NCBI GenBank assembly: GCA_938092005.1
Contig: CALKOU010000012.1
Span: 1-64,000 of the forward strand
DNA: 64,000 bases
From: an uncultured Flavobacteriaceae bacterium
GTDB taxonomy: Bacteria > Bacteroidota > Bacteroidia > Flavobacteriales > Flavobacteriaceae
Direction: 5' to 3'
The notes beneath the pieces are model-generated. The model did no database searches. It saw only the letters and a list, made by a program, of their open reading frames with translations, and was not told the origin of the DNA. Both the position numbers and the translations under genes were made by a program. Positions 1 through 64,000 of the stretch are shown one piece after another; the first letter of the stretch is position 1, and each line of letters begins with the position of its first letter.

Positions 1-24
1 GTCTACCAATTCCGCCACCAAGGC
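1..24 (-). tRNA. tRNA-Leu, 5' part only
   Basis: Read on the minus strand, bases 24 to 1 give GCCTTGGTGGCGGAATTGG followed by TAGAC. This is the acceptor 5' strand, position 8-9 and D-arm typical of bacterial tRNA-Leu. The rest of the gene, including the anticodon, lies outside the window, so the isoacceptor cannot be named. Confidence 0.8.
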
Positions 25-107
25 AAACGGATGGCAAATGTAGCCAATAATTTTATTGTGTCATAAGAAAATTATGCCTTACAACTTCGCAACCTCAAAT
101 AAATTCC

Positions 108-115
108 TACATTTG
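108..115 (+). promoter_or_regulatory. -7 promoter box of prs
   Basis: TACATTTG matches the Bacteroidota -7 consensus TAnnTTTG exactly and ends 17 bases before the prs ATG. No clear -33 TTG is visible. Confidence 0.6.
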
Positions 116-132
116 CAAACCGCATAAAAACT

Positions 133-1074
133 ATGGGAAAAACAACTGTTGAATCGAAGATTTTTGCCTGTACGCAAAGTACAGTGCTAGCCAAGCAAAT
201 TGCCAAACAATATGGCGTTCCGCTAGGCAACGTACTTTTCTCAAGATACAGCGACGGTGAATACCAACCTTCCTTCGAGGAATCGGTGCGTGGTTCACGA
301 ATCTTTATCATAGGTTCTACCAACCCTTCTTCCGATAATTTGATGGAAATGTTGTTGATGTTAGATGCTGCAAAACGTGCATCTGCGCGTCACATCACAG
401 CAGTATTGCCTTATTTTGGTTGGGCAAGACAAGACCGAAAAGATAAGCCCAGGGTTCCCATTGGAGCAAAACTTGTTGCTAAACTTTTAGAAGCAGCTGG
501 GGCTACACGGATTATTACCATGGATTTACATGCCGATCAAATTCAAGGATTCTTTGAAAAGCCTGTTGACCACTTGTTTGCATCATCATTATTTTTGCCT
601 TACTTAAAATCACTAAACATTGACAACCTTACCATAGCATCTCCAGACATGGGAGGCTCTAAGCGTGCCTATGCGTATTCCAAGTTTTTGGAAAGCGATG
701 TGGTTATCTGCTATAAAGAGCGAAAAAAGGCTAACATCATATCAAGCATGGAGCTTATTGGCGAGGTAAAAGGTAAAAATGTAGTGTTGGTTGACGATAT
801 GGTCGACACAGCTGGCACCTTAACCCGAGCAGCCGATCTCATGATTGAACGCGGTGCTAAGAGCGTACGAGCAGTATGTACACATCCCCTACTGTCGGGT
901 GAGGCATATGAACGTGTAGAAGCATCACAATTAACTGAACTTATTGTAACAGATTCTATTCCGCTAAAAAGAGAAAGTAAAAAAATTAAAGTATTGAGCT
1001 GTGCTCAATTGTTTGCTGAAGTGATGTATAACGTACATCACAATGAGTCGATCTCAGGCAAATTTATCATGTAA
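133..1074 (+). CDS. prs: Ribose-phosphate pyrophosphokinase
   Basis: Cytoplasmic enzyme that makes PRPP from ribose-5-phosphate and ATP, feeding purine, pyrimidine, histidine, tryptophan and NAD synthesis. The 313-residue length is normal for the family. Visible signatures are the DLHADQIQGFF segment near residue 131 and the PRPP-binding loop VVLVDDMVDTAGT at about 217-229. The ATG at 133 follows a good -7 box and gives the expected N-terminus. rplY starts 13 bases after the stop, so the two are probably co-transcribed, an arrangement common in this phylum. Confidence 0.97.
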   Translation: MGKTTVESKIFACTQSTVLAKQIAKQYGVPLGNVLFSRYSDGEYQPSFEESVRGSRIFIIGSTNPSSDNLMEMLLMLDAAKRASARHITAVLPYFGWARQDRKDKPRVPIGAKLVAKLLEAAGATRIITMDLHADQIQGFFEKPVDHLFASSLFLPYLKSLNIDNLTIASPDMGGSKRAYAYSKFLESDVVICYKERKKANIISSMELIGEVKGKNVVLVDDMVDTAGTLTRAADLMIERGAKSVRAVCTHPLLSGEAYERVEASQLTELIVTDSIPLKRESKKIKVLSCAQLFAEVMYNVHHNESISGKFIM

Positions 1075-1087
1075 ATAAACACTAAAT

Positions 1088-1729
1088 ATGAAATCAATTA
1101 CCATCAACGGATCTAAAAGAGAAAGCGTGGGCAAGGTTGCGACCAAAGCCCTACGTAATGCTGGAGAGGTTCCTTGCGTATTATACGGAGGGGAAACGCC
1201 AGTGCACTTTGCTGCAGACGAAAGAGCGTTTGCCAAGCTAGTATATACTCCCAATGCGCATACGGTGGTTATCGACCTAGGCGATAACGTAACGTTTAAT
1301 GCCATTTTGCAGGACATCCAGTTTCACCCTGTATCAGATAAAATTCTACATGTAGACTTTTATCAGTTATTTGACGACAAAGAAGTATCTATGAATATCC
1401 CTGTTGTCATTAAAGGTGCTGCTCCTGGTGTGCTTAACTCAGGTGGGGTGTTAAGCCGCAATAAACGCAAGCTTAAAGTGCGTGCATTGCCATCCAACTT
1501 ACCTGACATTATTGAAGCAGATATTTCAAATCTTGAACTTGGGGACAAATTGTATGTTACAGAAGTAGCTGACGAAAAATTCAAGTTTTTACACCCAGAC
1601 AATACCGTAGTTTGTCAAGTACGTACTTCTAGAACATCTATGAAACTCGAAGATGAGGTCGAAGGCGTAGAAGGTGCAGAAGAAGGTGCAGAAGAAGGCG
1701 CTGGAGAAGGTGCTGCTGCTCAAGAATAG
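1088..1729 (+). CDS. rplY: 50S ribosomal protein L25/general stress protein Ctc
   Basis: Binds 5S rRNA in the large ribosomal subunit. The 213-residue protein is the long two-domain (TL5/CTC) form: an N-terminal 5S-binding domain (about 1-90, beginning [16 protein letters not shown]) and a C-terminal beta domain. It ends in a low-complexity acidic tail rich in Glu, Gly and Ala from about residue 188, common in Bacteroidota homologues. It lies directly downstream of prs and is followed by a strong intrinsic terminator. Confidence 0.95.
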
Positions 1730-1750
1730 TGCACTTTTAATCAAATTTTT

Positions 1751-1786
1751 AAAAGCATCTCATGAAACACTGAGATGCTTTTTTTA
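1751..1786 (+). terminator. Rho-independent terminator of prs-rplY
   Basis: A perfect 12-bp stem (1751-1762 with 1771-1782, core AGCATCTCA/TGAGATGCT) with an 8-base loop runs into a long T tract. It sits 21 bases after the rplY stop. Confidence 0.9.
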
Positions 1787-1797
1787 TTTTTACGCAG

Positions 1798-2430
1798 ATG
1801 AAACTTCGTATCCCTTTTTTTTCATCAGCCAAAAAAAATGAAACGGCTATGAAATCCTATTTACTTGTTGGGCTAGGCAACATTGGTTCCGAATACAAAG
1901 GCACCCGCCACAATATCGGATTTGATGTTCTTGATGAAGTCGCAAAACAACACGAACTTAGCTTTGAAACCCTTCGCTTAGGAGATGTAGCCTCGTTTCG
2001 TCATAAAGGAAAAATGGTGTTTCTTTTAAAGCCAAGTACCTTTATGAATCGCAGTGGGAAGGCAGTGCGCTATTGGATGCAACAAAAGAAAATACCACTC
2101 ACTAACGTGTTGGTCATCACAGACGATATTCATTTAGACTTTGGAACGTTACGCATGCGACAAAAAGGTTCGGCAGGTGGGCATAACGGACTTCAAGACA
2201 TCTGCGATCAACTTAACACTACTGCCTATGCAAGACTACGCTTTGGAGTTGGAGCGGCTTTTAGCAAAGGTAGGCAAGTCGATTTTGTACTACAACCTTG
2301 GAACGCTAATGAAGTTGCAGACATGCCAATTGCTGTAGACATCTCAGCGAAAGCTGTAATGTCATTTGTGACCGACGGCCCCGCAACAGCCATGAATCAG
2401 TTTAATGGAAACGCTCTTAACCCATCATGA
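1798..2430 (+). CDS. pth: Peptidyl-tRNA hydrolase
   Basis: Recycles peptidyl-tRNAs released from stalled ribosomes by cleaving the ester bond. The core starts MKSYLLVGLGNIG; the catalytic His lies in TRHNIGFDVL (about residue 37), with the further motifs DDIHLDFGTLRMR and GSAGGHNGL. The upstream ATG at 1798 adds a 17-residue basic extension. Internal ATG 1849 would give the classic 193-residue form. Extensions of this kind are common in flavobacterial Pth, so 1798 is kept, but the start is uncertain. It overlaps ribF by the 4 bases ATGA and opens a tightly packed operon. Confidence 0.95.
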   Translation: MKLRIPFFSSAKKNETAMKSYLLVGLGNIGSEYKGTRHNIGFDVLDEVAKQHELSFETLRLGDVASFRHKGKMVFLLKPSTFMNRSGKAVRYWMQQKKIPLTNVLVITDDIHLDFGTLRMRQKGSAGGHNGLQDICDQLNTTAYARLRFGVGAAFSKGRQVDFVLQPWNANEVADMPIAVDISAKAVMSFVTDGPATAMNQFNGNALNPS

Positions 2431-3362
2431 GTATTATTAGAGATAGCGCTTCATTTTCATCACCAAAAAAAACCATTGTTACGGTAGGTACTTTTGATGG
2501 AGTGCACTTAGGACATCAAGAAATTATTACACAGGTGGTTGCCAGTGCCAAGCGTAAGGACTACACCCCAGTCCTCCTAACTTTTGAACCACACCCTAGG
2601 AAAGTGCTACAACCCAATGCTCCAATGCCGCTTATTCAAACACTTGAGGAGCGTGCAGCATCACTAGCAGCGCTAGGCCTTGAACACATGGTCGTACATC
2701 CCTTTACCAAAGATTTTTCACAATTAAGCGCACAGGAATATGTCGAAACCATTTTGGTGGATATGCTCAACATCAAAGAAATCGTGATTGGACACAATCA
2801 TCGATTTGGAAAAAACAGAGCCGCAGCCGTTGAAGACCTCGAACATTACGGCAATATCTATGACTTTACAGTTACCCAGATTAGCGCGCAGCAATTGAAC
2901 AACATCTCCATTAGTTCAACCAAAATAAGAGCAGCTTTAGCAGCAGGTGATATTGAAAGAACGAACGCCTATTTGGGACACCCTTTTACCCTTACAGGAA
3001 CCGTTGTTGCAGGACAAAAAAAAGGAAGAACAATAGGATTTCCTACCGCCAATATCGCCGTAAACCATCCCGATAAAATCGTTCCAAAAAAAGGGGTGTA
3101 TGCCGTACACCTAACTTTGGAAAAGAAACTCTATTTAGGTATGATGAACATTGGGACCAATCCTACGGTAAATGGACAAGATCAAAGTATTGAAGTACAC
3201 GTGCTTGGGTGGTCTGGTGACTTGTATGACAAACCTTTACAAGTGGCCTTGCTTGATCGCATCCGAAACGAAGTAAAGTTTGATTCTATGGAAGCGCTCC
3301 AACAACAACTGGAAAAAGACAAGGAATTGATCCTTACTAAGCACAAAACTTTACCTTTGTAA
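2427..3362 (+). CDS. ribF: Bifunctional riboflavin kinase/FAD synthetase
   Basis: Converts riboflavin to FMN and then FAD. The N-terminal FMN adenylyltransferase domain shows the nucleotidyltransferase motif GTFDGVHLGHQE (about residue 21) and GHNHRFGKNR. The C-terminal kinase domain shows GRTIGFPTANI (about residue 200) and the conserved MNIGTNPTVNG. The 311-residue length is typical. It is coupled to pth through the overlapping ATGA, and serS begins 11 bases downstream. Confidence 0.96.
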   Translation: MSIIRDSASFSSPKKTIVTVGTFDGVHLGHQEIITQVVASAKRKDYTPVLLTFEPHPRKVLQPNAPMPLIQTLEERAASLAALGLEHMVVHPFTKDFSQLSAQEYVETILVDMLNIKEIVIGHNHRFGKNRAAAVEDLEHYGNIYDFTVTQISAQQLNNISISSTKIRAALAAGDIERTNAYLGHPFTLTGTVVAGQKKGRTIGFPTANIAVNHPDKIVPKKGVYAVHLTLEKKLYLGMMNIGTNPTVNGQDQSIEVHVLGWSGDLYDKPLQVALLDRIRNEVKFDSMEALQQQLEKDKELILTKHKTLPL

Positions 3363-3373
3363 AAAATTTAATT

Positions 3374-4645
3374 ATGCTGATTCCTGCGCACGTTCGTCAA
3401 CATTTTGATCAGGTAGTAGCTGCCTTGCAAAAACGCAACCTAGATGCTACACCTCAATTGGAAACGCTTCTTTCCCTAGACGAAGAACGCCGTGCTACAC
3501 AAGCTGAGCTAGACCAAACCCTAGCCCGTGCCAACAGCATTGCCAAAGAAATTGGACAGTTGTTTAAGCAAGGTGCTGGCGAAGAAGCCGCTGCGAAAAA
3601 ACAAGAGTCGGCACAACTAAAAGCCGCTTCAAAAGAGCTGCAAACCAAACTTCAAGAGGTGTCAGACCAACTTCAAGAAGTGCTTTATCAATTACCAAAT
3701 ATTCCGCACAAAAGTGTTCCAAAAGGAAACACAGATGAGGATAATGAAGAACTATTCCAAAAAGGAACCATCCCCTCTTTAGATGCAAGTGCACTACCGC
3801 ATTGGGAATTGGCAAAAAAATACAAGTTGATCGATTTTGAATTGGGCGCAAAAATTACAGGTGCTGGTTTCCCTGTCTACATGGGCAAAGGAGCCAAGTT
3901 ACAACGCGCGCTTATCAATTACTTTTTAGATTTCAATACAGCTGCTGGCTACAGCGAGGTGCAAGTACCGCACATGGTAAACGAGGCATCGGGGCTTGGA
4001 ACTGGACAATTACCCGATAAAGAAGGGCAAATGTATCATGTCACAGAGGACGATCTATACCTTATCCCAACTGCGGAAGTACCTGTTACCAACCTGTACC
4101 GAGACAGTTTAATTCAAGAAAGTGAATTGCCCGTTCAAGTAACCGCCTATACCCCTTGTTTTCGTCGTGAAGCAGGGAGTTATGGTGCACATGTGCGCGG
4201 GCTAAATCGTTTACATCAATTTGATAAAGTTGAAGTGGTACGCATTGAACATCCCGATCGGTCTTACGAAGCTTTGGAAGAAATGGTGGCGCATGTTGGT
4301 ACTCTTTTGGCATCACTAGACCTGCCTTATCGAGTGCTGAGACTTTGTGGTGGCGACTTAGGCTTCACGGCGGCTCTCACCTATGACTTTGAAGTGTATT
4401 CAACTGCGCAAAATCGTTGGCTAGAGGTAAGTTCTGTTTCCAATTTTGAAGCCTTTCAGGCCAATAGATTAAAGTTGCGCTTTAAAGGAAAAGACGGCAA
4501 GAAACAACTTGCACACACCCTCAACGGCAGTTCGTTAGCACTGCCCAGAATTGTAGCTGGCTTATTGGAAAATCACCAAAAGCCAGATGGTATTCACATC
4601 CCTAAAGCACTTGTGCCATATACAGGTTTTGACATCATCAACTAA
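3374..4645 (+). CDS. serS: Seryl-tRNA synthetase
   Basis: Class II aminoacyl-tRNA synthetase that charges tRNA-Ser (and tRNA-Sec where present). An N-terminal helical arm (about 27-105, rich in Gln, Glu and Ala) forms the tRNA-binding coiled coil. Motif 2 is visible as CFRREAGSYG (about 261) and motif 3 as LNGSSLALPRIV (about 382). The 423-residue length is normal. It is closely followed by the DUF4286 gene, one base after the stop. Confidence 0.97.
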   Translation: MLIPAHVRQHFDQVVAALQKRNLDATPQLETLLSLDEERRATQAELDQTLARANSIAKEIGQLFKQGAGEEAAAKKQESAQLKAASKELQTKLQEVSDQLQEVLYQLPNIPHKSVPKGNTDEDNEELFQKGTIPSLDASALPHWELAKKYKLIDFELGAKITGAGFPVYMGKGAKLQRALINYFLDFNTAAGYSEVQVPHMVNEASGLGTGQLPDKEGQMYHVTEDDLYLIPTAEVPVTNLYRDSLIQESELPVQVTAYTPCFRREAGSYGAHVRGLNRLHQFDKVEVVRIEHPDRSYEALEEMVAHVGTLLASLDLPYRVLRLCGGDLGFTAALTYDFEVYSTAQNRWLEVSSVSNFEAFQANRLKLRFKGKDGKKQLAHTLNGSSLALPRIVAGLLENHQKPDGIHIPKALVPYTGFDIIN

Positions 4646-4646
4646 T

Positions 4647-4964
4647 ATGCAGATTTACAACATCACCTTTATTGTTGAGCCTAATATTGAGCAGGACTGG
4701 GCAACGCATGTAGACAAAGAATTGCTGCCTGAAATTGCCAAAAATGTACAACAAATAGACCTGTTGCGAGTGGAGCTTGAAGAAGGCATTGAGCCCATAG
4801 AAGGATCTACATTTAGTATGCAATTCTATTGTGCGGAGCACGAACATTTGGCATGGGTCAAACAAATAGGACATCAACTGGTGATGCAAAGATTATATCG
4901 TGTCTTTCCTAAAGATTGGGTAGCGTTTGCCAGTCGTTTGGAATTTTTGAAATCCTACTCATGA
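4647..4964 (+). CDS. DUF4286 family protein
   Basis: A 105-residue protein of unknown function, beginning [12 protein letters not shown]. Start ATG 4647 is preferred over an upstream in-frame start at 4587 because that extension would lie inside serS and adds no conserved sequence. No signal peptide or membrane segment is seen; the fold looks like a small alpha/beta domain. Its stop overlaps the rsmA ATG (ATGA at 4961), so translation is probably coupled. The family is usually found beside rsmA in Flavobacteriia, but no biochemical role is known. Confidence 0.8.
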
Positions 4965-5743
4965 GTGTACGTCCAAAAAAATACTTGGGACAACACTTTT
5001 TGACCGACCTAAATATTGCTCAAAATATTGCCGATTGTCTTTCGGAAAAAGACTATTCAATGGTGCTTGAAATTGGGCCAGGCATGGGCGTGCTTACGCA
5101 ATATTTGTTGAAAAAGCCGTTTACTACGCACGTTATTGAAATCGACACGGAATCGGTGGACTATCTCAAGAATCACTTTCCAGATTTGGAAAACCGTATT
5201 ATTGAAGGTGATTTTTTAAAACTAAAATTAGGGGACTTCTTTAAAGAGCAGGTAGCCGTTATTGGAAACTTTCCCTACAACATCTCCAGCCAAATATTAT
5301 TTCGGGTTATTGAGGAACGCCATCTGGTACCCGAGTTTGCGGGAATGTTTCAAAAAGAAGTAGCGGAGCGCATTTGCGAAAAACCCGGCAGTAAAGCCTA
5401 TGGGATTTTGTCTGTTTTAGCGCAAGCATTTTACGACTGTGAGTACTTGTTTAACGTTTCGCGTTTTGTGTTTGACCCACCGCCCAAAGTGGCGTCTGGC
5501 GTAATTCGTTTAACACGAAAAAAAGATTATTCATTGCCTTGTGACGATGCTTTATTTTTTAGAATTGTCAAAACGGCTTTCCAACAACGACGAAAAACCT
5601 TGCGAAATAGCTTAAAATCTTTCGGGCTTTCGGCTAGTTTAAAAGAAGATAGTATCTTTGATGAACGCCCAGAGCGCTTGGGTGTAGCAGAGTTTATACT
5701 GTTGACACAAAAAATAGCTGATGACACCCTTTCAACTCAATGA
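4961..5743 (+). CDS. rsmA: 16S rRNA dimethyladenosine transferase
   Basis: SAM-dependent enzyme that dimethylates two adjacent adenines in helix 45 of 16S rRNA. The N-terminus KKYLGQHFL is the family hallmark. SAM motif I is [12 protein letters not shown] (about 41) and the catalytic NxPY motif appears as NFPYNISSQ (about 106). ATG 4961 gives 260 residues and the expected N-terminus; an upstream in-frame start at 4916 lies inside the preceding gene. It overlaps mgtE by 23 bases. Confidence 0.96.
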
Positions 5744-7079
5744 TGAAATACTATCGCAATTTAAAAGCGACATTGAGCAGCGCAATGCAACTGCGTTAAA
5801 AAAACGCGCAAGCGAATACCACTATGCCGATTTAGCCGAAATTGTTGACGAACTCTCCATTGACGAGGGTATTTACTTGATTAAACTCCTCGACTCCGAA
5901 AAAACATCCGATGTACTTACTGAAGTTGATGAAGACATTCGAGATGCCATCCTAGAGTCCCTGTCGGTAAAAGAAATTGCGGAGGAAGTAGAGGAATTGG
6001 ATACGGACGACGCCGTGGATTTGATCTCAGAATTACCCGAAGAACGCCAAGCAGAGGTGATTGCACAGATTGAAGATGAGGAGCGCGTACAAGACATTCA
6101 AGAGCTGCTTACCTATGATGAGGATTCTGCAGGTGGTTTAATGGCAAAAGAACTGGTCAAGGTTAACGAAAATTGGACCGTAACCAAATGTGTACGTGAA
6201 ATGCGCACCCAAGCAACAGAAGTCAAGCGCGTGCACTCCATTTATGTGGTAGATGATGAAAATACACTCATCGGACGCCTATCGCTCAAAGACTTGCTTA
6301 CCACAAAAAACAGCGAAAAAATAAAATCGGTATACATTCCAAAAGTAGATTATGTTAACATCAACGAAGCAGGAGAAGAAGTAGCAAAACTCATGGCAAA
6401 ATATGACTTAGAAGCCGTTCCAGTTGTTGATGATCAAAAAAAATTATTAGGTAGAATTACCATTGATGATATTGTTGACTTTATCAAAGAAGAGGCAGAC
6501 AAGGACTATCAATTAGCAGCTGGTATTGCTTCTGATGTTGAAGCAGATGACAGTATCGTTGACCTAACCCGAGCACGATTACCGTGGCTTATTTTAGGGC
6601 TTTTTGGTGGGCTTGGCAGTGTATTTATTTTAGAAGGTTTTGAACAAGTCATGCAACACCCATCCTATAAAACCCTGTTTTTCTTTACACCCCTTATTGC
6701 CGCTATGGCAGGAAACGTGGGAGTGCAATCATCGGCTATTATTGTACAAGGTTTGGCAAACGATATTGTAAAAGGAAGTCTTTTCAACCGTTTGGTTAAA
6801 GAGGTAGGGTTAAGCCTTATTAATGGTGTAGCGCTCAGTGCTCTTCTTATCATTTTTGGATATTTCACAGGGCTCGAAACAAATGTTAGTTTCACCATTG
6901 CCCTGTCCATGTTGTGCGTCATCGTTGTGTCGGCGCTTGTGGGAACATTTGTCCCTATTATTCTAGATCGAAACAATATTGATCCGGCCATTGCAACAGG
7001 GCCCTTTATTACCACAAGCAACGATATTTTTGGCATTTTCCTTTTCTTCTATATCGCCAAAATTATTTTAGGCTTTTAA
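5721..7079 (+). CDS. mgtE: Magnesium transporter MgtE
   Basis: Mg2+ channel of the inner membrane. Domain order is normal: a Glu/Asp-rich cytoplasmic N domain (about 1-130), two CBS domains (about 135-260) that sense Mg2+, then about five transmembrane helices (from [14 protein letters not shown] at about 288 to the end). The conserved pore region appears as [15 protein letters not shown]. The 452-residue length is typical. The ATG lies inside rsmA, so the two are probably translationally coupled. Confidence 0.95.
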
Positions 7080-7080
7080 C

Positions 7081-8031
7081 ATGATGCGTATTTTACATGT
7101 TGACGAAAACCACCCAACGCTCCTACCACAGTTGGCTGTACTTGGATTTGAAAACACCATAGACACGCACTCATCTAAAGAACAAATTGAGCAAAAAATC
7201 ACAGCTTTTGTTGGACTCGTTATTCGAAGCAGATTCCCTATTGACAACTCTTTTTTACAAAAAGCCAAGCATCTTAAATTCATTGCTCGTGTGGGTTCTG
7301 GTTTGGAAAATATAGATGTTGAAGCGGCCAATAAATTAGGAATAACCATCCTTGCTGCGCCCGAAGGCAACAGTCCTGCTGTAGGCGAACATGCGCTTGG
7401 AATGCTGTTGAGTTTATTCAATAAGTTACCACAAGCCCATCAGGAAGTGCAAAAAGGTATTTGGCAACGTGAAGCCAACAGAGGAGAGGAATTAGGGGGA
7501 AAAACAGTCGGTATCATTGGCTATGGCCACACGGGAAAACAATTTGCGCGCAAACTAGCAGGCTTTGAAGTAAAGGTTCTATGCCACGATATCCTTGAAA
7601 ACATGAGCGATCAATATGCCCAACAAGTATCGCTAAAAACAATACAACAACAGGCAGATGTAGTGAGCATACACCTTCCGTTGAATAAAAGCACGTACCA
7701 TTATGTTGATCAAGCCTTTATTGATAGCATGACGAAACCGTTTTGGCTCATTAATACTGCCCGTGGAAATCAGGTTGTGATCAAGAATCTTGTTAAGGGA
7801 TTAAAAAACAACAGGATCAAAGGGGTATGTTTGGATGTTTTAGACATCGAAACCAGTGCTTTTGATTTGAACCTTGAGGGGTCTAAGGACTGGAAATACC
7901 TAACAGAAAGTCCACGCGTTTTACTATCGCCACATGTGGCAGGATGGACCGTTCAAAGTCATCTTAGGCTTAGTGAGGTCATCATTGAAAAAGTTAAAGC
8001 CTTGCTAGATAAAGGTAATTTTTTAAGTTAA
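7081..8031 (+). CDS. D-isomer-specific 2-hydroxyacid dehydrogenase (SerA-like)
   Basis: NAD-dependent dehydrogenase resembling phosphoglycerate dehydrogenase. The Rossmann motif is VGIIGYGHTG (about 143). The catalytic triad residues are visible as Arg in ARVGSGLENID (about 79), Glu in LDIETSAF and His in LSPHVAGWT. At 316 residues it is a short form without a C-terminal ACT domain, so allosteric serine control is unlikely and the true substrate is unproven. It starts 1 base after the mgtE stop and closes the operon. The start may be ATG 7081 or ATG 7084. Confidence 0.85.
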   Translation: MMRILHVDENHPTLLPQLAVLGFENTIDTHSSKEQIEQKITAFVGLVIRSRFPIDNSFLQKAKHLKFIARVGSGLENIDVEAANKLGITILAAPEGNSPAVGEHALGMLLSLFNKLPQAHQEVQKGIWQREANRGEELGGKTVGIIGYGHTGKQFARKLAGFEVKVLCHDILENMSDQYAQQVSLKTIQQQADVVSIHLPLNKSTYHYVDQAFIDSMTKPFWLINTARGNQVVIKNLVKGLKNNRIKGVCLDVLDIETSAFDLNLEGSKDWKYLTESPRVLLSPHVAGWTVQSHLRLSEVIIEKVKALLDKGNFLS

Positions 8032-8083
8032 TTTAACGTAGTCTAAACCTCTACTTGTTCTAATTAGCGTTATTTAGCTTCCT

Positions 8084-8509
8084 ATGAAAAATATCTTAAT
8101 TCTTTGTACTGGAAATTCGTGTCGCAGTCAAATGGCACATGGTTTTATGCGTTTTTTTGGAGGCCAAAATGTTGCTGTTTATAGTGCTGGTATTGAGACC
8201 CATGGGTTAAATCCTCGAGCGGTTAGCACTATGGACGCAGCGGGCATTGATATCAGCGACCATACTTCAAATCACGTAGATGAATATGCAGCTATTGCCT
8301 TTGACCATATCATTACGGTATGCGATCACGCACAAGAAAACTGTCCTTATATTCCTAGTGAAAACGCACAGCGATGGCATAAAAATTTCTCAGATCCATC
8401 GAAATTAATTTCAGAAGATGAGAATGAAATAAGCGCAGCATTTGCCGCAACTCGGGACGAGATAAAAGCGTATTGCAAAAACTTTGTCAAAACCTATTTG
8501 TTAGGATAG
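8084..8509 (+). CDS. arsC: Arsenate reductase, thioredoxin-coupled (LMW-PTPase fold)
   Basis: Likely reduces arsenate to arsenite. The P-loop CTGNSCRS (C-x5-R, Cys8) begins the protein, and the redox pair of thioredoxin-linked ArsC is present as VCDHAQENCP (Cys at about 85 and 92). The conserved Asp-Pro general acid is in SDPSK. At 141 residues it matches the family. No arsenite pump or ArsR regulator is adjacent, so a general low-molecular-weight phosphatase role cannot be excluded, although the three-cysteine arrangement favours ArsC. Confidence 0.85.
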   Translation: MKNILILCTGNSCRSQMAHGFMRFFGGQNVAVYSAGIETHGLNPRAVSTMDAAGIDISDHTSNHVDEYAAIAFDHIITVCDHAQENCPYIPSENAQRWHKNFSDPSKLISEDENEISAAFAATRDEIKAYCKNFVKTYLLG

Positions 8510-8520
8510 GATTGACGTAG

Positions 8521-9771
8521 CTATTTTAACACCAACTGAAGGGTGGTTTCGGTGCGCTGTTCAAGCACTAATTCGTGAGCCTTTAGTAGTGCTGCTGCTG
8601 AATTTTCTTCAAAATGTCGAATGGTGTATAAGTTTACATTAGCGGTGTGTTGTACATCAAAACGTGAGCGCAGCGCCAACAACAATGCATCCATATTACG
8701 ATACTTATCTTGCACACAAACAGAGAAGCTAATAGCTGAGTTCTGAATAAGATCAACTGCCATTTTATGCTGGTGCAACAGCTTAAAAATTTCACTGATA
8801 TTGTCTTCCATTACAAATGAAAAATCTCGGGTAGACAGTCTTAAAAGCGACAGTCCTTTTTTGACTATATAGCAAGGTACTTCGGGTTGCATGCGAACGC
8901 CTTTTCCAACTTTAGTGCCCGCTTCTTTTGGGTTTAAAAATGACTTCACATAAAGTGGAATTTCTTTACGTTGAAGGGGTTGTAATGTTTTGGGGTGTAT
9001 AACAGATGCACCATAAAACGCAAGCTCAATGGCTTCCTGATAGGAAATATGATCTAGCAGTTGTGTTTTATCAAATACTCTAGGGTCAGCATTCAACACA
9101 CCGGGGACGTCTTTCCAAATGGTAACCTCAGTTGCACCCAAACAATAGGCAAAAATGGCTGCAGAATAATCGGATCCTTCCCTACCTAAGGTGGTCGTAA
9201 AGTTATTTTCGTCAGAACCTATAAACCCTTGCGTTACCTTTAATACACTTCCTTGGATTTGGTCTTGGATTACGGATTGGGTACGCTCCCAGTCCAACTG
9301 AGCACTGCGGTAATAATTATCTGTTTTGATACAGGTTCTGGCATCAACCCACTCAGCAGTCATACCAACGTGGTTTAAGTATGCACAAATGATAGATGTT
9401 GATAGCAATTCCCCATAACTTACTACTTGATCGTAGACAAATGCATTGTGTGGAGAGCGGTTATTAGCTAAAAAAGTTTCGCACTGGGCAAAAAGGTTTT
9501 GAACACGCTTCGCCACTGGCGTCTGCGAGCCGTCAAAAAGTTCTTCAATAATGTTTTGGTGAAAAACTTCCAAGTCGTGTAAGGCTATTTTGTAGGATGT
9601 TGGATCCTCAAAATATCGGGCAACCACGTCTTCAAAGGCATTGGTGGATTTTCCCATTGCCGACACCACAACAACCGTGTTTTCGTGTCCCATTTCCGTC
9701 AGTACACGGACTACATTTTTTACTCCTTCGGCATCCTTAACAGATGCTCCTCCAAACTTAAATACGCGCAT
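8521..9771 (-). CDS. lysC: Aspartate kinase (monofunctional)
   Basis: Phosphorylates aspartate, the first step to lysine, threonine and methionine. The N-terminus MRVFKFGGASVKD is the kinase nucleotide-binding signature; TLGREGSDYSAAIFA (about 193-207) and WKDVPGVLNADPR are also conserved. The C-terminal third (about 290-416) has the position and sequence of the ACT regulatory region. The 416-residue length argues against a fused homoserine dehydrogenase. The start codon overlaps the end of the GNAT gene by 14 bases, so the two form an operon read from the promoter at 10266. Confidence 0.94.
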   Translation of the reverse strand: MRVFKFGGASVKDAEGVKNVVRVLTEMGHENTVVVVSAMGKSTNAFEDVVARYFEDPTSYKIALHDLEVFHQNIIEELFDGSQTPVAKRVQNLFAQCETFLANNRSPHNAFVYDQVVSYGELLSTSIICAYLNHVGMTAEWVDARTCIKTDNYYRSAQLDWERTQSVIQDQIQGSVLKVTQGFIGSDENNFTTTLGREGSDYSAAIFAYCLGATEVTIWKDVPGVLNADPRVFDKTQLLDHISYQEAIELAFYGASVIHPKTLQPLQRKEIPLYVKSFLNPKEAGTKVGKGVRMQPEVPCYIVKKGLSLLRLSTRDFSFVMEDNISEIFKLLHQHKMAVDLIQNSAISFSVCVQDKYRNMDALLLALRSRFDVQHTANVNLYTIRHFEENSAAALLKAHELVLEQRTETTLQLVLK

Positions 9772-10252
9772 GTTGTTCTGCTATAAATTTTTGCATGGCC
9801 TCACCTGTCATTTGTGTAATGTTCCAACCTGACAGAGTTTTGGCGCCTTGTTTTTCATAAAAATTAATGGCTGATGTGTTCCAGTCCAATACCACCCACT
9901 GAATACGACGAACTCCTGAGGCTTCCGCAAAAGAAATAAACTTCTTAAGTAATGCAAACCCGATTCCTTTTCCTCTGTGGGACTCGGTTACAATCAGGTC
10001 TTCCAAGTGCCATGACTTGCCTTTCCATGTAGAATAACAGGGATAAAACAACGCTATCCCTACTACCTTCTGATCTAGAGTAGCAACAAAACACCTAAAT
10101 AAAGGTTTCGTGCCAAAACCATCACGTAAAAGCTCCGCTTCGGTAACTTCAACTGCCTCTGGCTCACGTTCAAACATTGCCAACTCTTGAATGAGTCTAA
10201 GAATAGCTGGAACGTCATGGGCTACAGCATCACGAATGACTAGATTTTTCAT
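9758..10252 (-). CDS. GNAT family N-acetyltransferase
   Basis: Transfers an acetyl group from acetyl-CoA to an unknown amine, possibly of the diamine/thialysine acetyltransferase type. The acetyl-CoA loop appears as VTESHRGKGIGFALLKKF (about 98-115), followed by the conserved WNTSAINFYEKQGAK. ATG 10252 is chosen because an exact -7 box lies at 10259-10266, inside the longer in-frame version that would start at 10279. It is 164 residues and overlaps lysC. Confidence 0.85.
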   Translation of the reverse strand: MKNLVIRDAVAHDVPAILRLIQELAMFEREPEAVEVTEAELLRDGFGTKPLFRCFVATLDQKVVGIALFYPCYSTWKGKSWHLEDLIVTESHRGKGIGFALLKKFISFAEASGVRRIQWVVLDWNTSAINFYEKQGAKTLSGWNITQMTGEAMQKFIAEQHARI

Positions 10253-10258
10253 CGAGCA

Positions 10259-10266
10259 CAAATGTA
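10259..10266 (-). promoter_or_regulatory. -7 box of the GNAT-lysC operon
   Basis: On the minus strand TACATTTG matches TAnnTTTG exactly and ends only 6 bases before the ATG at 10252. The message is therefore probably leaderless or nearly so. Confidence 0.6.
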
Positions 10267-10363
10267 CTAACTCTAACAATAATTGGCGTGGATTTCTCTC
10301 ACAGCGTTACATCAATTTGTTTAAAAAATAACGTTCATAAAGTGCAACACAAGAAGTACTTTG

Positions 10364-10371
10364 TACTTTTG
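10364..10371 (+). promoter_or_regulatory. -7 box of mfd
   Basis: TACTTTTG matches TAnnTTTG exactly. It lies inside the longest reading frame (TTG at 10361) and so argues for the downstream GTG start at 10385. Confidence 0.55.
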
Positions 10372-10384
10372 CCAAAAAGCTATC

Positions 10385-13300
10385 GTGAACGAACTTCCAG
10401 TTCTTTATCAAAACCATCCGCAATTTCAGGCTGTTTATCAAAGTGCATTGAAGCATAATCGTGTGTTCGCCTCTGGTCTAGTAGGCTCTAAACACAGTTT
10501 TTTAGTCAAATCATTATTCGAGCAGCACAACGGCACTTTGGTGTGGGTGCTTACAAACAAAGAAGAGGCTGCTTATTTTTTAAACGATCTGGAAGTGTTA
10601 CTACCAGAAGCTCCCGTATTTTTTCCTTCAAGTTATAAACGCCCCTACGCTACCGAAGACACGGACAATGCTAACGTGCTTTTACGAGCTGAGGTGCTAC
10701 AAAAAATCAAAAATAATCCCAAGCAACTGGTCATTACCTATCCCGAAGCGCTTTCAGAGCAAGTGCTAACGCCTAAAGAATTGCAGCGTAAAACTTTAGC
10801 CATAAAAAAAGGGGACGAGCTAAGTATCGATTTTGTTAATGAAACCCTGTTTGATTTTGGATTTAAGCGCGTGGATTTTGTGTCAGAGCCTGGAGAGTTT
10901 GCTGTTCGAGGAGGTATTCTTGATGTGCATTCGTACAGTCATGATGAGCCATTTCGCATTGAATTTTTTGGGGACGAAATTGATACCATACGCAGTTTTG
11001 ACATAACCAGTCAACGCTCCACACAAGCACTAGAAACCATACAGGTTCTTGCCAATATTGAACAAAAAGAAGTTGATGAAGAGCGCCAATCGTTATTATC
11101 TTTTATTTCGGAAAATAGTGTTGTTTGTGTTCAAAATGCAACTGTTATAACCGCTTCGTTAGAGAAGCTTTTTGCATATGCTGAAACATCATATGCCAAT
11201 CTTTCGGGTGAAATTAAGCGATTAGAGCCCCATGCTCTTTTTGTAGACGGAACCCTCTTTCATCACGATTTGGGCAGCCATAAACAAGTGCATTTTACTA
11301 CTGAAATTAAAGAAAACAATATTGTTTTTAACTGCCAACCTCAACCCTACTTTCAACGCAAATTTGATTGGTTTGTTGAACACCTTAACGAAAATGCTGA
11401 AAATCAGCGTACAAATCATATATTTTGCGCTTCGGAAGCGCAAAAAAAGCGCTTGGTGCAAATTGTTGAGGAACTTGCTCCCGAAACTTCTTTTTACTGC
11501 TGGGTGGCACCGCTCTACCAAGGTTTTATAGATGAAGACGAAAACATCATTTGCTATACCGACCATCAACTGTTTGAACGCTATCACAGATTTAGGTTAA
11601 AAAATGGCTATGCCAAAAAGCAAGCCTTATCGTTAAAAGCATTGACACAACTTGAAATTGGTGATTATGTTACGCATATTGATCATGGTATTGGAACTTT
11701 TGGTGGTTTGCAACGCATTGATGTAGAAGGCAAAACACAAGATGCCATTAAACTTTTTTATGGCGATCGAGACATCTTGTATGTAAGCATACACTCGCTT
11801 CATAAAATATCAAAATACAACGGTAAAGATGGCGCTGCACCCAAGGTGTACAAACTTGGTTCAAGCGCATGGAAAAAAATCAAGCAAAAGACCAAAAAAC
11901 GGGTTAAAGAAATAGCGTTTAACTTGATAAATGTTTATGCCAAAAGACGTTTAAACAAAGGGTTTTCTTGTGAAGCCGACACCTATTTGCAACACGAACT
12001 TGAAGCCTCTTTTTTGTTTGAAGATACTCCAGACCAGCGCACTGCAACCGAAGCTGTCAAACAAGACATGGAAGATCAAAAACCCATGGACAGATTGGTT
12101 TGTGGCGATGTAGGTTTTGGTAAAACAGAAGTAGCCATTCGTGCTGCATTTAAGGCTGTTGACAATGGTAAGCAAGTAGCGGTTTTGGTGCCCACAACAA
12201 TTCTTGCTTTTCAGCACTACAACACTTTTGTTAAACGACTCAAAGACTTCCCTGTAACTGTAGATTACCTCAACAGGTTTAGATCAACAAAACAAAAAAA
12301 AGAGGTCCTAGAAGGAGTCTCCAATGGTGCTGTTGATATTGTCATTGGCACCCATCAGTTGGTTGGAAAATCGGTTGCATTTAAAGACTTAGGGCTGCTA
12401 ATCGTAGATGAAGAACAAAAATTTGGGGTTGGGGTAAAAGAAAAATTACGTTCGCTCAAAGAGCACGTAGATGTCCTTACCCTAACGGCAACCCCTATCC
12501 CTAGAACGCTGCAATTTAGCCTAATGGCAGCACGAGATTTATCGGTCATCAATACGCCTCCTCCTAATCGCCACCCTATTGAAAGTCAGGTGATGTCGTG
12601 GAACGAAGAACAGATTCGTGATGGTATTATATATGAACTCCAAAGAGGAGGTCAAGTATTTTTTGTTCATAATCGTATTGATAACATAAAAGAAGTTTCG
12701 GGAGCCTTGCAACGTCTTGTTCCAGATGCGCGGATTGCTACTGCACATGGTCAGTTGGCTGGCAATACACTAGAACGATTAATGCTCGGATTTATAGACG
12801 GGCAATTTGATATTTTGGTAGCAACAACCATTATTGAAAGTGGTCTAGATGTGTCCAATGCGAATACCATATTCATTAACAACGCCAACCATTTTGGATT
12901 AAGTGATTTACACCAAATGCGCGGACGTGTGGGACGCAGCAATAAAAAAGCGTTTTGTTATTTTATAACTCCTCCTTTTTCAGTGCTTACAGCAGATGCA
13001 CGAAAACGCATGGAAGCTATAAGTCAATATACTGCCTTGGGCTCAGGCTTTCAAATTGCCATGAAAGATTTAGAGATCAGAGGGGCAGGGGATCTTCTGG
13101 GTGGTGAACAAAGTGGTTTTATCAATGATATTGGATTTGAAACCTATCAAAAAATATTAAAAAGTGCTATTGAAGAACTCCAACAAAATGAATTTAAAGC
13201 ACTTTATCCCGATCAAAAACCTGTTCCAAAAGAATTGGTCTTGGATACTGACTTTGAAGTCTTTTTTCCTACAGATTACATCAATAACGTCAAAGAACGG

Positions 13301-13699
13301 ATGGTGCAATACCAAGAGTTAGCTGCGCTGAAAACGGAAGAAGAACTCATAGCGTTTGGTACCGCCCTCGAAGATAGGTTTGGTGCCTTGCCAGAACCTA
13401 CACTTGATCTTTTTGAAAGCGTAAGACTCAAGTGGCTAGGAGTTGCACTAGGATTCGAGAAAATAGTCTTGAAAAAACAGAAATGCATTTGCACCTTCCA
13501 TGCCGATCCTGAAAGTGATTTCTATCAAACAAAAGCGTTTCAGTTTATGCTAAGCAAGATGGGAAGCTTGGGTAAAGCACAACTCAAAGAAAAAACAACA
13601 AAAGACAGGCGTAAACTCGTATTGGTAATTGCCGAAGTGAATACCATAAAGAAAGCGATTGATCTGTTAAAAAAACTTCAACAGCCTACAGTTGTTTAA
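10385..13699 (+). CDS. mfd: Transcription-repair coupling factor
   Basis: Removes RNA polymerase stalled at DNA lesions and recruits UvrA. Domains in order: UvrB-homology N-terminus, RNA-polymerase-interacting CarD-like domain (GDYVTHIDHGIGTFGG, about 426), SF2 translocase with Walker A GDVGFGKTE (about 575), DEEQ box IVDEEQKFGV (about 675) and TATPIPRTL, motif VI MRGRVGRSNKKAF, and the C-terminal TRCF domain. GTG 10385 gives 1104 residues; a TTG at 10361 would lie upstream of the transcript. The 3' end overlaps the convergent gene by 14 bases. Confidence 0.96.
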   Translation: MNELPVLYQNHPQFQAVYQSALKHNRVFASGLVGSKHSFLVKSLFEQHNGTLVWVLTNKEEAAYFLNDLEVLLPEAPVFFPSSYKRPYATEDTDNANVLLRAEVLQKIKNNPKQLVITYPEALSEQVLTPKELQRKTLAIKKGDELSIDFVNETLFDFGFKRVDFVSEPGEFAVRGGILDVHSYSHDEPFRIEFFGDEIDTIRSFDITSQRSTQALETIQVLANIEQKEVDEERQSLLSFISENSVVCVQNATVITASLEKLFAYAETSYANLSGEIKRLEPHALFVDGTLFHHDLGSHKQVHFTTEIKENNIVFNCQPQPYFQRKFDWFVEHLNENAENQRTNHIFCASEAQKKRLVQIVEELAPETSFYCWVAPLYQGFIDEDENIICYTDHQLFERYHRFRLKNGYAKKQALSLKALTQLEIGDYVTHIDHGIGTFGGLQRIDVEGKTQDAIKLFYGDRDILYVSIHSLHKISKYNGKDGAAPKVYKLGSSAWKKIKQKTKKRVKEIAFNLINVYAKRRLNKGFSCEADTYLQHELEASFLFEDTPDQRTATEAVKQDMEDQKPMDRLVCGDVGFGKTEVAIRAAFKAVDNGKQVAVLVPTTILAFQHYNTFVKRLKDFPVTVDYLNRFRSTKQKKEVLEGVSNGAVDIVIGTHQLVGKSVAFKDLGLLIVDEEQKFGVGVKEKLRSLKEHVDVLTLTATPIPRTLQFSLMAARDLSVINTPPPNRHPIESQVMSWNEEQIRDGIIYELQRGGQVFFVHNRIDNIKEVSGALQRLVPDARIATAHGQLAGNTLERLMLGFIDGQFDILVATTIIESGLDVSNANTIFINNANHFGLSDLHQMRGRVGRSNKKAFCYFITPPFSVLTADARKRMEAISQYTALGSGFQIAMKDLEIRGAGDLLGGEQSGFINDIGFETYQKILKSAIEELQQNEFKALYPDQKPVPKELVLDTDFEVFFPTDYINNVKERMVQYQELAALKTEEELIAFGTALEDRFGALPEPTLDLFESVRLKWLGVALGFEKIVLKKQKCICTFHADPESDFYQTKAFQFMLSKMGSLGKAQLKEKTTKDRRKLVLVIAEVNTIKKAIDLLKKLQQPTVV

Positions 13700-14345
13700 G
13701 GTCTTTAATTACCCGAAATGCCTTATCAACTTGATCGTCGTTAACCAAAATAGTAAACTCGTTAGAGGTTGATATTACCTCACAAATATTGATTCCTTCC
13801 CACGAAAGGCGTTGGAAAACAAAGTAATATATCCCAGGGATAGCTACATTTTCAACAGGTAATTTTAATGTTATAGAAGACAGGTTTTCTTCCCGGTGCA
13901 AACAAAGTTCTTGTGCAAGATACGTATCTACCATGGGAGCTAAATGTTGGCTTACCACAATATTGCACTCATGAACGCCCCTAGAAGACGTGTAAAAATT
14001 TTCACTCGACAGTTGAAGTTGAGAAAGTAATTTTGCTTGTGCAGCAAGTAAGGTATCCGAGGCTTTAAAATTATAATCAATTAGAGCAGAACGCACGGTT
14101 ATATCGCCAATATTCTTTAGGGTTTTAATGATTTTATGTGAATGACGAAATTCTAAATCTGTGGATAATCGCTTTAGGGCCATTACGATGGCTCCTGTAC
14201 GGACAGGTTTTTGCGTTTGTGCTTGTACATCTTCTTGCATCATACGAGAAAGCGATGTTAAGTTGATAATTCCTTGGGTAAGCGCACTAATTAAAAAGGG
14301 TTTTGACTTAATATAGGCCTCCACAGCAGATGCAATCGTCTTCAT
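13686..14345 (-). CDS. Conserved flavobacterial protein with ACT-like C-terminus
   Basis: A 219-residue cytoplasmic protein without signal peptide. The N-terminal half (about 1-75) looks helical and winged-helix-like (ALTQGIINLTSLSRMMQED, then KPVRTGAIVMALKRLS). The C-terminal part (about 150-219, LPVENVAIPGIYYFVFQRL followed by INICEVISTSNEFTILVND) resembles the ACT domain of aspartate kinases, and homologues are sometimes labelled aspartate kinase. No kinase domain is present, so that label would be wrong. It may be an amino-acid-sensing regulator; the function is unknown. It converges on mfd. Confidence 0.65.
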   Translation of the reverse strand: MKTIASAVEAYIKSKPFLISALTQGIINLTSLSRMMQEDVQAQTQKPVRTGAIVMALKRLSTDLEFRHSHKIIKTLKNIGDITVRSALIDYNFKASDTLLAAQAKLLSQLQLSSENFYTSSRGVHECNIVVSQHLAPMVDTYLAQELCLHREENLSSITLKLPVENVAIPGIYYFVFQRLSWEGINICEVISTSNEFTILVNDDQVDKAFRVIKDLKQL

Positions 14346-14363
14346 GTGTGTTTAATTATTTCA

Positions 14364-14371
14364 CAAAAATA
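14364..14371 (-). promoter_or_regulatory. -7 box of the ACT-like gene
   Basis: On the minus strand TATTTTTG is an exact TAnnTTTG match, 18 bases before the ATG at 14345. Confidence 0.5.
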
Positions 14372-14406
14372 TAAATAATAAAACAAACTGTTATAATTAT
14401 AACAAT

Positions 14407-14763
14407 CTAAACAAAATAAAACGCCTGTTTGGTATGCGTAAGCGCATGGATAGGTGGCTGTCCTACAATACTAATAATATCAAAACGGGTTTCTCCTTGC
14501 CAGTTCAATTTTTGCACATAAAAATCGGCTGCACGTGCCAATAACTTGCGCTTCTTGGGAGTGACAAACGTTTCTGGAGCGCCATAAATAGCTGACTTTC
14601 GCCATTTAACTTCAATTATGGCCAACACATCGTCTTTAGAAGCAATAATATCAATCTCGGCTTTTTGGTAGTAAAAGTTACGTTTCAAAATAGTGTAGCC
14701 CTGTTCTTGTAAATAAGCACAAGCCATATTTTCGCCTTGCTTCCCTTTGTCAACAGTATTCAT
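14407..14763 (-). CDS. YraN family (UPF0102) nuclease-fold protein
   Basis: A small protein of the restriction-endonuclease-like fold, function unknown. Conserved features are the N-terminal GKQGENMACAYLQEQGYTIL, the metal-site Glu and Asp in YQKAEIDIIA, and IIEVKWRKS with the E-x-K motif (about residue 50). The 118-residue length is normal. It is monocistronic, divergent from metG; a near-match -7 box (TATCTTTA) lies at 14786-14793 on the minus strand. Confidence 0.85.
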   Translation of the reverse strand: MNTVDKGKQGENMACAYLQEQGYTILKRNFYYQKAEIDIIASKDDVLAIIEVKWRKSAIYGAPETFVTPKKRKLLARAADFYVQKLNWQGETRFDIISIVGQPPIHALTHTKQAFYFV

Positions 14764-14825
14764 AGGATTAAGGATTTGAGAAGTTTAAAGATAATGAACT
14801 CATGCAAGTTAGGGTATAAAATCCC

Positions 14826-14833
14826 TATTTTTG
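14826..14833 (+). promoter_or_regulatory. -7 box of metG
   Basis: TATTTTTG is an exact TAnnTTTG match, 16 bases before the metG ATG. Confidence 0.55.
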
Positions 14834-14849
14834 TGCACATAAATTTATT

Positions 14850-16529
14850 ATGAGTAAACGCTACACCATTACCGCTGCCCTACCCTATACCAATGGCCCC
14901 ATTCATATTGGCCATATGGCTGGCGTTTATGTTCCTGCTGACATCTATGCGCGCTACTTGCGCTTGCGCGGAAAAGAGGTACTGTTTATTTGTGGTAGTG
15001 ATGAACATGGCGTTGCCATTTCAATGAAGGCTAAAAAGGAAGGCATAACCCCTAAACAAGTTATTGATAAATACCACAACATCATCCATAATGCATTTAA
15101 CGATTTTGGTATTACTTTCGATTACTACGGCAGAACATCAAGTGAAGTGCATCACAAAACAGCACAGGCATTTTTTAAAACCATTCACGAGCAAGATGGT
15201 TTTGAAACCCAAACCACCGAACAACTTTATGATGCTAAAGAAGATCAATTTTTGGCTGACCGCTATGTTGTAGGTACTTGTCCAAAATGTAGCCATGATG
15301 AAGCTTATGGAGATCAATGTGAAGCATGTGGAAGCTCATTAAACGCAACCGATCTGATACATCCTAAATCTGCACTTTCTGGAGAAACACCAAGCTTAAA
15401 AACAACAACACATTGGTACTTACCGCTAAATAGATATGAAACCTTTTTAAGGTCGTGGATTTTAGAAGGGCATCAAAATGACTGGAAACCAAATGTTTTG
15501 GGACAAGTAAAATCGTGGCTTGACGATGGATTGCGCCCAAGAGCAGTAACCCGTGATTTGTCGTGGGGAATTCCCGTGCCTGTTGAAGGCGGCGAAAATA
15601 AGGTGCTCTATGTTTGGTTCGACGCACCTATTGGCTACATTTCGGCCACAAAAGAATGGGCGGCCAAAGAAGGAAAAGATTGGAAATCCTTTTGGCAAGA
15701 TGAGCAGACAGAATTAGTGCATTTTATTGGAAAAGACAACATCGTATTTCACTGCATTATTTTTCCTGCGGTGCTTAAAGCCATGGGGAATTATGTACTG
15801 CCCAAAAATGTACCTGCCAACGAATTTTTGAATTTAGAAGGTCAGAAATTATCAACTTCTAAGAATTGGGCTGTTTGGCTACACGAATACCTTGACGACT
15901 TTCCAGAAAAGCAAGATGTGCTTCGTTATGTATTAACAGCAAATGCGCCCGAAACAAAAGATAATGACTTTACCTGGAATGACTTTCAACACCGAAATAA
16001 CAGTGAGCTTGTTGCCATTTTTGGAAACTTTGTAAATCGGGTCGTGGTGCTTATGCGAAAGTATTACGACAACGTTGTTCCACAACCCAATGCGTTGACA
16101 GAAACAGATGAAGAAACCTTACAAACGCTAAAAGATGCACCTGAAAAAATTGCTGCTTTAATTGAGCAATACAAATTTAGAGCTGCAAGTCAAGAAATGA
16201 TGCAGCTTGCGCGTGTCGGAAATAAATATTTAGCAGACGAAGAGCCATGGAAGTTGAATAAAACAAATCCTGAGCGTGTAGCTACCATCATGAATGTTGC
16301 CACGCAAGTGGTTGCTGGATTAGCAATTCTGTCGGAGCCTTTTTTACCCAATGCCTCCAAAAAACTACGCAATATGCTGCTGCTAGATACATCTTTGGGT
16401 TGGGAATCCGTTGTGAATGAAGTGCTTGTCAAACCAGCGCATGAGCTTGGTGAGGCACAGCTGTTGTTTGAAAAAATTGAAGATGAGGCAATTGCTTTTC
16501 AGCAACAAAAATTAGCTGGCACAAGCTAA
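14850..16529 (+). CDS. metG: Methionyl-tRNA synthetase lacking the C-terminal tRNA-binding domain
   Basis: Class I synthetase that charges tRNA-Met. Seen are the HIGH motif [10 protein letters not shown] (about 19-22), a zinc knuckle with four Cys in [18 protein letters not shown] (about 148), the catalytic segment [13 protein letters not shown], and the KMSKS equivalent KLSTS (about 332). The protein stops at residue 559 after the anticodon-binding helical domain. From memory, many relatives run to about 690 residues with a C-terminal EMAP/Trbp111-type OB domain. No remnant of that domain is seen downstream, where another gene begins within 65 bases. Confidence 0.95.
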
Positions 16530-16593
16530 CAAACCTTATTTTTTTGAATTCAAATAAAATTAGGTACTTTTACAGCACCTAAATTTTATTACT

Positions 16594-16812
16594 ATGATCT
16601 CATTTCCCACCTACAAAAAGCTTTTTGCTTTTGGTACTGCGCTAATCATTATTACCGTTCCATTTCTTTATTTTCATAACGTTGATACTGAAACATTTTT
16701 TAAACTTATACTAGTCCTAAACCTAGATATTGGTATTGCTGCAACGCTAAACTTTTTAGGCATTCTTTTGGTTTTAACGTCCTTTTTTTTACGTAAAGTA
16801 ACAATCCGCTAA
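16594..16812 (+). CDS. Small two-helix membrane protein, unknown function
   Basis: A 72-residue protein with two predicted transmembrane segments: FGTALIIITVPFLYF (about 11-25) and a longer one around IAATLNFLGILLVLTSFFL (about 48-66). The C-terminus is basic (RKVTIR). It sits between metG and the deacetylase-like gene, with 17 bases to the latter, so the two may be co-transcribed. A weak -7 box (TACTTTTA) lies upstream. I do not recognise the family. Confidence 0.6.
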   Translation: MISFPTYKKLFAFGTALIIITVPFLYFHNVDTETFFKLILVLNLDIGIAATLNFLGILLVLTSFFLRKVTIR

Positions 16813-16829
16813 GACGTATCTTAGCGGCA

Positions 16830-17732
16830 ATGATTCGCATTGCACATCATCCCATTTACGCACACCCACTACCAGAAGGGCATCGCTTTCCAATGGCTAA
16901 GTATGAATTATTACCGCAACAGCTAATACTTGAGGGGACATGCAGCAGTGACCAGTTTTTTGCACCCAGCCGCATCAACGACAGCCATATTCTACGCACG
17001 CATTGTGCTGCTTATTACCAAAATCTAGTAACGTTAAACCTATCAAAGAAAGAAGCACGACGTATTGGATTTCCACTGTCAAAGGAACTTATAGATCGAG
17101 AATGTGTTATTGCACAAGGCACACTGGACGGTTGTGATTTTGCGCTAGAAAATGGTATTGCATTTAATATCGCAGGTGGTACGCACCACGCTTTTTATGA
17201 TAAAGCAGAGGCATTTTGTTTATTGAATGACCAAGCAATTGGAGCAGACTACTTGTTACATCATCAAAAAGTAACCAAAGTGCTCATCGTTGACCTAGAT
17301 GTTCATCAAGGAAACGGAACAGCAGCTATTTTTCAAAACAACCCAAACGTATTTACTTTTTCCATGCATGGCAAAGGAAACTACCCGTTCCAAAAAGAAA
17401 AAAGTGATTTAGATATCCCATTAGCAGACAACACATCAGACGCCGTTTATTTAGAAACGCTGCATCATGAATTAACGCATCTTTTGAAAACAGTACAACC
17501 CGACTTTGTGTTTTATCTTTCTGGAGTGGATGTTTTGGAACATGATAAACTGGGACGATTATCACTAACAATAGAAGGTGCCAAAAAAAGAGATGCGTTG
17601 GTGTTCTCACATTGCTATGAGCGTAACATTCCCGTGCAATGTAGTATGGGTGGTGGCTATGCGCCTGATGTGAACATCATCGTTGAGGCGCACGCCAACA
17701 CCTATCGCGTAGCAACAGAAATTTACGACTAA
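16830..17732 (+). CDS. Histone-deacetylase superfamily amidohydrolase (class IV-like)
   Basis: Zinc hydrolase of the HDAC/acetylpolyamine amidohydrolase superfamily. Zinc ligands and active-site residues are visible: GGTHHAF (tandem His, about 113-118), DLDVHQGNGT (Asp and His ligands, about 153) and SGVDVLEHDKLG (Asp ligand, about 232). At 300 residues and with YAHPLPEGHRFPMAKY at the start it resembles the HDAC11-like bacterial group. The substrate is unknown; protein or small-molecule deacetylation is possible. The stop codon abuts that of convergent ssb with no intervening base. Confidence 0.85.
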   Translation: MIRIAHHPIYAHPLPEGHRFPMAKYELLPQQLILEGTCSSDQFFAPSRINDSHILRTHCAAYYQNLVTLNLSKKEARRIGFPLSKELIDRECVIAQGTLDGCDFALENGIAFNIAGGTHHAFYDKAEAFCLLNDQAIGADYLLHHQKVTKVLIVDLDVHQGNGTAAIFQNNPNVFTFSMHGKGNYPFQKEKSDLDIPLADNTSDAVYLETLHHELTHLLKTVQPDFVFYLSGVDVLEHDKLGRLSLTIEGAKKRDALVFSHCYERNIPVQCSMGGGYAPDVNIIVEAHANTYRVATEIYD

Positions 17733-18059
17733 TTACAACAACTGCATTTCGTCTAAATGAATTTCGGCTGTACGCCGCTTCTCGCCCAGCTTCGTTTCGT
17801 ATTCACGGTATTCCAGATGTCCTCTGCAAGCAACGTGACTTCCTTTTTTAAGATGTTCTAAGCATATTTCTGCCAACTTGTTCCAAGCAACAATTCGATG
17901 CCATTGAGTTTTCTCAATTTTCTCACCGTCTTTATTTTTAAATCGATGATTGGTTGCTAAGGAAAAGGTAGCTAACTTTTTGTCAGAATCTAATTTTACT
18001 TCTTCAGGCTTGTCGCCTAAGTGACCAATTAGCATAACACTGTTCTGAAGAGTACTCAT
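17733..18059 (-). CDS. ssb: Single-stranded DNA-binding protein, short form
   Basis: OB-fold ssDNA-binding protein. It begins MSTLQNSVMLIGHLGDKPE and includes TQWHRIVAWNKLAE and GHLEYREYETKLGEKR, the core OB sequence. At 108 residues it ends right after the OB fold and lacks the glycine-rich linker and acidic tip with which replicative SSBs recruit partner proteins. It is therefore more likely a secondary paralogue than the main replication SSB. Confidence 0.9.
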   Translation of the reverse strand: MSTLQNSVMLIGHLGDKPEEVKLDSDKKLATFSLATNHRFKNKDGEKIEKTQWHRIVAWNKLAEICLEHLKKGSHVACRGHLEYREYETKLGEKRRTAEIHLDEMQLL

Positions 18060-18089
18060 GATAAGGGGATTTTAAAGATTAATAATTTA

Positions 18090-18554
18090 CTATCGCCAGC
18101 GCTGACTGCGTAACAACAACGCTGCTTTTACAACATCTTGCCTACTAATTTGCCCTACTAATCTACCCTGTTCTAAAACGGGAAGTCTTCGCCGGTTGGT
18201 TTTGTGAAACAAAGTAGCGGCATCAAAAATCGTTTTATCTGACGTAATTGTGTCTACTTCAACAGTCATATTGTCTTTCACCTTACGGTCAAAAAAAGGC
18301 TGGTTGAAGTACTTACTTTCAGAAAGATGCTTGATGCAATCTGCCTCGGAAACAATACCAACAAGTCTTGACAAGTCATCGACCACGGGACCTCCCGAAA
18401 TCTTGTTGCGAATTAATATGCGCATAACTTCCAAAATGGATTGCTCAGTAGAAAACGTAATCAAATTGCGTGTCATATAATCCTTCACCAATAGCGATTT
18501 TCTTCGCTTGGTAACGAGTTTTTGACGCGCCGCTTGAAAACTTTTTATAGGCAT
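18090..18554 (-). CDS. CBS-domain pair protein
   Basis: A 154-residue cytoplasmic protein composed of a basic N-terminus (about 1-22) and two CBS domains (about 23-85 and 95-150), each with the typical VxD-xxRLVGxxS pattern (VVDDLSRLVGIVSEAD and VLEQGRLVGQISRQD). CBS pairs bind adenine nucleotides and regulate partner proteins; no partner is obvious here. It is upstream of ssb on the same strand (30 bases between), so the two may share a transcript. Confidence 0.85.
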   Translation of the reverse strand: MPIKSFQAARQKLVTKRRKSLLVKDYMTRNLITFSTEQSILEVMRILIRNKISGGPVVDDLSRLVGIVSEADCIKHLSESKYFNQPFFDRKVKDNMTVEVDTITSDKTIFDAATLFHKTNRRRLPVLEQGRLVGQISRQDVVKAALLLRSQRWR

Positions 18555-18633
18555 GTTGATGTTTTGTTGAACAAAAGATAGTAAAAAAAATTTAAATCAA
18601 AATAGTATGCGTAAAAAAGATACATTTATAGAC

Positions 18634-19446
18634 ATGAAAAACGTTGCTATATTGGGATGTGGTTGGGTAGGCAAAGCACTTGCCACAACACTACTTACGC
18701 AGGGGTGTAACGTTCGTGGAAGTACTACGTGTCAACAGAACCTTAGCGTGCTGCGTAACATGGGCATTGAACCTTTTCTTATTACGATTGAGAACGAAGG
18801 AATTCAGGGAGAGATACGTGCTTTTTTAAACGATATTGATGTACTCGTTATTGCTTTTCCGCCTGGGCGAAGGGTTAACCCAAATGCTGATTATGCCCTA
18901 CGTATAACACATCTTATTGCTTCAATGAAGCGTCATGCTTCATGTAACGTATTACTCCTTAGCAGTATTGGTGTATTTGGTGCATCTCAAGGAGAAGTAA
19001 ACGAAGGTACAGTACCCGTTCCTGAAACGGCTGTTGGCGCACAACTCCTACAAGCGGAAAAAGCCATTCAAGCCATTGCCAACAGTACCATTGTACGCTT
19101 GGGGGGTCTTGTTGGGCCCAACCGGCATCCTGTTAAGCAGCTAGCAGGCAAAACAGAACTTCCTGCGCCAAAAGCACCCACTAATTTGGTACATCAACAT
19201 GACGTGATCCATTTTTTAATGGCGTTATTTCGTGAAGCGCATTGGGGAAAAATATTTCATTGTGTTAGTCCTAAACATCACGAAAGGGATGCGTTTTACA
19301 GCGAAGAATGCCGCATTAAAAATTTGCCGTTACCAACATTTTCAGTAGCTTCAAGCAATCGAAATAAAAAGGTTTTAGACACCTTAAGTGCCCCGCTATT
19401 CGGATTTAAGTACCAATTCGTCAACTGCAGTATTCGGGAGTGTTGA
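18634..19446 (+). CDS. NAD(P)-binding epimerase-like protein (YeeZ type)
   Basis: Extended short-chain dehydrogenase fold. The Rossmann motif AILGCGWVGKALA lies at the very N-terminus (from residue 4). Internal segments LLLSSIGVFGASQGEVNE and IVRLGGLVGPNRHP match the family of E. coli YeeZ. ATG 18634 is preferred over the in-frame ATG 18607 because it puts the Rossmann strand at the start and lies just after a near-perfect -7 box (TACATTTA, 18621-18628). The substrate is unknown. The 3' end overlaps the convergent lipoprotein gene by 51 bases. Confidence 0.75.
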   Translation: MKNVAILGCGWVGKALATTLLTQGCNVRGSTTCQQNLSVLRNMGIEPFLITIENEGIQGEIRAFLNDIDVLVIAFPPGRRVNPNADYALRITHLIASMKRHASCNVLLLSSIGVFGASQGEVNEGTVPVPETAVGAQLLQAEKAIQAIANSTIVRLGGLVGPNRHPVKQLAGKTELPAPKAPTNLVHQHDVIHFLMALFREAHWGKIFHCVSPKHHERDAFYSEECRIKNLPLPTFSVASSNRNKKVLDTLSAPLFGFKYQFVNCSIREC

Positions 19447-19884
19447 TGTATTCACTTCATTAAGCAACGCAGCAAAAACATTCCAACTCTCCATCATTTG
19501 ATTTATAGCAGTACTGCGTTTTATGAGCACGTCATGGTCAAAACGTTGATCTGCTGCTAAGCTAACATGGGTTAAAAAGACAGTAAACCGCGAACGAATA
19601 GGATTGGCATTCCAAGTTTCAGGCCATTCAGCTGTATGCATCTTTATGGTTTCTTCCTTTATGTTTTTTAAGGTAATCGCACGTTGTTCCGCAGGAATTT
19701 CGCGCAAAGACTCCATTAATGCAATCAAGCTAGACCACTCCAAATCCTCATTTGCAGGTGGTATGTTAAGGGGTACTTTTGTGATAAGCGTATCGGCAAC
19801 AGCTTGAACCTTTTCAACAGGGGCTTGCTGTTTTGGCGTACATGCAACTAACGTGATCAACAAAATAAAATAAAAAAACCGCAT
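19396..19884 (-). CDS. Hypothetical lipoprotein
   Basis: A 162-residue protein with a lipoprotein signal peptide ending in the lipobox LVAC (Cys at about 14) and no residue rich in negative charge directly after it. The remainder is mostly helical with no recognised domain. ATG 19884 is chosen over a TTG at 19890. It lies 36 bases downstream of the GH3 gene and could be the last gene of the PUL transcript, but nothing in its sequence ties it to glycans. Confidence 0.6.
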   Translation of the reverse strand: MRFFYFILLITLVACTPKQQAPVEKVQAVADTLITKVPLNIPPANEDLEWSSLIALMESLREIPAEQRAITLKNIKEETIKMHTAEWPETWNANPIRSRFTVFLTHVSLAADQRFDHDVLIKRSTAINQMMESWNVFAALLNEVNTSTLPNTAVDELVLKSE

Positions 19885-19920
19885 GGTCAAAGATACGTTT
19901 CTTCAGCTTTGCTCAAAAGA

Positions 19921-21927
19921 CTATTCATAAGTAAGGCCACTTCCCATTGGGAAAAGGATTCCTTCCCCCTCGGGGGTCAATGCCCAATCAAAACTAAGCG
20001 TTGCTTTTGGCGCTACATCACCAAAAAGTACATCGGCCAAACCCTCAGCTGCCATACCTGGCAAAAAAGACGCAACAAAAGCATTCCACTTCGGCAGTTC
20101 CATATGAACCATCAGCGGACGACCAGAAAGGAGCAATACAACAACAGGGTTCTTGGTAGCGTAAACGCGTTTAAGTATTTCTAAATCAGCCTTGTTAAGT
20201 TGTATGTCGGCATCGTCACCAAATCCTTCTGCATAAGGATATTCACCAATTACGGCCAACACCACATCACCTTCCGGAATTGTTGTTGCGTTGGGGCTGT
20301 ACGAAATGTTGGCATTTGGTGCTATTTGCGACAAGCCTTCCAGAACGGTAGTGCCATTGGGTTGCAACACGCGGTTTGCCATAAAGCCTGAAAAATCTGC
20401 TCTGGTTACTGTTCCAGAATTGTCCAAATCAATTTCATTAAAATGGCGCTTCCAACTAGCGTTATCAAATTTATTTTCATAAATCTTAATCAACTGATTA
20501 TTGTACTCCTCATGGGTTAATAATCCGTTTGTGTCGTAGTCTAAAAAATCAAAATCAGGCGTAAAAAAGCCTTGCCATTCGGTAGTCCACCCTCCGTTTT
20601 GCACACCCAGATTGTGAGCACCTGACCCAACCACTGTAATAGAAGCGGTTTTATTTAGCGGTAAAATAGCTTCGTTTTTGAGTAACACAGCCGACTTTTG
20701 CACTGCCTCACGTGCCAATGAACGGTGTGATGCCCCACCAATTTTATCTAAGTGCGATGCGTCTTTATAGGGATTATCAAACAAGCCCATTTCCATTTTA
20801 ACCTTTAAGATTCTTCTAACAGCATCGTTGATGCGTTGTGGTGAAACACTTCCTTCATGAACAGCTTCCATCAAATATTGAATGAACAACTTGTAGTGCT
20901 TTTGCTGTTGCCCTTCCATAAAGCCTGGCACCATAACCATATCAATACCCGCATTAATTCCGTTAATAACATCAGACTTATAATCGCCCGGTATTTCGTC
21001 AATACCTGCCCAATCTGAAACAACAAAACCTTCAAATTCAAGCTCGTCTTTTAAGAGTTCTGTCAAAATATATTTACTGCCATGACACTTTTCGCCACGA
21101 ACGCTGTTAAAGCTTGCCATAATGGTTTTCACACCTGCTGCAATGGCTGTTTTATAAGGAGGTAAGTATCGTTCTCGTAATGCTTTATCATCCAATGGCA
21201 CATCACCGCGATCAATGTAATAAGTATGGACACCGTCTGTCCGTGTTCCAGTACCCCAAGCGGTTGCTCCATCTCCAATAAAATGCTTTGCGCAGGCCGC
21301 AACTTGTTTATGCTCCACTTCATCTAATCGGTCTTGATAGCCCGTTACAGCTGCTTTAGTCAAGCCATTTACAAGTTGTGTTGACTGCCCAAAACCTTCA
21401 TAAAAACGACCCCATCTAGGGTCCTGAGGAATCGTAATACAAGGGGAAAACGTCCAGTGAATCCCTGTGGCAGCTACCTCAACAGCAGTCGCTTTATTAA
21501 CACGGTAAACCAAATCAGCATCATTGGCAGCACCAAGCGCAAGGTTGTGAGGAAACACGGTTGCACCCAAAACATTATTATGTCCATGAACAGCATCAAT
21601 ACCATAAATCAGCGGAATCGATAAACGGTCACTCATGGCCATTTTTTGATAACCGTTAACCATATCCAACCATCCTTGAGGTGTATTGGTTGGTGGTACT
21701 GATCCGCCACCACTCAAAACAGAGCCTATGTGGTATGTTCTAATATCTTCCTGACTGTCAAGCAAACGCATATCTACTTGCGTCATTTGGCCTACTTTTT
21801 CAGCTAGGGTCATCTGATTCAAAAGACTGTTGACCCTACTCGCAATTTCTTGTTGATTGCTACTGGAATTACAAGCACTTACAATAAGGCTAGCGAATGT
21901 GACTAAAAAAAGATATCTTGGTTTCAT
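19921..21927 (-). CDS. GH3 beta-glucosidase lipoprotein with inserted EF-hand pair
   Basis: Exo-acting beta-glucosidase, probably taking glucose from beta-1,3-gluco-oligosaccharides. A signal peptide with lipobox VSAC is followed by the TIM-barrel domain; the nucleophile Asp is in GFVVSDWAGIDE (about 302). The C-terminal alpha/beta sandwich begins near 400 and shows GGWTTEWQGF, as in barley exo-1,3/1,4-glucanases. Directly after that motif an insert of about 75 residues carries two EF-hand loops, DYDTNGLLTHEE (about 460) and DLDNSGTVTRAD (about 497). No fibronectin domain is present. It is the most distal enzyme gene of the PUL. Confidence 0.93.
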   Translation of the reverse strand: MKPRYLFLVTFASLIVSACNSSSNQQEIASRVNSLLNQMTLAEKVGQMTQVDMRLLDSQEDIRTYHIGSVLSGGGSVPPTNTPQGWLDMVNGYQKMAMSDRLSIPLIYGIDAVHGHNNVLGATVFPHNLALGAANDADLVYRVNKATAVEVAATGIHWTFSPCITIPQDPRWGRFYEGFGQSTQLVNGLTKAAVTGYQDRLDEVEHKQVAACAKHFIGDGATAWGTGTRTDGVHTYYIDRGDVPLDDKALRERYLPPYKTAIAAGVKTIMASFNSVRGEKCHGSKYILTELLKDELEFEGFVVSDWAGIDEIPGDYKSDVINGINAGIDMVMVPGFMEGQQQKHYKLFIQYLMEAVHEGSVSPQRINDAVRRILKVKMEMGLFDNPYKDASHLDKIGGASHRSLAREAVQKSAVLLKNEAILPLNKTASITVVGSGAHNLGVQNGGWTTEWQGFFTPDFDFLDYDTNGLLTHEEYNNQLIKIYENKFDNASWKRHFNEIDLDNSGTVTRADFSGFMANRVLQPNGTTVLEGLSQIAPNANISYSPNATTIPEGDVVLAVIGEYPYAEGFGDDADIQLNKADLEILKRVYATKNPVVVLLLSGRPLMVHMELPKWNAFVASFLPGMAAEGLADVLFGDVAPKATLSFDWALTPEGEGILFPMGSGLTYE

Positions 21928-21951
21928 TGGATTGCGTATATATAGATAACG

Positions 21952-22863
21952 TTAATACTTCCGCTTTTCATTTTTGTCCCAAAGCCCCCAATAAGCACCT
22001 ACTTCGCCTTCAGGTCCTACTTTCCAAGATTCATCAAAAGATGAAAAATAAAAGGATTCTATATTGTGGCGTTTGGTCCACTCTTGCGTATTGATGAAGT
22101 ACTGCATGGCGGCGTCTTCGGCGGGAACGGCTCCTTTTAATGCTTTACCTTGACTGGGCCAGCCCGTTTCGGTAATAATTACTTTCTTGCCTTTGGCTGC
22201 TGCTAATGCCTGTTCGTACATCTGTTGCATGTGTCCTAACGAATATTCTATCGGGCAGCCTTCCCAGAACGGATAGCAGTTTGCCAAGATGACATCGGAA
22301 TGCGCTACAAGCTCAGGATGTGATGAAAATTCATAATACGCATCTACATAACCCATAGGGATATGAGCAGGTATTGCTTTTCGTACTTGTTTCATATAGT
22401 CCAACAATTCATCTAGTGATAAGTCATTTCGATAAAGCACTTCGTTTCCAACAGCAGCAATGTCTACATAACCATCATTAGCAAGCTCAATTAGATTGTT
22501 GATTTCTTGGTCGTTTTTATCCTTGTCGGCACTTAGCCAAGCGCCTACCATGGTTTTAATGCCGTGCTTGTTAGCTATCTTTGGAATGTGCTCATTCCCT
22601 TCAATACAAGAAAAAGAGCGAATCCACTTGGTATAGGGTTTTAAAATCTTAACGCGACGCTCCACTTGTGCTGCTGTAATGGTATCGCCAGGTGCTTGAC
22701 CATCTTCGTACATACTGAAGCATATACCATGCATCCCCGATTGCAACGTCTTACGCCATAACTTAATACGCTCGTTTTCGTTAAACGGCTCAAACGTTGT
22801 GTCTTCCTCTGGGCGTATTACAGCTTCATTAACGTGAAATAACCTGCCTTCTCTATATGACAT
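21952..22863 (-). CDS. GH17 beta-1,3-glucanase-like enzyme, no signal peptide
   Basis: Clan GH-A glycosidase of family GH17 acting on beta-1,3-glucans. The acid/base Glu is in AVGNEVLYR (about 141) and the nucleophile in IITETGWPS (about 232). The 303-residue protein starts MSYREGRLFHVNEAV with no signal peptide, so it should be cytoplasmic, unlike the GH17 lipoprotein at 25777. Its stop-to-start contact with the MFS gene (1 base apart) suggests it acts on oligosaccharides after import. Hydrolysis or transglycosylation are both possible. Confidence 0.88.
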   Translation of the reverse strand: MSYREGRLFHVNEAVIRPEEDTTFEPFNENERIKLWRKTLQSGMHGICFSMYEDGQAPGDTITAAQVERRVKILKPYTKWIRSFSCIEGNEHIPKIANKHGIKTMVGAWLSADKDKNDQEINNLIELANDGYVDIAAVGNEVLYRNDLSLDELLDYMKQVRKAIPAHIPMGYVDAYYEFSSHPELVAHSDVILANCYPFWEGCPIEYSLGHMQQMYEQALAAAKGKKVIITETGWPSQGKALKGAVPAEDAAMQYFINTQEWTKRHNIESFYFSSFDESWKVGPEGEVGAYWGLWDKNEKRKY

Positions 22864-24282
22864 TTATGATTTATTTTTTTTGCGTTCAGCCAATGCCTTT
22901 GATATTTCGGCGGCTTTTTCTTCTGTTATATTATAGTTTCTCATGATTAGAACAGCGCCAATTACACCTGCAATCGGAAGGAGGGTGTAAAACATACGCA
23001 TTCCCGTTATGGCAGATGCTGTGACATTTTCAGCATCGAAGCCAACTACCCATAGAATCACACCACCCAAAAGAGCCGCAATTCCAAAACCGAGTTTAAC
23101 CATCCACCAATATACAGCACCCAACACACCTTCGCGTCTTTTGCCTGTTTCCAATTCGTCCAAATCACAAACGTCTGCTGTCATGCTCATCATGATTGTA
23201 AACAAACTTCCGATCCCAAACGAATGGAAAGGCAATGCATATAAAAATAAGTATGGTTTTCCAGGTATAAATAAAAACCAAAACATCACGTAGCCGATAA
23301 TTGAAATGAGTTGTGAAAGAATAAACGCTTTTTTCTTGCCTATTTTTTTGGAGATAATTGCCGTAGCGGGAATTACTAAGAATGAGGTAATGAGAGCACC
23401 AATAGACCCGTGCATGGCGGGCCAATGTCCAGCACTAGCAGGATCACTATTAAACAAATGATGCACAATAATCAAAAACGTTAACGGAGCAATAACATTG
23501 AACGAGTTAAAAATAAGGAAGGTAGCAACTGCAATTTTTCTAAACTGCTTGATTTTAAAAGCCTCTAAGGCAGATGAAAAAATATTATTGATGCTCTTTA
23601 AAATATAATTGGCCTTGACGGGTAAAAAATCGGTGCGGTCTAATGTGGATTTACTTTTGATAAACAATGCCGGTATAAGGGCGAAAATTGTACAGGGAAT
23701 GGCCACCCAAACAGATAAATCTCGAACACCCTGACCTGCTCCTTCTGGGAACCAACTGGGGTCGTAAAGAATAACCCAAAACCATGGGGCAATAACCCAA
23801 GCCCATTGTCCAATAAATTGGGCAATAGCCATGATTTGGGTACGCTCATGAAAATCATCACTTATTTCATAGCCCATTGCTACATAAGGAACGCTAAAAA
23901 TGGTTAAGCCTAAGTAAAAAACCAATGACCAAGAAAAGAAATAAATGAAGTTATAGAAAACACCGTCATCCTCATAAAGTTGCCACATAGCAATGTAAGC
24001 AATGCCCATGATGATCCCCCCAATAAAAACATACTGACGCCTTCTTCCCCATTTAGATTTGGTGTTATCGGATATAAAACCCATAATAGGGTCGGTAATG
24101 GCATCAAAAATTCGTGGTGCAAATTGAATGATTCCCCATAAAAGAGCGGCAAAGCCTAAATCTTGCACCAGCACAATGATAAAAACCCCCAAAGCAGCTG
24201 GAAACATTTGGTTTGCTAACATTCCAAAGCCAAAAGCAATCTTTTGACTCATCGGAACTTTTCTTGTTGAACTTGATAACAT
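22864..24282 (-). CDS. MFS sugar transporter (GPH-like)
   Basis: Inner-membrane secondary carrier of about 12 transmembrane helices, 472 residues. It resembles the glycoside-pentoside-hexuronide cation symporters: FAPRIFDAITDPIMGFISDNTKSKWGRRR-like loop near residue 55 (ITDPIMGFISD then KWGRRRQY) is the characteristic cytoplasmic loop. In this PUL it is the only inner-membrane sugar porter, so its likely cargo is laminari-oligosaccharides or glucose arriving through SusCD. It is flanked by the cytoplasmic GH17 and the GH30 gene. Confidence 0.88.
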   Translation of the reverse strand: MLSSSTRKVPMSQKIAFGFGMLANQMFPAALGVFIIVLVQDLGFAALLWGIIQFAPRIFDAITDPIMGFISDNTKSKWGRRRQYVFIGGIIMGIAYIAMWQLYEDDGVFYNFIYFFSWSLVFYLGLTIFSVPYVAMGYEISDDFHERTQIMAIAQFIGQWAWVIAPWFWVILYDPSWFPEGAGQGVRDLSVWVAIPCTIFALIPALFIKSKSTLDRTDFLPVKANYILKSINNIFSSALEAFKIKQFRKIAVATFLIFNSFNVIAPLTFLIIVHHLFNSDPASAGHWPAMHGSIGALITSFLVIPATAIISKKIGKKKAFILSQLISIIGYVMFWFLFIPGKPYLFLYALPFHSFGIGSLFTIMMSMTADVCDLDELETGKRREGVLGAVYWWMVKLGFGIAALLGGVILWVVGFDAENVTASAITGMRMFYTLLPIAGVIGAVLIMRNYNITEEKAAEISKALAERKKNKS

Positions 24283-24291
24283 GATCGTTGT

Positions 24292-25770
24292 TTATTTTAT
24301 TAGTATCGTCTGTATAGCCTGCGGGCTTATGGATATGCTTTGGGATATTGTCCCAGCATCCAGTTTAAAGTTTCGTTGTTCTTTTCCTTCGTTAAAGACC
24401 ACAACAGCAATGGTACCATCGGGATTTTCAGCTGCGGCTACCATTAAGGCTTCGTCTGTATGTTGTGTTTCAATAATCTTTGCTCCTGGGCGTATGAATT
24501 TGCTAAAATGCGCCATGATATAATACAACGGAGTGAAATAAACCTCGTCTTCCTGAGGGTTTACAATTACGGGAGCTATACACCAGTTATTTGCCCAGTT
24601 GGGGCCGCCTTTAGTGTCTAGCACCATGTTCCAATCAACCCAGCCGTCAACCCAATTGTTTAAACAACCTATGATGTCTCGAGCGTACCGATTTGCAGGT
24701 GCATACTTAGGGTGCAAATACTTTTTGGAAGCCTCACGCCAGTCGTAGCCCCAGTCAGTAGCTTCCTTTTTCCAGTACCACTTATCGTCTTTCCAAACTG
24801 GAACCTCTGCGTCAATACACGCCTCTGTTTGGATTAAGAATTTTTCGGGTGCCTTTTGGTGCGCATATTGAAGTTCTTCTGGGAAATAATCATAGGTGCT
24901 TTCGTACCAGTGCACAGCAGTACCACCGTAATATTTAGATGAGGCTTCATCTTTAAACATCACATCTACCCATTCTTTTAATCCCTCACGGTTCTGATCA
25001 TAGCCCAAAATCACAAGGTCTCCTTTCCCGTCTGCTTCAAGTTTTGGCCCTAAATAATGCCGTACAAAGTGCGTCATTTCTTCGGGTGAATAATGCATGC
25101 TTTCCCAGTTTTCACCATTACCATGTGGTTCATTTTCAACTGTAAATCCCCAAATATTTATTCCTTCAGCCTTATAAGCGTCTACATACTTTGAAAAGAA
25201 CAGTGCCCAGGTATCGTAATATTTTGGTAAAAGCTTTCCCCCAACCCAACTGTTATTGTCTTTCATCCATGGAGCAGCCGTCCAAGGAGAAGCGAAAAGT
25301 CTAAATCCATCTTCTGAAATTGCCATTGCATCTTTTATCATGGGGATTAGATCGTCCCTGTCTTCATCAACAGAAAAATGTTCAAGTTCTGTGTCACCCG
25401 CAACAGGCGAATAAGCATAATTATTTCGTGAAAAATCACAAGAATTCATGTGTGTACGTGTCAAGGAATAGTTTGCGCCTTCTCTTGAGAAATACGCCTT
25501 CAAAATAAGGTTGCGTTTTTCGCTACTAAGTTGGTTTAGTAAGTATGCTGATGATTCGGTAAAAGCGCCTCCAAATCCTGTGATTGTTTGCAGCTCGGTT
25601 TCGGAGTTAACTTTTATGCTAGAAGGGTTTTCAGCTTGTTGAAAATTGGTTATTTGCGTGAGTTGATTCCCGCTCTCAGAAGTTTCATAAACTTCTAAGT
25701 CTTGATTTTTTCTTGTACATGAACTAAGCATAGCTATACTCATAAGGATTAAAAAAGGGGTTGTTTTCAT
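24292..25770 (-). CDS. GH30 glucosidase lipoprotein
   Basis: Family GH30 enzyme; in laminarin loci these remove beta-1,6-linked glucose side chains. The signal peptide ends in lipobox LSSC, followed by TRKN, which is not acidic. The domain begins ITGFGGAFTES (about 64). The acid/base Glu is in TVENEPHG (about 214) and the nucleophile Glu in QTEACID (about 316). The C-terminal beta domain ends near 492. Neighbouring GH17 and GH3 genes support a laminarin debranching role, though endo-1,6-glucanase or glucosylceramidase-type activity is not excluded. Confidence 0.9.
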   Translation of the reverse strand: MKTTPFLILMSIAMLSSCTRKNQDLEVYETSESGNQLTQITNFQQAENPSSIKVNSETELQTITGFGGAFTESSAYLLNQLSSEKRNLILKAYFSREGANYSLTRTHMNSCDFSRNNYAYSPVAGDTELEHFSVDEDRDDLIPMIKDAMAISEDGFRLFASPWTAAPWMKDNNSWVGGKLLPKYYDTWALFFSKYVDAYKAEGINIWGFTVENEPHGNGENWESMHYSPEEMTHFVRHYLGPKLEADGKGDLVILGYDQNREGLKEWVDVMFKDEASSKYYGGTAVHWYESTYDYFPEELQYAHQKAPEKFLIQTEACIDAEVPVWKDDKWYWKKEATDWGYDWREASKKYLHPKYAPANRYARDIIGCLNNWVDGWVDWNMVLDTKGGPNWANNWCIAPVIVNPQEDEVYFTPLYYIMAHFSKFIRPGAKIIETQHTDEALMVAAAENPDGTIAVVVFNEGKEQRNFKLDAGTISQSISISPQAIQTILIK

Positions 25771-25776
25771 GTTGGT

Positions 25777-27042
25777 TTATTTCAGATTAGGTTCTAGAGC
25801 AATAGGAGGCAATACCGAAATCAATAGGTTTTCTGTACTTCCTTTAAATGTTTTTTCAATAGGTTTTCCATTGCGTGTTAGGCCTTCAAATGTTCCGTTG
25901 TCAGCGGCCTCCCAAAGAGCGTATTTAGCTTTTCCGTCTACTTTAAAAAGTCCAAAATGATTCTCAGAACCTTTGGGATTGTAAGCGTCTTTCCACGGTT
26001 CATCAAAGGCTTCAAAGTAAAAACACGACACACCGTTTTGGTGTGCCCATGCACGCATATGTTTATAATATAATGCTTGTTTGTATTCATCGGCTGCATG
26101 TGAACCTTTTCTGCCATAAAAACCTTTTGACACAGTTGCCCAACCCGTTTCGCCAATGTGAATGGGTTTTTTAATGCCCAAGCTTTCAACATACTTCTTC
26201 ACATTATTAAACTGATTAACTGCATAGTCCAAAGAACGAAGCATGGCTGCATCAATACGCTCTTGAAGGGTCAGTGTGTTTACATGCATTTCATTACCAT
26301 GCCAAAAGCTTGGATTGTAATGGGTATCGTGGAATGGATACGTATGAACCGAAATATAGTCTACGGCAGCGATAAGCTTTTCTAAATCTTCGCTATGGTA
26401 TTCGGCACCACCACCGCCCCAAGAAGCAAAATTATCAGAACTGGTAATCCAAAGTGATTTGGGAAGCGCACCTTCCTTTTTAAGCTCCTGCAAATGTGTT
26501 ACCCACTTCAATATAACACTCGGTTGCACATAGTAATCCGTAGCCCACTTTACCATGGCTTCGTTTCCAACAGCAATGATTTTTACAATATCTGGATAGG
26601 CATTGGCCAACGTTACTGCAGTTTGTATCTCAACTTCGTTGCGTTCGCTTTCGGCATAATGGTTTCTTACCTTATCCGTCCAGGCATTTAAGCAATCAAT
26701 CCAAGCACCAAGCATCACATACATTTCAAAATCGGCGTTTTCTTTTTTGAGAGCAGCTATGGCTTTAAGTATATTCTTTGCTTGCGGCAAATGCACATTG
26801 TACGTACGAATAACTCGAATTCCCATGGCGTGCAGTATTTTCATATCATCTTTTAGCTCAGCCATTGTAGGCTGCACGTCACGAGTCGTTTTTCGATACC
26901 CTCCATAAGAAATCGCTGGGTAATTGGAATTACCAAGTATTTCAGCAGCAGTTGTGTTAACGTTATTCATATTAGCGTTCGGCGTTTTACAAGCACTTAC
27001 AAACATGACTATGAAAAAAGCACAAATTCGAAAAGCTCTCAT
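25777..27042 (-). CDS. GH17 beta-1,3-glucanase lipoprotein
   Basis: Exported GH17 enzyme of 421 residues. The signal peptide ends in lipobox VSAC followed by KTPN, with no acidic export signal, so a periplasmic-facing location is likely. The acid/base Glu is in AVGNEAMVK (about 161) and the nucleophile in HIGETGWATV (about 298). The sequence SYGGYRKTTRDVQPT near residue 45 precedes the barrel. It probably cuts laminarin oligosaccharides after SusCD import. It starts 45 bases after the phosphorylase gene and ends 6 bases before the GH30 start. Confidence 0.9.
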   Translation of the reverse strand: MRAFRICAFFIVMFVSACKTPNANMNNVNTTAAEILGNSNYPAISYGGYRKTTRDVQPTMAELKDDMKILHAMGIRVIRTYNVHLPQAKNILKAIAALKKENADFEMYVMLGAWIDCLNAWTDKVRNHYAESERNEVEIQTAVTLANAYPDIVKIIAVGNEAMVKWATDYYVQPSVILKWVTHLQELKKEGALPKSLWITSSDNFASWGGGGAEYHSEDLEKLIAAVDYISVHTYPFHDTHYNPSFWHGNEMHVNTLTLQERIDAAMLRSLDYAVNQFNNVKKYVESLGIKKPIHIGETGWATVSKGFYGRKGSHAADEYKQALYYKHMRAWAHQNGVSCFYFEAFDEPWKDAYNPKGSENHFGLFKVDGKAKYALWEAADNGTFEGLTRNGKPIEKTFKGSTENLLISVLPPIALEPNLK

Positions 27043-27087
27043 AATTCATATAAAGGCAATGCCTCGTTTTTAGTTCATTGTTGTTCG

Positions 27088-30000
27088 TTATTCTTTCAAA
27101 GTCAAAACCACTATTTTGTTGATGGTGTTTGTTCGTTGAAAGATTTGTTGCGTCGTACTATCGTCTAGATAATGACCTGAAAACAACTTTGTTTCCCCAG
27201 ACTGTAATACCACTTCAATAGCTTCTTCAGTTGATTTTTTATAAATGATAGGCACTTGACAGTAGGTAAACGCCAAGGAATCTTTTTCTAAATCAATTGT
27301 GCAAGACTCTTTAGCAATGTTTTGATAACGAAACACTTTTGGTTCTGTCAAAAACTCTTCACTGCGAAGCATGGTAGGATCAAAGCCTAGTATTCCGTTT
27401 TTAACACGAACCCCTAGTTCTCCAAAACGACTTATGATATCCTCTTTTACCTGTCCCGTCATACCGGGTTGTTGCGCGCCTTTGCCCGCAGGTGTATGTG
27501 AGTACGGATCTGTTGGGAAAGCACCATATAATTCTGGAGATTTATGAGCTCCAATTCCTGCATTGATTTCAAAATAATGATCAAATAGTCTCCCTATCCG
27601 TTCGGGACTTTCTTGTTGGTCTATGGCTTTTTTTGTGATTTCACACACAGCCAATAATAGTTTAGATACCATGTGCCAATAGATTGAACCCAAGCCTTCA
27701 TATCCAAAAAATGTTCCCGAACGCCCTGTAAAGGATTTGTGATCAAAAACGTCTTCAAAAACGTGTTCGATATATGCTTGTTCTTTGGCCACCATACTTT
27801 TATACTGGCTAGGTAATGCCGCAAGGGCATCTTTAAGGCTATTTACGTTATTGAAATTCCCGTTAAAGTGATATGCTCCTGAAATATCTTGCGACAATAT
27901 CTGAGTGTTAGCATCTGCAACGAGCTGTTGTAACACTTTAGAAGTCAACACTTTATCCTTTGGAATAGTATTCTTATCCACAAACCTAGGAAGGTCTTTA
28001 TTCGGGTACAACATGTAACTGTATTGATCTTTTCGGAACAGACTACTACTTTTTAGACTATCTAAAACCGACAAGCTTTCTTCTGTAGTAAGGTGTCCAG
28101 AGCTCAAAACAGCAACTTGACCTTCAAGCATTTCGGACAAATAAGAAATTTCAACTTCGTTATCTCCTTTTAATGTCATCAAATTATACGCATGATACAT
28201 GCCATCTTTGCGTTTATTTGCCGCTATGGAGTGCTCTAAAAAGGAAGCTGCTATCTTCAAAAATGACAACAACATCCCTTTTGTTATTGGTGTTTTGTCT
28301 CCAGAAAAGCGCTCGTCATAGATGGTAGTTCTATACAAGCTCCCCGCCTCGCCCAAAGCATCCATAAGTGTCTTGCGTTGCGCATCAGAAAAGTTGCCTT
28401 CCAATAGCGCTTTGTGTTGTTCAAATGCATCGTTAATTTGAACGAAAAACAAATGCAATTCTTTTGAAATAGACACCTCAACATCATCTGATTTTTCAAT
28501 AACGGTTTCAAAGAAACGCAAGAAACGTCTTAGATAATATAAGGTTACCATAGAAACACCGTTACCTACTAAAGCGTTATTGGCATCGTTCCACTCGGGA
28601 CGTTGGGTGTTCATCCAAATACCGCCTTCAGGGATAAAGTTTGACAATTTTGCCAACACCGTTGCCAAAATCTTTTCAATAAAATTCACTTTGTAAATAA
28701 ATACAGTCCTGTCGCGAAGCAAAGCGCCATCAACCCCTATTTCTTCTCGTTTGAATTGGATGTTTTCTTCCTTTTCATAATCAAAGTCAATGGTGTTTTT
28801 TGAATCTTTTAAAATCTCTTGATAACTCTTGATACGATAAGGAACATTTGCGTAAACAAACATATCTTGGTGGAAGTATTCTTTCAGCTTAGCTGGATAA
28901 TAATCTTCAATAAACTCCAGAAATTTGAGCAAATAAATGATTTGGTGGTCGCCCCAATAGCCAATATATGCCCAAGGATTGTCGGGTTCTATTGTTTCCC
29001 AATCAAAACCTCCTTTAGTAACACGATAGGGATTGTAGCCATCAAATGTGGTGGCATTTAAAAACTTATGGATCATCCCTTCAATAAACTCTGGATATGA
29101 GTGCGCTAAGGCTTCCCAATTCTGGAAAATATCACGCCAATTGCCTTCATAATCTAAGATTTTAGAACCATCCTCAGCACGTGTGTTAATTGAAAATTTA
29201 TTCCACGGACGACTGGGGTCGCCATGGCGACGGCTAAACTTTAGCGGTAAATACTCAAAACACAGGCGTTTGAAATTTTGATTGTCGTCTTTAGTCGCAA
29301 TATCTTTTAAAAGGCTGATATCAAACTGCTCAGGGAGGCTGTCAAAAATAGCGGTCTTAAGCTTATACACTTTTCTATTTGCATTGGTGATATAAGCTGT
29401 AAAGTCTACTTTATCAATGGTGTAATTATCATCAAAAATACCGCCACGCATGATGTTAAACATGGTGTTGGCAAAGTGACGAATGTTTCGAAGACGATCA
29501 TTGGTCATTTGAAGCCCGTCGGCGGCACCAACCAAGGCACGTAAATTTTCAGAACCTGCTTTGATATCTGATTCAACTTCTGAAGCTAAAGACACATCGG
29601 TTTTAATGCTTTCCTTAAGCGAGACGATATCTGATATGCTTTGATTAACGTTGGCAACCAACATCCAATTTTCGGAGGCATGACCAGCCAAGGTTAGGGT
29701 ATCGTTCAAAAAGTAAGCGCCTTTTTCGGCCTTTATGTCAATTTCTTGAACTACCGATTGCCCTCTTCGAAAATCACCCAATTGAAGTGATGAAATTAAC
29801 TTTTTTGAGTTGTCTAATCCAAGTGACCATACCACGTTTGCCTTAAGCGCTTCACTCGGCTCGGCTTTGTCTACGATGATGGCACTAAGCGAATAAATAC
29901 CCAAGCCAGAATCTTGCTCAAGCTCACATTTTTTATACGCATCAACCAAGTTACTACTGGCGTTTTGTAAGTCGGGCTCAACTCCTTGAGGTAAGATATT

Positions 30001-30549
30001 TTGGACACCGTCTACCAAATGTACCGAAATCTTGTCATCGTTGAGATTGGTGAAGCACGATTTTCGAACAAAACCAAAAACATCACTAGCGTTCCATTCG
30101 TAGGAAAAGCTAATGTCTAAGTCGTGATTAATTTCTTCAAAAACAACCTTATTCCCCAGGAGGTTTTTATATAAGTTTCGCGAAACCTTATAAACACCTT
30201 TTTGTTTGGCTGAAAATGGCTCCCAAAGATATTTTTTGTGGGCTTTATCTACAATAAAAATAGACTTACTCCCAGTGGTTTCAACAGCTTCGGTTATTTT
30301 ATCATCTGTGTAGTAGGGAAACAGCGCATAGTTGCTGTTTTTCCTTCCAGCAGATAAGCTACCGTTACTCGAAATAAACATCCAGTGGTCGGAGTTGCTT
30401 ACAATGCTCATAAAAAAAGGACGCATCGCATCAACGTTAGCAATTTTATAGAAGGATTCTCCATTACGGATAACCTCTTTCCCATCAACTACTTTTTTAT
30501 GAAGTTGTGCTGGGTGCTGACCTAAAAACATGGGGGTTTCAGATGTCAT
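27088..30549 (-). CDS. Beta-1,3-glucan phosphorylase-like protein (GH149/GH94 type)
   Basis: A 1153-residue cytoplasmic enzyme (no signal peptide) probably releasing glucose-1-phosphate from beta-1,3-gluco-oligosaccharides with phosphate. The order fits the GH94-like phosphorylase clan: N-terminal beta-sandwich (about 30-330), linker helices, then an (alpha/alpha)6 barrel. RPEWNDANNALVGNG (about 652-666) matches the GH94 WND motif that holds the general acid Asp (about 655). Size and the GH17/GH30/GH3 context favour GH149. ATG 30549 is preferred over a GTG at 30579. GH94 or GH161 membership remains possible. Confidence 0.75.
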   Translation of the reverse strand: MTSETPMFLGQHPAQLHKKVVDGKEVIRNGESFYKIANVDAMRPFFMSIVSNSDHWMFISSNGSLSAGRKNSNYALFPYYTDDKITEAVETTGSKSIFIVDKAHKKYLWEPFSAKQKGVYKVSRNLYKNLLGNKVVFEEINHDLDISFSYEWNASDVFGFVRKSCFTNLNDDKISVHLVDGVQNILPQGVEPDLQNASSNLVDAYKKCELEQDSGLGIYSLSAIIVDKAEPSEALKANVVWSLGLDNSKKLISSLQLGDFRRGQSVVQEIDIKAEKGAYFLNDTLTLAGHASENWMLVANVNQSISDIVSLKESIKTDVSLASEVESDIKAGSENLRALVGAADGLQMTNDRLRNIRHFANTMFNIMRGGIFDDNYTIDKVDFTAYITNANRKVYKLKTAIFDSLPEQFDISLLKDIATKDDNQNFKRLCFEYLPLKFSRRHGDPSRPWNKFSINTRAEDGSKILDYEGNWRDIFQNWEALAHSYPEFIEGMIHKFLNATTFDGYNPYRVTKGGFDWETIEPDNPWAYIGYWGDHQIIYLLKFLEFIEDYYPAKLKEYFHQDMFVYANVPYRIKSYQEILKDSKNTIDFDYEKEENIQFKREEIGVDGALLRDRTVFIYKVNFIEKILATVLAKLSNFIPEGGIWMNTQRPEWNDANNALVGNGVSMVTLYYLRRFLRFFETVIEKSDDVEVSISKELHLFFVQINDAFEQHKALLEGNFSDAQRKTLMDALGEAGSLYRTTIYDERFSGDKTPITKGMLLSFLKIAASFLEHSIAANKRKDGMYHAYNLMTLKGDNEVEISYLSEMLEGQVAVLSSGHLTTEESLSVLDSLKSSSLFRKDQYSYMLYPNKDLPRFVDKNTIPKDKVLTSKVLQQLVADANTQILSQDISGAYHFNGNFNNVNSLKDALAALPSQYKSMVAKEQAYIEHVFEDVFDHKSFTGRSGTFFGYEGLGSIYWHMVSKLLLAVCEITKKAIDQQESPERIGRLFDHYFEINAGIGAHKSPELYGAFPTDPYSHTPAGKGAQQPGMTGQVKEDIISRFGELGVRVKNGILGFDPTMLRSEEFLTEPKVFRYQNIAKESCTIDLEKDSLAFTYCQVPIIYKKSTEEAIEVVLQSGETKLFSGHYLDDSTTQQIFQRTNTINKIVVLTLKE

Positions 30550-30612
30550 TTTTGGTTTTGATAAGGTTGTAAAAGTCACGTTAGTTTTTTAAATAATAAT
30601 TTAATCTTTGTT

Positions 30613-31470
30613 TTATTGGTAGATTCTTATATAATCTACTTCCATAGTAGCTTGAGTAAAACTCGAAGGAATTGACCCGCCAAGATTTCCTCCCATAGCT
30701 ATATTAAATAATACGTAATGTGGAAAACGGTAAGGCATGCTGTTATCGATAGCTCGGACAAAAAACACGTTATCGTTAAAGAGGATTCTAATTTCATTTT
30801 TGGTCCATACCAAGGAATAAAGATTGAATGCTGTTGCTGTGTTTTGAACGCGTTTGGTTCCTCCCTGGTGTTTATATGCTTTTGTTTGAGTATCACCCCA
30901 ATGTAAATGACCAATAAGATTGTCTTTGTCCCAGCCATTTTGCTCCATAATATCTATTTCGCCACAAGCAGGCCATCCTACGCTTCCGTATGTGCTGCCA
31001 TGATAGTTACCTGTTTCGTTAATGTTAGCACCTAACGTCCAGAAAGCAGGCCAAGTACCTCGTTCAGCAGGTAGTTTAGCGCTTATATCAATACGGCCGT
31101 ATTGAAATGCATATTTGGAATTTAAGCGGGCAGATGTGTAACTTTTGGTACTACCGCGAAACTGATATTGTTCTTTTTTAGCAACAATCTTAAGCGTTCC
31201 ATCATTTACGTAAGCGTTTTCTTGACGATTGGTGTAATGTTGCTCCTCGCCGTTTGCCCAACTACTTCCCATAATTGGAATAACCTGGTGGTGCCACTTG
31301 TTTCCATCTACAGCTCCATCATAATCAAACTCATCTTGCCAAACCAATGACATACCGTACTTGCTATCCGTTGGTTCTTGTGGATCGACAGGTGCAGCGG
31401 TTGGAGTATCGTCTTTTCCGCAGCCCAATAAACATAAAAACAGAAATAATCGGATTATATTAAAATTCAT
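30613..31470 (-). CDS. GH16 endo-beta-1,3-glucanase (laminarinase) lipoprotein
   Basis: Endo-acting laminarinase of 285 residues. The catalytic motif EIDIME is present (nucleophile Glu about 171, acid/base Glu about 176), preceded by the conserved WPAFWTLG and followed by HLHWGD. The signal peptide ends in lipobox LLGC, and the next residues GKDD match the K-(D/E)2 lipoprotein export signal described in Capnocytophaga, so the enzyme is probably on the cell surface. The gene lies between a terminator-like hairpin and the phosphorylase gene. Confidence 0.94.
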   Translation of the reverse strand: MNFNIIRLFLFLCLLGCGKDDTPTAAPVDPQEPTDSKYGMSLVWQDEFDYDGAVDGNKWHHQVIPIMGSSWANGEEQHYTNRQENAYVNDGTLKIVAKKEQYQFRGSTKSYTSARLNSKYAFQYGRIDISAKLPAERGTWPAFWTLGANINETGNYHGSTYGSVGWPACGEIDIMEQNGWDKDNLIGHLHWGDTQTKAYKHQGGTKRVQNTATAFNLYSLVWTKNEIRILFNDNVFFVRAIDNSMPYRFPHYVLFNIAMGGNLGGSIPSSFTQATMEVDYIRIYQ

Positions 31471-31536
31471 GTTTGTCTTATTTTAGTTATACGATTATGC
31501 GTTTTAAACATGTGCTTTTTTAGTTAATGGGTATAA

Positions 31537-31567
31537 AAACTGCTATTCAAAATTAGAATAGCAGTTT
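31537..31567 (-). terminator. Intra-PUL hairpin after the Ig-like lipoprotein gene
   Basis: A perfect 12-bp stem (31537-31548 with 31556-31567, AAACTGCTATTC/GAATAGCAGTTT) encloses a 7-base loop. On the minus strand it ends in GTTTTTATAC, so it may terminate or attenuate the upstream transcript before GH16. Confidence 0.6.
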
Positions 31568-31598
31568 ATATCTTGTTAATTAATGGTTAGAATTATGA

Positions 31599-33020
31599 TT
31601 ATTGTTTGTAGAAATAAACGTTATCTAAGTATAATGCAGTAACATTACTTCCATCATTTTCATAGATAAGCTGTCCTATTTTAGTTTTCGGCGATAATGA
31701 TAATGCAACATCAATACTGCTCCAAGCATCTCCAGCAAGATCGGCACTCTGAATTGTGAAAACCTGTGTAGTATCATCGTTACCACCGTCAGCACCATTA
31801 GCACCAAAATCTTTAATGGTTACTTTCAATTTTGCACCAGAAGGTAACGTGCCTGGTATAAACACATCAAAATGAAAATGTGTCATTTGTGAAGCGTCAA
31901 CCGTTGGGCTACCAAATTGATGCCCCACAAAATTAAAGTTCTCATAACTAAGAATATTATCTCCATTTACATCAAAATCAGCAGATGTAGTGGTTTGGTA
32001 AGGCTCCCAATATCCATTATAAAAATCAACGGGGACATTCTCATATGCATCACTAAAAATGGAAATAACATCTGCTGCAGCTTGTGCAGGTGAAGCAGGT
32101 AAGTCAAATCTTCCCATAGAATTAATGGTCATTGAACCAACAGCATCAACGCCATTTAGCGATGCTGTTATGGTTGCCGTTCCAGCGCCCACAACTGTAA
32201 TTTCACCTTTTTCGTTTACTTGGGCAACAGCTGGGTCAGATGTTTTAAAATCCAAATACCCAGGCGCAATAGCAGTCGTAACCACTGAACCGTCTCCTAA
32301 AGTAACGGTCTGTGTAATTCCAGTTGTTTTAACAACAGCATCGGTATAGGCCGTCTGAGTGGTATCTTCCCCCCCAAATATAGATGTCAAGGGTTGCGCA
32401 ACAATACCTAATTTCTCGAATCGAATTTCATCTACCCATATTGTGTACCCTAATCCATCCGTATCTGAAGTTCCCGCAGAGAAAGAGAACATTCCTTTTT
32501 CTTGTACTAACTTAGATGCATCCGGAATTGGGATCGTATATTTCCTCCAATAGGTAGTAAGAAGTGTATTGGATAAACCTGCTGCATGCGTATCTCCTTC
32601 AAAGTCAGTTCCAAAACCAAACAATCCTACCGTTGCAGTAGTTGAAGCTTTAGCCCAAAAAGTGAGCGCATCGTAGTTTGTTAGGTTTCGGCCTTTATTG
32701 CGGTCTAAAAAAATACCGCCCATAAAATTACCCTGAGGATCCTTGCTGCTTGGGATGTCTAATCGAATTGATGTTGTGCCCAAGTACGCTTCTTTTATAT
32801 CTGTATTAAACCCATTTACATTCGCACCGTCGGCTGGGTCAAATGAGACAAAGAACTGATCCGTTAAGGATACTGGAGTGTCTGTAAACACTTCTGGAAT
32901 ATCTGGGTATGTTGCTAAGGCAATCTCGTCTGAAAACCCTCTTTCACAACTTACAACGACAACCGAAAGTAGTCCTGCAAGAACGAAAGATAGTTGTGAT
33001 TTAAACATAAAATTTTTCAT
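31599..33020 (-). CDS. Surface glycan-binding lipoprotein with Ig-like domain
   Basis: Probable laminarin-binding protein of the SusE/SGBP kind, 473 residues. The signal peptide ends in lipobox VVSC followed by ERGFSDE. Domain order by eye: a jelly-roll binding module (about 45-205, ending IWVDEIRFEKLG), a bacterial Ig-like domain 2 (about 225-300, with ITVVGAGTATITASLNG), and a second binding module (about 310-473) starting AADVISIFSDAY and ending YLDNVYFYKQ. This last module recurs in the T9SS protein at 54461. No catalytic motif is seen. The gene follows the glycosidase-barrel gene by 14 bases. Confidence 0.75.
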   Translation of the reverse strand: MKNFMFKSQLSFVLAGLLSVVVVSCERGFSDEIALATYPDIPEVFTDTPVSLTDQFFVSFDPADGANVNGFNTDIKEAYLGTTSIRLDIPSSKDPQGNFMGGIFLDRNKGRNLTNYDALTFWAKASTTATVGLFGFGTDFEGDTHAAGLSNTLLTTYWRKYTIPIPDASKLVQEKGMFSFSAGTSDTDGLGYTIWVDEIRFEKLGIVAQPLTSIFGGEDTTQTAYTDAVVKTTGITQTVTLGDGSVVTTAIAPGYLDFKTSDPAVAQVNEKGEITVVGAGTATITASLNGVDAVGSMTINSMGRFDLPASPAQAAADVISIFSDAYENVPVDFYNGYWEPYQTTTSADFDVNGDNILSYENFNFVGHQFGSPTVDASQMTHFHFDVFIPGTLPSGAKLKVTIKDFGANGADGGNDDTTQVFTIQSADLAGDAWSSIDVALSLSPKTKIGQLIYENDGSNVTALYLDNVYFYKQ

Positions 33021-33034
33021 TGTCTTCTTTTTTA

Positions 33035-36000
33035 TTATTTACCAATGTTGATATGAACATATGTTCTAATTTCCCATTCAGATCCATCAGGGTATCCAGC
33101 AAGAACTGCATTTGGTGCTGGAGCAACTCCTGTTGGAGCATATCGTGGCGAATACTGGTCTAACGATCTCCACGTACCGCGTATACCAATTTGTGTATTG
33201 GGTAGTCCAAACCAATCCTGTTTCCCAAGCGAGGTGGATACATCAAGCATTGCCTGAAGCGGGAACGTAAGGTTAAAGTCACGATGGTAATCAAAAGGAC
33301 CCCAGTCGTTAACTTTTACATGCGACACCAGTTTCATTTTTTTATAAATCATTCTAAGATCCCCCCCATAACGTGTAATGGTTCGATCTGAATCTCCGTT
33401 AGCTTGTCCGTTACCGTAGTAGAAATTACCTATTAATCCTAGTTGAGGACTTAGCTTTGATACAATTCGCGTATGTGCTTCCCAAAGATCTTCTGCTGGT
33501 GTAGACGTTCCAAAAGCAAAAAACTGACGATTTGCAAGAAACCCTATGTGTGCGTCTTGCGTGGTTGGAAGGTGTTTGAAAACAAAGCCAGCACTCATGG
33601 CAAACTTGGCATCTTCTACCATATCGTTATTCCACTCATACATCCATGTACCAGGAGTTGGGTCAAAGGTGAATAAAATTTCACCACCTAATGTTTCTCT
33701 GTTTCCACCACGAACAGCAAACGGATCATCGATTACATTACGTAAACGTCCTGGACCTCCAACGCCATTTGGCATAGGATCAACTAGTGGTTTTTGGTAC
33801 ATCACGTTAGGTGCTATTTGCAAGTTCCCCGTCAAGTATGTAAATCCAGAAAGCACATTGGTCATGTTTCCACTTCCAGAGTCTTTGAGTTTCCAGCCTG
33901 TAAAGGTTTGTGTTTGGTCAGCACCACCATTGGCAACCAAGCCCATGTAGGAACCTTGCGCATACCAATTGAATCTTCCTTTTTGGAAGGTAATTTTGGC
34001 CTTTCCACCCCAATTATCCTCGCTATTTACTTTGTCAACAAGTACCGCATCAATGTTGTTGTTCGCCATCACTTGGAAAGAGCTACCGTTTAATGGACTA
34101 CCGCCCCAAATACCACCTAGCGTAACACCAAAGTTTCCGAGTTTACGCTCAAAAGCTATCGTGGCACGTTCTGTTGGCCACGCTGGAATAACACCACTGG
34201 TAAGCTGATTCGTATCTAGCACACGTCTACCACTGCTATCAAACTCTAAGTTGGTAACAATATCTCTGTGATAAACTCCAGTAACGGTCCATTTAAGCAA
34301 TTCTTTTTGATACTTCAAAAGAACAGCTGGGTTAGCACCCCACCAAAGCTGTGGACCAAATGCTGCTTTTAATCCATTTAAGGCGCCTTTGGCGTCCATT
34401 TCAACTCCAGATATCTCACCATTATAAATGTCTAAATTGGGGCCGTAATAGGCTTCTGGATAGAGGTTAAAAATATCACCTTCATACGCCCAATGATAGT
34501 GTCCAGTACGGTAGAATCCACGAAGATTAAAGTCTTTTGCATTCCACTCAAACTCTGCATTGTATACCTGAACCCGGTTAACATCGTTTAGAGTAGTTAC
34601 TCCATCAGGAGTTGTAAACCGTTGCGCTCTACCTCTGTTTTCATAAAAGATTTCGTCGATAGGATTATTGGCAATATTACCTAAAACGTTCACGTTTACT
34701 TCAGCACGCATACCAGGCGCAGGGTTTGCCTCAACTCCAACATAGTAAGATTCCATATTATCAAAACCTTGTTGATCTGGATATGCAACCTGATTAGGAG
34801 CTGGTGTATTCGGCGTTGTAATGGAACTACCTCCAGTATTAAAGGAAGTGAATTCTGCTCTAAGGTTACTTAGACGAATTTTTTCGCCTCCACCCAATGC
34901 TGCTTTATCCGCTCGAGCACGCAATACAGCGTCCATCATTTGGATGTTGTCAAAGTGATTGTCTACAAATGAAGCATCAATGCCATTAGCATAAGGATTT
35001 AATGTGTGTGCTTGCTTTAGGGCATAATACGCCGCTCTAGGGTATAGGTCGTACAACCCACGAGCATCTGTAGGGCCTTTGGCACAAATACCAAACCACT
35101 CTTCGTTCATGTTGTTTTGACCTAGTTTATAGTCAAACGGATATCCACCATTAGCCCAAGAGGCGTTGTTATCGTGAACATCTAAATTATCCGTCTGGCC
35201 ATATTTCCACCAACCGTCACTAAACTGGAAGGTACAGCCACCAATAGCATTCCCTGTTTTACCAAGTCCTGCTGCATTGGCATAAATTTCTTTCCATTGC
35301 CCTACCATAATTGTAGCTTGAGCTTTTTGATCTTCCTTGTTGGAGATTGCATTAAATGCATCCGATCCAAACTCAGTAAACAATACAGGTTTTCCGTATT
35401 CGTTTTTAACACGCTCAAACGTGTCTCCAAATGAAATGCCGCGGTACATATTAGTTCCGTAAACATCTACATCTGGACATTCTTCAGCAATAATTTCTAA
35501 GAATAATAAGTCTCCATTACAAATGGCTACAGGGTGTGATCCATCAATATCCTTAATGGCTTTGGCTGCGTCATTCATCAGTTTATACATCGGACGTCCA
35601 CGATTTTCACCAACGGCTTTTCGTTGGTCTTCTTCGTCTGGGAAATCCTCTGTTTCAGCACCTGCCCAAAACAAACCGTAATTGTTTTCGTTACCTAGCA
35701 AAAACAGCAATAGTCCAGGTGTATCTTTATATTCCTTGGCTAGATCTGTAACTTCAGCCATTAGCATTTCTTGAACATCTTCACTTCGGTAATCAGTAAC
35801 TGGAACCCAAGCACCATCAATGGTTAGTCCGTAACGACCAAATGAATGGTTTAAGATGGTATAAATGCCGTAGTTTTTATGGATATACTCAATCCATCTG
35901 GGTTGAATGCCCGTATACGTCCTAATGGTATTTACCCCCATGTTTTTGAGCAGTCCCATTTCAGCATCAAGTGCTGCAATGATAAAGTCATCTGACTGGC

Positions 36001-36190
36001 TCCAAAGGCTGAAATTATAATTCGTGCCTATTGGGAAATAATCCCAGTTCATACCGTTGATGATAAAGGCTTCTCCATCTACCGTCAGCTTGGGCTGGTT
36101 GTTATTGTTTTCTACCTGAACCTTGCCAGCTTGTGAAAAGCCCGACAAAGCAATAAGGAAGAAAAGCATGTTAAAAAAACTGTTTTTCAT
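33035..36190 (-). CDS. Glycosidase (clan GH-A) fused to a putative outer-membrane beta-barrel
   Basis: A 1051-residue exported protein with a Sec signal peptide ending at about SQA (residue 21) and no lipobox. The N-terminal part (about 25-400) is a GH2-C-like TIM barrel: acid/base Glu in LGNENN (about 167) and nucleophile Glu in LFTEFGSDA (about 273). The part from about 440 to the end is rich in alternating aromatic/polar strands (KITFQKGRFNWYAQGSYM; FNLTFPLQAMLD; WEIRTYVHINIGK) like a porin-type outer-membrane barrel. The glycosidase would then sit on, or in, its own pore. The family is not assigned; a transglycosylase role is possible. Confidence 0.65.
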   Translation of the reverse strand: MKNSFFNMLFFLIALSGFSQAGKVQVENNNNQPKLTVDGEAFIINGMNWDYFPIGTNYNFSLWSQSDDFIIAALDAEMGLLKNMGVNTIRTYTGIQPRWIEYIHKNYGIYTILNHSFGRYGLTIDGAWVPVTDYRSEDVQEMLMAEVTDLAKEYKDTPGLLLFLLGNENNYGLFWAGAETEDFPDEEDQRKAVGENRGRPMYKLMNDAAKAIKDIDGSHPVAICNGDLLFLEIIAEECPDVDVYGTNMYRGISFGDTFERVKNEYGKPVLFTEFGSDAFNAISNKEDQKAQATIMVGQWKEIYANAAGLGKTGNAIGGCTFQFSDGWWKYGQTDNLDVHDNNASWANGGYPFDYKLGQNNMNEEWFGICAKGPTDARGLYDLYPRAAYYALKQAHTLNPYANGIDASFVDNHFDNIQMMDAVLRARADKAALGGGEKIRLSNLRAEFTSFNTGGSSITTPNTPAPNQVAYPDQQGFDNMESYYVGVEANPAPGMRAEVNVNVLGNIANNPIDEIFYENRGRAQRFTTPDGVTTLNDVNRVQVYNAEFEWNAKDFNLRGFYRTGHYHWAYEGDIFNLYPEAYYGPNLDIYNGEISGVEMDAKGALNGLKAAFGPQLWWGANPAVLLKYQKELLKWTVTGVYHRDIVTNLEFDSSGRRVLDTNQLTSGVIPAWPTERATIAFERKLGNFGVTLGGIWGGSPLNGSSFQVMANNNIDAVLVDKVNSEDNWGGKAKITFQKGRFNWYAQGSYMGLVANGGADQTQTFTGWKLKDSGSGNMTNVLSGFTYLTGNLQIAPNVMYQKPLVDPMPNGVGGPGRLRNVIDDPFAVRGGNRETLGGEILFTFDPTPGTWMYEWNNDMVEDAKFAMSAGFVFKHLPTTQDAHIGFLANRQFFAFGTSTPAEDLWEAHTRIVSKLSPQLGLIGNFYYGNGQANGDSDRTITRYGGDLRMIYKKMKLVSHVKVNDWGPFDYHRDFNLTFPLQAMLDVSTSLGKQDWFGLPNTQIGIRGTWRSLDQYSPRYAPTGVAPAPNAVLAGYPDGSEWEIRTYVHINIGK

Positions 36191-36219
36191 ATATGTGTTT
36201 TTAATTTTTAAAATTTATG

Positions 36220-36248
36220 TATATCGGGAGCTTAAAGCTCCCGATATA
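36220..36248 (-). terminator. Intra-PUL hairpin after the PKD lipoprotein gene
   Basis: Two perfect 14-bp arms (36220-36233 and 36235-36248, TATATCGGGAGCTT/AAGCTCCCGATATA) surround a single A. On the minus strand no strong T run follows, so transcript processing or mRNA stabilisation fits better than full termination. Confidence 0.55.
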
Positions 36249-36287
36249 ATTTTAACTTTTACTTTTTGATTTAAAGTTACATGTTTA

Positions 36288-37724
36288 TTACTCTTCGTAA
36301 ACCAAATCGTCCAAATAGGCAGTAACCTTATCTGTATTGTTTTCACTATTCAACTGAATGACCACCTTATTTAAATCTGTTCTATCAACCGGGTCATCTG
36401 AGCTACTATCAGCATTTACAAACGTATCGTTGGCAAAATCAAACGTGATTTCTTGCCACTGATCCAAAACCACAGGCTTTATGATTTCCGTTTGAGTTGT
36501 CCAAAACTGAGCTATATCACCATTTTGAAGTTTAAACGAAATCTGGTTAGGCTGTGAACCTGTAATACTGCTTGACTCAAAATATACCTTAATTTTAAAG
36601 GTAGCATTTTCGCTTAAGTCAAAGTTTGGTGATACGTTAAATCCTACATTAGCATATTGACCTCCATCGTCTACATATTTTAATACATGAACAGAAGTAT
36701 TAATTCCTCCAGAGTAAGGGTTTGCAAAAGCTACATCAATGGTTGTGCCATCACCTTTCAATGAAGCAATACCATCACATCCTTCGAAATCATCATTGGC
36801 ATAAGCACCAGCAATCGTTGGTTTCGTACCATATGAAAATTCATCCATATAGGCAGTAACCTTGTCGTTGTTGTTTTCACTATTCATTTGAATTACCACT
36901 TTGTTTAAATCTGTTCTATCAACCGGGTCGTCTGAGCTACTGTCAGCATTTACAAACGTATCGTTGGCAAAATCAAACGTGATTTCTTGCCACTGATCCA
37001 AAACCACAGGCTTTATGATTTCTGTTTGAGTCGTCCAAAACTGAGCTATATCACCATTTTGAAGTTTGAGTGAAATCTGATTAGGCTGTGTCCCCGTAAT
37101 ACTACTTGAGGGAACATACACTTTGATTTTAAAGACCGCATCTTCGCTCAAGTCAAAGTTTGGCGATACGTTAAATCCGACATTGGAATATTGACCTCCG
37201 TCGTCTACATATTTTAATACTCCGCATGAATCGTTATCTGTATTAGAAAAAGGATTAGGAAAAGAAGCCTCAATGGTTGTGCCGTCTGCTTTCCAATCAA
37301 CGTTTCCGTTACCTTCAAAACCGTCATAAAGACCACTGGCTTCAGGTTCTGGAACTGATGTGTCAACATAAACAATAGTATGCTCTTTGGTAATAGAAAC
37401 ATCTTCTTTACCGTCAAAAGCAGCGGTAACCGTTATGGTATAAGTAGCCGTTTCTTTTGGATAAGAATAGGTTACCATTGGGCCGCTAGTTTGAAAAATA
37501 TCGTCTGTTGACGCAGGGTCACCAAAGTCAACCGTATATACGATGCGGCCGTCACCTGGAACAGTGGTAGGCACCACGCCAGTTTTGTTACCATCTGCAT
37601 TAAGTGTTGCAACGGTAAAGTCAAGACCCGCAATAATGCTAAAGTCGTCTTCTTCAGTACAAGCAAAAGGAATGCTTAGTAAAAGTAGTGATAGGATGTA
37701 AATCCCTTTATTTAATCGTTTCAT
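36288..37724 (-). CDS. PKD-domain surface lipoprotein with duplicated binding module
   Basis: Probable surface laminarin-binding protein (SusE/F position), 478 residues. ATG 37724 gives a clean lipoprotein signal with lipobox PFAC; the following TEEDD is strongly acidic and fits a surface-export signal. Next come a PKD-like domain (about 30-120, with VTYSYPKETATYTITVTA) and two tandem binding modules (about 125-300 and 305-478), each containing GQYxNVGFNVSPNFDLSE. The modules are close copies at DNA level, 534 bases apart. A start at 37772 would overlap susD and place 16 extra residues before the signal. Confidence 0.78.
   Translation of the reverse strand: MKRLNKGIYILSLLLLSIPFACTEEDDFSIIAGLDFTVATLNADGNKTGVVPTTVPGDGRIVYTVDFGDPASTDDIFQTSGPMVTYSYPKETATYTITVTAAFDGKEDVSITKEHTIVYVDTSVPEPEASGLYDGFEGNGNVDWKADGTTIEASFPNPFSNTDNDSCGVLKYVDDGGQYSNVGFNVSPNFDLSEDAVFKIKVYVPSSSITGTQPNQISLKLQNGDIAQFWTTQTEIIKPVVLDQWQEITFDFANDTFVNADSSSDDPVDRTDLNKVVIQMNSENNNDKVTAYMDEFSYGTKPTIAGAYANDDFEGCDGIASLKGDGTTIDVAFANPYSGGINTSVHVLKYVDDGGQYANVGFNVSPNFDLSENATFKIKVYFESSSITGSQPNQISFKLQNGDIAQFWTTQTEIIKPVVLDQWQEITFDFANDTFVNADSSSDDPVDRTDLNKVVIQLNSENNTDKVTAYLDDLVYEE
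36308..36760 (-). repeat. Binding-module repeat, copy 2 (C-terminal)
   Basis: Direct repeat of 36842-37294 at an exact 534-base offset. About 80 consecutive bases (roughly 36409-36487) are identical to the other copy, and the flanks carry scattered, mostly silent changes. Confidence 0.85.
36842..37294 (-). repeat. Binding-module repeat, copy 1 (N-terminal)
   Basis: Partner of 36308-36760. The two copies stay in the same reading frame (534 = 178 codons) and diverge towards their ends, as expected for an in-frame tandem duplication of one domain. Confidence 0.85.
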
Positions 37725-37747
37725 TTTATTCTGTTTTAAGTAGTTTA

Positions 37748-39262
37748 TTAATATCCTGGATTTTGTCCCCAACGTTCTTCAGCTAATGCTAGTTTTAACT
37801 CAATAAGCGGGATGGGAAATATTTCATTTTTGTTTTCGGTGAAGCCATCAATGGCGCCGACTGCTTTTTTGGTGCGCACTAAGTCAAAGAAACGGTGACC
37901 TTCGCCAGCCAATTCTTTACGTCTTTCCGTATAGATGGCATCTAATAACGCTCCTTCGGAAGCTGTGTAATCTTTGCTGTTATCGCCATAGGCTCTGGCG
38001 CGCACTTGGTTTAAGTAGTCTTCTGCATTAGCCCCACCACTTTGTGCTTCAGCTTCAGCTGCCATAAGCAGTACATCAGCATAGCGGATAGCATGGTAGT
38101 TGTTGTCGTAGTTGAGCGGGTCTGACCCTGCTCTTACGGGTAACTTTCTAGGCATAAACTTTCTGTTTGCTAGTCCTGTGTGACCTCTACTTTGACCATA
38201 GTCGTCTTCGTCTTTATTTCTTAAATCAAAGAAAGTAACATCGCGTCTGCTATCAGAAGCATCAAACAAATCGTAAAGCTCAACAGAAGGTAAGCAAAAA
38301 CCCCAGCCATTTTCAAATGTGGCATCGGATAAGTCGCGTGGACCATTGAACTTTACAAAGTAAGTTCCTTGACTGCAAGATATACATTCCCAAGTTGCGG
38401 CTTCAACGCTAGTGTACTGAATTTCAAAAACTCCCTCTGATCCATTTTCCCCTTCATATTCAAACAAATCTTCATAATCAGCACCCGTTTTTAAGCTGTA
38501 TTTGTTGCTTAAAATCACATCGCCTAAAGTTGTAGCTGCATCGCCAAATTTGGTAGCGTCAAATGTGCCATGATATAACAGCACCTTCCCCAACAATGCT
38601 TGCGCAGCCCCTTTGGTAGCCTCATAAGGCGACTCTTGATTTACCGGAAGGTTAGGAATAGCTTCCTTTAAATCTTCAGCAATAAGCCCATAGGCCGTTG
38701 GGATATCAGCCACACGGTTTATAGAAAACTCTTCTTCAAATAGCACACGCTCATCTACAATTCGGAGTACACCGTCACGTGTTTCTGTTTTAAGCGGAAC
38801 ATTTCCAAAAAACTTAACCAGTTCAAACGTATAATAGGCACGTAAAAAATATGCTTCAGCAAGAACTTCTTCTTTACCTGCAAAGTCGAGTAAGTCCTTG
38901 TTTTCCAACAAATAGTTGGTGCGACTAATCCCTGCATACATCAAGCCCCATATATCCCGAATCTGATTTTGGTCTCTTTCAGAGTGTATCATCAGATTGA
39001 CGTTTTGTAGTGTGGGTTGATCGTATGTGTCTGGATCTCCACCAGCAGCATAGTCGTCAGAAGCGACTACGCTAACTAGCGTGTTCCAGTATGTTGATTG
39101 AAGTATATCGTAAGCACCAATAAGTGCTTCTTTGTAGTCTTTTTCTGTTTTAAAGAATTCGCTTGTAACAGGACCTGAAGGCTCAACTTCAACAAAGCTG
39201 TCACAGCTAACTACAAACGAAATTAGCGATATACACAAGAAAATATTTGATAATTTTTTCAT
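37748..39262 (-). CDS. SusD/RagB family glycan-binding outer-membrane lipoprotein
   Basis: Lid and binding partner of the SusC pore directly upstream (5 bases between them). The 504-residue protein has lipobox VVSC followed by DSFVEVEPSGPVTSEFF, the usual SusD start. The helical TPR region (about 45-210) includes SRTNYLLENKDLLDFAGKE, and the C-terminal conserved segment YADVLLMAAEAEAQSGG followed by YLNQVRARAYG is typical. In this locus the cargo is expected to be laminarin oligosaccharides. Confidence 0.93.
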   Translation of the reverse strand: MKKLSNIFLCISLISFVVSCDSFVEVEPSGPVTSEFFKTEKDYKEALIGAYDILQSTYWNTLVSVVASDDYAAGGDPDTYDQPTLQNVNLMIHSERDQNQIRDIWGLMYAGISRTNYLLENKDLLDFAGKEEVLAEAYFLRAYYTFELVKFFGNVPLKTETRDGVLRIVDERVLFEEEFSINRVADIPTAYGLIAEDLKEAIPNLPVNQESPYEATKGAAQALLGKVLLYHGTFDATKFGDAATTLGDVILSNKYSLKTGADYEDLFEYEGENGSEGVFEIQYTSVEAATWECISCSQGTYFVKFNGPRDLSDATFENGWGFCLPSVELYDLFDASDSRRDVTFFDLRNKDEDDYGQSRGHTGLANRKFMPRKLPVRAGSDPLNYDNNYHAIRYADVLLMAAEAEAQSGGANAEDYLNQVRARAYGDNSKDYTASEGALLDAIYTERRKELAGEGHRFFDLVRTKKAVGAIDGFTENKNEIFPIPLIELKLALAEERWGQNPGY

Positions 39263-39267
39263 GATAA

Positions 39268-42200
39268 TTAAAAGTTTAGATTAATTCCTAATAAATAAGT
39301 AGAGGCTATGGGATAAAACCCTTTGTCGATACCCCCGCCAAGTGCTGCGCCAGTGTTAGCAGAAGGGTCGTATCCGTTATAGTCGGTAATGGTAAATAGA
39401 TTGTTCCCAGAAAGGTAAATTCTAAGATTGTCAATACCTGAGTTGGTACCTACCAATTCAGTAAAGTTATAGCCAATTTGTACATTTTGTAACCGCACAA
39501 AAGAAGCGTCTTCTACATGAAAATCGTTGAAAAAGTCCGTATTAGTATTTGCTCCCAAAGTAGCTCTAGGAACAGAATTACTCGTTCCAGAACCCTGCCA
39601 TCTTCTAAGCATATAGGTGCCGCGGTTGGCATATAAATCTGCACGCTCATAATCACGAACCAACTCATGTCCTAAAGACGCAAACGCATAGGCGTTGAAA
39701 TCAAAGTTTTTATAAGCAAACCCAATGTTAAATCCCATTTCTAAATCAGGGATTGGATCTCCAATATTAGTACGGTCTTCAGAAGTAATCTGACCATCGC
39801 CGTTGGTGTCCACAAACCGTAGGTCACCTGGTGTAATATCTACAATAGTGCTATACTTCTCTTTGTCTCCATTTTTATCCGTACCATGGGTTGCAAATGC
39901 CGCAGCGTCTAACGCATCTATTTCGGCTTGCGTTTGATAGATTCCATCTGTCTTGTAACCATAATAATGTCCAAGTGAGAAGCCAGGAGCCATTCGTGTA
40001 ATGCCTGTTTGGCTAATTCCTACACCATATTCACCATCTTCTGGAGTTGTTCTCCCGTTTAGTGAAAGCACCTCGTTATCAATGGTTGTGATGTTAAAAT
40101 TAAAGTTAAGATTAAAGTCATCTGTGAGGTTGTCGTTATATCCTAGTGAAAACTCCAGCCCTTGGTTTTGGACTGTTCCTGCGTTTACAAAAGGGCTCAA
40201 ATTTCCAAAGCTTGGCGCGCCACTACCGGTTACGCCGGATATTTGTGGTTCTAACAATAAATCTTTTGTTTTCTTTCGATAAACATCTGCGCTAAAATTA
40301 AGTTTGCTATCAAACAGGCTTAAATCAAGTCCAATGTTTGCGGTTTCTTGCTCTTCCCATTTTAGGAATGGATTATCGAGTTTACCAGGTGCTTTACCAA
40401 AAATTAGGTCGGTAACTTTATCAATGTTTCCAGGGTCAACAGTAGCTAACCCATTTAATCTTCTTAGATACGCGAATGAAGAAATGCGGTCATTACCGAT
40501 TACACCATAGCTAGCACGTAGTTTAAGGTTAGAAATCCAATCGGCGTTTTGTAAAAAATCTTCTTCAGACACATTCCAGCCAATGGAACCTGATGGGAAA
40601 TACCCAACATTTCGATTGTCTTCTGACGAAAACTGAGAAGAAACATCTCTACGTAAAACTCCTGAGAATAGATACTTCCCTTTGTAGCTGTATTGTACTC
40701 GTGTGAATGTCGAAACCAATCGGGTGTCAAACCAATCATCTCCTCGCTCAAGGGCAGCGGCATCAAAACGTGGGGTTATAGTCATACCTGCATCCCATAC
40801 CGTTTGACCCAATTGATCAGTACCTGTAGTTGTTCTACCTGTATTACCAAAGAATAGACCCTTGTTTTGATAAATAGATCCTCCTAAAAGTACCGTTAGA
40901 TCATGATCCTCATTAAAATTGTTCTTGTAGGTAATATAACTATCCAAAGTCCAATCATCATAGTTAGCTCCGTTATCGATTACCTCATTTGTGATTTCTG
41001 CATTACTAAGGTCATCAACAGAATTAACTGTATTGTTAGACTTACCTGTACCATAATACTGCTCTGGTTTAAACGTGTCTTCTAAAACCGTAGCATGGTT
41101 GATGTTAAACTGCGTTTTAGCGGTAAAGTTTTCCCAAAAATCGTACTCCAATGCTAAAAGACCCGACCATTTTGATGTACGCGCAGTACTGTATGAATTT
41201 TCAATTTGTGCCAACGGATTGATAATCTCAATTTGTGAAACATCATTTGCCAATGCAAAAGCGCCATTTTCATCATATACGGGCATAGTAGGGTTGATGT
41301 TTACCGCGTTATACAGCACTGCACCAATACCGCCTTCGGCGAGGTTCTGCTTGGTCGCAGAAAAGTGAAGTGCATTGGCTGTGACTTTTAGATTATCTAA
41401 AATATCGTATTCATAATTTATTCGAGCCGTTACTCGTTCGTAGTTGTTACTACTTCCGCCCACAATACCATCTTGGTTTAAATAACCTGCAGCAAAAGTG
41501 TAAGCAGACTTTTGGCCACCACCTTTAACGGTAGCATTAACTTCAGACATTAAAGCTTGCTCAAACACTTCATCTTGCCAATCGGTTCCGGTTTGTGGAT
41601 ATACAAAAAACTCCGTTTTACCTTTTGCGTCGTTAACATATTGAGCAAAATCAAAAGCATTCATTAAATCAAGTTTTTTACTAGTAAATTGAACACCTGT
41701 ATAACTATCAACACTTACATCCAACGCTGAGTTTTTTCTACCAGACTTGGTGGTAATAAGAACAACCCCATTTGCAGCCTGAACACCATAAATACCCGCT
41801 GTGGCATCTTTAAGCACATTGATGCTTTCAATATCATTTGGGTTTAGGGCATTAAGATCACCGATACGATTGCCGTCTACCAAAATTAGAGGCGCGTTGT
41901 TTCCGTTTGTTGTTATACCGCGAATGCGAATGTTAAGTCCGCTACCAGGAGAACCCGATTGTGACGTAATATTTACTCCAGGAACTTGTCCTTGTAAGGC
42001 TTGTTCAGCACGAACCGGATTAAGTTTCTGAATGGTTTTGGCGTCTATTACGCTAACTGCTCCCGTTACTTCCTTTTTTCGCTGCGAGCCATAGCCAATA
42101 ACGACGATTTCATCTAAAGCATCAGCCGAAGTCGTTAAAGCAATAGATAAATTAAAATTATTGCCAACAGCAACCTCTTGGGTTTCAAACCCAATGTAGG

Positions 42201-42414
42201 AAACAACAAGTGTTGCGTTGCTATTAACATCTGACAGTTGAAACTTACCGTCAAAGTCGGTAGTAGTTCCATTAGTAGTGCCCTTTATCAAAACGGTTGC
42301 GCCAGGAAGTGGCGCGCCCGATTCGGCTTCTGTAACTGTTCCACTTACTTGCTGTGCAAGGGCAACAGTAGAAACCATAAAGGCTACTAAAGTTTTAAAA
42401 ATTGGTTTTTTCAT
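39268..42414 (-). CDS. SusC/RagA family TonB-dependent outer-membrane transporter
   Basis: Outer-membrane pore that imports oligosaccharides using TonB energy. ATG 42414 gives a signal peptide (MKKPIFKTLVAFMVSTVALA) and 1048 residues; the longer frame from 42492 covers the promoter. Domains: carboxypeptidase-regulatory-like beta sandwich (about 22-105, VSGTVTEAESGAPLPGATV), plug (about 115-235, with ALDEIVVIGYGSQRK and LNIRIRGI), and a barrel ending LLGINLNF with the usual terminal Phe. Upstream lie an exact -7 box and a candidate activator site shared with two distant genes. Confidence 0.95.
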   Translation of the reverse strand: MKKPIFKTLVAFMVSTVALAQQVSGTVTEAESGAPLPGATVLIKGTTNGTTTDFDGKFQLSDVNSNATLVVSYIGFETQEVAVGNNFNLSIALTTSADALDEIVVIGYGSQRKKEVTGAVSVIDAKTIQKLNPVRAEQALQGQVPGVNITSQSGSPGSGLNIRIRGITTNGNNAPLILVDGNRIGDLNALNPNDIESINVLKDATAGIYGVQAANGVVLITTKSGRKNSALDVSVDSYTGVQFTSKKLDLMNAFDFAQYVNDAKGKTEFFVYPQTGTDWQDEVFEQALMSEVNATVKGGGQKSAYTFAAGYLNQDGIVGGSSNNYERVTARINYEYDILDNLKVTANALHFSATKQNLAEGGIGAVLYNAVNINPTMPVYDENGAFALANDVSQIEIINPLAQIENSYSTARTSKWSGLLALEYDFWENFTAKTQFNINHATVLEDTFKPEQYYGTGKSNNTVNSVDDLSNAEITNEVIDNGANYDDWTLDSYITYKNNFNEDHDLTVLLGGSIYQNKGLFFGNTGRTTTGTDQLGQTVWDAGMTITPRFDAAALERGDDWFDTRLVSTFTRVQYSYKGKYLFSGVLRRDVSSQFSSEDNRNVGYFPSGSIGWNVSEEDFLQNADWISNLKLRASYGVIGNDRISSFAYLRRLNGLATVDPGNIDKVTDLIFGKAPGKLDNPFLKWEEQETANIGLDLSLFDSKLNFSADVYRKKTKDLLLEPQISGVTGSGAPSFGNLSPFVNAGTVQNQGLEFSLGYNDNLTDDFNLNFNFNITTIDNEVLSLNGRTTPEDGEYGVGISQTGITRMAPGFSLGHYYGYKTDGIYQTQAEIDALDAAAFATHGTDKNGDKEKYSTIVDITPGDLRFVDTNGDGQITSEDRTNIGDPIPDLEMGFNIGFAYKNFDFNAYAFASLGHELVRDYERADLYANRGTYMLRRWQGSGTSNSVPRATLGANTNTDFFNDFHVEDASFVRLQNVQIGYNFTELVGTNSGIDNLRIYLSGNNLFTITDYNGYDPSANTGAALGGGIDKGFYPIASTYLLGINLNF

Positions 42415-42432
42415 TGTTAGATTGATTTCGTC

Positions 42433-42440
42433 CAAATGTA
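42433..42440 (-). promoter_or_regulatory. -7 box of the susC promoter
   Basis: On the minus strand TACATTTG is an exact TAnnTTTG match, 18 bases before the susC ATG. A possible -33 TTG lies at 42463-42465. Confidence 0.6.
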
Positions 42441-42476
42441 TCACTATTGCATTGCTACATTGCAAAAAAGCATCTA

Positions 42477-42491
42477 TACAATATGTATACA
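42477..42491 (-). promoter_or_regulatory. Candidate activator site, susC promoter (site 1)
   Basis: On the minus strand TGTATACATATTGTA contains the perfect inverted repeat TATACA-3-TGTATA (42475-42489). It ends 36 bases before the -7 box and is followed by a T6 tract. Near-identical sites lie at 54388 and 56374. Confidence 0.5.
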
Positions 42492-42522
42492 ATGCAAAAA
42501 TATATGGGTAAAATTATCAATC

Positions 42523-45333
42523 TTACAATGAAAGAATATACTCTGTAAGGTTCTGATTATGCTCGAGATCCATTTTTTTACGCAATCGATATCGCTTAAT
42601 ATCTACACTCTTCACCGAAATACTAAGGAGAGGAGCTATTTCCTTAGAGGATAAATTTAGCCTTAGGTATGCGCACAGCTTTAAATCGTGATTGGTTAAC
42701 GCCTCGTGTTTTTGTTTTAGTCGTTTTAAAAAATCTTTATCTGCGTTGTCAAATGCTTGTTCAAAAAACTCCCAATCGTCATCGTTTTTAAGCGACCGTT
42801 TGATGGTTCTTAACACGCGGGAAACGGTAGGGTCATTTGCTGCAGGTTCCAAATCGATTAACAATGAATTCATGAACTGGTTTTTCTTAATAAAAGCCAT
42901 TGTTGATATCGCAAGCTCTTTGTTTTTTTGTTCAATATTGTCTTCCAGTTGTTCGTTTTTGATGCGCATGATTTCCTCATTTTGTCTGAGCTGCATCAAA
43001 TCTATTTTACGTTGATTTTCGTTAATCAACTTTTCTTGCTCGCGTCTGTAGTAGTACGTATATCGGATGTTTATCAGACGAAACAATCCAAACATAAAAA
43101 TGGAATACACCAATAACGCAATATTTGAAAAGTAATACGGTCTTTTAATTGAAAAAGGGACTCCAAGTATTACATCACTTACATCATCATTTACCATTGC
43201 CCGTACCGATAAGGTATACGTTCCGAATTTTAAGTTACTAAACGATGTCGTTGCGCTTTCTGTCCATGCAGACCAGGTTTCGCTATAGCCATCAAGCCTG
43301 TATTGAAAGCGAGGTGTGTCGTAAATTGCATTGTTTGTCAAGTAAAACGACGCTGTAAAGCTGTTGAAATCTGCCTCGAGACTTACTTCTTCATGTAAGC
43401 TTATTGATTGTTCTCGCCCCGCCTTATTGCGAGCAGTAAAGGCCGCAAGTGCTATTTTTGGCGAAGAAGATTTTATTTTTGATGTATCAAACCTAAAAAA
43501 GCTATTGGAAGTTCCCAATAAGTACTTGTCTTCAACAATATGGCTGATGTTTTCAAAGCCAGTGTTGGTTTTTCTAGCATCGTAAGCTAATGGGTATTTA
43601 GACACCACAAAATCATCACTAAGAGCACCTTTGGCTAAGCGCACCAAATTATTTCGCTCAAATAACCAAAGATATTTTTCTCTGTCCAAAACCATCTTCC
43701 CCGTTGTGAAATTATCATCGTTAAAAAGTTGTGCTATTTTGTCATTTTTTACAAATTGATTTTGTTGCGCATCATACCCAAAAAAACCGTTTTTAGAAAA
43801 ATAATACACGTCTCCTTGAAAAGATGTCATGCTGCTGTATAAACTAATAGGAGCATTGGGTACTTGTGTTGTTGTCAACACCCTTGTTTTTTCTGAATTT
43901 AGCACCAGCCTAAAAACACCTTTGTATTCATGGCTAACAAGAAATTCTTGCGGGTTAATGCGTTCAAAATAGCGAGAAGAAATAGTAAAGTTTTCGATAT
44001 GATGTTGGTACAACCATGCGCCATTTTGTTTTTTAAAAAGGTGTAATCCGTCATAGGCACCAGCTATAAATTCGGTATCATTCATTGTTTTAAAAAGCCA
44101 TATCCCTGACGCTCCATATAATTTACGTGCTTTATTTTGATTCACTAAAAAAGCACCACTATCATGCCCACACATCAACGCATTGTTTATGATTTGTAAT
44201 GACCACACTTGCCCTTCCATGCCCACAATAGGCCTGAGAAGTTCATCAGAATTATACTTTTTATAATAAAGCCCTTGATTTGTTCCAACATAAAGGAAAT
44301 CATTAAAAATTTGAGTTGCATATACAGTACCGATAAAATTCAGGTTGTTATTGAACTTTTGAATGGGTGTATCCGTTGCTACATAGGCAAGACCATCATC
44401 TAGACCCAACCAAACCCCATTTGCGTCAGCGAAAACAGTCAATACCGTATTGTTGTGCAACCCTTCATCGGCGTTGATGTGTTGCAAAAGAATACCATCA
44501 GAGGAAAGAACATAAACACCATTTTTAACAGAACCTAAAATAAGTTGGCCGTTTTCAGATTTGGTAAAACTGTATATAACGTCACGAGATAAATCGCGAC
44601 TTAACTTTGAGTTGTAGACTGTTATTATTCCATTATTGTGCAACAACAAACCATTATCGCGCGTAACAAATAATTCTCCTTTTAAGGTGGAAGTCATGCC
44701 AACAACTGGGTTCTGCATTAATTGATTTGCAGTTAGGTATACTTTGCTGTTTTCATTTACAATTTTATAAAGCGTTAACTTATTGTCTTGAAAAAAAACA
44801 CCATCGTCATTTACAAAAGCCTTAACAACACCATTTTTTGGAGTTATGGTATTCAAACTGTTATTAATTTGATTGTAGATAACAAGTCGATCCAAGGATT
44901 GAAACAAAATGAATTCTTTATGACTAAGAATGCTCCAAAATTGCTCATCCTCAATCATATCAAAATCAAAACGATTTGCAAGCGATGTATAGACAAGCTT
45001 ACCGTTTTCCTGACGTAACCAATAGCCAAAATCCATGTAAGCACCTGTGTATACGATATTTTTATTTACCCCTACTGCTCGCATAATCGTATTGTTAGGA
45101 GTTGCGTATAAGTTCCAGCGCAAGCCATCAAACTCTAGCAAGCCAAAGTTATTGGCTACATATAATCTTCCACTAGAATCGCGATCTATTTTCCAGTTCT
45201 GATTTCCTGCTTGGTAAATCTCAGGTGTGTAGTTTTGTATAGAAGGGTGATATTGCGCTATTGAATAAGAAACACTTATTATGCTTAAAATCAGTATTTT
45301 ATATATAGTATTTTTCAATTTGTATGGTTGCAT
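42523..45333 (-). CDS. SusR-like membrane-spanning LuxR-type regulator
   Basis: Sensor-regulator that probably switches on the PUL in response to laminarin oligosaccharides. The 936-residue chain has a signal peptide (to about SIA, residue 26), a periplasmic two-component-propeller sensor (about 30-640), a Y_Y_Y domain (about 650-725, YRLDGYSETWSAW), one transmembrane helix (about 735-755), a coiled coil (about 765-820) and a C-terminal LuxR HTH (about 875-936, LNLSSKEIAPLLSISVKSVD). There is no histidine kinase or receiver, so sensing and DNA binding are in one protein. TTG 45318 is an alternative start. Confidence 0.85.
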   Translation of the reverse strand: MQPYKLKNTIYKILILSIISVSYSIAQYHPSIQNYTPEIYQAGNQNWKIDRDSSGRLYVANNFGLLEFDGLRWNLYATPNNTIMRAVGVNKNIVYTGAYMDFGYWLRQENGKLVYTSLANRFDFDMIEDEQFWSILSHKEFILFQSLDRLVIYNQINNSLNTITPKNGVVKAFVNDDGVFFQDNKLTLYKIVNENSKVYLTANQLMQNPVVGMTSTLKGELFVTRDNGLLLHNNGIITVYNSKLSRDLSRDVIYSFTKSENGQLILGSVKNGVYVLSSDGILLQHINADEGLHNNTVLTVFADANGVWLGLDDGLAYVATDTPIQKFNNNLNFIGTVYATQIFNDFLYVGTNQGLYYKKYNSDELLRPIVGMEGQVWSLQIINNALMCGHDSGAFLVNQNKARKLYGASGIWLFKTMNDTEFIAGAYDGLHLFKKQNGAWLYQHHIENFTISSRYFERINPQEFLVSHEYKGVFRLVLNSEKTRVLTTTQVPNAPISLYSSMTSFQGDVYYFSKNGFFGYDAQQNQFVKNDKIAQLFNDDNFTTGKMVLDREKYLWLFERNNLVRLAKGALSDDFVVSKYPLAYDARKTNTGFENISHIVEDKYLLGTSNSFFRFDTSKIKSSSPKIALAAFTARNKAGREQSISLHEEVSLEADFNSFTASFYLTNNAIYDTPRFQYRLDGYSETWSAWTESATTSFSNLKFGTYTLSVRAMVNDDVSDVILGVPFSIKRPYYFSNIALLVYSIFMFGLFRLINIRYTYYYRREQEKLINENQRKIDLMQLRQNEEIMRIKNEQLEDNIEQKNKELAISTMAFIKKNQFMNSLLIDLEPAANDPTVSRVLRTIKRSLKNDDDWEFFEQAFDNADKDFLKRLKQKHEALTNHDLKLCAYLRLNLSSKEIAPLLSISVKSVDIKRYRLRKKMDLEHNQNLTEYILSL

Positions 45334-45338
45334 GTAGA

Positions 45339-45352
45339 TACAAAACTATACA
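45339..45352 (-). promoter_or_regulatory. Possible autoregulatory site at the regulator promoter
   Basis: On the minus strand TGTATAGTTTTGTA resembles site 3 (TGTATAGGTTTTGTA) with one base missing. It overlaps the regulator's own -7 box, so binding there would be expected to repress. The AT-rich context makes a chance match possible. Confidence 0.3.
45341..45348 (-). promoter_or_regulatory. -7 box of the regulator gene
   Basis: On the minus strand TAGTTTTG is an exact TAnnTTTG match ending 7 bases before the ATG at 45333. The message is leaderless if that ATG is used, or has a short leader if TTG 45318 is used. Confidence 0.5.
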
Positions 45353-45474
45353 ATTTAATTAACTACACATGTTCAAGCTAAAAAAGAAACCCATAAAGCA
45401 CTGTGATTTACCGGCTAAATCCGTTAAGGTTTCCAGGCTCAAAAAAATTATTACTTATATTTAAACAAAAAAAT

Positions 45475-45981
45475 ATGAAAAACAGAAGAGATTTTTTGAA
45501 AGACGTGTGCCCAACGGTAGCCTTTGCCTTTTTTGGTTTAAGCTTTTTAGAGGCGTGTAGCAGTGGAGACGATGATGTGGAAACGACCAATCCTGGTAAC
45601 GGCGGCGGAACAGGAACAGGAACAGGAACAGGTACTGGAAGTGGAAGTGGCACCTCAAACCAAGGGTTTACTGTTAATGGCAACACCTATGCCATTGACC
45701 TAACCAACACCAACTTTAGCGCACTGTCAACTGTCGGCGGCTGGATGAATGGCAAAAATCTAGGGATTGCTGCCTTGTTTCTAAGAGTTTCATCATCTGA
45801 AATAAAGGCATACACTAATGTATGCCCACATCAAGCGGCTGATAACAGATGGGAGCTTGTAAATGGTGATACTTTTAAGTGCAATCAGCACGGAAGAAGC
45901 TTTAGTGCGAATTGCAATAGTGCTTTATCATGTTATACTTCAACACTAAATGGTGACAGCTTAAACGTAACGATTGGCTAG
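45475..45981 (+). CDS. Rieske [2Fe-2S] lipoprotein with Tat-type signal
   Basis: A 168-residue exported electron-transfer-type protein. The start MKNRRDFLKDVCPTVAFAFFG contains a twin-arginine motif (RRDFLK) and then lipobox LEAC. A Gly/Thr/Ser linker (about 40-62) encoded by repeated GGAACA units leads to a Rieske domain with cluster ligands in VCPHQAA (C-x-H) and KCNQHGRSF (C-x2-H), plus the bridging Cys pair of the soluble type. Tat export fits a cofactor inserted before transport. ATG 45475 is chosen over an upstream frame without conserved sequence. The partner is unknown. Confidence 0.85.
   Translation: MKNRRDFLKDVCPTVAFAFFGLSFLEACSSGDDDVETTNPGNGGGTGTGTGTGTGSGSGTSNQGFTVNGNTYAIDLTNTNFSALSTVGGWMNGKNLGIAALFLRVSSSEIKAYTNVCPHQAADNRWELVNGDTFKCNQHGRSFSANCNSALSCYTSTLNGDSLNVTIG
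45607..45636 (+). repeat. GGAACA hexanucleotide microsatellite
   Basis: Four near-perfect GGAACA units, followed by GGTACT, encode the Gly-Thr linker of the Rieske lipoprotein. Slippage would change linker length in steps of two residues without shifting the frame. Confidence 0.7.
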
Positions 45982-46071
45982 AAGCCTTGTTAGGAATTAC
46001 CCCAAAAGGGCATAAACTTCGATTCGATGCTACGCATCTGGTGCTAAAGCACCGCTGTCGAGACTACAAGT

Positions 46072-46142
46072 AGCCTCGCCAGGAATCGAACCTGGATCTA
46101 AAGTTTAGGAAACTTCTATTCTATCCGTTGAACTACGAGGCT
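46072..46142 (-). tRNA. tRNA-Arg (anticodon CCT)
   Basis: On the minus strand a 71-base cloverleaf forms: acceptor AGCCTCG/CGAGGCT (7 bp), anticodon stem GAAGT/ACTTT with loop TTCCTAA (anticodon CCT) and T-arm CCAGG-TTCGATT-CCTGG. CCA is not encoded. Its 5' end overlaps the last codons and stop of cruF. Confidence 0.93.
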
Positions 46143-46792
46143 AATTGAATAAGGCTAAAAATACCAAAAAAGAAAAATTGTACCAATACAAGATGAAACG
46201 AAAAGACACGGTCTTTGATTTTAATTTGTGTTTGATACACCCACTGTATGGGAAAGGCAACCAAAAACCAACCTATATAATTAGACAAAGGAGCCGTTAC
46301 GTTGGCAAATTCCCAATAATCAAATTTTGGCGCAACAGGCTCAATAACCAAATCAATAAGCACCATTAAAAAGGCGCCAAAAGCTGCTGCCTTAATCGCA
46401 GACTGGTTAAAAAATATAGCTCCTGCGGCCCCCGTGATAAAAGTTAACATCACCCAATTGGCACCAATAAGCAAAGGAACACCACCTACTTTAATGCCTA
46501 GATTGTTGCCATAGGCGTACTCCCCAAAAATAAGCCCATAATTAACCCCTAGCAACTCAACGGTCATGCCTACTATAAAAGCAGTACCAGCTGCCAAAGC
46601 AACCCCCTTATCCATTTGAGGCTGATTGATAAAGAGCAACACAAACGTAGCAAACAGGTTAATAGGCGTGGTTTCTAAAAACAGTTCGCGGTCAATAAAT
46701 AATATACCGAAAAGACCAGAAATATGAAATAGCCAAATAAGCCCAACCGAAATCTTTGCAGTTCCCGTTACTGGTATAAGATAATCTCTCAT
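46133..46792 (-). CDS. cruF: Carotenoid 1,2-hydratase CruF-type
   Basis: Membrane protein that hydrates the psi end of an acyclic or monocyclic carotenoid, giving a 1-hydroxy group. The 219 residues contain about seven hydrophobic helices; NYGLIFGEYAYGNNLG and KVGGVPLLIGANWVMLTF are conserved in the CruF/DUF422 family. It overlaps crtD by 4 bases and is the last gene of the operon. The final codons (Leu-Ala-Ser-stop) are read from the acceptor-stem DNA of the tRNA-Arg gene, so the two genes overlap by 10 bases. Confidence 0.88.
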   Translation of the reverse strand: MRDYLIPVTGTAKISVGLIWLFHISGLFGILFIDRELFLETTPINLFATFVLLFINQPQMDKGVALAAGTAFIVGMTVELLGVNYGLIFGEYAYGNNLGIKVGGVPLLIGANWVMLTFITGAAGAIFFNQSAIKAAAFGAFLMVLIDLVIEPVAPKFDYWEFANVTAPLSNYIGWFLVAFPIQWVYQTQIKIKDRVFSFHLVLVQFFFFGIFSLIQLAS

Positions 46793-48255
46793 GGCGTTGG
46801 TATTAAGTCAGCTACTATTTTTGCGGATAACAAACATAAGGGAATCCCGCCGCCTGGATGTACACTCCCGCCACAAAAATAAAGGTTTGCCAATTCACGA
46901 GAAAAATTAGGGTGGCGCAAAAAAGCAGCCATCTTATCGTTTGAAGACGCTCCATATAGTGCTCCTAAATGGGATTGCGTGCGCGCTTCAATAATATCGG
47001 GGGTCATGATCCACTCTTCTTCAATCAACGAGGCAATATCAGCGTCTAGTATTCGGTTTAGTTTGGCAATAACCCACTGGCGTAACTCTTGCGCTAGTTG
47101 TTCCCATTCTTGTCCTTTGTCGTGTGGTGCGTTAATCATCACAAACCAGTTTTCTTTACCTTCAGGTGCATCAGCAGGTACGTCTTTGGAAGTAATATTT
47201 ACATAAACTGTAGGGTCACCAAAAAGAGTTTTGCTCTTAAAAATAGCATGAAACTCTGCCTTATAATCTTCTGAAAAAAAGATGTTGTGTAAATCAAGTT
47301 GTGGAAAAGAAGCTCCCATGCCCCAATAAAAAATCACAGCAGAACTTGAACGTTCTTGCGCCAATATCTTTTTTGGCTGTTTTTGATTGGGTAGTAACTT
47401 CTGGTAGGTAGGTACGACATCCATGTTGGATATGACCACATCGGCGCGATGTTCGATTTTGTTAACTTGAACACCTACCGCCTTTTTGTTTTCAACGATA
47501 ATTTTATCAACGCTACTACTTAAATGAAACATAACCCCCTGGCGCTTGGCGAGTTCATATAAGGATTGGCTGATGTCACCCATCCCTTTTGTGGGAATGT
47601 AAGTGCCGTAATGTTGCTCCAAGTGCTGCACAAGCGTCATCATACCTGGTGTTTGGTATGGATTGGAGCCATTGTATGTGGCAAATCGGTTATAGAATTG
47701 AACCAAATGGGGTTCTTTTAGCTGGGTTTGATTAACACTGTTTAATGAAGTGTCTATTTCAAACGAGAAATAATTTGCAATCCCTACGAGTGTTTCTTTT
47801 CTTAGATAGGTTTGCCATTTGTGCAACGAGCGTTCCAAAAACAAAGGTCGGGTACGGTCAAATTTGTTCTTTGCTTTTCCCAAATAACGGGTTAGGGTTT
47901 TGGCAGGAACTGCAAGTTTTTCTTCTACTTCTTGAACAAAGCGGTTGGTGTCGCCATAGGCCGTGAGCGTTTTGCCATCTTCCCAAAAATAGGTACATGC
48001 AATGTCTTTGCGTTTATACAGAAAGTGATCCGCTGGGGTTTCTTCACATAATTCAAAAAGAGCATCTACAAATTGTGGCATGGTAAACAAGGAAGGGCCT
48101 GCGTCAAAACGATAGTCTCCTAAGGTAAACGTAGACAGCTTTCCACCAATGTAGTCATTGGCTTCAAAAACCTCAACGGTGTAGCCTTTTTTTGCCAATC
48201 GAATCGCCGTTGCCAATCCGCCAACACCAGCGCCAATAAGTATTGCTTTAGCCAT
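46789..48255 (-). CDS. crtD: 1-hydroxycarotenoid 3,4-desaturase, CrtD-like
   Basis: FAD-dependent desaturase of the CrtI family, 488 residues. The dinucleotide-binding motif AILIGAGVGGLATAIRLA opens the protein, and the C-terminal FAD signature appears as LYFCGGSVHPGGGIPLCLLSA. Because a separate, more typical phytoene desaturase occurs at 52294 and this gene is locked to cruF (4-base overlap) and a crtA-like gene (8-base overlap), a CrtD role introducing the 3,4 double bond next to the 1-hydroxy group is more likely than phytoene desaturation. Confidence 0.82.
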   Translation of the reverse strand: MAKAILIGAGVGGLATAIRLAKKGYTVEVFEANDYIGGKLSTFTLGDYRFDAGPSLFTMPQFVDALFELCEETPADHFLYKRKDIACTYFWEDGKTLTAYGDTNRFVQEVEEKLAVPAKTLTRYLGKAKNKFDRTRPLFLERSLHKWQTYLRKETLVGIANYFSFEIDTSLNSVNQTQLKEPHLVQFYNRFATYNGSNPYQTPGMMTLVQHLEQHYGTYIPTKGMGDISQSLYELAKRQGVMFHLSSSVDKIIVENKKAVGVQVNKIEHRADVVISNMDVVPTYQKLLPNQKQPKKILAQERSSSAVIFYWGMGASFPQLDLHNIFFSEDYKAEFHAIFKSKTLFGDPTVYVNITSKDVPADAPEGKENWFVMINAPHDKGQEWEQLAQELRQWVIAKLNRILDADIASLIEEEWIMTPDIIEARTQSHLGALYGASSNDKMAAFLRHPNFSRELANLYFCGGSVHPGGGIPLCLLSAKIVADLIPTP

Positions 48256-48922
48256 TGTTCAAAGTTAATGGACGCACAGCAAAGCGCGCAAATAAATCTT
48301 CTTTATACCAATTGCGTTGGCGTGTTTTTTTTACAATGGCTGCGTGATGCGAACTTTTGTAGGCAAAGTCTTTTACCTCTGCTAAGCTGTTCCACAAACT
48401 AAAGGTAGCTTGTTGCACCAAAGGCCATTCGCCAACGCCTTTATACCACAATACACCTTTAGCATTTTGTATGGCTTTGGAAGCAGCAGGAACAGCGCGC
48501 CAAAACTCCAACAGTCTGCTTGGGCGTAAAGTAGCGCGGGTGATAATGCCAATTTTTTCGTCATCGTGCAAGGCTCTTTTTTCAGCCACAAACGGATTTG
48601 TTTTTCCCCAAAGACCGTGACTATGAAGGGTGTGCAGAGAAAAATGCTTTTGCGTCTGCGACATGTTATTATAGGTTTGCATTAAGGTGCTTTCGGTCAA
48701 AAAAGCAGTTGCTGCTTCTTTTGTATCCCATATGGTAAGAAGTGCATACGTTGAAAAATCTGGCCATAAGCTAAAGCCTGTTCCAGCACCTGTACCGAGC
48801 GTCTTAAAAAACTGAATGCCCTGCTGTTGGTGCAGTTTTGGAATGGCACGCTGCATTTGGGTAAATGCCCAAAACTTGTTTTTGGTGTATGAAAAAAAGC
48901 TTAAAACAACTTGTTGTGCCAT
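48248..48922 (-). CDS. CrtA-like carotenoid oxygenase (probable 2-hydroxylase)
   Basis: A 224-residue protein of the spheroidene monooxygenase (CrtA) family, with conserved LGTGAGTGFSLWPDFSTYALLTIWD (shown in part) near residue 42 and ATLRPSRLLEFWRAVP near 130. A CrtA relative from a marine Flavobacterium has been described as a carotenoid 2-hydroxylase in myxol synthesis, and the cruF-crtD context here supports the same step. It is the first gene of the operon; a near-match -7 box (TATATTTA on the minus strand, 48926-48933) lies upstream. Confidence 0.8.
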   Translation of the reverse strand: MAQQVVLSFFSYTKNKFWAFTQMQRAIPKLHQQQGIQFFKTLGTGAGTGFSLWPDFSTYALLTIWDTKEAATAFLTESTLMQTYNNMSQTQKHFSLHTLHSHGLWGKTNPFVAEKRALHDDEKIGIITRATLRPSRLLEFWRAVPAASKAIQNAKGVLWYKGVGEWPLVQQATFSLWNSLAEVKDFAYKSSHHAAIVKKTRQRNWYKEDLFARFAVRPLTLNNG

Positions 48923-48996
48923 GTGTTAAATATAGGGGTATTGGTACAATATTTTATATCCCTACGCAAATGGGTTGTTAAGCATGTTTAGTCTTT

Positions 48997-49004
48997 TATC
49001 TTTG
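48997..49004 (+). promoter_or_regulatory. -7 box of the gene at 49020
   Basis: TATCTTTG is an exact TAnnTTTG match ending 15 bases before ATG 49020. It supports that start over an in-frame ATG at 48975. Confidence 0.55.
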
Positions 49005-49019
49005 CTGAAAATATTTTGG

Positions 49020-49844
49020 ATGAAAACCATAGTCTTCAAACCGTTAGTAACCTCCCTTTTGATCTCCTTTTCAACGGTTGCTCAACATGTTGTTGAAAAA
49101 CACAACTTACCAAAAGTGCTTGAAGAAACTTCTGGGCTTGCTATTCATAACGACACCCTTTGGACGCTAAATGATTCTGGAAACGAAGCAACGCTCTACG
49201 CCATTAGTAACAAAGGAAAACTCCTTGACAAAAGAGTGACCACAAATACCAATATTGATTGGGAAGATTTGGCAAACGCGAACGGCACCTTGATTGTTGC
49301 CGACATGGGAAACAATTTTGGTACGCGAAAAAATTTAAATGTATTAGAAATTGATCTGAGTAATAACAACGCAACAACACTAGATTCGATTCCTTTTCAC
49401 TATCCTGAACAAGATAATTTTGGCTTCCAACAAGCCACCTCTTTTGACGCTGAAGGCATCATCTACATCGAAGATCAACTGGTGGTGTTTACCAAAAATA
49501 GAAGTACGTTAACTACTGAACTATATGTAGTTTCAAAAGCTACAGAAGCCGCTAAAAAAATTGGCTCCTTGCCAGTTGGGGCGCTCATTACGGGTGCTGA
49601 CTACCAGCAAGAAAGTAAAACGCTTGCCTTAACAGGCTATAATAAAAACAAAAAGCAATACGTATATATCATGCATGACTTTAGTCTATCGACCATTGCT
49701 GATGAGCATATTAAACAATACGAACTTGATTTTATGGGTGCCCAAATTGAGGCCATTGCTATTATTGATCCCAATACCTTTTGGATTACTTCTGAAGAAA
49801 CACGAAAGTACAACGCCTTTTTAGCTAAGATTAGTATAAAGTGA
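49020..49844 (+). CDS. Secreted hypothetical protein, propeller-like
   Basis: A 274-residue exported protein (signal peptide MKTIVFKPLVTSLLISFSTVAQ minus its last residues). The mature part has repeated short hydrophobic strands and motifs such as LEETSGLAIHNDTLWTLNDSGN and IVADMGNNFGTRK, suggesting a beta-propeller. No catalytic motif is recognised. The next gene begins with a GTG overlapping its TGA stop, so the two are translationally coupled. The function is unknown. Confidence 0.65.
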   Translation: MKTIVFKPLVTSLLISFSTVAQHVVEKHNLPKVLEETSGLAIHNDTLWTLNDSGNEATLYAISNKGKLLDKRVTTNTNIDWEDLANANGTLIVADMGNNFGTRKNLNVLEIDLSNNNATTLDSIPFHYPEQDNFGFQQATSFDAEGIIYIEDQLVVFTKNRSTLTTELYVVSKATEAAKKIGSLPVGALITGADYQQESKTLALTGYNKNKKQYVYIMHDFSLSTIADEHIKQYELDFMGAQIEAIAIIDPNTFWITSEETRKYNAFLAKISIK

Positions 49845-50347
49845 GTGCTATTGACCTTACCGCTTATTTAATGCAAGGGATCAAAAACGAAAAGGTGGTC
49901 CTTGAGCCCCTTTTAAAAGCCTATACTGCTGACGAATTAGCCACAAAGCTTCTCTCATATATTGGTAAAGACAATACCTTTTGCTCCTTTAAAGCTGCAG
50001 ATGCGTTGAATCAACTTATTAAGCTCAACCATGTTGCCATTGATGGTTTTAAGGCAGCGCTTATTGCGTTACTTCAACAAAACCCAAAAGACCTTCCCTT
50101 TCAATTTCCGCTTTTTATTGGCAAGTTAACGTTAGATCAAAAAGCACTAGGGTTTGTTTGGACTATATTATCGGGTTGGGTTGCGCAACACCATGCTTCA
50201 CGTATTTTTAGGGTAAACTGCTTACAAGCATTGCACGACCTCAAAACCCCTGCCCTACAAGAAGACTACGATCTCATTGTAGCAAGTTTGGCACGCGTCC
50301 CAATTGCTTCGCTTCAAGCAAGGATACGTATCTTAGCCAAAAAATAA
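49841..50347 (+). CDS. Hypothetical helical-repeat protein
   Basis: A 168-residue cytoplasmic protein beginning with GTG at 49841, overlapping the previous stop (GTGA). The sequence is mostly alpha-helical with HEAT-like spacing (CSFKAADALNQLIKLNHVAIDG; CLQALHDLKTPALQEDYD). No catalytic residues or family are recognised. It lies between a secreted protein gene and an FMN reductase gene (4 bases to the latter), in an apparent three-gene operon. Confidence 0.6.
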   Translation: MSAIDLTAYLMQGIKNEKVVLEPLLKAYTADELATKLLSYIGKDNTFCSFKAADALNQLIKLNHVAIDGFKAALIALLQQNPKDLPFQFPLFIGKLTLDQKALGFVWTILSGWVAQHHASRIFRVNCLQALHDLKTPALQEDYDLIVASLARVPIASLQARIRILAKK

Positions 50348-50351
50348 AGCT

Positions 50352-50882
50352 ATGCCTGATATTGTTGCTTTTGGCGCAAGTTCGAGTCAAAACTCCATTA
50401 ACCGAAAATTAGCGCATTTTGCTGCGCAAAACGTTCCCAACGCCACCGTCAATCTCTTAGATTTAAACGATTTTGAGATGCCGCTATACAGCACTGATCG
50501 TGAAAAAGAAGGCATTCCAGAGAAGGCACTTGCCTTCAAAGCTGCGCTAAACGCCAGTGATGGCATTATCATTTCGTTTGCCGAACACAATGGTGCTTAT
50601 ACCACGGCTTTTAAAAATATTTTTGATTGGATTTCTAGATTGGAAAAACCGATTTGGTGCGGTAAACCCCTGTTTTTACTAGCCACCTCAACAGGGGCGC
50701 GAGGAGCTATAACCGTTTTAGAACTTGCTCACTTACGACTGTCTCGTGACAATCCTCACATTCCCATCTTTTCGTTGCCTTCATTTAATGAAAATTTTGA
50801 TGATAGCGAAGGCATTACGAACACAGAACTTCAAGCTGGTTTTGATACGGCTCTATCCGCTTTTGTGTCGCAACTAAGCTAA
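50352..50882 (+). CDS. NADPH-dependent FMN reductase-like flavoprotein
   Basis: Flavodoxin-fold oxidoreductase of 176 residues. The FMN phosphate-binding loop is FGASSSQNSINRKLA (about 5-19) and the second loop ISFAEHNGAYTTAFKNIFDWISR (in part, about 76-90) is the family signature. It probably reduces quinones or free flavin with NADPH; the substrate is not evident. It is the last gene of the 49020-50882 operon, and its 3' end overlaps the convergent HMA-MauE gene by 9 bases. Confidence 0.85.
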   Translation: MPDIVAFGASSSQNSINRKLAHFAAQNVPNATVNLLDLNDFEMPLYSTDREKEGIPEKALAFKAALNASDGIIISFAEHNGAYTTAFKNIFDWISRLEKPIWCGKPLFLLATSTGARGAITVLELAHLRLSRDNPHIPIFSLPSFNENFDDSEGITNTELQAGFDTALSAFVSQLS

Positions 50883-51560
50883 AAGGCTCCCTGCCATTAC
50901 CAACATAATGGCATTTTCAATAAACGTGGCTTCGGTCATGGGGAGGTTAAGTACGCTACCCAAACAGGCGCATTGGATGTTTTGCTTTTGTAAAAGTGAT
51001 TTTACCACACCTATGGTAGTCACACCGAGGATTGCGATTGTGGCAATTAATAGCACACTGGGCACAATATCGCGGATATAACAAATACCGAGAAATACCT
51101 CTATAAAAGGGTATATCCATCCGTAAAAAGGCAGTGCGGCTGCAAGGGGATCGTATTTCTTAAAGCTGGCTTGGAAGCCACGTAAGTCCAAAAACTTAAA
51201 AAAAGAAAAAACAATAAAAAACATGCCCATAAAATCATGCATCATGGCAGTTCGATCAAGATGTTCTATATGAATGAGCAATAACGTTCCTATTATAAAT
51301 CCAAAAATTAAGAATAAAGGATACAGTTGTTTAACCTTAGACGGTGGTAACATGGCGTCATCCAAAAGCGCATATTTTTTGGGTAATGCTGCTAAAAGGG
51401 TATCGGCTGAAAGTGTGGTGTCGGACCAGATCAAAAGCGTGCCGTTTTTGTGGTTGGCTTCGGCTTTTGTTACGCTTTTCAATTGTTTGAGGGCATCGAC
51501 TACGGACTGTTCACAACCCGAGCAGGTCATGCCAGAAATGTGGAAGGTTTGCTTTTTCAT
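50874..51560 (-). CDS. HMA metal-binding domain fused to MauE/DoxX-like membrane domain
   Basis: A 228-residue inner-membrane protein. The N-terminal heavy-metal-associated domain (about 1-65) carries the metal-binding GMTCSGCEQSV motif. It is followed by four transmembrane helices (about 75-228) of the MauE/DoxX type, with the Cys pair QCACLGSVLNLP near residue 202. The combination suggests copper or thiol-redox handling in the membrane. ATG 51560 puts the HMA strand at the start; an upstream in-frame start at 51596 overlaps the pirin gene. The partner is unknown. Confidence 0.78.
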   Translation of the reverse strand: MKKQTFHISGMTCSGCEQSVVDALKQLKSVTKAEANHKNGTLLIWSDTTLSADTLLAALPKKYALLDDAMLPPSKVKQLYPLFLIFGFIIGTLLLIHIEHLDRTAMMHDFMGMFFIVFSFFKFLDLRGFQASFKKYDPLAAALPFYGWIYPFIEVFLGICYIRDIVPSVLLIATIAILGVTTIGVVKSLLQKQNIQCACLGSVLNLPMTEATFIENAIMLVMAGSLLA

Positions 51561-51570
51561 TTGGGTGGGT

Positions 51571-52287
51571 TTAGTGCACCACCATTGGCACTTCAATCAA
51601 CAGGATTTGGGCGTCTTGGTGTGCGGTTACTTCAAAGGTAGCGGTTTCTGTAATACCCAGCGCATCGCGTTTTTGTAAAAGTTGCTCCCCTATTTCCACT
51701 TCCCCTTCAATAACAAAAGCGTATACCCCATTCGCTTCTGCTTTGAGGTCGTAATAAACGGATTCCGCCTCATCTATGTCCAACATATGAAACCACGCAT
51801 TTTGATGAATCCACACCCCTTGATCGTTGGGGTAAGGAGAGAGTATTTGAAACGGCTCGTTTTTTTTATGTAAGCTGTGAATCGGGATTTGATCGTAGCG
51901 CGGCTCTACATTCCGCTTATTGGGAAAAATCCACAATTGCAGCAGATTTATTTCTTTGTCTGGATTTTTATTATACTCGCTGTGGTGAACACCCGTTCCA
52001 GCACTCATCACTTGGATTTCCCCTTCATGAATTACTTCGGTATTACCCATGCTGTCTTTGTGCTCTAAGTCGCCACGCAAAGGAATGGTGATGATTTCCA
52101 TGTTATCGTGCGGGTGAGTGCCAAAGCCCATGCCTCCTTGAATGATATCATCGTTTAGCACACGCAACGCGCCAAACTGTATGCGCTCGGGATTGAACCA
52201 GCTGGCAAAACTAAAACTGTGTTTGGCTTGAAGCCAACCATGATCGGCATGGCCACGCGAATCGGCGGGATGATAAATGGTATGCAT
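51571..52287 (-). CDS. Pirin family protein
   Basis: Cupin-fold protein of 238 residues. The metal-binding N-terminal cupin shows GFGTHPHDNMEIITIPLRG (His and His ligands, about 56-60) and AGTGVHHSEYN with a further His and Glu. Pirins of this type may oxidise flavonoids such as quercetin or act in stress responses; the physiological substrate is not clear. It sits 6 bases downstream of crtI and may be co-transcribed with it. Confidence 0.9.
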   Translation of the reverse strand: MHTIYHPADSRGHADHGWLQAKHSFSFASWFNPERIQFGALRVLNDDIIQGGMGFGTHPHDNMEIITIPLRGDLEHKDSMGNTEVIHEGEIQVMSAGTGVHHSEYNKNPDKEINLLQLWIFPNKRNVEPRYDQIPIHSLHKKNEPFQILSPYPNDQGVWIHQNAWFHMLDIDEAESVYYDLKAEANGVYAFVIEGEVEIGEQLLQKRDALGITETATFEVTAHQDAQILLIEVPMVVH

Positions 52288-52293
52288 TGTTGG

Positions 52294-53742
52294 TTATGAA
52301 ATAAAGTCAGCCACAATTTTCCCTGAAATTAGCGCTGGCGGAACGCCTGGTCCGGGTACTGTAAGTTGCCCTGTAAAATACAAATCTTCCACCGTTTTGC
52401 TTTTCATTTTAGGGCGTAAAAATGCGGTTTGTAAAAGGGTATTTGCCATGCCATAAGCATTGCCTTTGTACGAATTATACACCTCTTTAAACTCCTTAAC
52501 ACAAAAGGATTCTTCAAAAATTATATGCGATTTAACTTCTGTTTCGGTAAGCTGCTCCATACGTTTGAGCACAATATCCAAGTACTGCTGGCGGAGTTCG
52601 GGAGTATCTTCCAAATTAGGTGCAATCGGAATCAATATAAAACAAGCTTCTTTGCCTTTTGGGGCCATTGAAGGGTCGCTCTGTGAGGGTAAATTCACAT
52701 AAAATAACGGATCTTTTGGCCACTCGGGCGTATCGTAAATGCTATTGGCATGTGCGTCAAAATCCACATCAAAAAAGAGGTTGTGATGCGCCAGTGTATC
52801 GAGCTTTTTATCCAAACCAATGTAGAACAACAACGATGAGGGTGCAAACGTCTTTTTGTCCCAGTACGCTTCGCTGTAAGCGCGTTTTTCTTTGGGCAAT
52901 AAGGTTTCGGTGTGATGATAGTCTGCCCCTGAAATAACGATATCAGCGTCATAGGTGGTCTCGCCAACGCGAACGCCACAAGCCTTACCATTATCAAGTA
53001 AAATCTCGTCTACTCCTTGACTGGTTTGGTAGCGCACACCCAACGATTTTCCCAAACGTACCATACCATCCACGATTTGGTACATGCCTCCCTTAGGGTG
53101 CCAAGTACCTAGGCCAAAATCGGCATAGTTCATAAAATTATAGAACGCTGGTGTGCTTTCTGGCTTAGCGCCTAAAAACAAAACCGGAAACTGTAATAGG
53201 GAACGCAACTTGGGGTTTTTAAATTGCTTTTCTACTTGTTTGCGTATGTTGGTAAAAAACAAGCCTACTTTTTTGGCGGTTTGTGGCGTTACCAATTCCA
53301 AAGGCGAAACCCCAGGACGGTATACTAAGTCCTTAACGGCAATGTCGTAATTGTTTCGTGCTTTTTCTAAAAACCGTGTGAGTTTAGCTCCACTGCCAGG
53401 TTCGATTTCTTCAAAGCGGTTGGCTATTTTAGCAATGCTATCTTCTACTGGAAAAACATCATCCTTGCCAAATACCACTTGATAGCCCGGAGACAATCGG
53501 TCAAGTTGGTAATAGTCGGATACTTGCTTGTCAAAATCGCCAAAAAACGATTCAAACACGTCGGGCATCCAATACCAAGAGGGGCCCATGTCAAAGGTAA
53601 AGCCGTCTTTTTTAAACTGACGCGCACGACCACCTAAGGTGTCGTTTTTTTCCAATACTTGAACACTATGTCCTTTTTTGGCTAAATAGCAGGCGGCTGA
53701 AAGTGAAGAAAAGCCGGATCCGATGATGATGATATTTTTCAT
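52294..53742 (-). CDS. crtI: Phytoene desaturase
   Basis: FAD-dependent enzyme that converts phytoene to lycopene. Of 482 residues, the N-terminal Rossmann motif is IIIGSGFSSLSAACYLA, followed by GGRARQFKKDGFTFDMGPS; the C-terminal signature is LYFTGQLTVPGPGVPPALISG. It is closer to canonical CrtI than the CrtD-like protein at 46789. Phytoene synthase (crtB), often the next gene, is absent here; pirin follows instead. A -7 box lies just upstream. Confidence 0.92.
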   Translation of the reverse strand: MKNIIIIGSGFSSLSAACYLAKKGHSVQVLEKNDTLGGRARQFKKDGFTFDMGPSWYWMPDVFESFFGDFDKQVSDYYQLDRLSPGYQVVFGKDDVFPVEDSIAKIANRFEEIEPGSGAKLTRFLEKARNNYDIAVKDLVYRPGVSPLELVTPQTAKKVGLFFTNIRKQVEKQFKNPKLRSLLQFPVLFLGAKPESTPAFYNFMNYADFGLGTWHPKGGMYQIVDGMVRLGKSLGVRYQTSQGVDEILLDNGKACGVRVGETTYDADIVISGADYHHTETLLPKEKRAYSEAYWDKKTFAPSSLLFYIGLDKKLDTLAHHNLFFDVDFDAHANSIYDTPEWPKDPLFYVNLPSQSDPSMAPKGKEACFILIPIAPNLEDTPELRQQYLDIVLKRMEQLTETEVKSHIIFEESFCVKEFKEVYNSYKGNAYGMANTLLQTAFLRPKMKSKTVEDLYFTGQLTVPGPGVPPALISGKIVADFIS

Positions 53743-53750
53743 AGCCTTGC

Positions 53751-53758
53751 AAATTTAC
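53751..53758 (-). promoter_or_regulatory. -7 box of crtI
   Basis: On the minus strand TAAATTTG is an exact TAnnTTTG match, 8 bases before the crtI ATG at 53742, implying a very short or absent leader. Confidence 0.5.
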
Positions 53759-53814
53759 CATATATTTTTTTAGAACATATGAGTTGAACGTGTATCTTTA
53801 GAAAAACAATAATC

Positions 53815-54009
53815 ATGGCAACATACGCATGCAATCAATGTGGGATGTCGGTTAACGCAACTTGTGCTACATGCGACATGCCTTTAGAAAACGGTCACTT
53901 AAGTCTTGACAACGGAACTGAGGTTCAAATTTCAAAATGCCCATCTTGTGAAGGAAAAATCAAATCCCCACAATGTTGCGGAGCAGACATGAGCTGCGAA
54001 ATGCAATGA
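53815..54009 (+). CDS. Small cysteine-rich zinc-ribbon-like protein
   Basis: A 64-residue protein with eleven or so Cys, arranged as CNQC, CATC, CPSC and QCCG, suggesting one or two zinc-ribbon-type metal sites. No signal peptide. It is joined to the next gene by an ATGA overlap, and a near-match -7 box (TATCTTTA, 53793-53800) lies upstream. I do not recognise a characterised family. Confidence 0.7.
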   Translation: MATYACNQCGMSVNATCATCDMPLENGHLSLDNGTEVQISKCPSCEGKIKSPQCCGADMSCEMQ

Positions 54010-54308
54010 CCCACTACAGCAAAGAAACAATTGCTTCTGCTCTTGGCGAACACGCCACCATGTGGCGTTGGGAAGCAAATAGTATAAAGGCGGAGTTTGC
54101 GTTTGTGGACTTTAAAACAGCTTTTGACTTTATGAAAGTGGTGGCGGAAGCGGCTGAAAAAATGAACCACCATCCCGATTGGCACAACTCCTACAACCGC
54201 ATTAGGATTTCACTACGCACTCACGACCAAAATGCGGTTACTGACCTTGATGTAGGGCTAAGTAACGTTATAAGTAGGCTTTATAAATCCTACAAAAAGG
54301 CGCTTTAG
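54006..54308 (+). CDS. 4a-hydroxytetrahydrobiopterin dehydratase
   Basis: Recycles the pterin cofactor used by aromatic amino acid hydroxylases. The 100-residue protein shows the PCD/DCoH active-site pattern: AEAAEKMNHHPDWHNSYNR with the three catalytic His residues, and TDLDVGLSNVI near the C-terminus. ATG 54006 overlaps the previous TGA and matches the normal length; an in-frame start at 53973 lies within the upstream gene. No aromatic hydroxylase is seen in the window. Confidence 0.92.
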   Translation: MTHYSKETIASALGEHATMWRWEANSIKAEFAFVDFKTAFDFMKVVAEAAEKMNHHPDWHNSYNRIRISLRTHDQNAVTDLDVGLSNVISRLYKSYKKAL

Positions 54309-54387
54309 GTCTTTTTTACAGTGTATTTCTTCCCATATAAAAGGGTGTAATTCACATATTCACAATATGAAGTAACTAATATTAACA

Positions 54388-54402
54388 TGTATATATATTG
54401 TA
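54388..54402 (+). promoter_or_regulatory. Candidate activator site, T9SS gene 1 (site 2)
   Basis: TGTATATATATTGTA differs from site 1 (susC) at one of 15 bases, has the same orientation relative to transcription, ends 35 bases before the -7 box at 54438, and is also followed by a T6 tract. Confidence 0.5.
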
Positions 54403-54437
54403 GAGGTATTTTTTAAGGTTTCAATAGCTTAGAGGTA

Positions 54438-54445
54438 TATATTTG
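54438..54445 (+). promoter_or_regulatory. -7 box of the gene at 54461
   Basis: TATATTTG is an exact TAnnTTTG match, 15 bases before ATG 54461. Confidence 0.6.
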
Positions 54446-54460
54446 AATAAATCAAAGATT

Positions 54461-56137
54461 ATGAAACAATTATATACAATACTAGTAGTCCTAATTGCGG
54501 CTACTATGACTTTTGCTCAAGAAATTGAGCTGACTGTTAAAGTTTCTGGAACACCTTCAATTGTAAGGCTTACTGGCCCTTGGTGGGGTTGGGATCCAGC
54601 GGGAGGCCCTCAGGCAACAGACAACGGTAATGGCACTTGGAGTATTAACATGACTGCAGGTAGTGAAAACATGCAATATCTATGGGTTGTAGACGGAACA
54701 ACTGAAGCTTTATTAAGTGTTGCTCAAAATGGAGACTGTACAGACAGAGCTGACGCTGAAAATGTAGCAGGTGCTCACATGATAACTGACTATAATACAT
54801 ATGCCAATAGAATTTGGAAAGTTGGCGATGGCAACATCGTGAATGATGTACACAACAGCTGTGGTACTTTTATGAATACCTCAAGTACATTTGACAACGA
54901 AGCTTCTGTAATAGGCTGGGCTGGAGTTGGTGATGGTGCTTCTGATGAAGCAAGTGTTCAATATGTTGCAAGTGCAGGAGTAACTTCTGGCGCATTACAA
55001 GTAGCAGGGCAAAACCCTTCTAGTGCAGCAGGAAAAGCTTATATATTTCAATACACTGATAGCGACTTTAATTATGATGGTGCTGCAAATGTGAAAGTAG
55101 AATTTCAAGCAAAACTTAACGCTCCTTTAGTTAGTTCAGCAGTTCACATGCAAACGGAAATGCCTGGTCTAGGCACCGTTAATAAATTTGACATTCAGGG
55201 TTCAGGTTTAAATGAAACAGACTGGACAAGTTATGAGTACGATTTCGAAAATGTAAACCCTACTGGTACAAATGACATTTTCCGTATTCATTTCAACTTT
55301 GCTGCGGGAGCTGCAGAAAACGCTGGAGGCAGCTTATTGGTTGACAATATCGTGATTACTTTAAGTGGTGGCGGTACAACTGAGCCAGATCCTACACCTG
55401 AAAACTCACCTACTGCACCAACACGTGATGCTGCTGATGTGATTTCTATTTATAGCGATGCATACACAGACATTGCAACGGCTTACAACCCAGGGTGGGG
55501 TCAATCAGGAACTGTAAACACAACTTATGATCCAGGAGATGGAAACAACGTAATGCTTTATTCTAACTTTAATTATCAAGGTACAGATCTAGCTAATACT
55601 GATGTTTCAGGAATGGAATATTTACATGTTGATATTTGGGTAGCAAATGTTGACAGAACCGTTAAGGTTTCTCCAATTGGTGGGGGTAATGAAACTTTAG
55701 TAGCTGTTGCTACAACTGCAGGCGCTTGGAACAGTGTAGATATTCCATTGACAGATTTTACAACTGTAGACTTAACACAAATTGTCCAGTTGAAGTTTGA
55801 CGGTCAATTTCAAACAGATGGAGCAACAGCCGATACGGCAGTACGTTCGGATGTTTACTTGGACAATATCTATTTCTGGAAAAGTGCTACATCTTCTATC
55901 AATGATTTAGCAAACGGGTTTAACGTTTATCCTAACCCAGTGAAAAATACATTTAACATAAGCGCTGGTGTAATGGTTGACCAAGTAAGCATCTTTGATC
56001 TTACAGGACGTCAAGTATTACGTGCAACGCCAAAGGCAGAAAGCTTTAGTTTAGACGTAAGTGACCTTAACAAAGGCATGTACCTTGTTAGCGTAAAAGC
56101 TGGTGCGCAAGAATTAACCACGAAATTGGTAAAGTAA
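54461..56137 (+). CDS. T9SS-exported multi-module carbohydrate-binding protein
   Basis: A 558-residue surface or secreted protein with no catalytic motif seen. Signal peptide (to about FAQ, residue 20), an N-terminal module with GPWWGWDPAGGPQATDNG (about 22-145), a jelly-roll module B (about 150-305, GWAGVGDG to LLVDNIVITL), module A (about 320-480, AADVISIYSDAY to YLDNIYFWK) and a T9SS sorting domain (about 487-558, VYPNPVKNTFNIS to LTTKLVK). Module A matches the C-terminal module of the PUL lipoprotein at 31599. ATG 54461 follows the promoter; a TTG at 54443 overlaps it. Laminarin binding is inferred. Confidence 0.8.
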   Translation: MKQLYTILVVLIAATMTFAQEIELTVKVSGTPSIVRLTGPWWGWDPAGGPQATDNGNGTWSINMTAGSENMQYLWVVDGTTEALLSVAQNGDCTDRADAENVAGAHMITDYNTYANRIWKVGDGNIVNDVHNSCGTFMNTSSTFDNEASVIGWAGVGDGASDEASVQYVASAGVTSGALQVAGQNPSSAAGKAYIFQYTDSDFNYDGAANVKVEFQAKLNAPLVSSAVHMQTEMPGLGTVNKFDIQGSGLNETDWTSYEYDFENVNPTGTNDIFRIHFNFAAGAAENAGGSLLVDNIVITLSGGGTTEPDPTPENSPTAPTRDAADVISIYSDAYTDIATAYNPGWGQSGTVNTTYDPGDGNNVMLYSNFNYQGTDLANTDVSGMEYLHVDIWVANVDRTVKVSPIGGGNETLVAVATTAGAWNSVDIPLTDFTTVDLTQIVQLKFDGQFQTDGATADTAVRSDVYLDNIYFWKSATSSINDLANGFNVYPNPVKNTFNISAGVMVDQVSIFDLTGRQVLRATPKAESFSLDVSDLNKGMYLVSVKAGAQELTTKLVK

Positions 56138-56166
56138 CCAACCATACTTAATTTCATGTTTACAAG

Positions 56167-56196
56167 AAAACCCTGCCATTTGGCAGGGTTTTTTTA
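56167..56196 (+). terminator. Rho-independent terminator
   Basis: AAAACCCTGCC (56167-56177) pairs with GGCAGGGTTTT (56082+100 to 56192) around a 4-base loop and runs into a T tract, 29 bases after the stop of the 54461 gene. Confidence 0.88.
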
Positions 56197-56204
56197 TGCC
56201 GCTG

Positions 56205-56265
56205 ATTGAGCTTGCCGAGCGCACATCGAGCTTGTCGAGATGCGCGCTTCGACTTCGCTCAGTAT
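56205..56265. repeat. Dispersed intergenic inverted-repeat element
   Basis: The segment contains GAGCGCACATC, CGAGCTTGTCGAGATGCGCGC and CTTCGACTTCGCTCAG-like text, with GAGCGCACATCGAG partly complementary to GATGCGCGCTTC. It resembles the small palindromic repeats found between genes in many Flavobacteriaceae. Copy number was not tested. Confidence 0.5.
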
Positions 56266-56373
56266 CCATTTGCACAAAAACAGTCATTTCAAAAATTATC
56301 ATATATTTAAATAAATAGCATTATTTTGTGTTTTGTTATTATTTAAATAAATAATTAGTGTTTTTGTTGTGTA

Positions 56374-56388
56374 TGTATAGGTTTTGTA
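56374..56388 (+). promoter_or_regulatory. Candidate activator site, T9SS gene 2 (site 3)
   Basis: TGTATAGGTTTTGTA keeps both half-sites (TGTATA and TTGTA) of sites 1 and 2, with three central differences. It is followed by TAGGATGTTTT, like TAGATGCTTTT at site 1. It ends 35 bases before a -7-like TATATTGG at 56424-56431. Confidence 0.45.
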
Positions 56389-56454
56389 TAGGATGTTTTA
56401 AGAATATCGCAATATTATGTTGCTATATTGGTCCAAATCTTAAATCTATATATC

Positions 56455-57891
56455 ATGAAATACATATTTACTTTTTTAACGGTACTTGCATTAAGTACCT
56501 ATACTACAAACGCTCAGGTAACCGTAACTTCAGATGTAACGCATACGTATAATGGTTACATGAATGTGTTTAATCTTTCCAGTGGTGCAAAAGGCACTGC
56601 TAACTTTAATCAATCCTGGGGAGTAGCGGCTTTAAAAACAACCATCACATCCGCTGGAACAGGTGGATTCACTAATGGAGCGATTACATTACAACCCAAT
56701 TTTAATGGCTATGCAGATAATGCTGGAAGTGATTTTTGGAGAGATAATGGCGGAGCTGGTCCAGGCGGAAATAAATGGATGGAAGCCATCACTTATGTTG
56801 AATATGGTGCTAACACCTATCCAGGGGGCGATTTAACGTTTAAAGCTGATATAAATGCAAACACACTTGGTACTGGATACACAGCAATAGCGTTTATCAA
56901 AACACTTGACCCAGCGAATGGATATGCAACCATAATTCACGAAACTGTTGCCTTGGGTGCAGCCGGAACAAGTTTTACAGTTACTGCCACAGGTATTAAT
57001 ACTGCACATATTGTTCAATATGGTTTTACAGTAGAAGGTATTAATGCGAACCCAACTGATGAAAGTACTTTGGGAAGTATAATCATTACTCCTGACACAA
57101 CTGTTTTAGGCGGCGGTGGTAGCAGTAGCGGTCCTGACACTGCTGAATGGGATTTTGAAGATGCTGCTGACGCAACCGATTTTCCAGGCGTAGGCGATGG
57201 AACTCATACAACAGCAACTGTTGGGCACGTTGCCACAGGCGGTAACCCTGACGGGGCACTACGATTCGGAGGTGCTAATGATATTACTACAGCAGGAAAG
57301 GGTTATCAAGTACAATATAGTAAAGGAGATTTTGACTATGGTAATGCTGCAAGTGCAAAATTGACTTTTGATATGAAAATTGATGGAACTTTGACAGCTG
57401 CTGCTGTTCATAATCACTTTGAAACTAAAGGCCCTGGCACAAAGACAACCCTTGACTTACAAAATGGAGCTTTAAACAACTCAACCTACACTTCGTTTGA
57501 AGTTGAAGCTACTGGTCTAACAGGAGGCAGTGGTACTCTTAGAATAAACTTTGAAATAGCTGCTGGTGCCGTCATGAATGGTGGTGGTATGCTCCTTGTA
57601 GACAATGTCAAAGTTGAACTTTTTGATAGTGATGGGAAGACGCTCGGGGTAACACCTGTTGAAGTATTAGACGCTATTGTCTACCCCAACCCAATGGGTG
57701 ATCAAGTAACCGTAGAAGGTACTTGGAGTGTAGAAAGCGTACGTATACATGACCTTACGGGAAGAGAAGTGCTTCGTGCTGCGCCCAATAAAGCAGTCTT
57801 TAGCTTAGACACAAGCACCTTAGACCACGGGGTCTATTTGCTATCGCTATCGTCTGACGACAACAGCATAACACATAAATTAGTGAAGTAA
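56455..57891 (+). CDS. T9SS-exported protein with jelly-roll binding module
   Basis: A 478-residue surface or secreted protein. Signal peptide MKYIFTFLTVLALSTYTTNA; an N-terminal beta-rich domain (about 22-215, with YNGYMNVFNLSSGAKG and GSDFWRDNGGAGPGG); module B (about 235-395, EWDFEDAADATDFPGVGDG to MLLVDNVKVEL), homologous to that of the preceding gene; and a T9SS sorting domain (about 410-478, VYPNPMGDQVTVEG to THKLVK). No catalytic site is visible. ATG 56455 is chosen over a TTG at 56428, which lies in the promoter. It probably binds the same glycan as its neighbour. Confidence 0.78.
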   Translation: MKYIFTFLTVLALSTYTTNAQVTVTSDVTHTYNGYMNVFNLSSGAKGTANFNQSWGVAALKTTITSAGTGGFTNGAITLQPNFNGYADNAGSDFWRDNGGAGPGGNKWMEAITYVEYGANTYPGGDLTFKADINANTLGTGYTAIAFIKTLDPANGYATIIHETVALGAAGTSFTVTATGINTAHIVQYGFTVEGINANPTDESTLGSIIITPDTTVLGGGGSSSGPDTAEWDFEDAADATDFPGVGDGTHTTATVGHVATGGNPDGALRFGGANDITTAGKGYQVQYSKGDFDYGNAASAKLTFDMKIDGTLTAAAVHNHFETKGPGTKTTLDLQNGALNNSTYTSFEVEATGLTGGSGTLRINFEIAAGAVMNGGGMLLVDNVKVELFDSDGKTLGVTPVEVLDAIVYPNPMGDQVTVEGTWSVESVRIHDLTGREVLRAAPNKAVFSLDTSTLDHGVYLLSLSSDDNSITHKLVK

Positions 57892-57984
57892 ACAATAACC
57901 ACTTTTAGCAGAACCCTGCCTTTTTCGTTGCGCATTTCAGTCAGAAATTCACACGATAAACGGTGGGGTTTTTGTTTTGTTTTC

Positions 57985-58135
57985 GGCAAGCTCAAACTGT
58001 CAGTTCGAGTGATTTTCAATAGAAAATTATAACCTGTGTTGGGTCTGCCGGCAGGCAGGTTAATCGAAACGCCTGTGTTGAGTCAATCGAAACATCGAGA
58101 ACCATGTACGCTTATCGAAAGCACTACTGAGCTTC
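57985..58135. repeat. Intergenic repeat-like region with palindrome
   Basis: The segment contains CTGTCAGTTCGAGTGATTTT, AATCGAAAC twice, ATCGAGAACC and the palindrome CTGCCGGCAG (58045-58054). This wording is familiar from dispersed repeats in flavobacterial genomes. No gene is seen between 57892 and 58136. Confidence 0.5.
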
Positions 58136-58136
58136 G

Positions 58137-59729
58137 TTACGCTAGCTTCTGCTGTGCCCTTCTAAAATTATCAATCGCCACAAAATAGTCAGGATCTTCC
58201 AAGACGTTGACATCACAAATTTTTTCGGCTTTCTTAATCAACTTTACACAGTCCGAAGACAAATGACGCAAGTGGATGTTTTTCCCATTTTTTAAATAGC
58301 GTTCGGTCAGTTTGTTGACGCACTCTATCGCAGACTGATCTACAATACGCGATTCCTTAAAATCAATAATCACCTCATCGGGGTCGTCTTGTACATCAAA
58401 CTTACTGTTAAACAGTTCAATGGAGCCAAAAAACAAAGGCCCGTAGATTTCGTAATGCTTTACACCGTGTTCATCGATGCGTTTGCGTGCACGAATGCGC
58501 TTGGCGTTTTCCCAAGCAAACACCAACGATGATACCACCACACCTGCCAATACGGCAATGGCCAAATCAAACAGTACGGTAAGTCCCGTTACCAGTATAA
58601 TAACAATAATATCAGCTTTTGGAACCTTGTTCCAAATACGGAAGGTGCTCCATGCAAAGGTGCCAATAACCACCATAAACATAACCCCTACAAGCGCTGC
58701 AATAGGAACCTGTTCAATATATGATGCGCCAAAAAGAATAAAGCCAAGTAAGGCAACCGCTGCCGTAATCCCCGACAAACGACCACGTCCTCCAGATTTG
58801 ATATTGATAATACTTTGTCCAATCATGGCGCAACCGCCCATACCTCCAAAAAAGCCGTTTACGATATTGCCCAATCCTTGAGCGGCACATTCGCGGTTAC
58901 CGCTTCCGTGCGAATCGGTGAGTTCGTCAATAAGGTTGAGGGTCATCAATGACTCAATTAAGCCAATGGCAGCAAGGATACAAGCATATGGCAAGATAAA
59001 AAGGAAGTTATCGAGCGAAACTGCAATAAAAGGTACATTAAAGCTGGGGAACCCCGCTTGAATACCATCGCCTCCGTTTGCAACCACAAAAGACCGAACG
59101 GTTTCAGTTTCAAGATTACCAAAAATAACAAGTAACGACACCACCAAAATGGCCGTAAGTGCAGCGGGCACCTTTTTGGTCAGGTAGGGTAACCCAACCA
59201 TAATCCCCATGGTAAGAAGCACAAGCCCTAGCATGGTAAATAGCGGCGTGCCAGAAAGCCACACACCTTGACTTTTGAACATACCCAACTGCGACAAGAA
59301 AATGACAATGGCCAAGCCGTTAACAAATCCCATCATGACCGAATGTGGAATCATACGCACAAACTTTCCAAGACGTAACACCCCTGCTGCTACCTGAATA
59401 CATCCTGCCAAAATAAGGGTAACAAACAAAAATTGCAGCCCTGCGGTATCGCTACCACCAAGTACATTCCCTTCACTAACCAAATGCACCATGACTACTG
59501 CCATAGCCCCTGTTGCACCAGATATCATCCCAGGACGTCCTCCAAAAATCGAGGTGATAAGCCCCATCATAAAGGCACCATATAGACCTACGATAGGGGA
59601 TATGCCTGCCACAAAAGCAAAGGCTACTGCCTCAGGAACTAACGCCAAGGCCACGGTTAATCCAGATAAAATATCGCTTTGAATACTACCTCCGTTAGAG
59701 GTATCTATAAGTTTAAATGCTTTCAACAC
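58137..59729 (-). CDS. SulP family anion transporter with STAS domain
   Basis: Inner-membrane anion carrier of 530 residues with about 11-14 helices, starting SDILSGLTVALALVPEAVAFAFVAGISP (in part) near residue 17 and containing QGLGNIVNGFFGGMGGCAMIGQS. The C-terminal STAS domain (about 420-530) includes DFKESRIVDQSAIECV. The group is related to bicarbonate- or sulfate-transporting SulP; the substrate cannot be told. There is no ATG: translation starts at GTG 59729 or TTG 59726, directly behind an exact -7 box. Confidence 0.88.
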   Translation of the reverse strand: MLKAFKLIDTSNGGSIQSDILSGLTVALALVPEAVAFAFVAGISPIVGLYGAFMMGLITSIFGGRPGMISGATGAMAVVMVHLVSEGNVLGGSDTAGLQFLFVTLILAGCIQVAAGVLRLGKFVRMIPHSVMMGFVNGLAIVIFLSQLGMFKSQGVWLSGTPLFTMLGLVLLTMGIMVGLPYLTKKVPAALTAILVVSLLVIFGNLETETVRSFVVANGGDGIQAGFPSFNVPFIAVSLDNFLFILPYACILAAIGLIESLMTLNLIDELTDSHGSGNRECAAQGLGNIVNGFFGGMGGCAMIGQSIINIKSGGRGRLSGITAAVALLGFILFGASYIEQVPIAALVGVMFMVVIGTFAWSTFRIWNKVPKADIIVIILVTGLTVLFDLAIAVLAGVVVSSLVFAWENAKRIRARKRIDEHGVKHYEIYGPLFFGSIELFNSKFDVQDDPDEVIIDFKESRIVDQSAIECVNKLTERYLKNGKNIHLRHLSSDCVKLIKKAEKICDVNVLEDPDYFVAIDNFRRAQQKLA

Positions 59730-59745
59730 ACGGAAATTTAAGCGG

Positions 59746-59753
59746 CAAAAGTA
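59746..59753 (-). promoter_or_regulatory. -7 box of the SulP gene at 58137
   Basis: On the minus strand TACTTTTG is an exact TAnnTTTG match, 16 bases before GTG 59729. Confidence 0.55.
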
Positions 59754-59835
59754 GGGGAATTAAGATGAAATTCTTTGTCATGGTGCAATTAACCTTGTTT
59801 TTTAATATGTAGTACTTTAGCAAAAATTAAATCGG

Positions 59836-61689
59836 ATGAATCTACTTTCGGTAGAAGGTATTTCAAAAGCATATGGGGAACGGGTCATTTTTGAACCCCT
59901 ATCCTTTGGGATCAGCAAGGGGCAAAAGATTGCGTTAATTGCCAAAAACGGAAGTGGAAAAACGACCATTTTAAAAATTATTGCCCAGCAGGACACTCCC
60001 GATTCGGGTCAGGTCAACTTCCGAAAGGGAACTCAAGTATCTTACCTTCCTCAAGATCCCGTTTTAGACCCTCACAAAACAGTAGAAGAAATTATCTTGG
60101 AATCGGGAAATCACGTTTTGGAAGTCATTGCCGACTACGAAAAGGCCTTGCAAAACCCCGAGGATGCCGAACACTATCAAAAGGCGTTTGAGGCCATGGA
60201 GCAACACCAAGCCTGGGATTTTGAAACCCAATACAAACAGCTGTTGAGCAAACTAAAACTAGACGATCTGAGCCTTAAAGCCAGTGCGTTGTCTGGAGGA
60301 CAAAAAAAGCGACTTGCACTTTGTATTGCGCTGCTTGAAAAACCAGATTTACTTATCCTAGATGAACCAACCAATCATCTTGACTTAGAAATGATTGAGT
60401 GGCTAGAAGCCTATTTTATCAAAGAAAAACTAACCCTGTTGATGGTCACCCACGACCGTTATTTTCTTGAGCGGGTTTGTAATGAAATCATTGAGCTCGA
60501 TAATGGAAAATTGTTTAGCTACAAAGGAAGCTATTCCTATTTTTTAGAAAAACGTGCCGCACGTATAGAGCAGCTTGAAACCGAAGCGCACAAAGCCAAG
60601 CGCCATTTCACCAAAGAGCTGGAGTGGATGCGTCGTCAGCCTAAAGCGCGAACGACCAAGTCCAAATCTAGAATTGATGATTTTAAAAAAATCAAAGCGA
60701 AAGCACAGCAGCGAAGAAACGAACACGAAGTACAGCTGGAAATCAATATGGAGCGTTTAGGCTCCAAAATGATTGAAATGCATCGGGTATCCAAATCCTT
60801 TGGAGACAAGGTGATTCTTCAGGGATTTGATTATAATTTTCAGCGCAACGATCGAATTGGAATTATTGGCAACAACGGAACAGGAAAATCTACCTTTCTC
60901 AAGCTCCTTACCAATACCATCAAACCCGATGGTGGAAAAATTGTTTGGGGAGACACGCTTAAGTTTGGCTATTATACCCAAGAAGGAATAAAAGTTAAAC
61001 CCGATCAAAAGGTCATTGAAGTCATTCAAGAGTTTGGGGAATTTATACCCCTCAAAAAAGGACGTAAAATTTCTGCTCAACAGCTACTTGAACGTTTTTT
61101 GTTTGACCGTAAAAAACAGTATGACTTTGTGGAAAAGCTTAGTGGAGGCGAGCGAAAACGGCTGTATCTGTGTACCGTGCTGATACAAAACCCAAACTTC
61201 ATCATTTTAGACGAGCCCACCAATGATTTGGATATCGTCACTCTGAATGTGCTAGAAAATTTCCTGTTGGATTTTCCCGGCTGTTTGATTGTCGTTTCCC
61301 ACGACCGCTATTTTATGGATAAAATTGTGGATCATCTTTTTGTCTTTAGAGGTAAAGGAAAAATTGAAGATTTCCCTGGGAACTATTCCGATTTTAGAGC
61401 CTATGATGGGCTTACAACAACCTCCGAAACCCCAAAAAAGAAAGTAAAAGCGGACTGGAAAAACAAGACAGAAAACAAACCGTCAAACGAAGAACAACGT
61501 GCGCTAAAAAAACTGGAAAAAGAAATTGCTGCCCTAGAGGCGGAAAAAGAAAACATACAACATCAATTTACGGACGGGACGCTATCACCAGAAGACATCA
61601 AAGCTCTTTCCATTGAACTAACATCTGTAGAAAAAGCCTTGGAAGCCAAAACCGATGCATGGCTAGAGCGCTCCCTCGCACTCGAATAA
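59836..61689 (+). CDS. ABC-F family ATPase (Uup-like)
   Basis: Soluble twin-ATPase that acts on ribosomes rather than in transport. Both nucleotide-binding domains are intact: Walker A KNGSGKTT (about 38) with LSGGQKKRLAL and LLILDEPTNHLD; Walker A GNNGTGKST (about 346) with LSGGERKRLYL and FIILDEPTNDLD. A charged linker (about 235-300) separates them, and a C-terminal coiled coil (about 545-617) resembles the Uup DNA-binding tail. The 617-residue length fits Uup. A near-match -7 box (TACTTTAG, 59813-59820) lies 15 bases before the ATG. Confidence 0.93.
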   Translation: MNLLSVEGISKAYGERVIFEPLSFGISKGQKIALIAKNGSGKTTILKIIAQQDTPDSGQVNFRKGTQVSYLPQDPVLDPHKTVEEIILESGNHVLEVIADYEKALQNPEDAEHYQKAFEAMEQHQAWDFETQYKQLLSKLKLDDLSLKASALSGGQKKRLALCIALLEKPDLLILDEPTNHLDLEMIEWLEAYFIKEKLTLLMVTHDRYFLERVCNEIIELDNGKLFSYKGSYSYFLEKRAARIEQLETEAHKAKRHFTKELEWMRRQPKARTTKSKSRIDDFKKIKAKAQQRRNEHEVQLEINMERLGSKMIEMHRVSKSFGDKVILQGFDYNFQRNDRIGIIGNNGTGKSTFLKLLTNTIKPDGGKIVWGDTLKFGYYTQEGIKVKPDQKVIEVIQEFGEFIPLKKGRKISAQQLLERFLFDRKKQYDFVEKLSGGERKRLYLCTVLIQNPNFIILDEPTNDLDIVTLNVLENFLLDFPGCLIVVSHDRYFMDKIVDHLFVFRGKGKIEDFPGNYSDFRAYDGLTTTSETPKKKVKADWKNKTENKPSNEEQRALKKLEKEIAALEAEKENIQHQFTDGTLSPEDIKALSIELTSVEKALEAKTDAWLERSLALE

Positions 61690-61763
61690 TACGGCTCATC
61701 CTTTAAAAAAAACAACCTTTTACAAGGCATTCTCTGTTTGATATATCCAACCGTAATAAATAT

Positions 61764-61771
61764 TACTTTTG
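61764..61771 (+). promoter_or_regulatory. -7 box of the SulP gene at 61778
   Basis: TACTTTTG is an exact TAnnTTTG match that overlaps a possible TTG start (61769) and ends 6 bases before ATG 61778, implying a leaderless message. Confidence 0.55.
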
Positions 61772-61777
61772 TGCTTT

Positions 61778-63499
61778 ATGATGAATCGTCTGTTTCCCAT
61801 ACTTTCTTGGTTACCAAATTATAAGAAAGAATACCTTAGTGCTGATATATCCGCTGGACTAACGCTTGGCATTATGCTTATCCCGCAAAGCATGGCGTAT
61901 GCGATGATCGCAGGCTTACCGCCCGTTTATGGGTTATATGCCGCGCTAATGCCGCAATTGGTATATGCGCTAATGGGAACGTCACGCCACTTAAGCGTTG
62001 GGCCTGTTGCTATGGATTCGTTGCTGGTAGCTGCAGGACTGGGAGCGCTTTCTATAGTAGGGATTGACGAGTACATTGCCATGGCTATTTTGTTGGCCTT
62101 GTTTATGGGTGTGTTACAGCTTGCGCTTGGCTTATTGAAAATGGGGTTTTTGGTAAACTTTCTCTCCACGCCTGTTATTAGTGGCTTTACCTCCGCAGCT
62201 GCGGTTATAATTGGACTAAACCAACTGAGTCATTTATTTGGGGTTGATATCCCACAAGCAAGTAAACTTCATGTATTGTTGGGTAGTGTTTGGGGCATCT
62301 TTAGTACGATTCACCCATATACCCTAGTTGTTGGTGGTAGTGCTATTCTGCTTATACTAGGTCTTCAGAAAATCAACAAGAAAATTCCGGCAGCACTTAT
62401 TGTCGTTGTGCTTAGCATCGTGGGCGTATATGGTTTTAACCTCCACATGCAAGGGGTTTCGATAGTAGCAACTATCCCAAGTGGATTGCCTTCTTTTGAG
62501 ATTCCTCAAATTACCATTGCTAGGCTACAAGAACTTTTTCCCATTGCGCTTACCCTAGCACTGATTGCCTTTATGGAGGCCATGTCGGTGGCAAAAGCCA
62601 TCGCCAACAAACACCGTTATGAGGTAACACCAAACCAAGAACTTATTGCCTTGGGAACATCAAATATTGTAGGTGCTTTTTTTGCATCTTACCCTGCAAC
62701 AGGCAGCTTTACCCGAACGGCTTTAAACGATTTAAACGGTGCAAGAACAGGGCTTACGGGCTTTATCAGTACGCTAATTATTGGCAGCACGCTTTTGTTT
62801 TTCACTCCTTTATTTTATTATTTGCCCAATGCCGTACTGGCAGCTGTAATTTTAGTTGCCGTTGTTGGGCTGGTTGACATCCACTACCCCATTCGTTTAT
62901 TTCGCACCAAAAAAGATGAATTTTACTTACTCCTATTCACTTTTTTGTTAACGCTTTTTGTGGGAATTATAGAAGGGATTTTGTTCGGTTCGTTACTCGC
63001 CTTGCTGCTATTGGTGTATCGAACAGCAAAACCGCATATTGCCGAACTTGGGAAAATTAAAGGAACTTCCTATTTCAAAAATAAAACAAGATTTGAGGAG
63101 GATGTGGAACATAATCCTGTGGTGCTTCTTATTCGATTTGATGCGCAGTTGTATTTTGGAAACAAGGATTATTTTAAAAATGAAGTTCATCGGATTGTTG
63201 CCGCCCAAGCGCAGCAGCCGAAGTTTATTATTATTAAGGCAGAGCCTATCAATTATATCGATAGCAGTGCCCTTATTATGCTGGAACAGCTGATTGAAGA
63301 GCTCCAACAGAAAGATATACAGGTCCTGTTTTCCGAAGTTATTGGGCCTACACGTGACATTATCATGAAATCCAATATTATAAGACTCGTTGGAAAGGCA
63401 CACTTTTTTGTAGATACTGTAGATGCCTACGAATACGCCACTACTCAAAAATCGAAGAGTAGTTTACAAGAAAAAATTTCGCTTCAAACACAACGTTAA
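61778..63499 (+). CDS. SulP family sulfate permease with STAS domain
   Basis: Inner-membrane anion transporter of 573 residues. The start ADISAGLTLGIMLIPQSMAYAMIAGLPPVYGLYA (in part) is the SulP signature, and NIVGAFFASYPATGSFTRTALN is the conserved pore segment. The STAS domain (about 440-560) contains INYIDSSALIMLEQLIEEL. It is closer to classical sulfate permeases than the protein at 58137. The -7 box lies within the TTG-started frame, so ATG 61778 (or 61781) is the likely start. The downstream MBL-fold gene suggests a link with sulfur metabolism. Confidence 0.9.
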   Translation: MMNRLFPILSWLPNYKKEYLSADISAGLTLGIMLIPQSMAYAMIAGLPPVYGLYAALMPQLVYALMGTSRHLSVGPVAMDSLLVAAGLGALSIVGIDEYIAMAILLALFMGVLQLALGLLKMGFLVNFLSTPVISGFTSAAAVIIGLNQLSHLFGVDIPQASKLHVLLGSVWGIFSTIHPYTLVVGGSAILLILGLQKINKKIPAALIVVVLSIVGVYGFNLHMQGVSIVATIPSGLPSFEIPQITIARLQELFPIALTLALIAFMEAMSVAKAIANKHRYEVTPNQELIALGTSNIVGAFFASYPATGSFTRTALNDLNGARTGLTGFISTLIIGSTLLFFTPLFYYLPNAVLAAVILVAVVGLVDIHYPIRLFRTKKDEFYLLLFTFLLTLFVGIIEGILFGSLLALLLLVYRTAKPHIAELGKIKGTSYFKNKTRFEEDVEHNPVVLLIRFDAQLYFGNKDYFKNEVHRIVAAQAQQPKFIIIKAEPINYIDSSALIMLEQLIEELQQKDIQVLFSEVIGPTRDIIMKSNIIRLVGKAHFFVDTVDAYEYATTQKSKSSLQEKISLQTQR

Positions 63500-63536
63500 C
63501 GAAGAATAGTCGTGATTTTAAACCGCTATAAAATTG

Positions 63537-63544
63537 TATTTTTG
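63537..63544 (+). promoter_or_regulatory. -7 box of the MBL-fold gene
   Basis: TATTTTTG is an exact TAnnTTTG match ending 20 bases before ATG 63565. Confidence 0.5.
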
Positions 63545-63564
63545 AAGACTAAATCGAACATCAT

Positions 63565-64000
63565 ATGAAAGTAGAACAGTTATATACAGGTTGTTTGGCG
63601 CAAGGCGCATATTATATTGAAAGCGATGGGGAAGCAGCCATTATTGATCCGCTGCGTGAAACAACCCCGTACATGGAGCGTGCCAAGCGTGACAATGCTA
63701 AAATCAAATATGTGTTTGAAACCCACTTTCATGCCGATTTTGTTAGCGGACATATTACTCTTTCCAAAAAAACGAATGCTCCTGTTGTTTTTGGTCCCAA
63801 CGCAAATCCTGCTTTTGAAGCCATAATTGCTACCGACAAACAGGTTTTCCCCATTGGGAAAGCACGTATTATCGTATTGCACACGCCTGGTCATACGATG
63901 GAAAGTACGACCTATTTACTACAAGACGAAAACGGGAAAGACCATGCGATTTTTACTGGAGACACCCTGTTTTTAGGAGATGTTGGACGTCCCGACTTAG
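63565..64000 (+). CDS. MBL-fold hydrolase, persulfide-dioxygenase-like, 3' end cut off
   Basis: Metallo-beta-lactamase-fold enzyme of the ETHE1/glyoxalase II group; the first 145 residues are in the window. It starts MKVEQLYTGCLAQGAYYI. The metal motif is ETHFHADFVSGH (about 51-62), followed by the His of HTPGHTMEST and the Asp of FTGDTLFLGDVGRPD. The usual H-x-H-x-D-H reads H-F-H-A-D-F, a variant I associate with the Bacteroidota form that often carries rhodanese domains; those would lie outside the window. Confidence 0.85.
   Translation, partial: MKVEQLYTGCLAQGAYYIESDGEAAIIDPLRETTPYMERAKRDNAKIKYVFETHFHADFVSGHITLSKKTNAPVVFGPNANPAFEAIIATDKQVFPIGKARIIVLHTPGHTMESTTYLLQDENGKDHAIFTGDTLFLGDVGRPDL

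Follow-up and report, generated by a model that had tools for sequence, protein, structure and literature searches.

The window, the 64,000-nucleotide stretch of Flavobacteriaceae DNA analyzed here, lies on contig C12 of a MAG of 1.62 Mb that is 83.6% complete. Its minus strand carries the gene set of a laminarin (beta-1,3-glucan) PUL, with a susC/susD pair, GH16, GH17, GH30 and GH3 enzymes and a beta-1,3-oligosaccharide phosphorylase. The first gene of the PUL is susC, encoding the TonB-dependent receptor (39268..42414; the ORF runs from an upstream TTG, and the ATG was placed by reading). It is followed by susD (37748..39262), a putative surface glycan-binding protein (36288..37772, PKD match below cut-off), a TIM-barrel-like glycosidase (33035..36190, Glyco_hydro_2_C below cut-off) and another putative surface glycan-binding protein (31599..33020). 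The operon continues with a GH16 enzyme of the laminarinase family (30613..31470), the phosphorylase (27088..30579, matching 6hq6 across nearly its whole length), a GH17 enzyme (25777..27042), a GH30 enzyme (24292..25770), an MFS sugar transporter (22864..24282), a second GH17 enzyme (21952..22863) and a GH3 enzyme (19921..21927).

On the same strand, 42523..45333 encodes the candidate cognate regulator, a protein of 936 aa that combines an HTCS-like propeller sensor, a Y_Y_Y domain and a C-terminal LuxR-like HTH. The Y_Y_Y domain scored above its cut-off, the sensor gave profile matches to 3v9f, 4a2l, 3va6 and 3ott, and the structure model (mean pLDDT 79) aligns with 4a2l. The first-pass annotation had called this regulator LuxR-type. 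The HTH does resemble Pfam GerE, but its score (22.1 bits for the C-terminal piece alone, 18.4 for the whole protein) stays under the curated cut-off of 23.5, so the label is approximate; such regulators may be overlooked because the HTH falls just below the Pfam cut-off. Residues 748-934 also matched the NCBIfam model BT3442_fam at 1.6e-5, though at 23.8 bits they fall short of its cut-off of 940. No histidine kinase, receiver or AraC-type domain appeared even when Pfam matches were admitted up to an E value of 10.

Two genes for secreted T9SS proteins lie further along the plus strand, at 54461..56137 and 56455..57891. Their description as T9SS proteins was correct, as both end in a type A sorting domain (TIGR04183, 53.5 and 53.0 bits, cut-off 23). 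Residues about 323-477 of the 54461 protein form a predicted carbohydrate-binding-module beta-sandwich that is common to the C-terminal domain of the 31599-33020 protein, and the 56455 protein has a domain in common with the 54461 protein (41% identity over 158 aa). For the 54461 protein, only parts of the structure model are of good quality (mean pLDDT 62), and in its top Foldseek rows carbohydrate-binding modules are mixed with other beta-sandwich proteins.

The element TGTATA-N5-TGTA precedes susC at 42477-42491 (-) as TGTATACATATTGTA, the 54461 gene at 54388-54402 (+) as TGTATATATATTGTA and the 56455 gene at 56374-56388 (+) as TGTATAGGTTTTGTA, at the places and on the strands given in the first-pass annotation. 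Direct comparison also bore out that the 15-mers of sites 1 and 2 are identical at 14/15 bases, that site 3 has three central changes and that a T-rich tract follows each site. These are the only exact matches in the window. At up to one mismatch, nine matches to the 15-mer were seen in the window against 5.07 expected, a number reached in 7/100 shuffles, so the bare 15-mer is weakly specific. The fuller unit is TGTATR-N5-TGTAKRG, in which two TGTATA-like halves of one orientation follow each other as a direct repeat of 11-base period; the second half runs on as TGTATAG or TGTAGAG, which the earlier annotation lacked, and this extends the 15-mer to an 18-mer. The three candidate operators are TGTATACATATTGTATAG at 42474..42491 (-) before the laminarin PUL, with the susC ATG 77 bases on, TGTATATATATTGTAGAG at 54388..54405 (+), with the ATG of the 54461 gene 73 bases on, and TGTATAGGTTTTGTATAG at 56374..56391 (+), with the ATG of the 56455 gene 81 bases on.

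Each site keeps a nearly constant distance to a -7 box. Counted on the sequence, the end of the 15-mer is followed after 36 bases by the box of susC (TACATTTG, 42433..42440, minus strand), after 35 bases by that of the 54461 gene (TATATTTG, 54438..54445, plus strand) and after 35 bases by that of the 56455 gene (TATATTGG, 56424..56431, plus strand), distances identical to those first proposed. The third box is one base off the proposed TAnnTTTG consensus. In relatives, a TAnnTTT follows the 15-mer end at 35 or 36 bases in 48/54 family promoters and 18/27 genus promoters; it is absent from the scanned stretch in 8/27 of the latter. This fixed spacing backs the earlier suggestion of an activator position upstream of -33: the site lies just upstream of the -33 region, where a promoter-contacting activator needs to be.

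Chance was controlled for by window shuffles, Markov expectation, reversed patterns, shuffled promoters and neighboring promoters. In the whole genome, the 15-mer gave 10 exact matches against 7 for the reversed control and 4.31 expected; four were in promoters and six within long ORFs, and the bare 15-mer was dropped as a genome scanner. The 18-mer TGTATRNNNNNTGTAKRG matched only at the four promoters, with 0.34 expected (both expectations come from a dinucleotide Markov model of 107 kb of the window's genome). The fourth match (G000:C3:87597-87611) lies on another contig, 74 bases before a gene whose 1374-aa product combines a GH81 domain, a CBM6 and a T9SS tail (PF18962, 58.3 bits). GH81 is a family of endo-beta-1,3-glucanases. 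Contig C12 has two more susC/susD-type pairs outside the window (L011:7252-17193), and no 18-mer match was found at either. All four matches in the genome precede beta-glucan-type genes, so that the abundance of sites at unrelated promoters, named in the first-pass annotation as a refuting outcome, was not observed. Since the extension to the 18-mer was picked after inspecting these four matches, the clean test lies in other genomes. A looser form of the 18-mer, tried on 12 relatives, was rejected (52 matches vs 21 reversed; 16/30 inspected loci within ORFs). Three genes for SulP-type sulfate permeases were also observed in the stretches inspected, two near the T9SS genes (58137-59729 and 61769-63499) and one beside the GH81 gene (L013:3066-4922).

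The genus set comprised 17 genomes including the window's. The 18-mer gave 32 matches in this set, vs 6 for the reversed pattern. Downstream of these lie susC in 12 cases (two being a tandem pair in one genome), another TonB-receptor gene in one, glycosidases of the 33035 type in two, secreted CBM/T9SS-type proteins in 12 (some cut by the locus end), GH16 in one and GH81 in one; one further match is in a promoter remnant without its gene, and two are within ORFs. Beta-glucan-type genes (susC, glycosidase or secreted binding-protein genes) thus follow 29/32 matches, or 25/28 when the window's genome is left out, with susC identity outside the window and L088 taken from reading N-terminal sequences. 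Homologues of the T9SS proteins were compared where the 5' end is intact (genes cut by a contig end or with fewer than 100 upstream bases being excluded). In the genus, 16/16 of them carry the site, or a variant of it, upstream of the ATG at a distance of 72-91 bases; 10 of these sites were already among the 32 matches, and three score 11-12 and are weak. Among such homologues from outside the genus, 3/8 have a good site. In G016, which appears to represent the same locus as L105, the regulator is present and the susC site is degenerate. One genome (L080/L091, G001:C34:5593-5707) has two tandem copies of the susC promoter and its operator, 97 bases apart. In another (L077, G002:C22:8373-8390), an operator and promoter resembling those of T9SS genes in sister genomes are followed 290 bases on by an ORF of another kind and form a promoter remnant.

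A scan of the genome collection with the regulator alignment gave 80 loci that were kept, 75 of them with a same-strand gene start within 450 bases of the regulator stop; these 75 include six from the window's genus or near it, in part loci already present in the genus set. The 15-mer fits 10 of the 75 loci and the pre-fixed genus 18-mer 17, and the loci that do not fit have TGTTGAG or similar as the second half. A relaxed form, TGTATR-N5-TGTWNNG on the coding strand, is found at 59/75 loci, and at 54/69 outside the genus-like ones, against a mean of 0.03 (maximum 2) in shuffled promoters and 3/421 among the other promoters of the same loci. This form was drawn up after inspecting the family sites, and the wider conservation rests on it, because the pre-fixed patterns fit so much smaller a part of the loci. 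Among the 16 loci that were missed, 10 show a version with one or two mismatches at the correct -7 spacing, and the remaining 6/75 loci have no site even at two mismatches with correct spacing. Together with the 25/28 matches from the 16 other genus genomes, these counts speak for conservation of the element in relatives, the lack of which had been the second refuting outcome; at the susC-adjacent sites, part of this conservation could be descent.

The family form TGTATRNTTTTTGTWKNG gave 15 matches in 60 relatives vs 6 for the reversed control. Nine are in promoters, all in four genomes that hold a regulator orthologue, and 8/9 of these precede susC, glycosidases of the 33035 type or secreted binding-protein genes; the homologues of that glycosidase are the other common operator target in relatives. 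The remaining six are within ORFs. A promoter match was seen in just 4/29 relatives with an orthologue (E up to 1e-100), and the family form is missing from the entire genus, which uses the other form.

As a check for autoregulation, a loose TGTA-N6..8-TGTA was sought on either strand in 102 regions upstream of regulator genes, and 10 had a match. In the window, TGTATAGTTTTGTATC at 45337-45352 (-), directly before the regulator ATG, is a repeat with a 10-base period; the full repeat is absent from the sister genomes shown. Some relatives (L162, L167, L173, L194, L197 and L225) also have operator-like copies, either upstream of the regulator gene or at different genes close by.

The 42523 regulator had been named as the obvious candidate for binding these sites. 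Its adjacency agrees with this, as do the orthologue-free genomes, where the four family-form matches are all within ORFs and none is in a promoter; on the other side, three incomplete MAGs of the genus (G002, G011 and G014) carry site-bearing promoters and the regulator was not found in them. These three MAGs, and the sites at T9SS and GH81 genes that do not lie beside the regulator, would fit a site that is the target of a global carbohydrate activator (e.g., Crp-like) of many PULs. We consider such an activator improbable, as 4/4 genome matches are at beta-glucan-type genes despite the two additional susC/susD pairs on the contig, orthologue-free genomes have their matches within ORFs only, and the relaxed form is rare at neighboring promoters.

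Outside the genus, a second operator copy was observed, inverted and upstream of the promoter copy. It was seen in 50/75 loci, in 48 of which it lies 23-26 bases after the regulator stop. The start-to-start distances in these 50 loci cluster at 99-102, 114, 122-125, 131-136, 143-146 and 169-173 bases. For the 24 loci outside Flavobacterium with distances of up to 150 bases (genera assigned by hand), the best period was 10.75, with p < 1 in 4000 that held when a smoothed null was used as well; these p-values overstate independence because related lineages share spacings. Four spacings of 169-173 are out of phase with the shorter ones.

We were able to recover the pairs without using the regulator. 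A pattern-only scan of 397 family genomes, permitting spacings of 116-146, gave 64 pairs in 58 genomes (46/237 genera), vs 0 in reversed controls; 45 are spaced at 120-126, 17 at 131-136 and two at 145-146, with none at 127-130 or 137-144. Twenty of the 64 pairs were inspected: nine lie before susC-like genes (by reading), 10 before glycosidases of the 33035 type (61-69% identity) and one before a CBM/T9SS-type protein. In 8/20 there is no regulator end upstream by a loose test, and a tie of the inverted site to the regulator stop codon was rejected, the site being present at such promoters too. When a wide pattern was used, 8/9 family promoters showed the inverted copy, compared with 1/27 in the genus, where the match was weak and lay at 33 bases; a same-orientation copy within 260 bases upstream is found at 1/27 genus promoters (the tandem duplication, at 97 bases) and 0/9 family promoters.

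These pairs also bear on the role of the element itself. A part of the core promoter, such as a -35-like element, an UP element or an alternative sigma box, would account for the constant spacing to the -7 box and for the T-rich flanks. Such a role is very improbable, however, for an element that ends 35-36 bases before the -7 box and upstream of -33, forms a two-half direct repeat, is confined to one functional gene class and, outside the genus, has an inverted copy mostly 99-173 bases upstream in helical phase. Finally, chance likeness of AT-rich promoters combined with shared descent of the two T9SS genes, which do have one domain in common and stand in a window whose matches at up to one mismatch are near chance, is hardly credible when susC and GH81, of other families, carry the site at the same place, 25/28 genus matches precede beta-glucan-type genes and 64 composite sites stand against 0 in controls.

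The element very probably serves the sensor-activator encoded at 42523-45333 as its operator, which would place a dispersed set of beta-1,3-glucan genes under the control of this protein; the regulon proposed in the first-pass annotation is well supported. The propeller sensor, periplasmic by analogy with HTCS proteins, would detect a beta-1,3-gluco-oligosaccharide as inducer. Two LuxR-like HTH domains would then bind head to tail on the two TGTATA-type half-sites, which lie 11 bases, or one helical turn, apart just upstream of the -33 region. The bound domains may recruit RNA polymerase at the TAnnTTTG promoter, acting by activation rather than repression. The regulon would comprise the PUL operon from susC, the two T9SS-exported putative glycan-binding proteins 12-14 kb off and the T9SS-exported GH81 enzyme on the other contig. 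Because the same site precedes the laminarin uptake operon and distant secreted genes in this marine bacterium with its small genome, and in related genomes, these scattered genes are probably switched on together by one sensor protein, and we infer their co-expression.

For the phased inverted pairs, DNA looping would be the natural reading. We give equal weight for and against the broader proposal that, in most regulator-bearing Flavobacteriaceae, an inverted operator pair (a promoter copy and, about 100-170 bases further upstream, a second copy on the same helix face) lets a membrane-anchored glycan sensor form DNA loops at promoters throughout a dispersed beta-glucan regulon, and that the window's small-genome genus lost the upstream operator and kept the regulon. 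If true, this would contradict the idea of largely unregulated PULs in streamlined bloom Bacteroidota, which the available part of one study suggests for small-genome members of clades other than the window's genus (PMC10108472). The candidate operator of such a dispersed regulon is a concrete, genome-scannable feature in MAGs of 1.1-1.7 Mb that are 64-89% complete; it predicts new regulon members (GH81, GH16 and CBM/T9SS proteins) and makes co-expression testable in existing bloom metatranscriptomes.

The first-pass annotation knew of no laminarin regulon with such an operator, and our searches of the open-license literature likewise found none, whether for the regulator described here or for the laminarin genes of any Flavobacteriia. 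Laminarin PULs of flavobacteria with similar enzyme content have a LuxR-annotated regulator as the first gene, in a passage that gives no operator (PMC13188888). In Maribacter, laminarin genes lie apart in the genome, dispersed as they are here, and yet act together (PMC11345257); the words "regulon" and "promoter" are absent from its main text as available, and the linking cis element is proposed here in other genera. The Zobellia transcriptome revealed polysaccharide-responsive regulons, with "binding site" absent from the part of the text available (PMC5613140).

The closest parallels are in Bacteroides, where direct-repeat motifs have been predicted, with spacings of 67 or 77 bases for SusR-like regulators and of 21 bases for HTCS (Ravcheev 2013, PMC3878776, as far as its available sections go). 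The system proposed here resembles the SusR-like regulators, as described in those sections, in being a membrane-anchored PUL regulator with a predicted direct-repeat motif and helical-turn spacing. SusR-like regulators have two conserved tandem sites, 67 or 77 bases from center to center, whereas in the present genomes the site nearest the promoter already consists of a direct repeat of 11-base period, and the second site, present outside the genus, is inverted and mostly 99-173 bases off rather than tandem (PMC3878776). With HTCS, the 42523 regulator shares the sensor type and the Y_Y_Y domain, but it gave no histidine kinase, receiver or AraC domain matches, and the tandem HTCS sites are on average 21 bases apart in that account (PMC3878776), compared with 11 here. 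SusR-like and HTCS control of PULs is already known, while the form of the operator, as read from these genomes, appears to be new.
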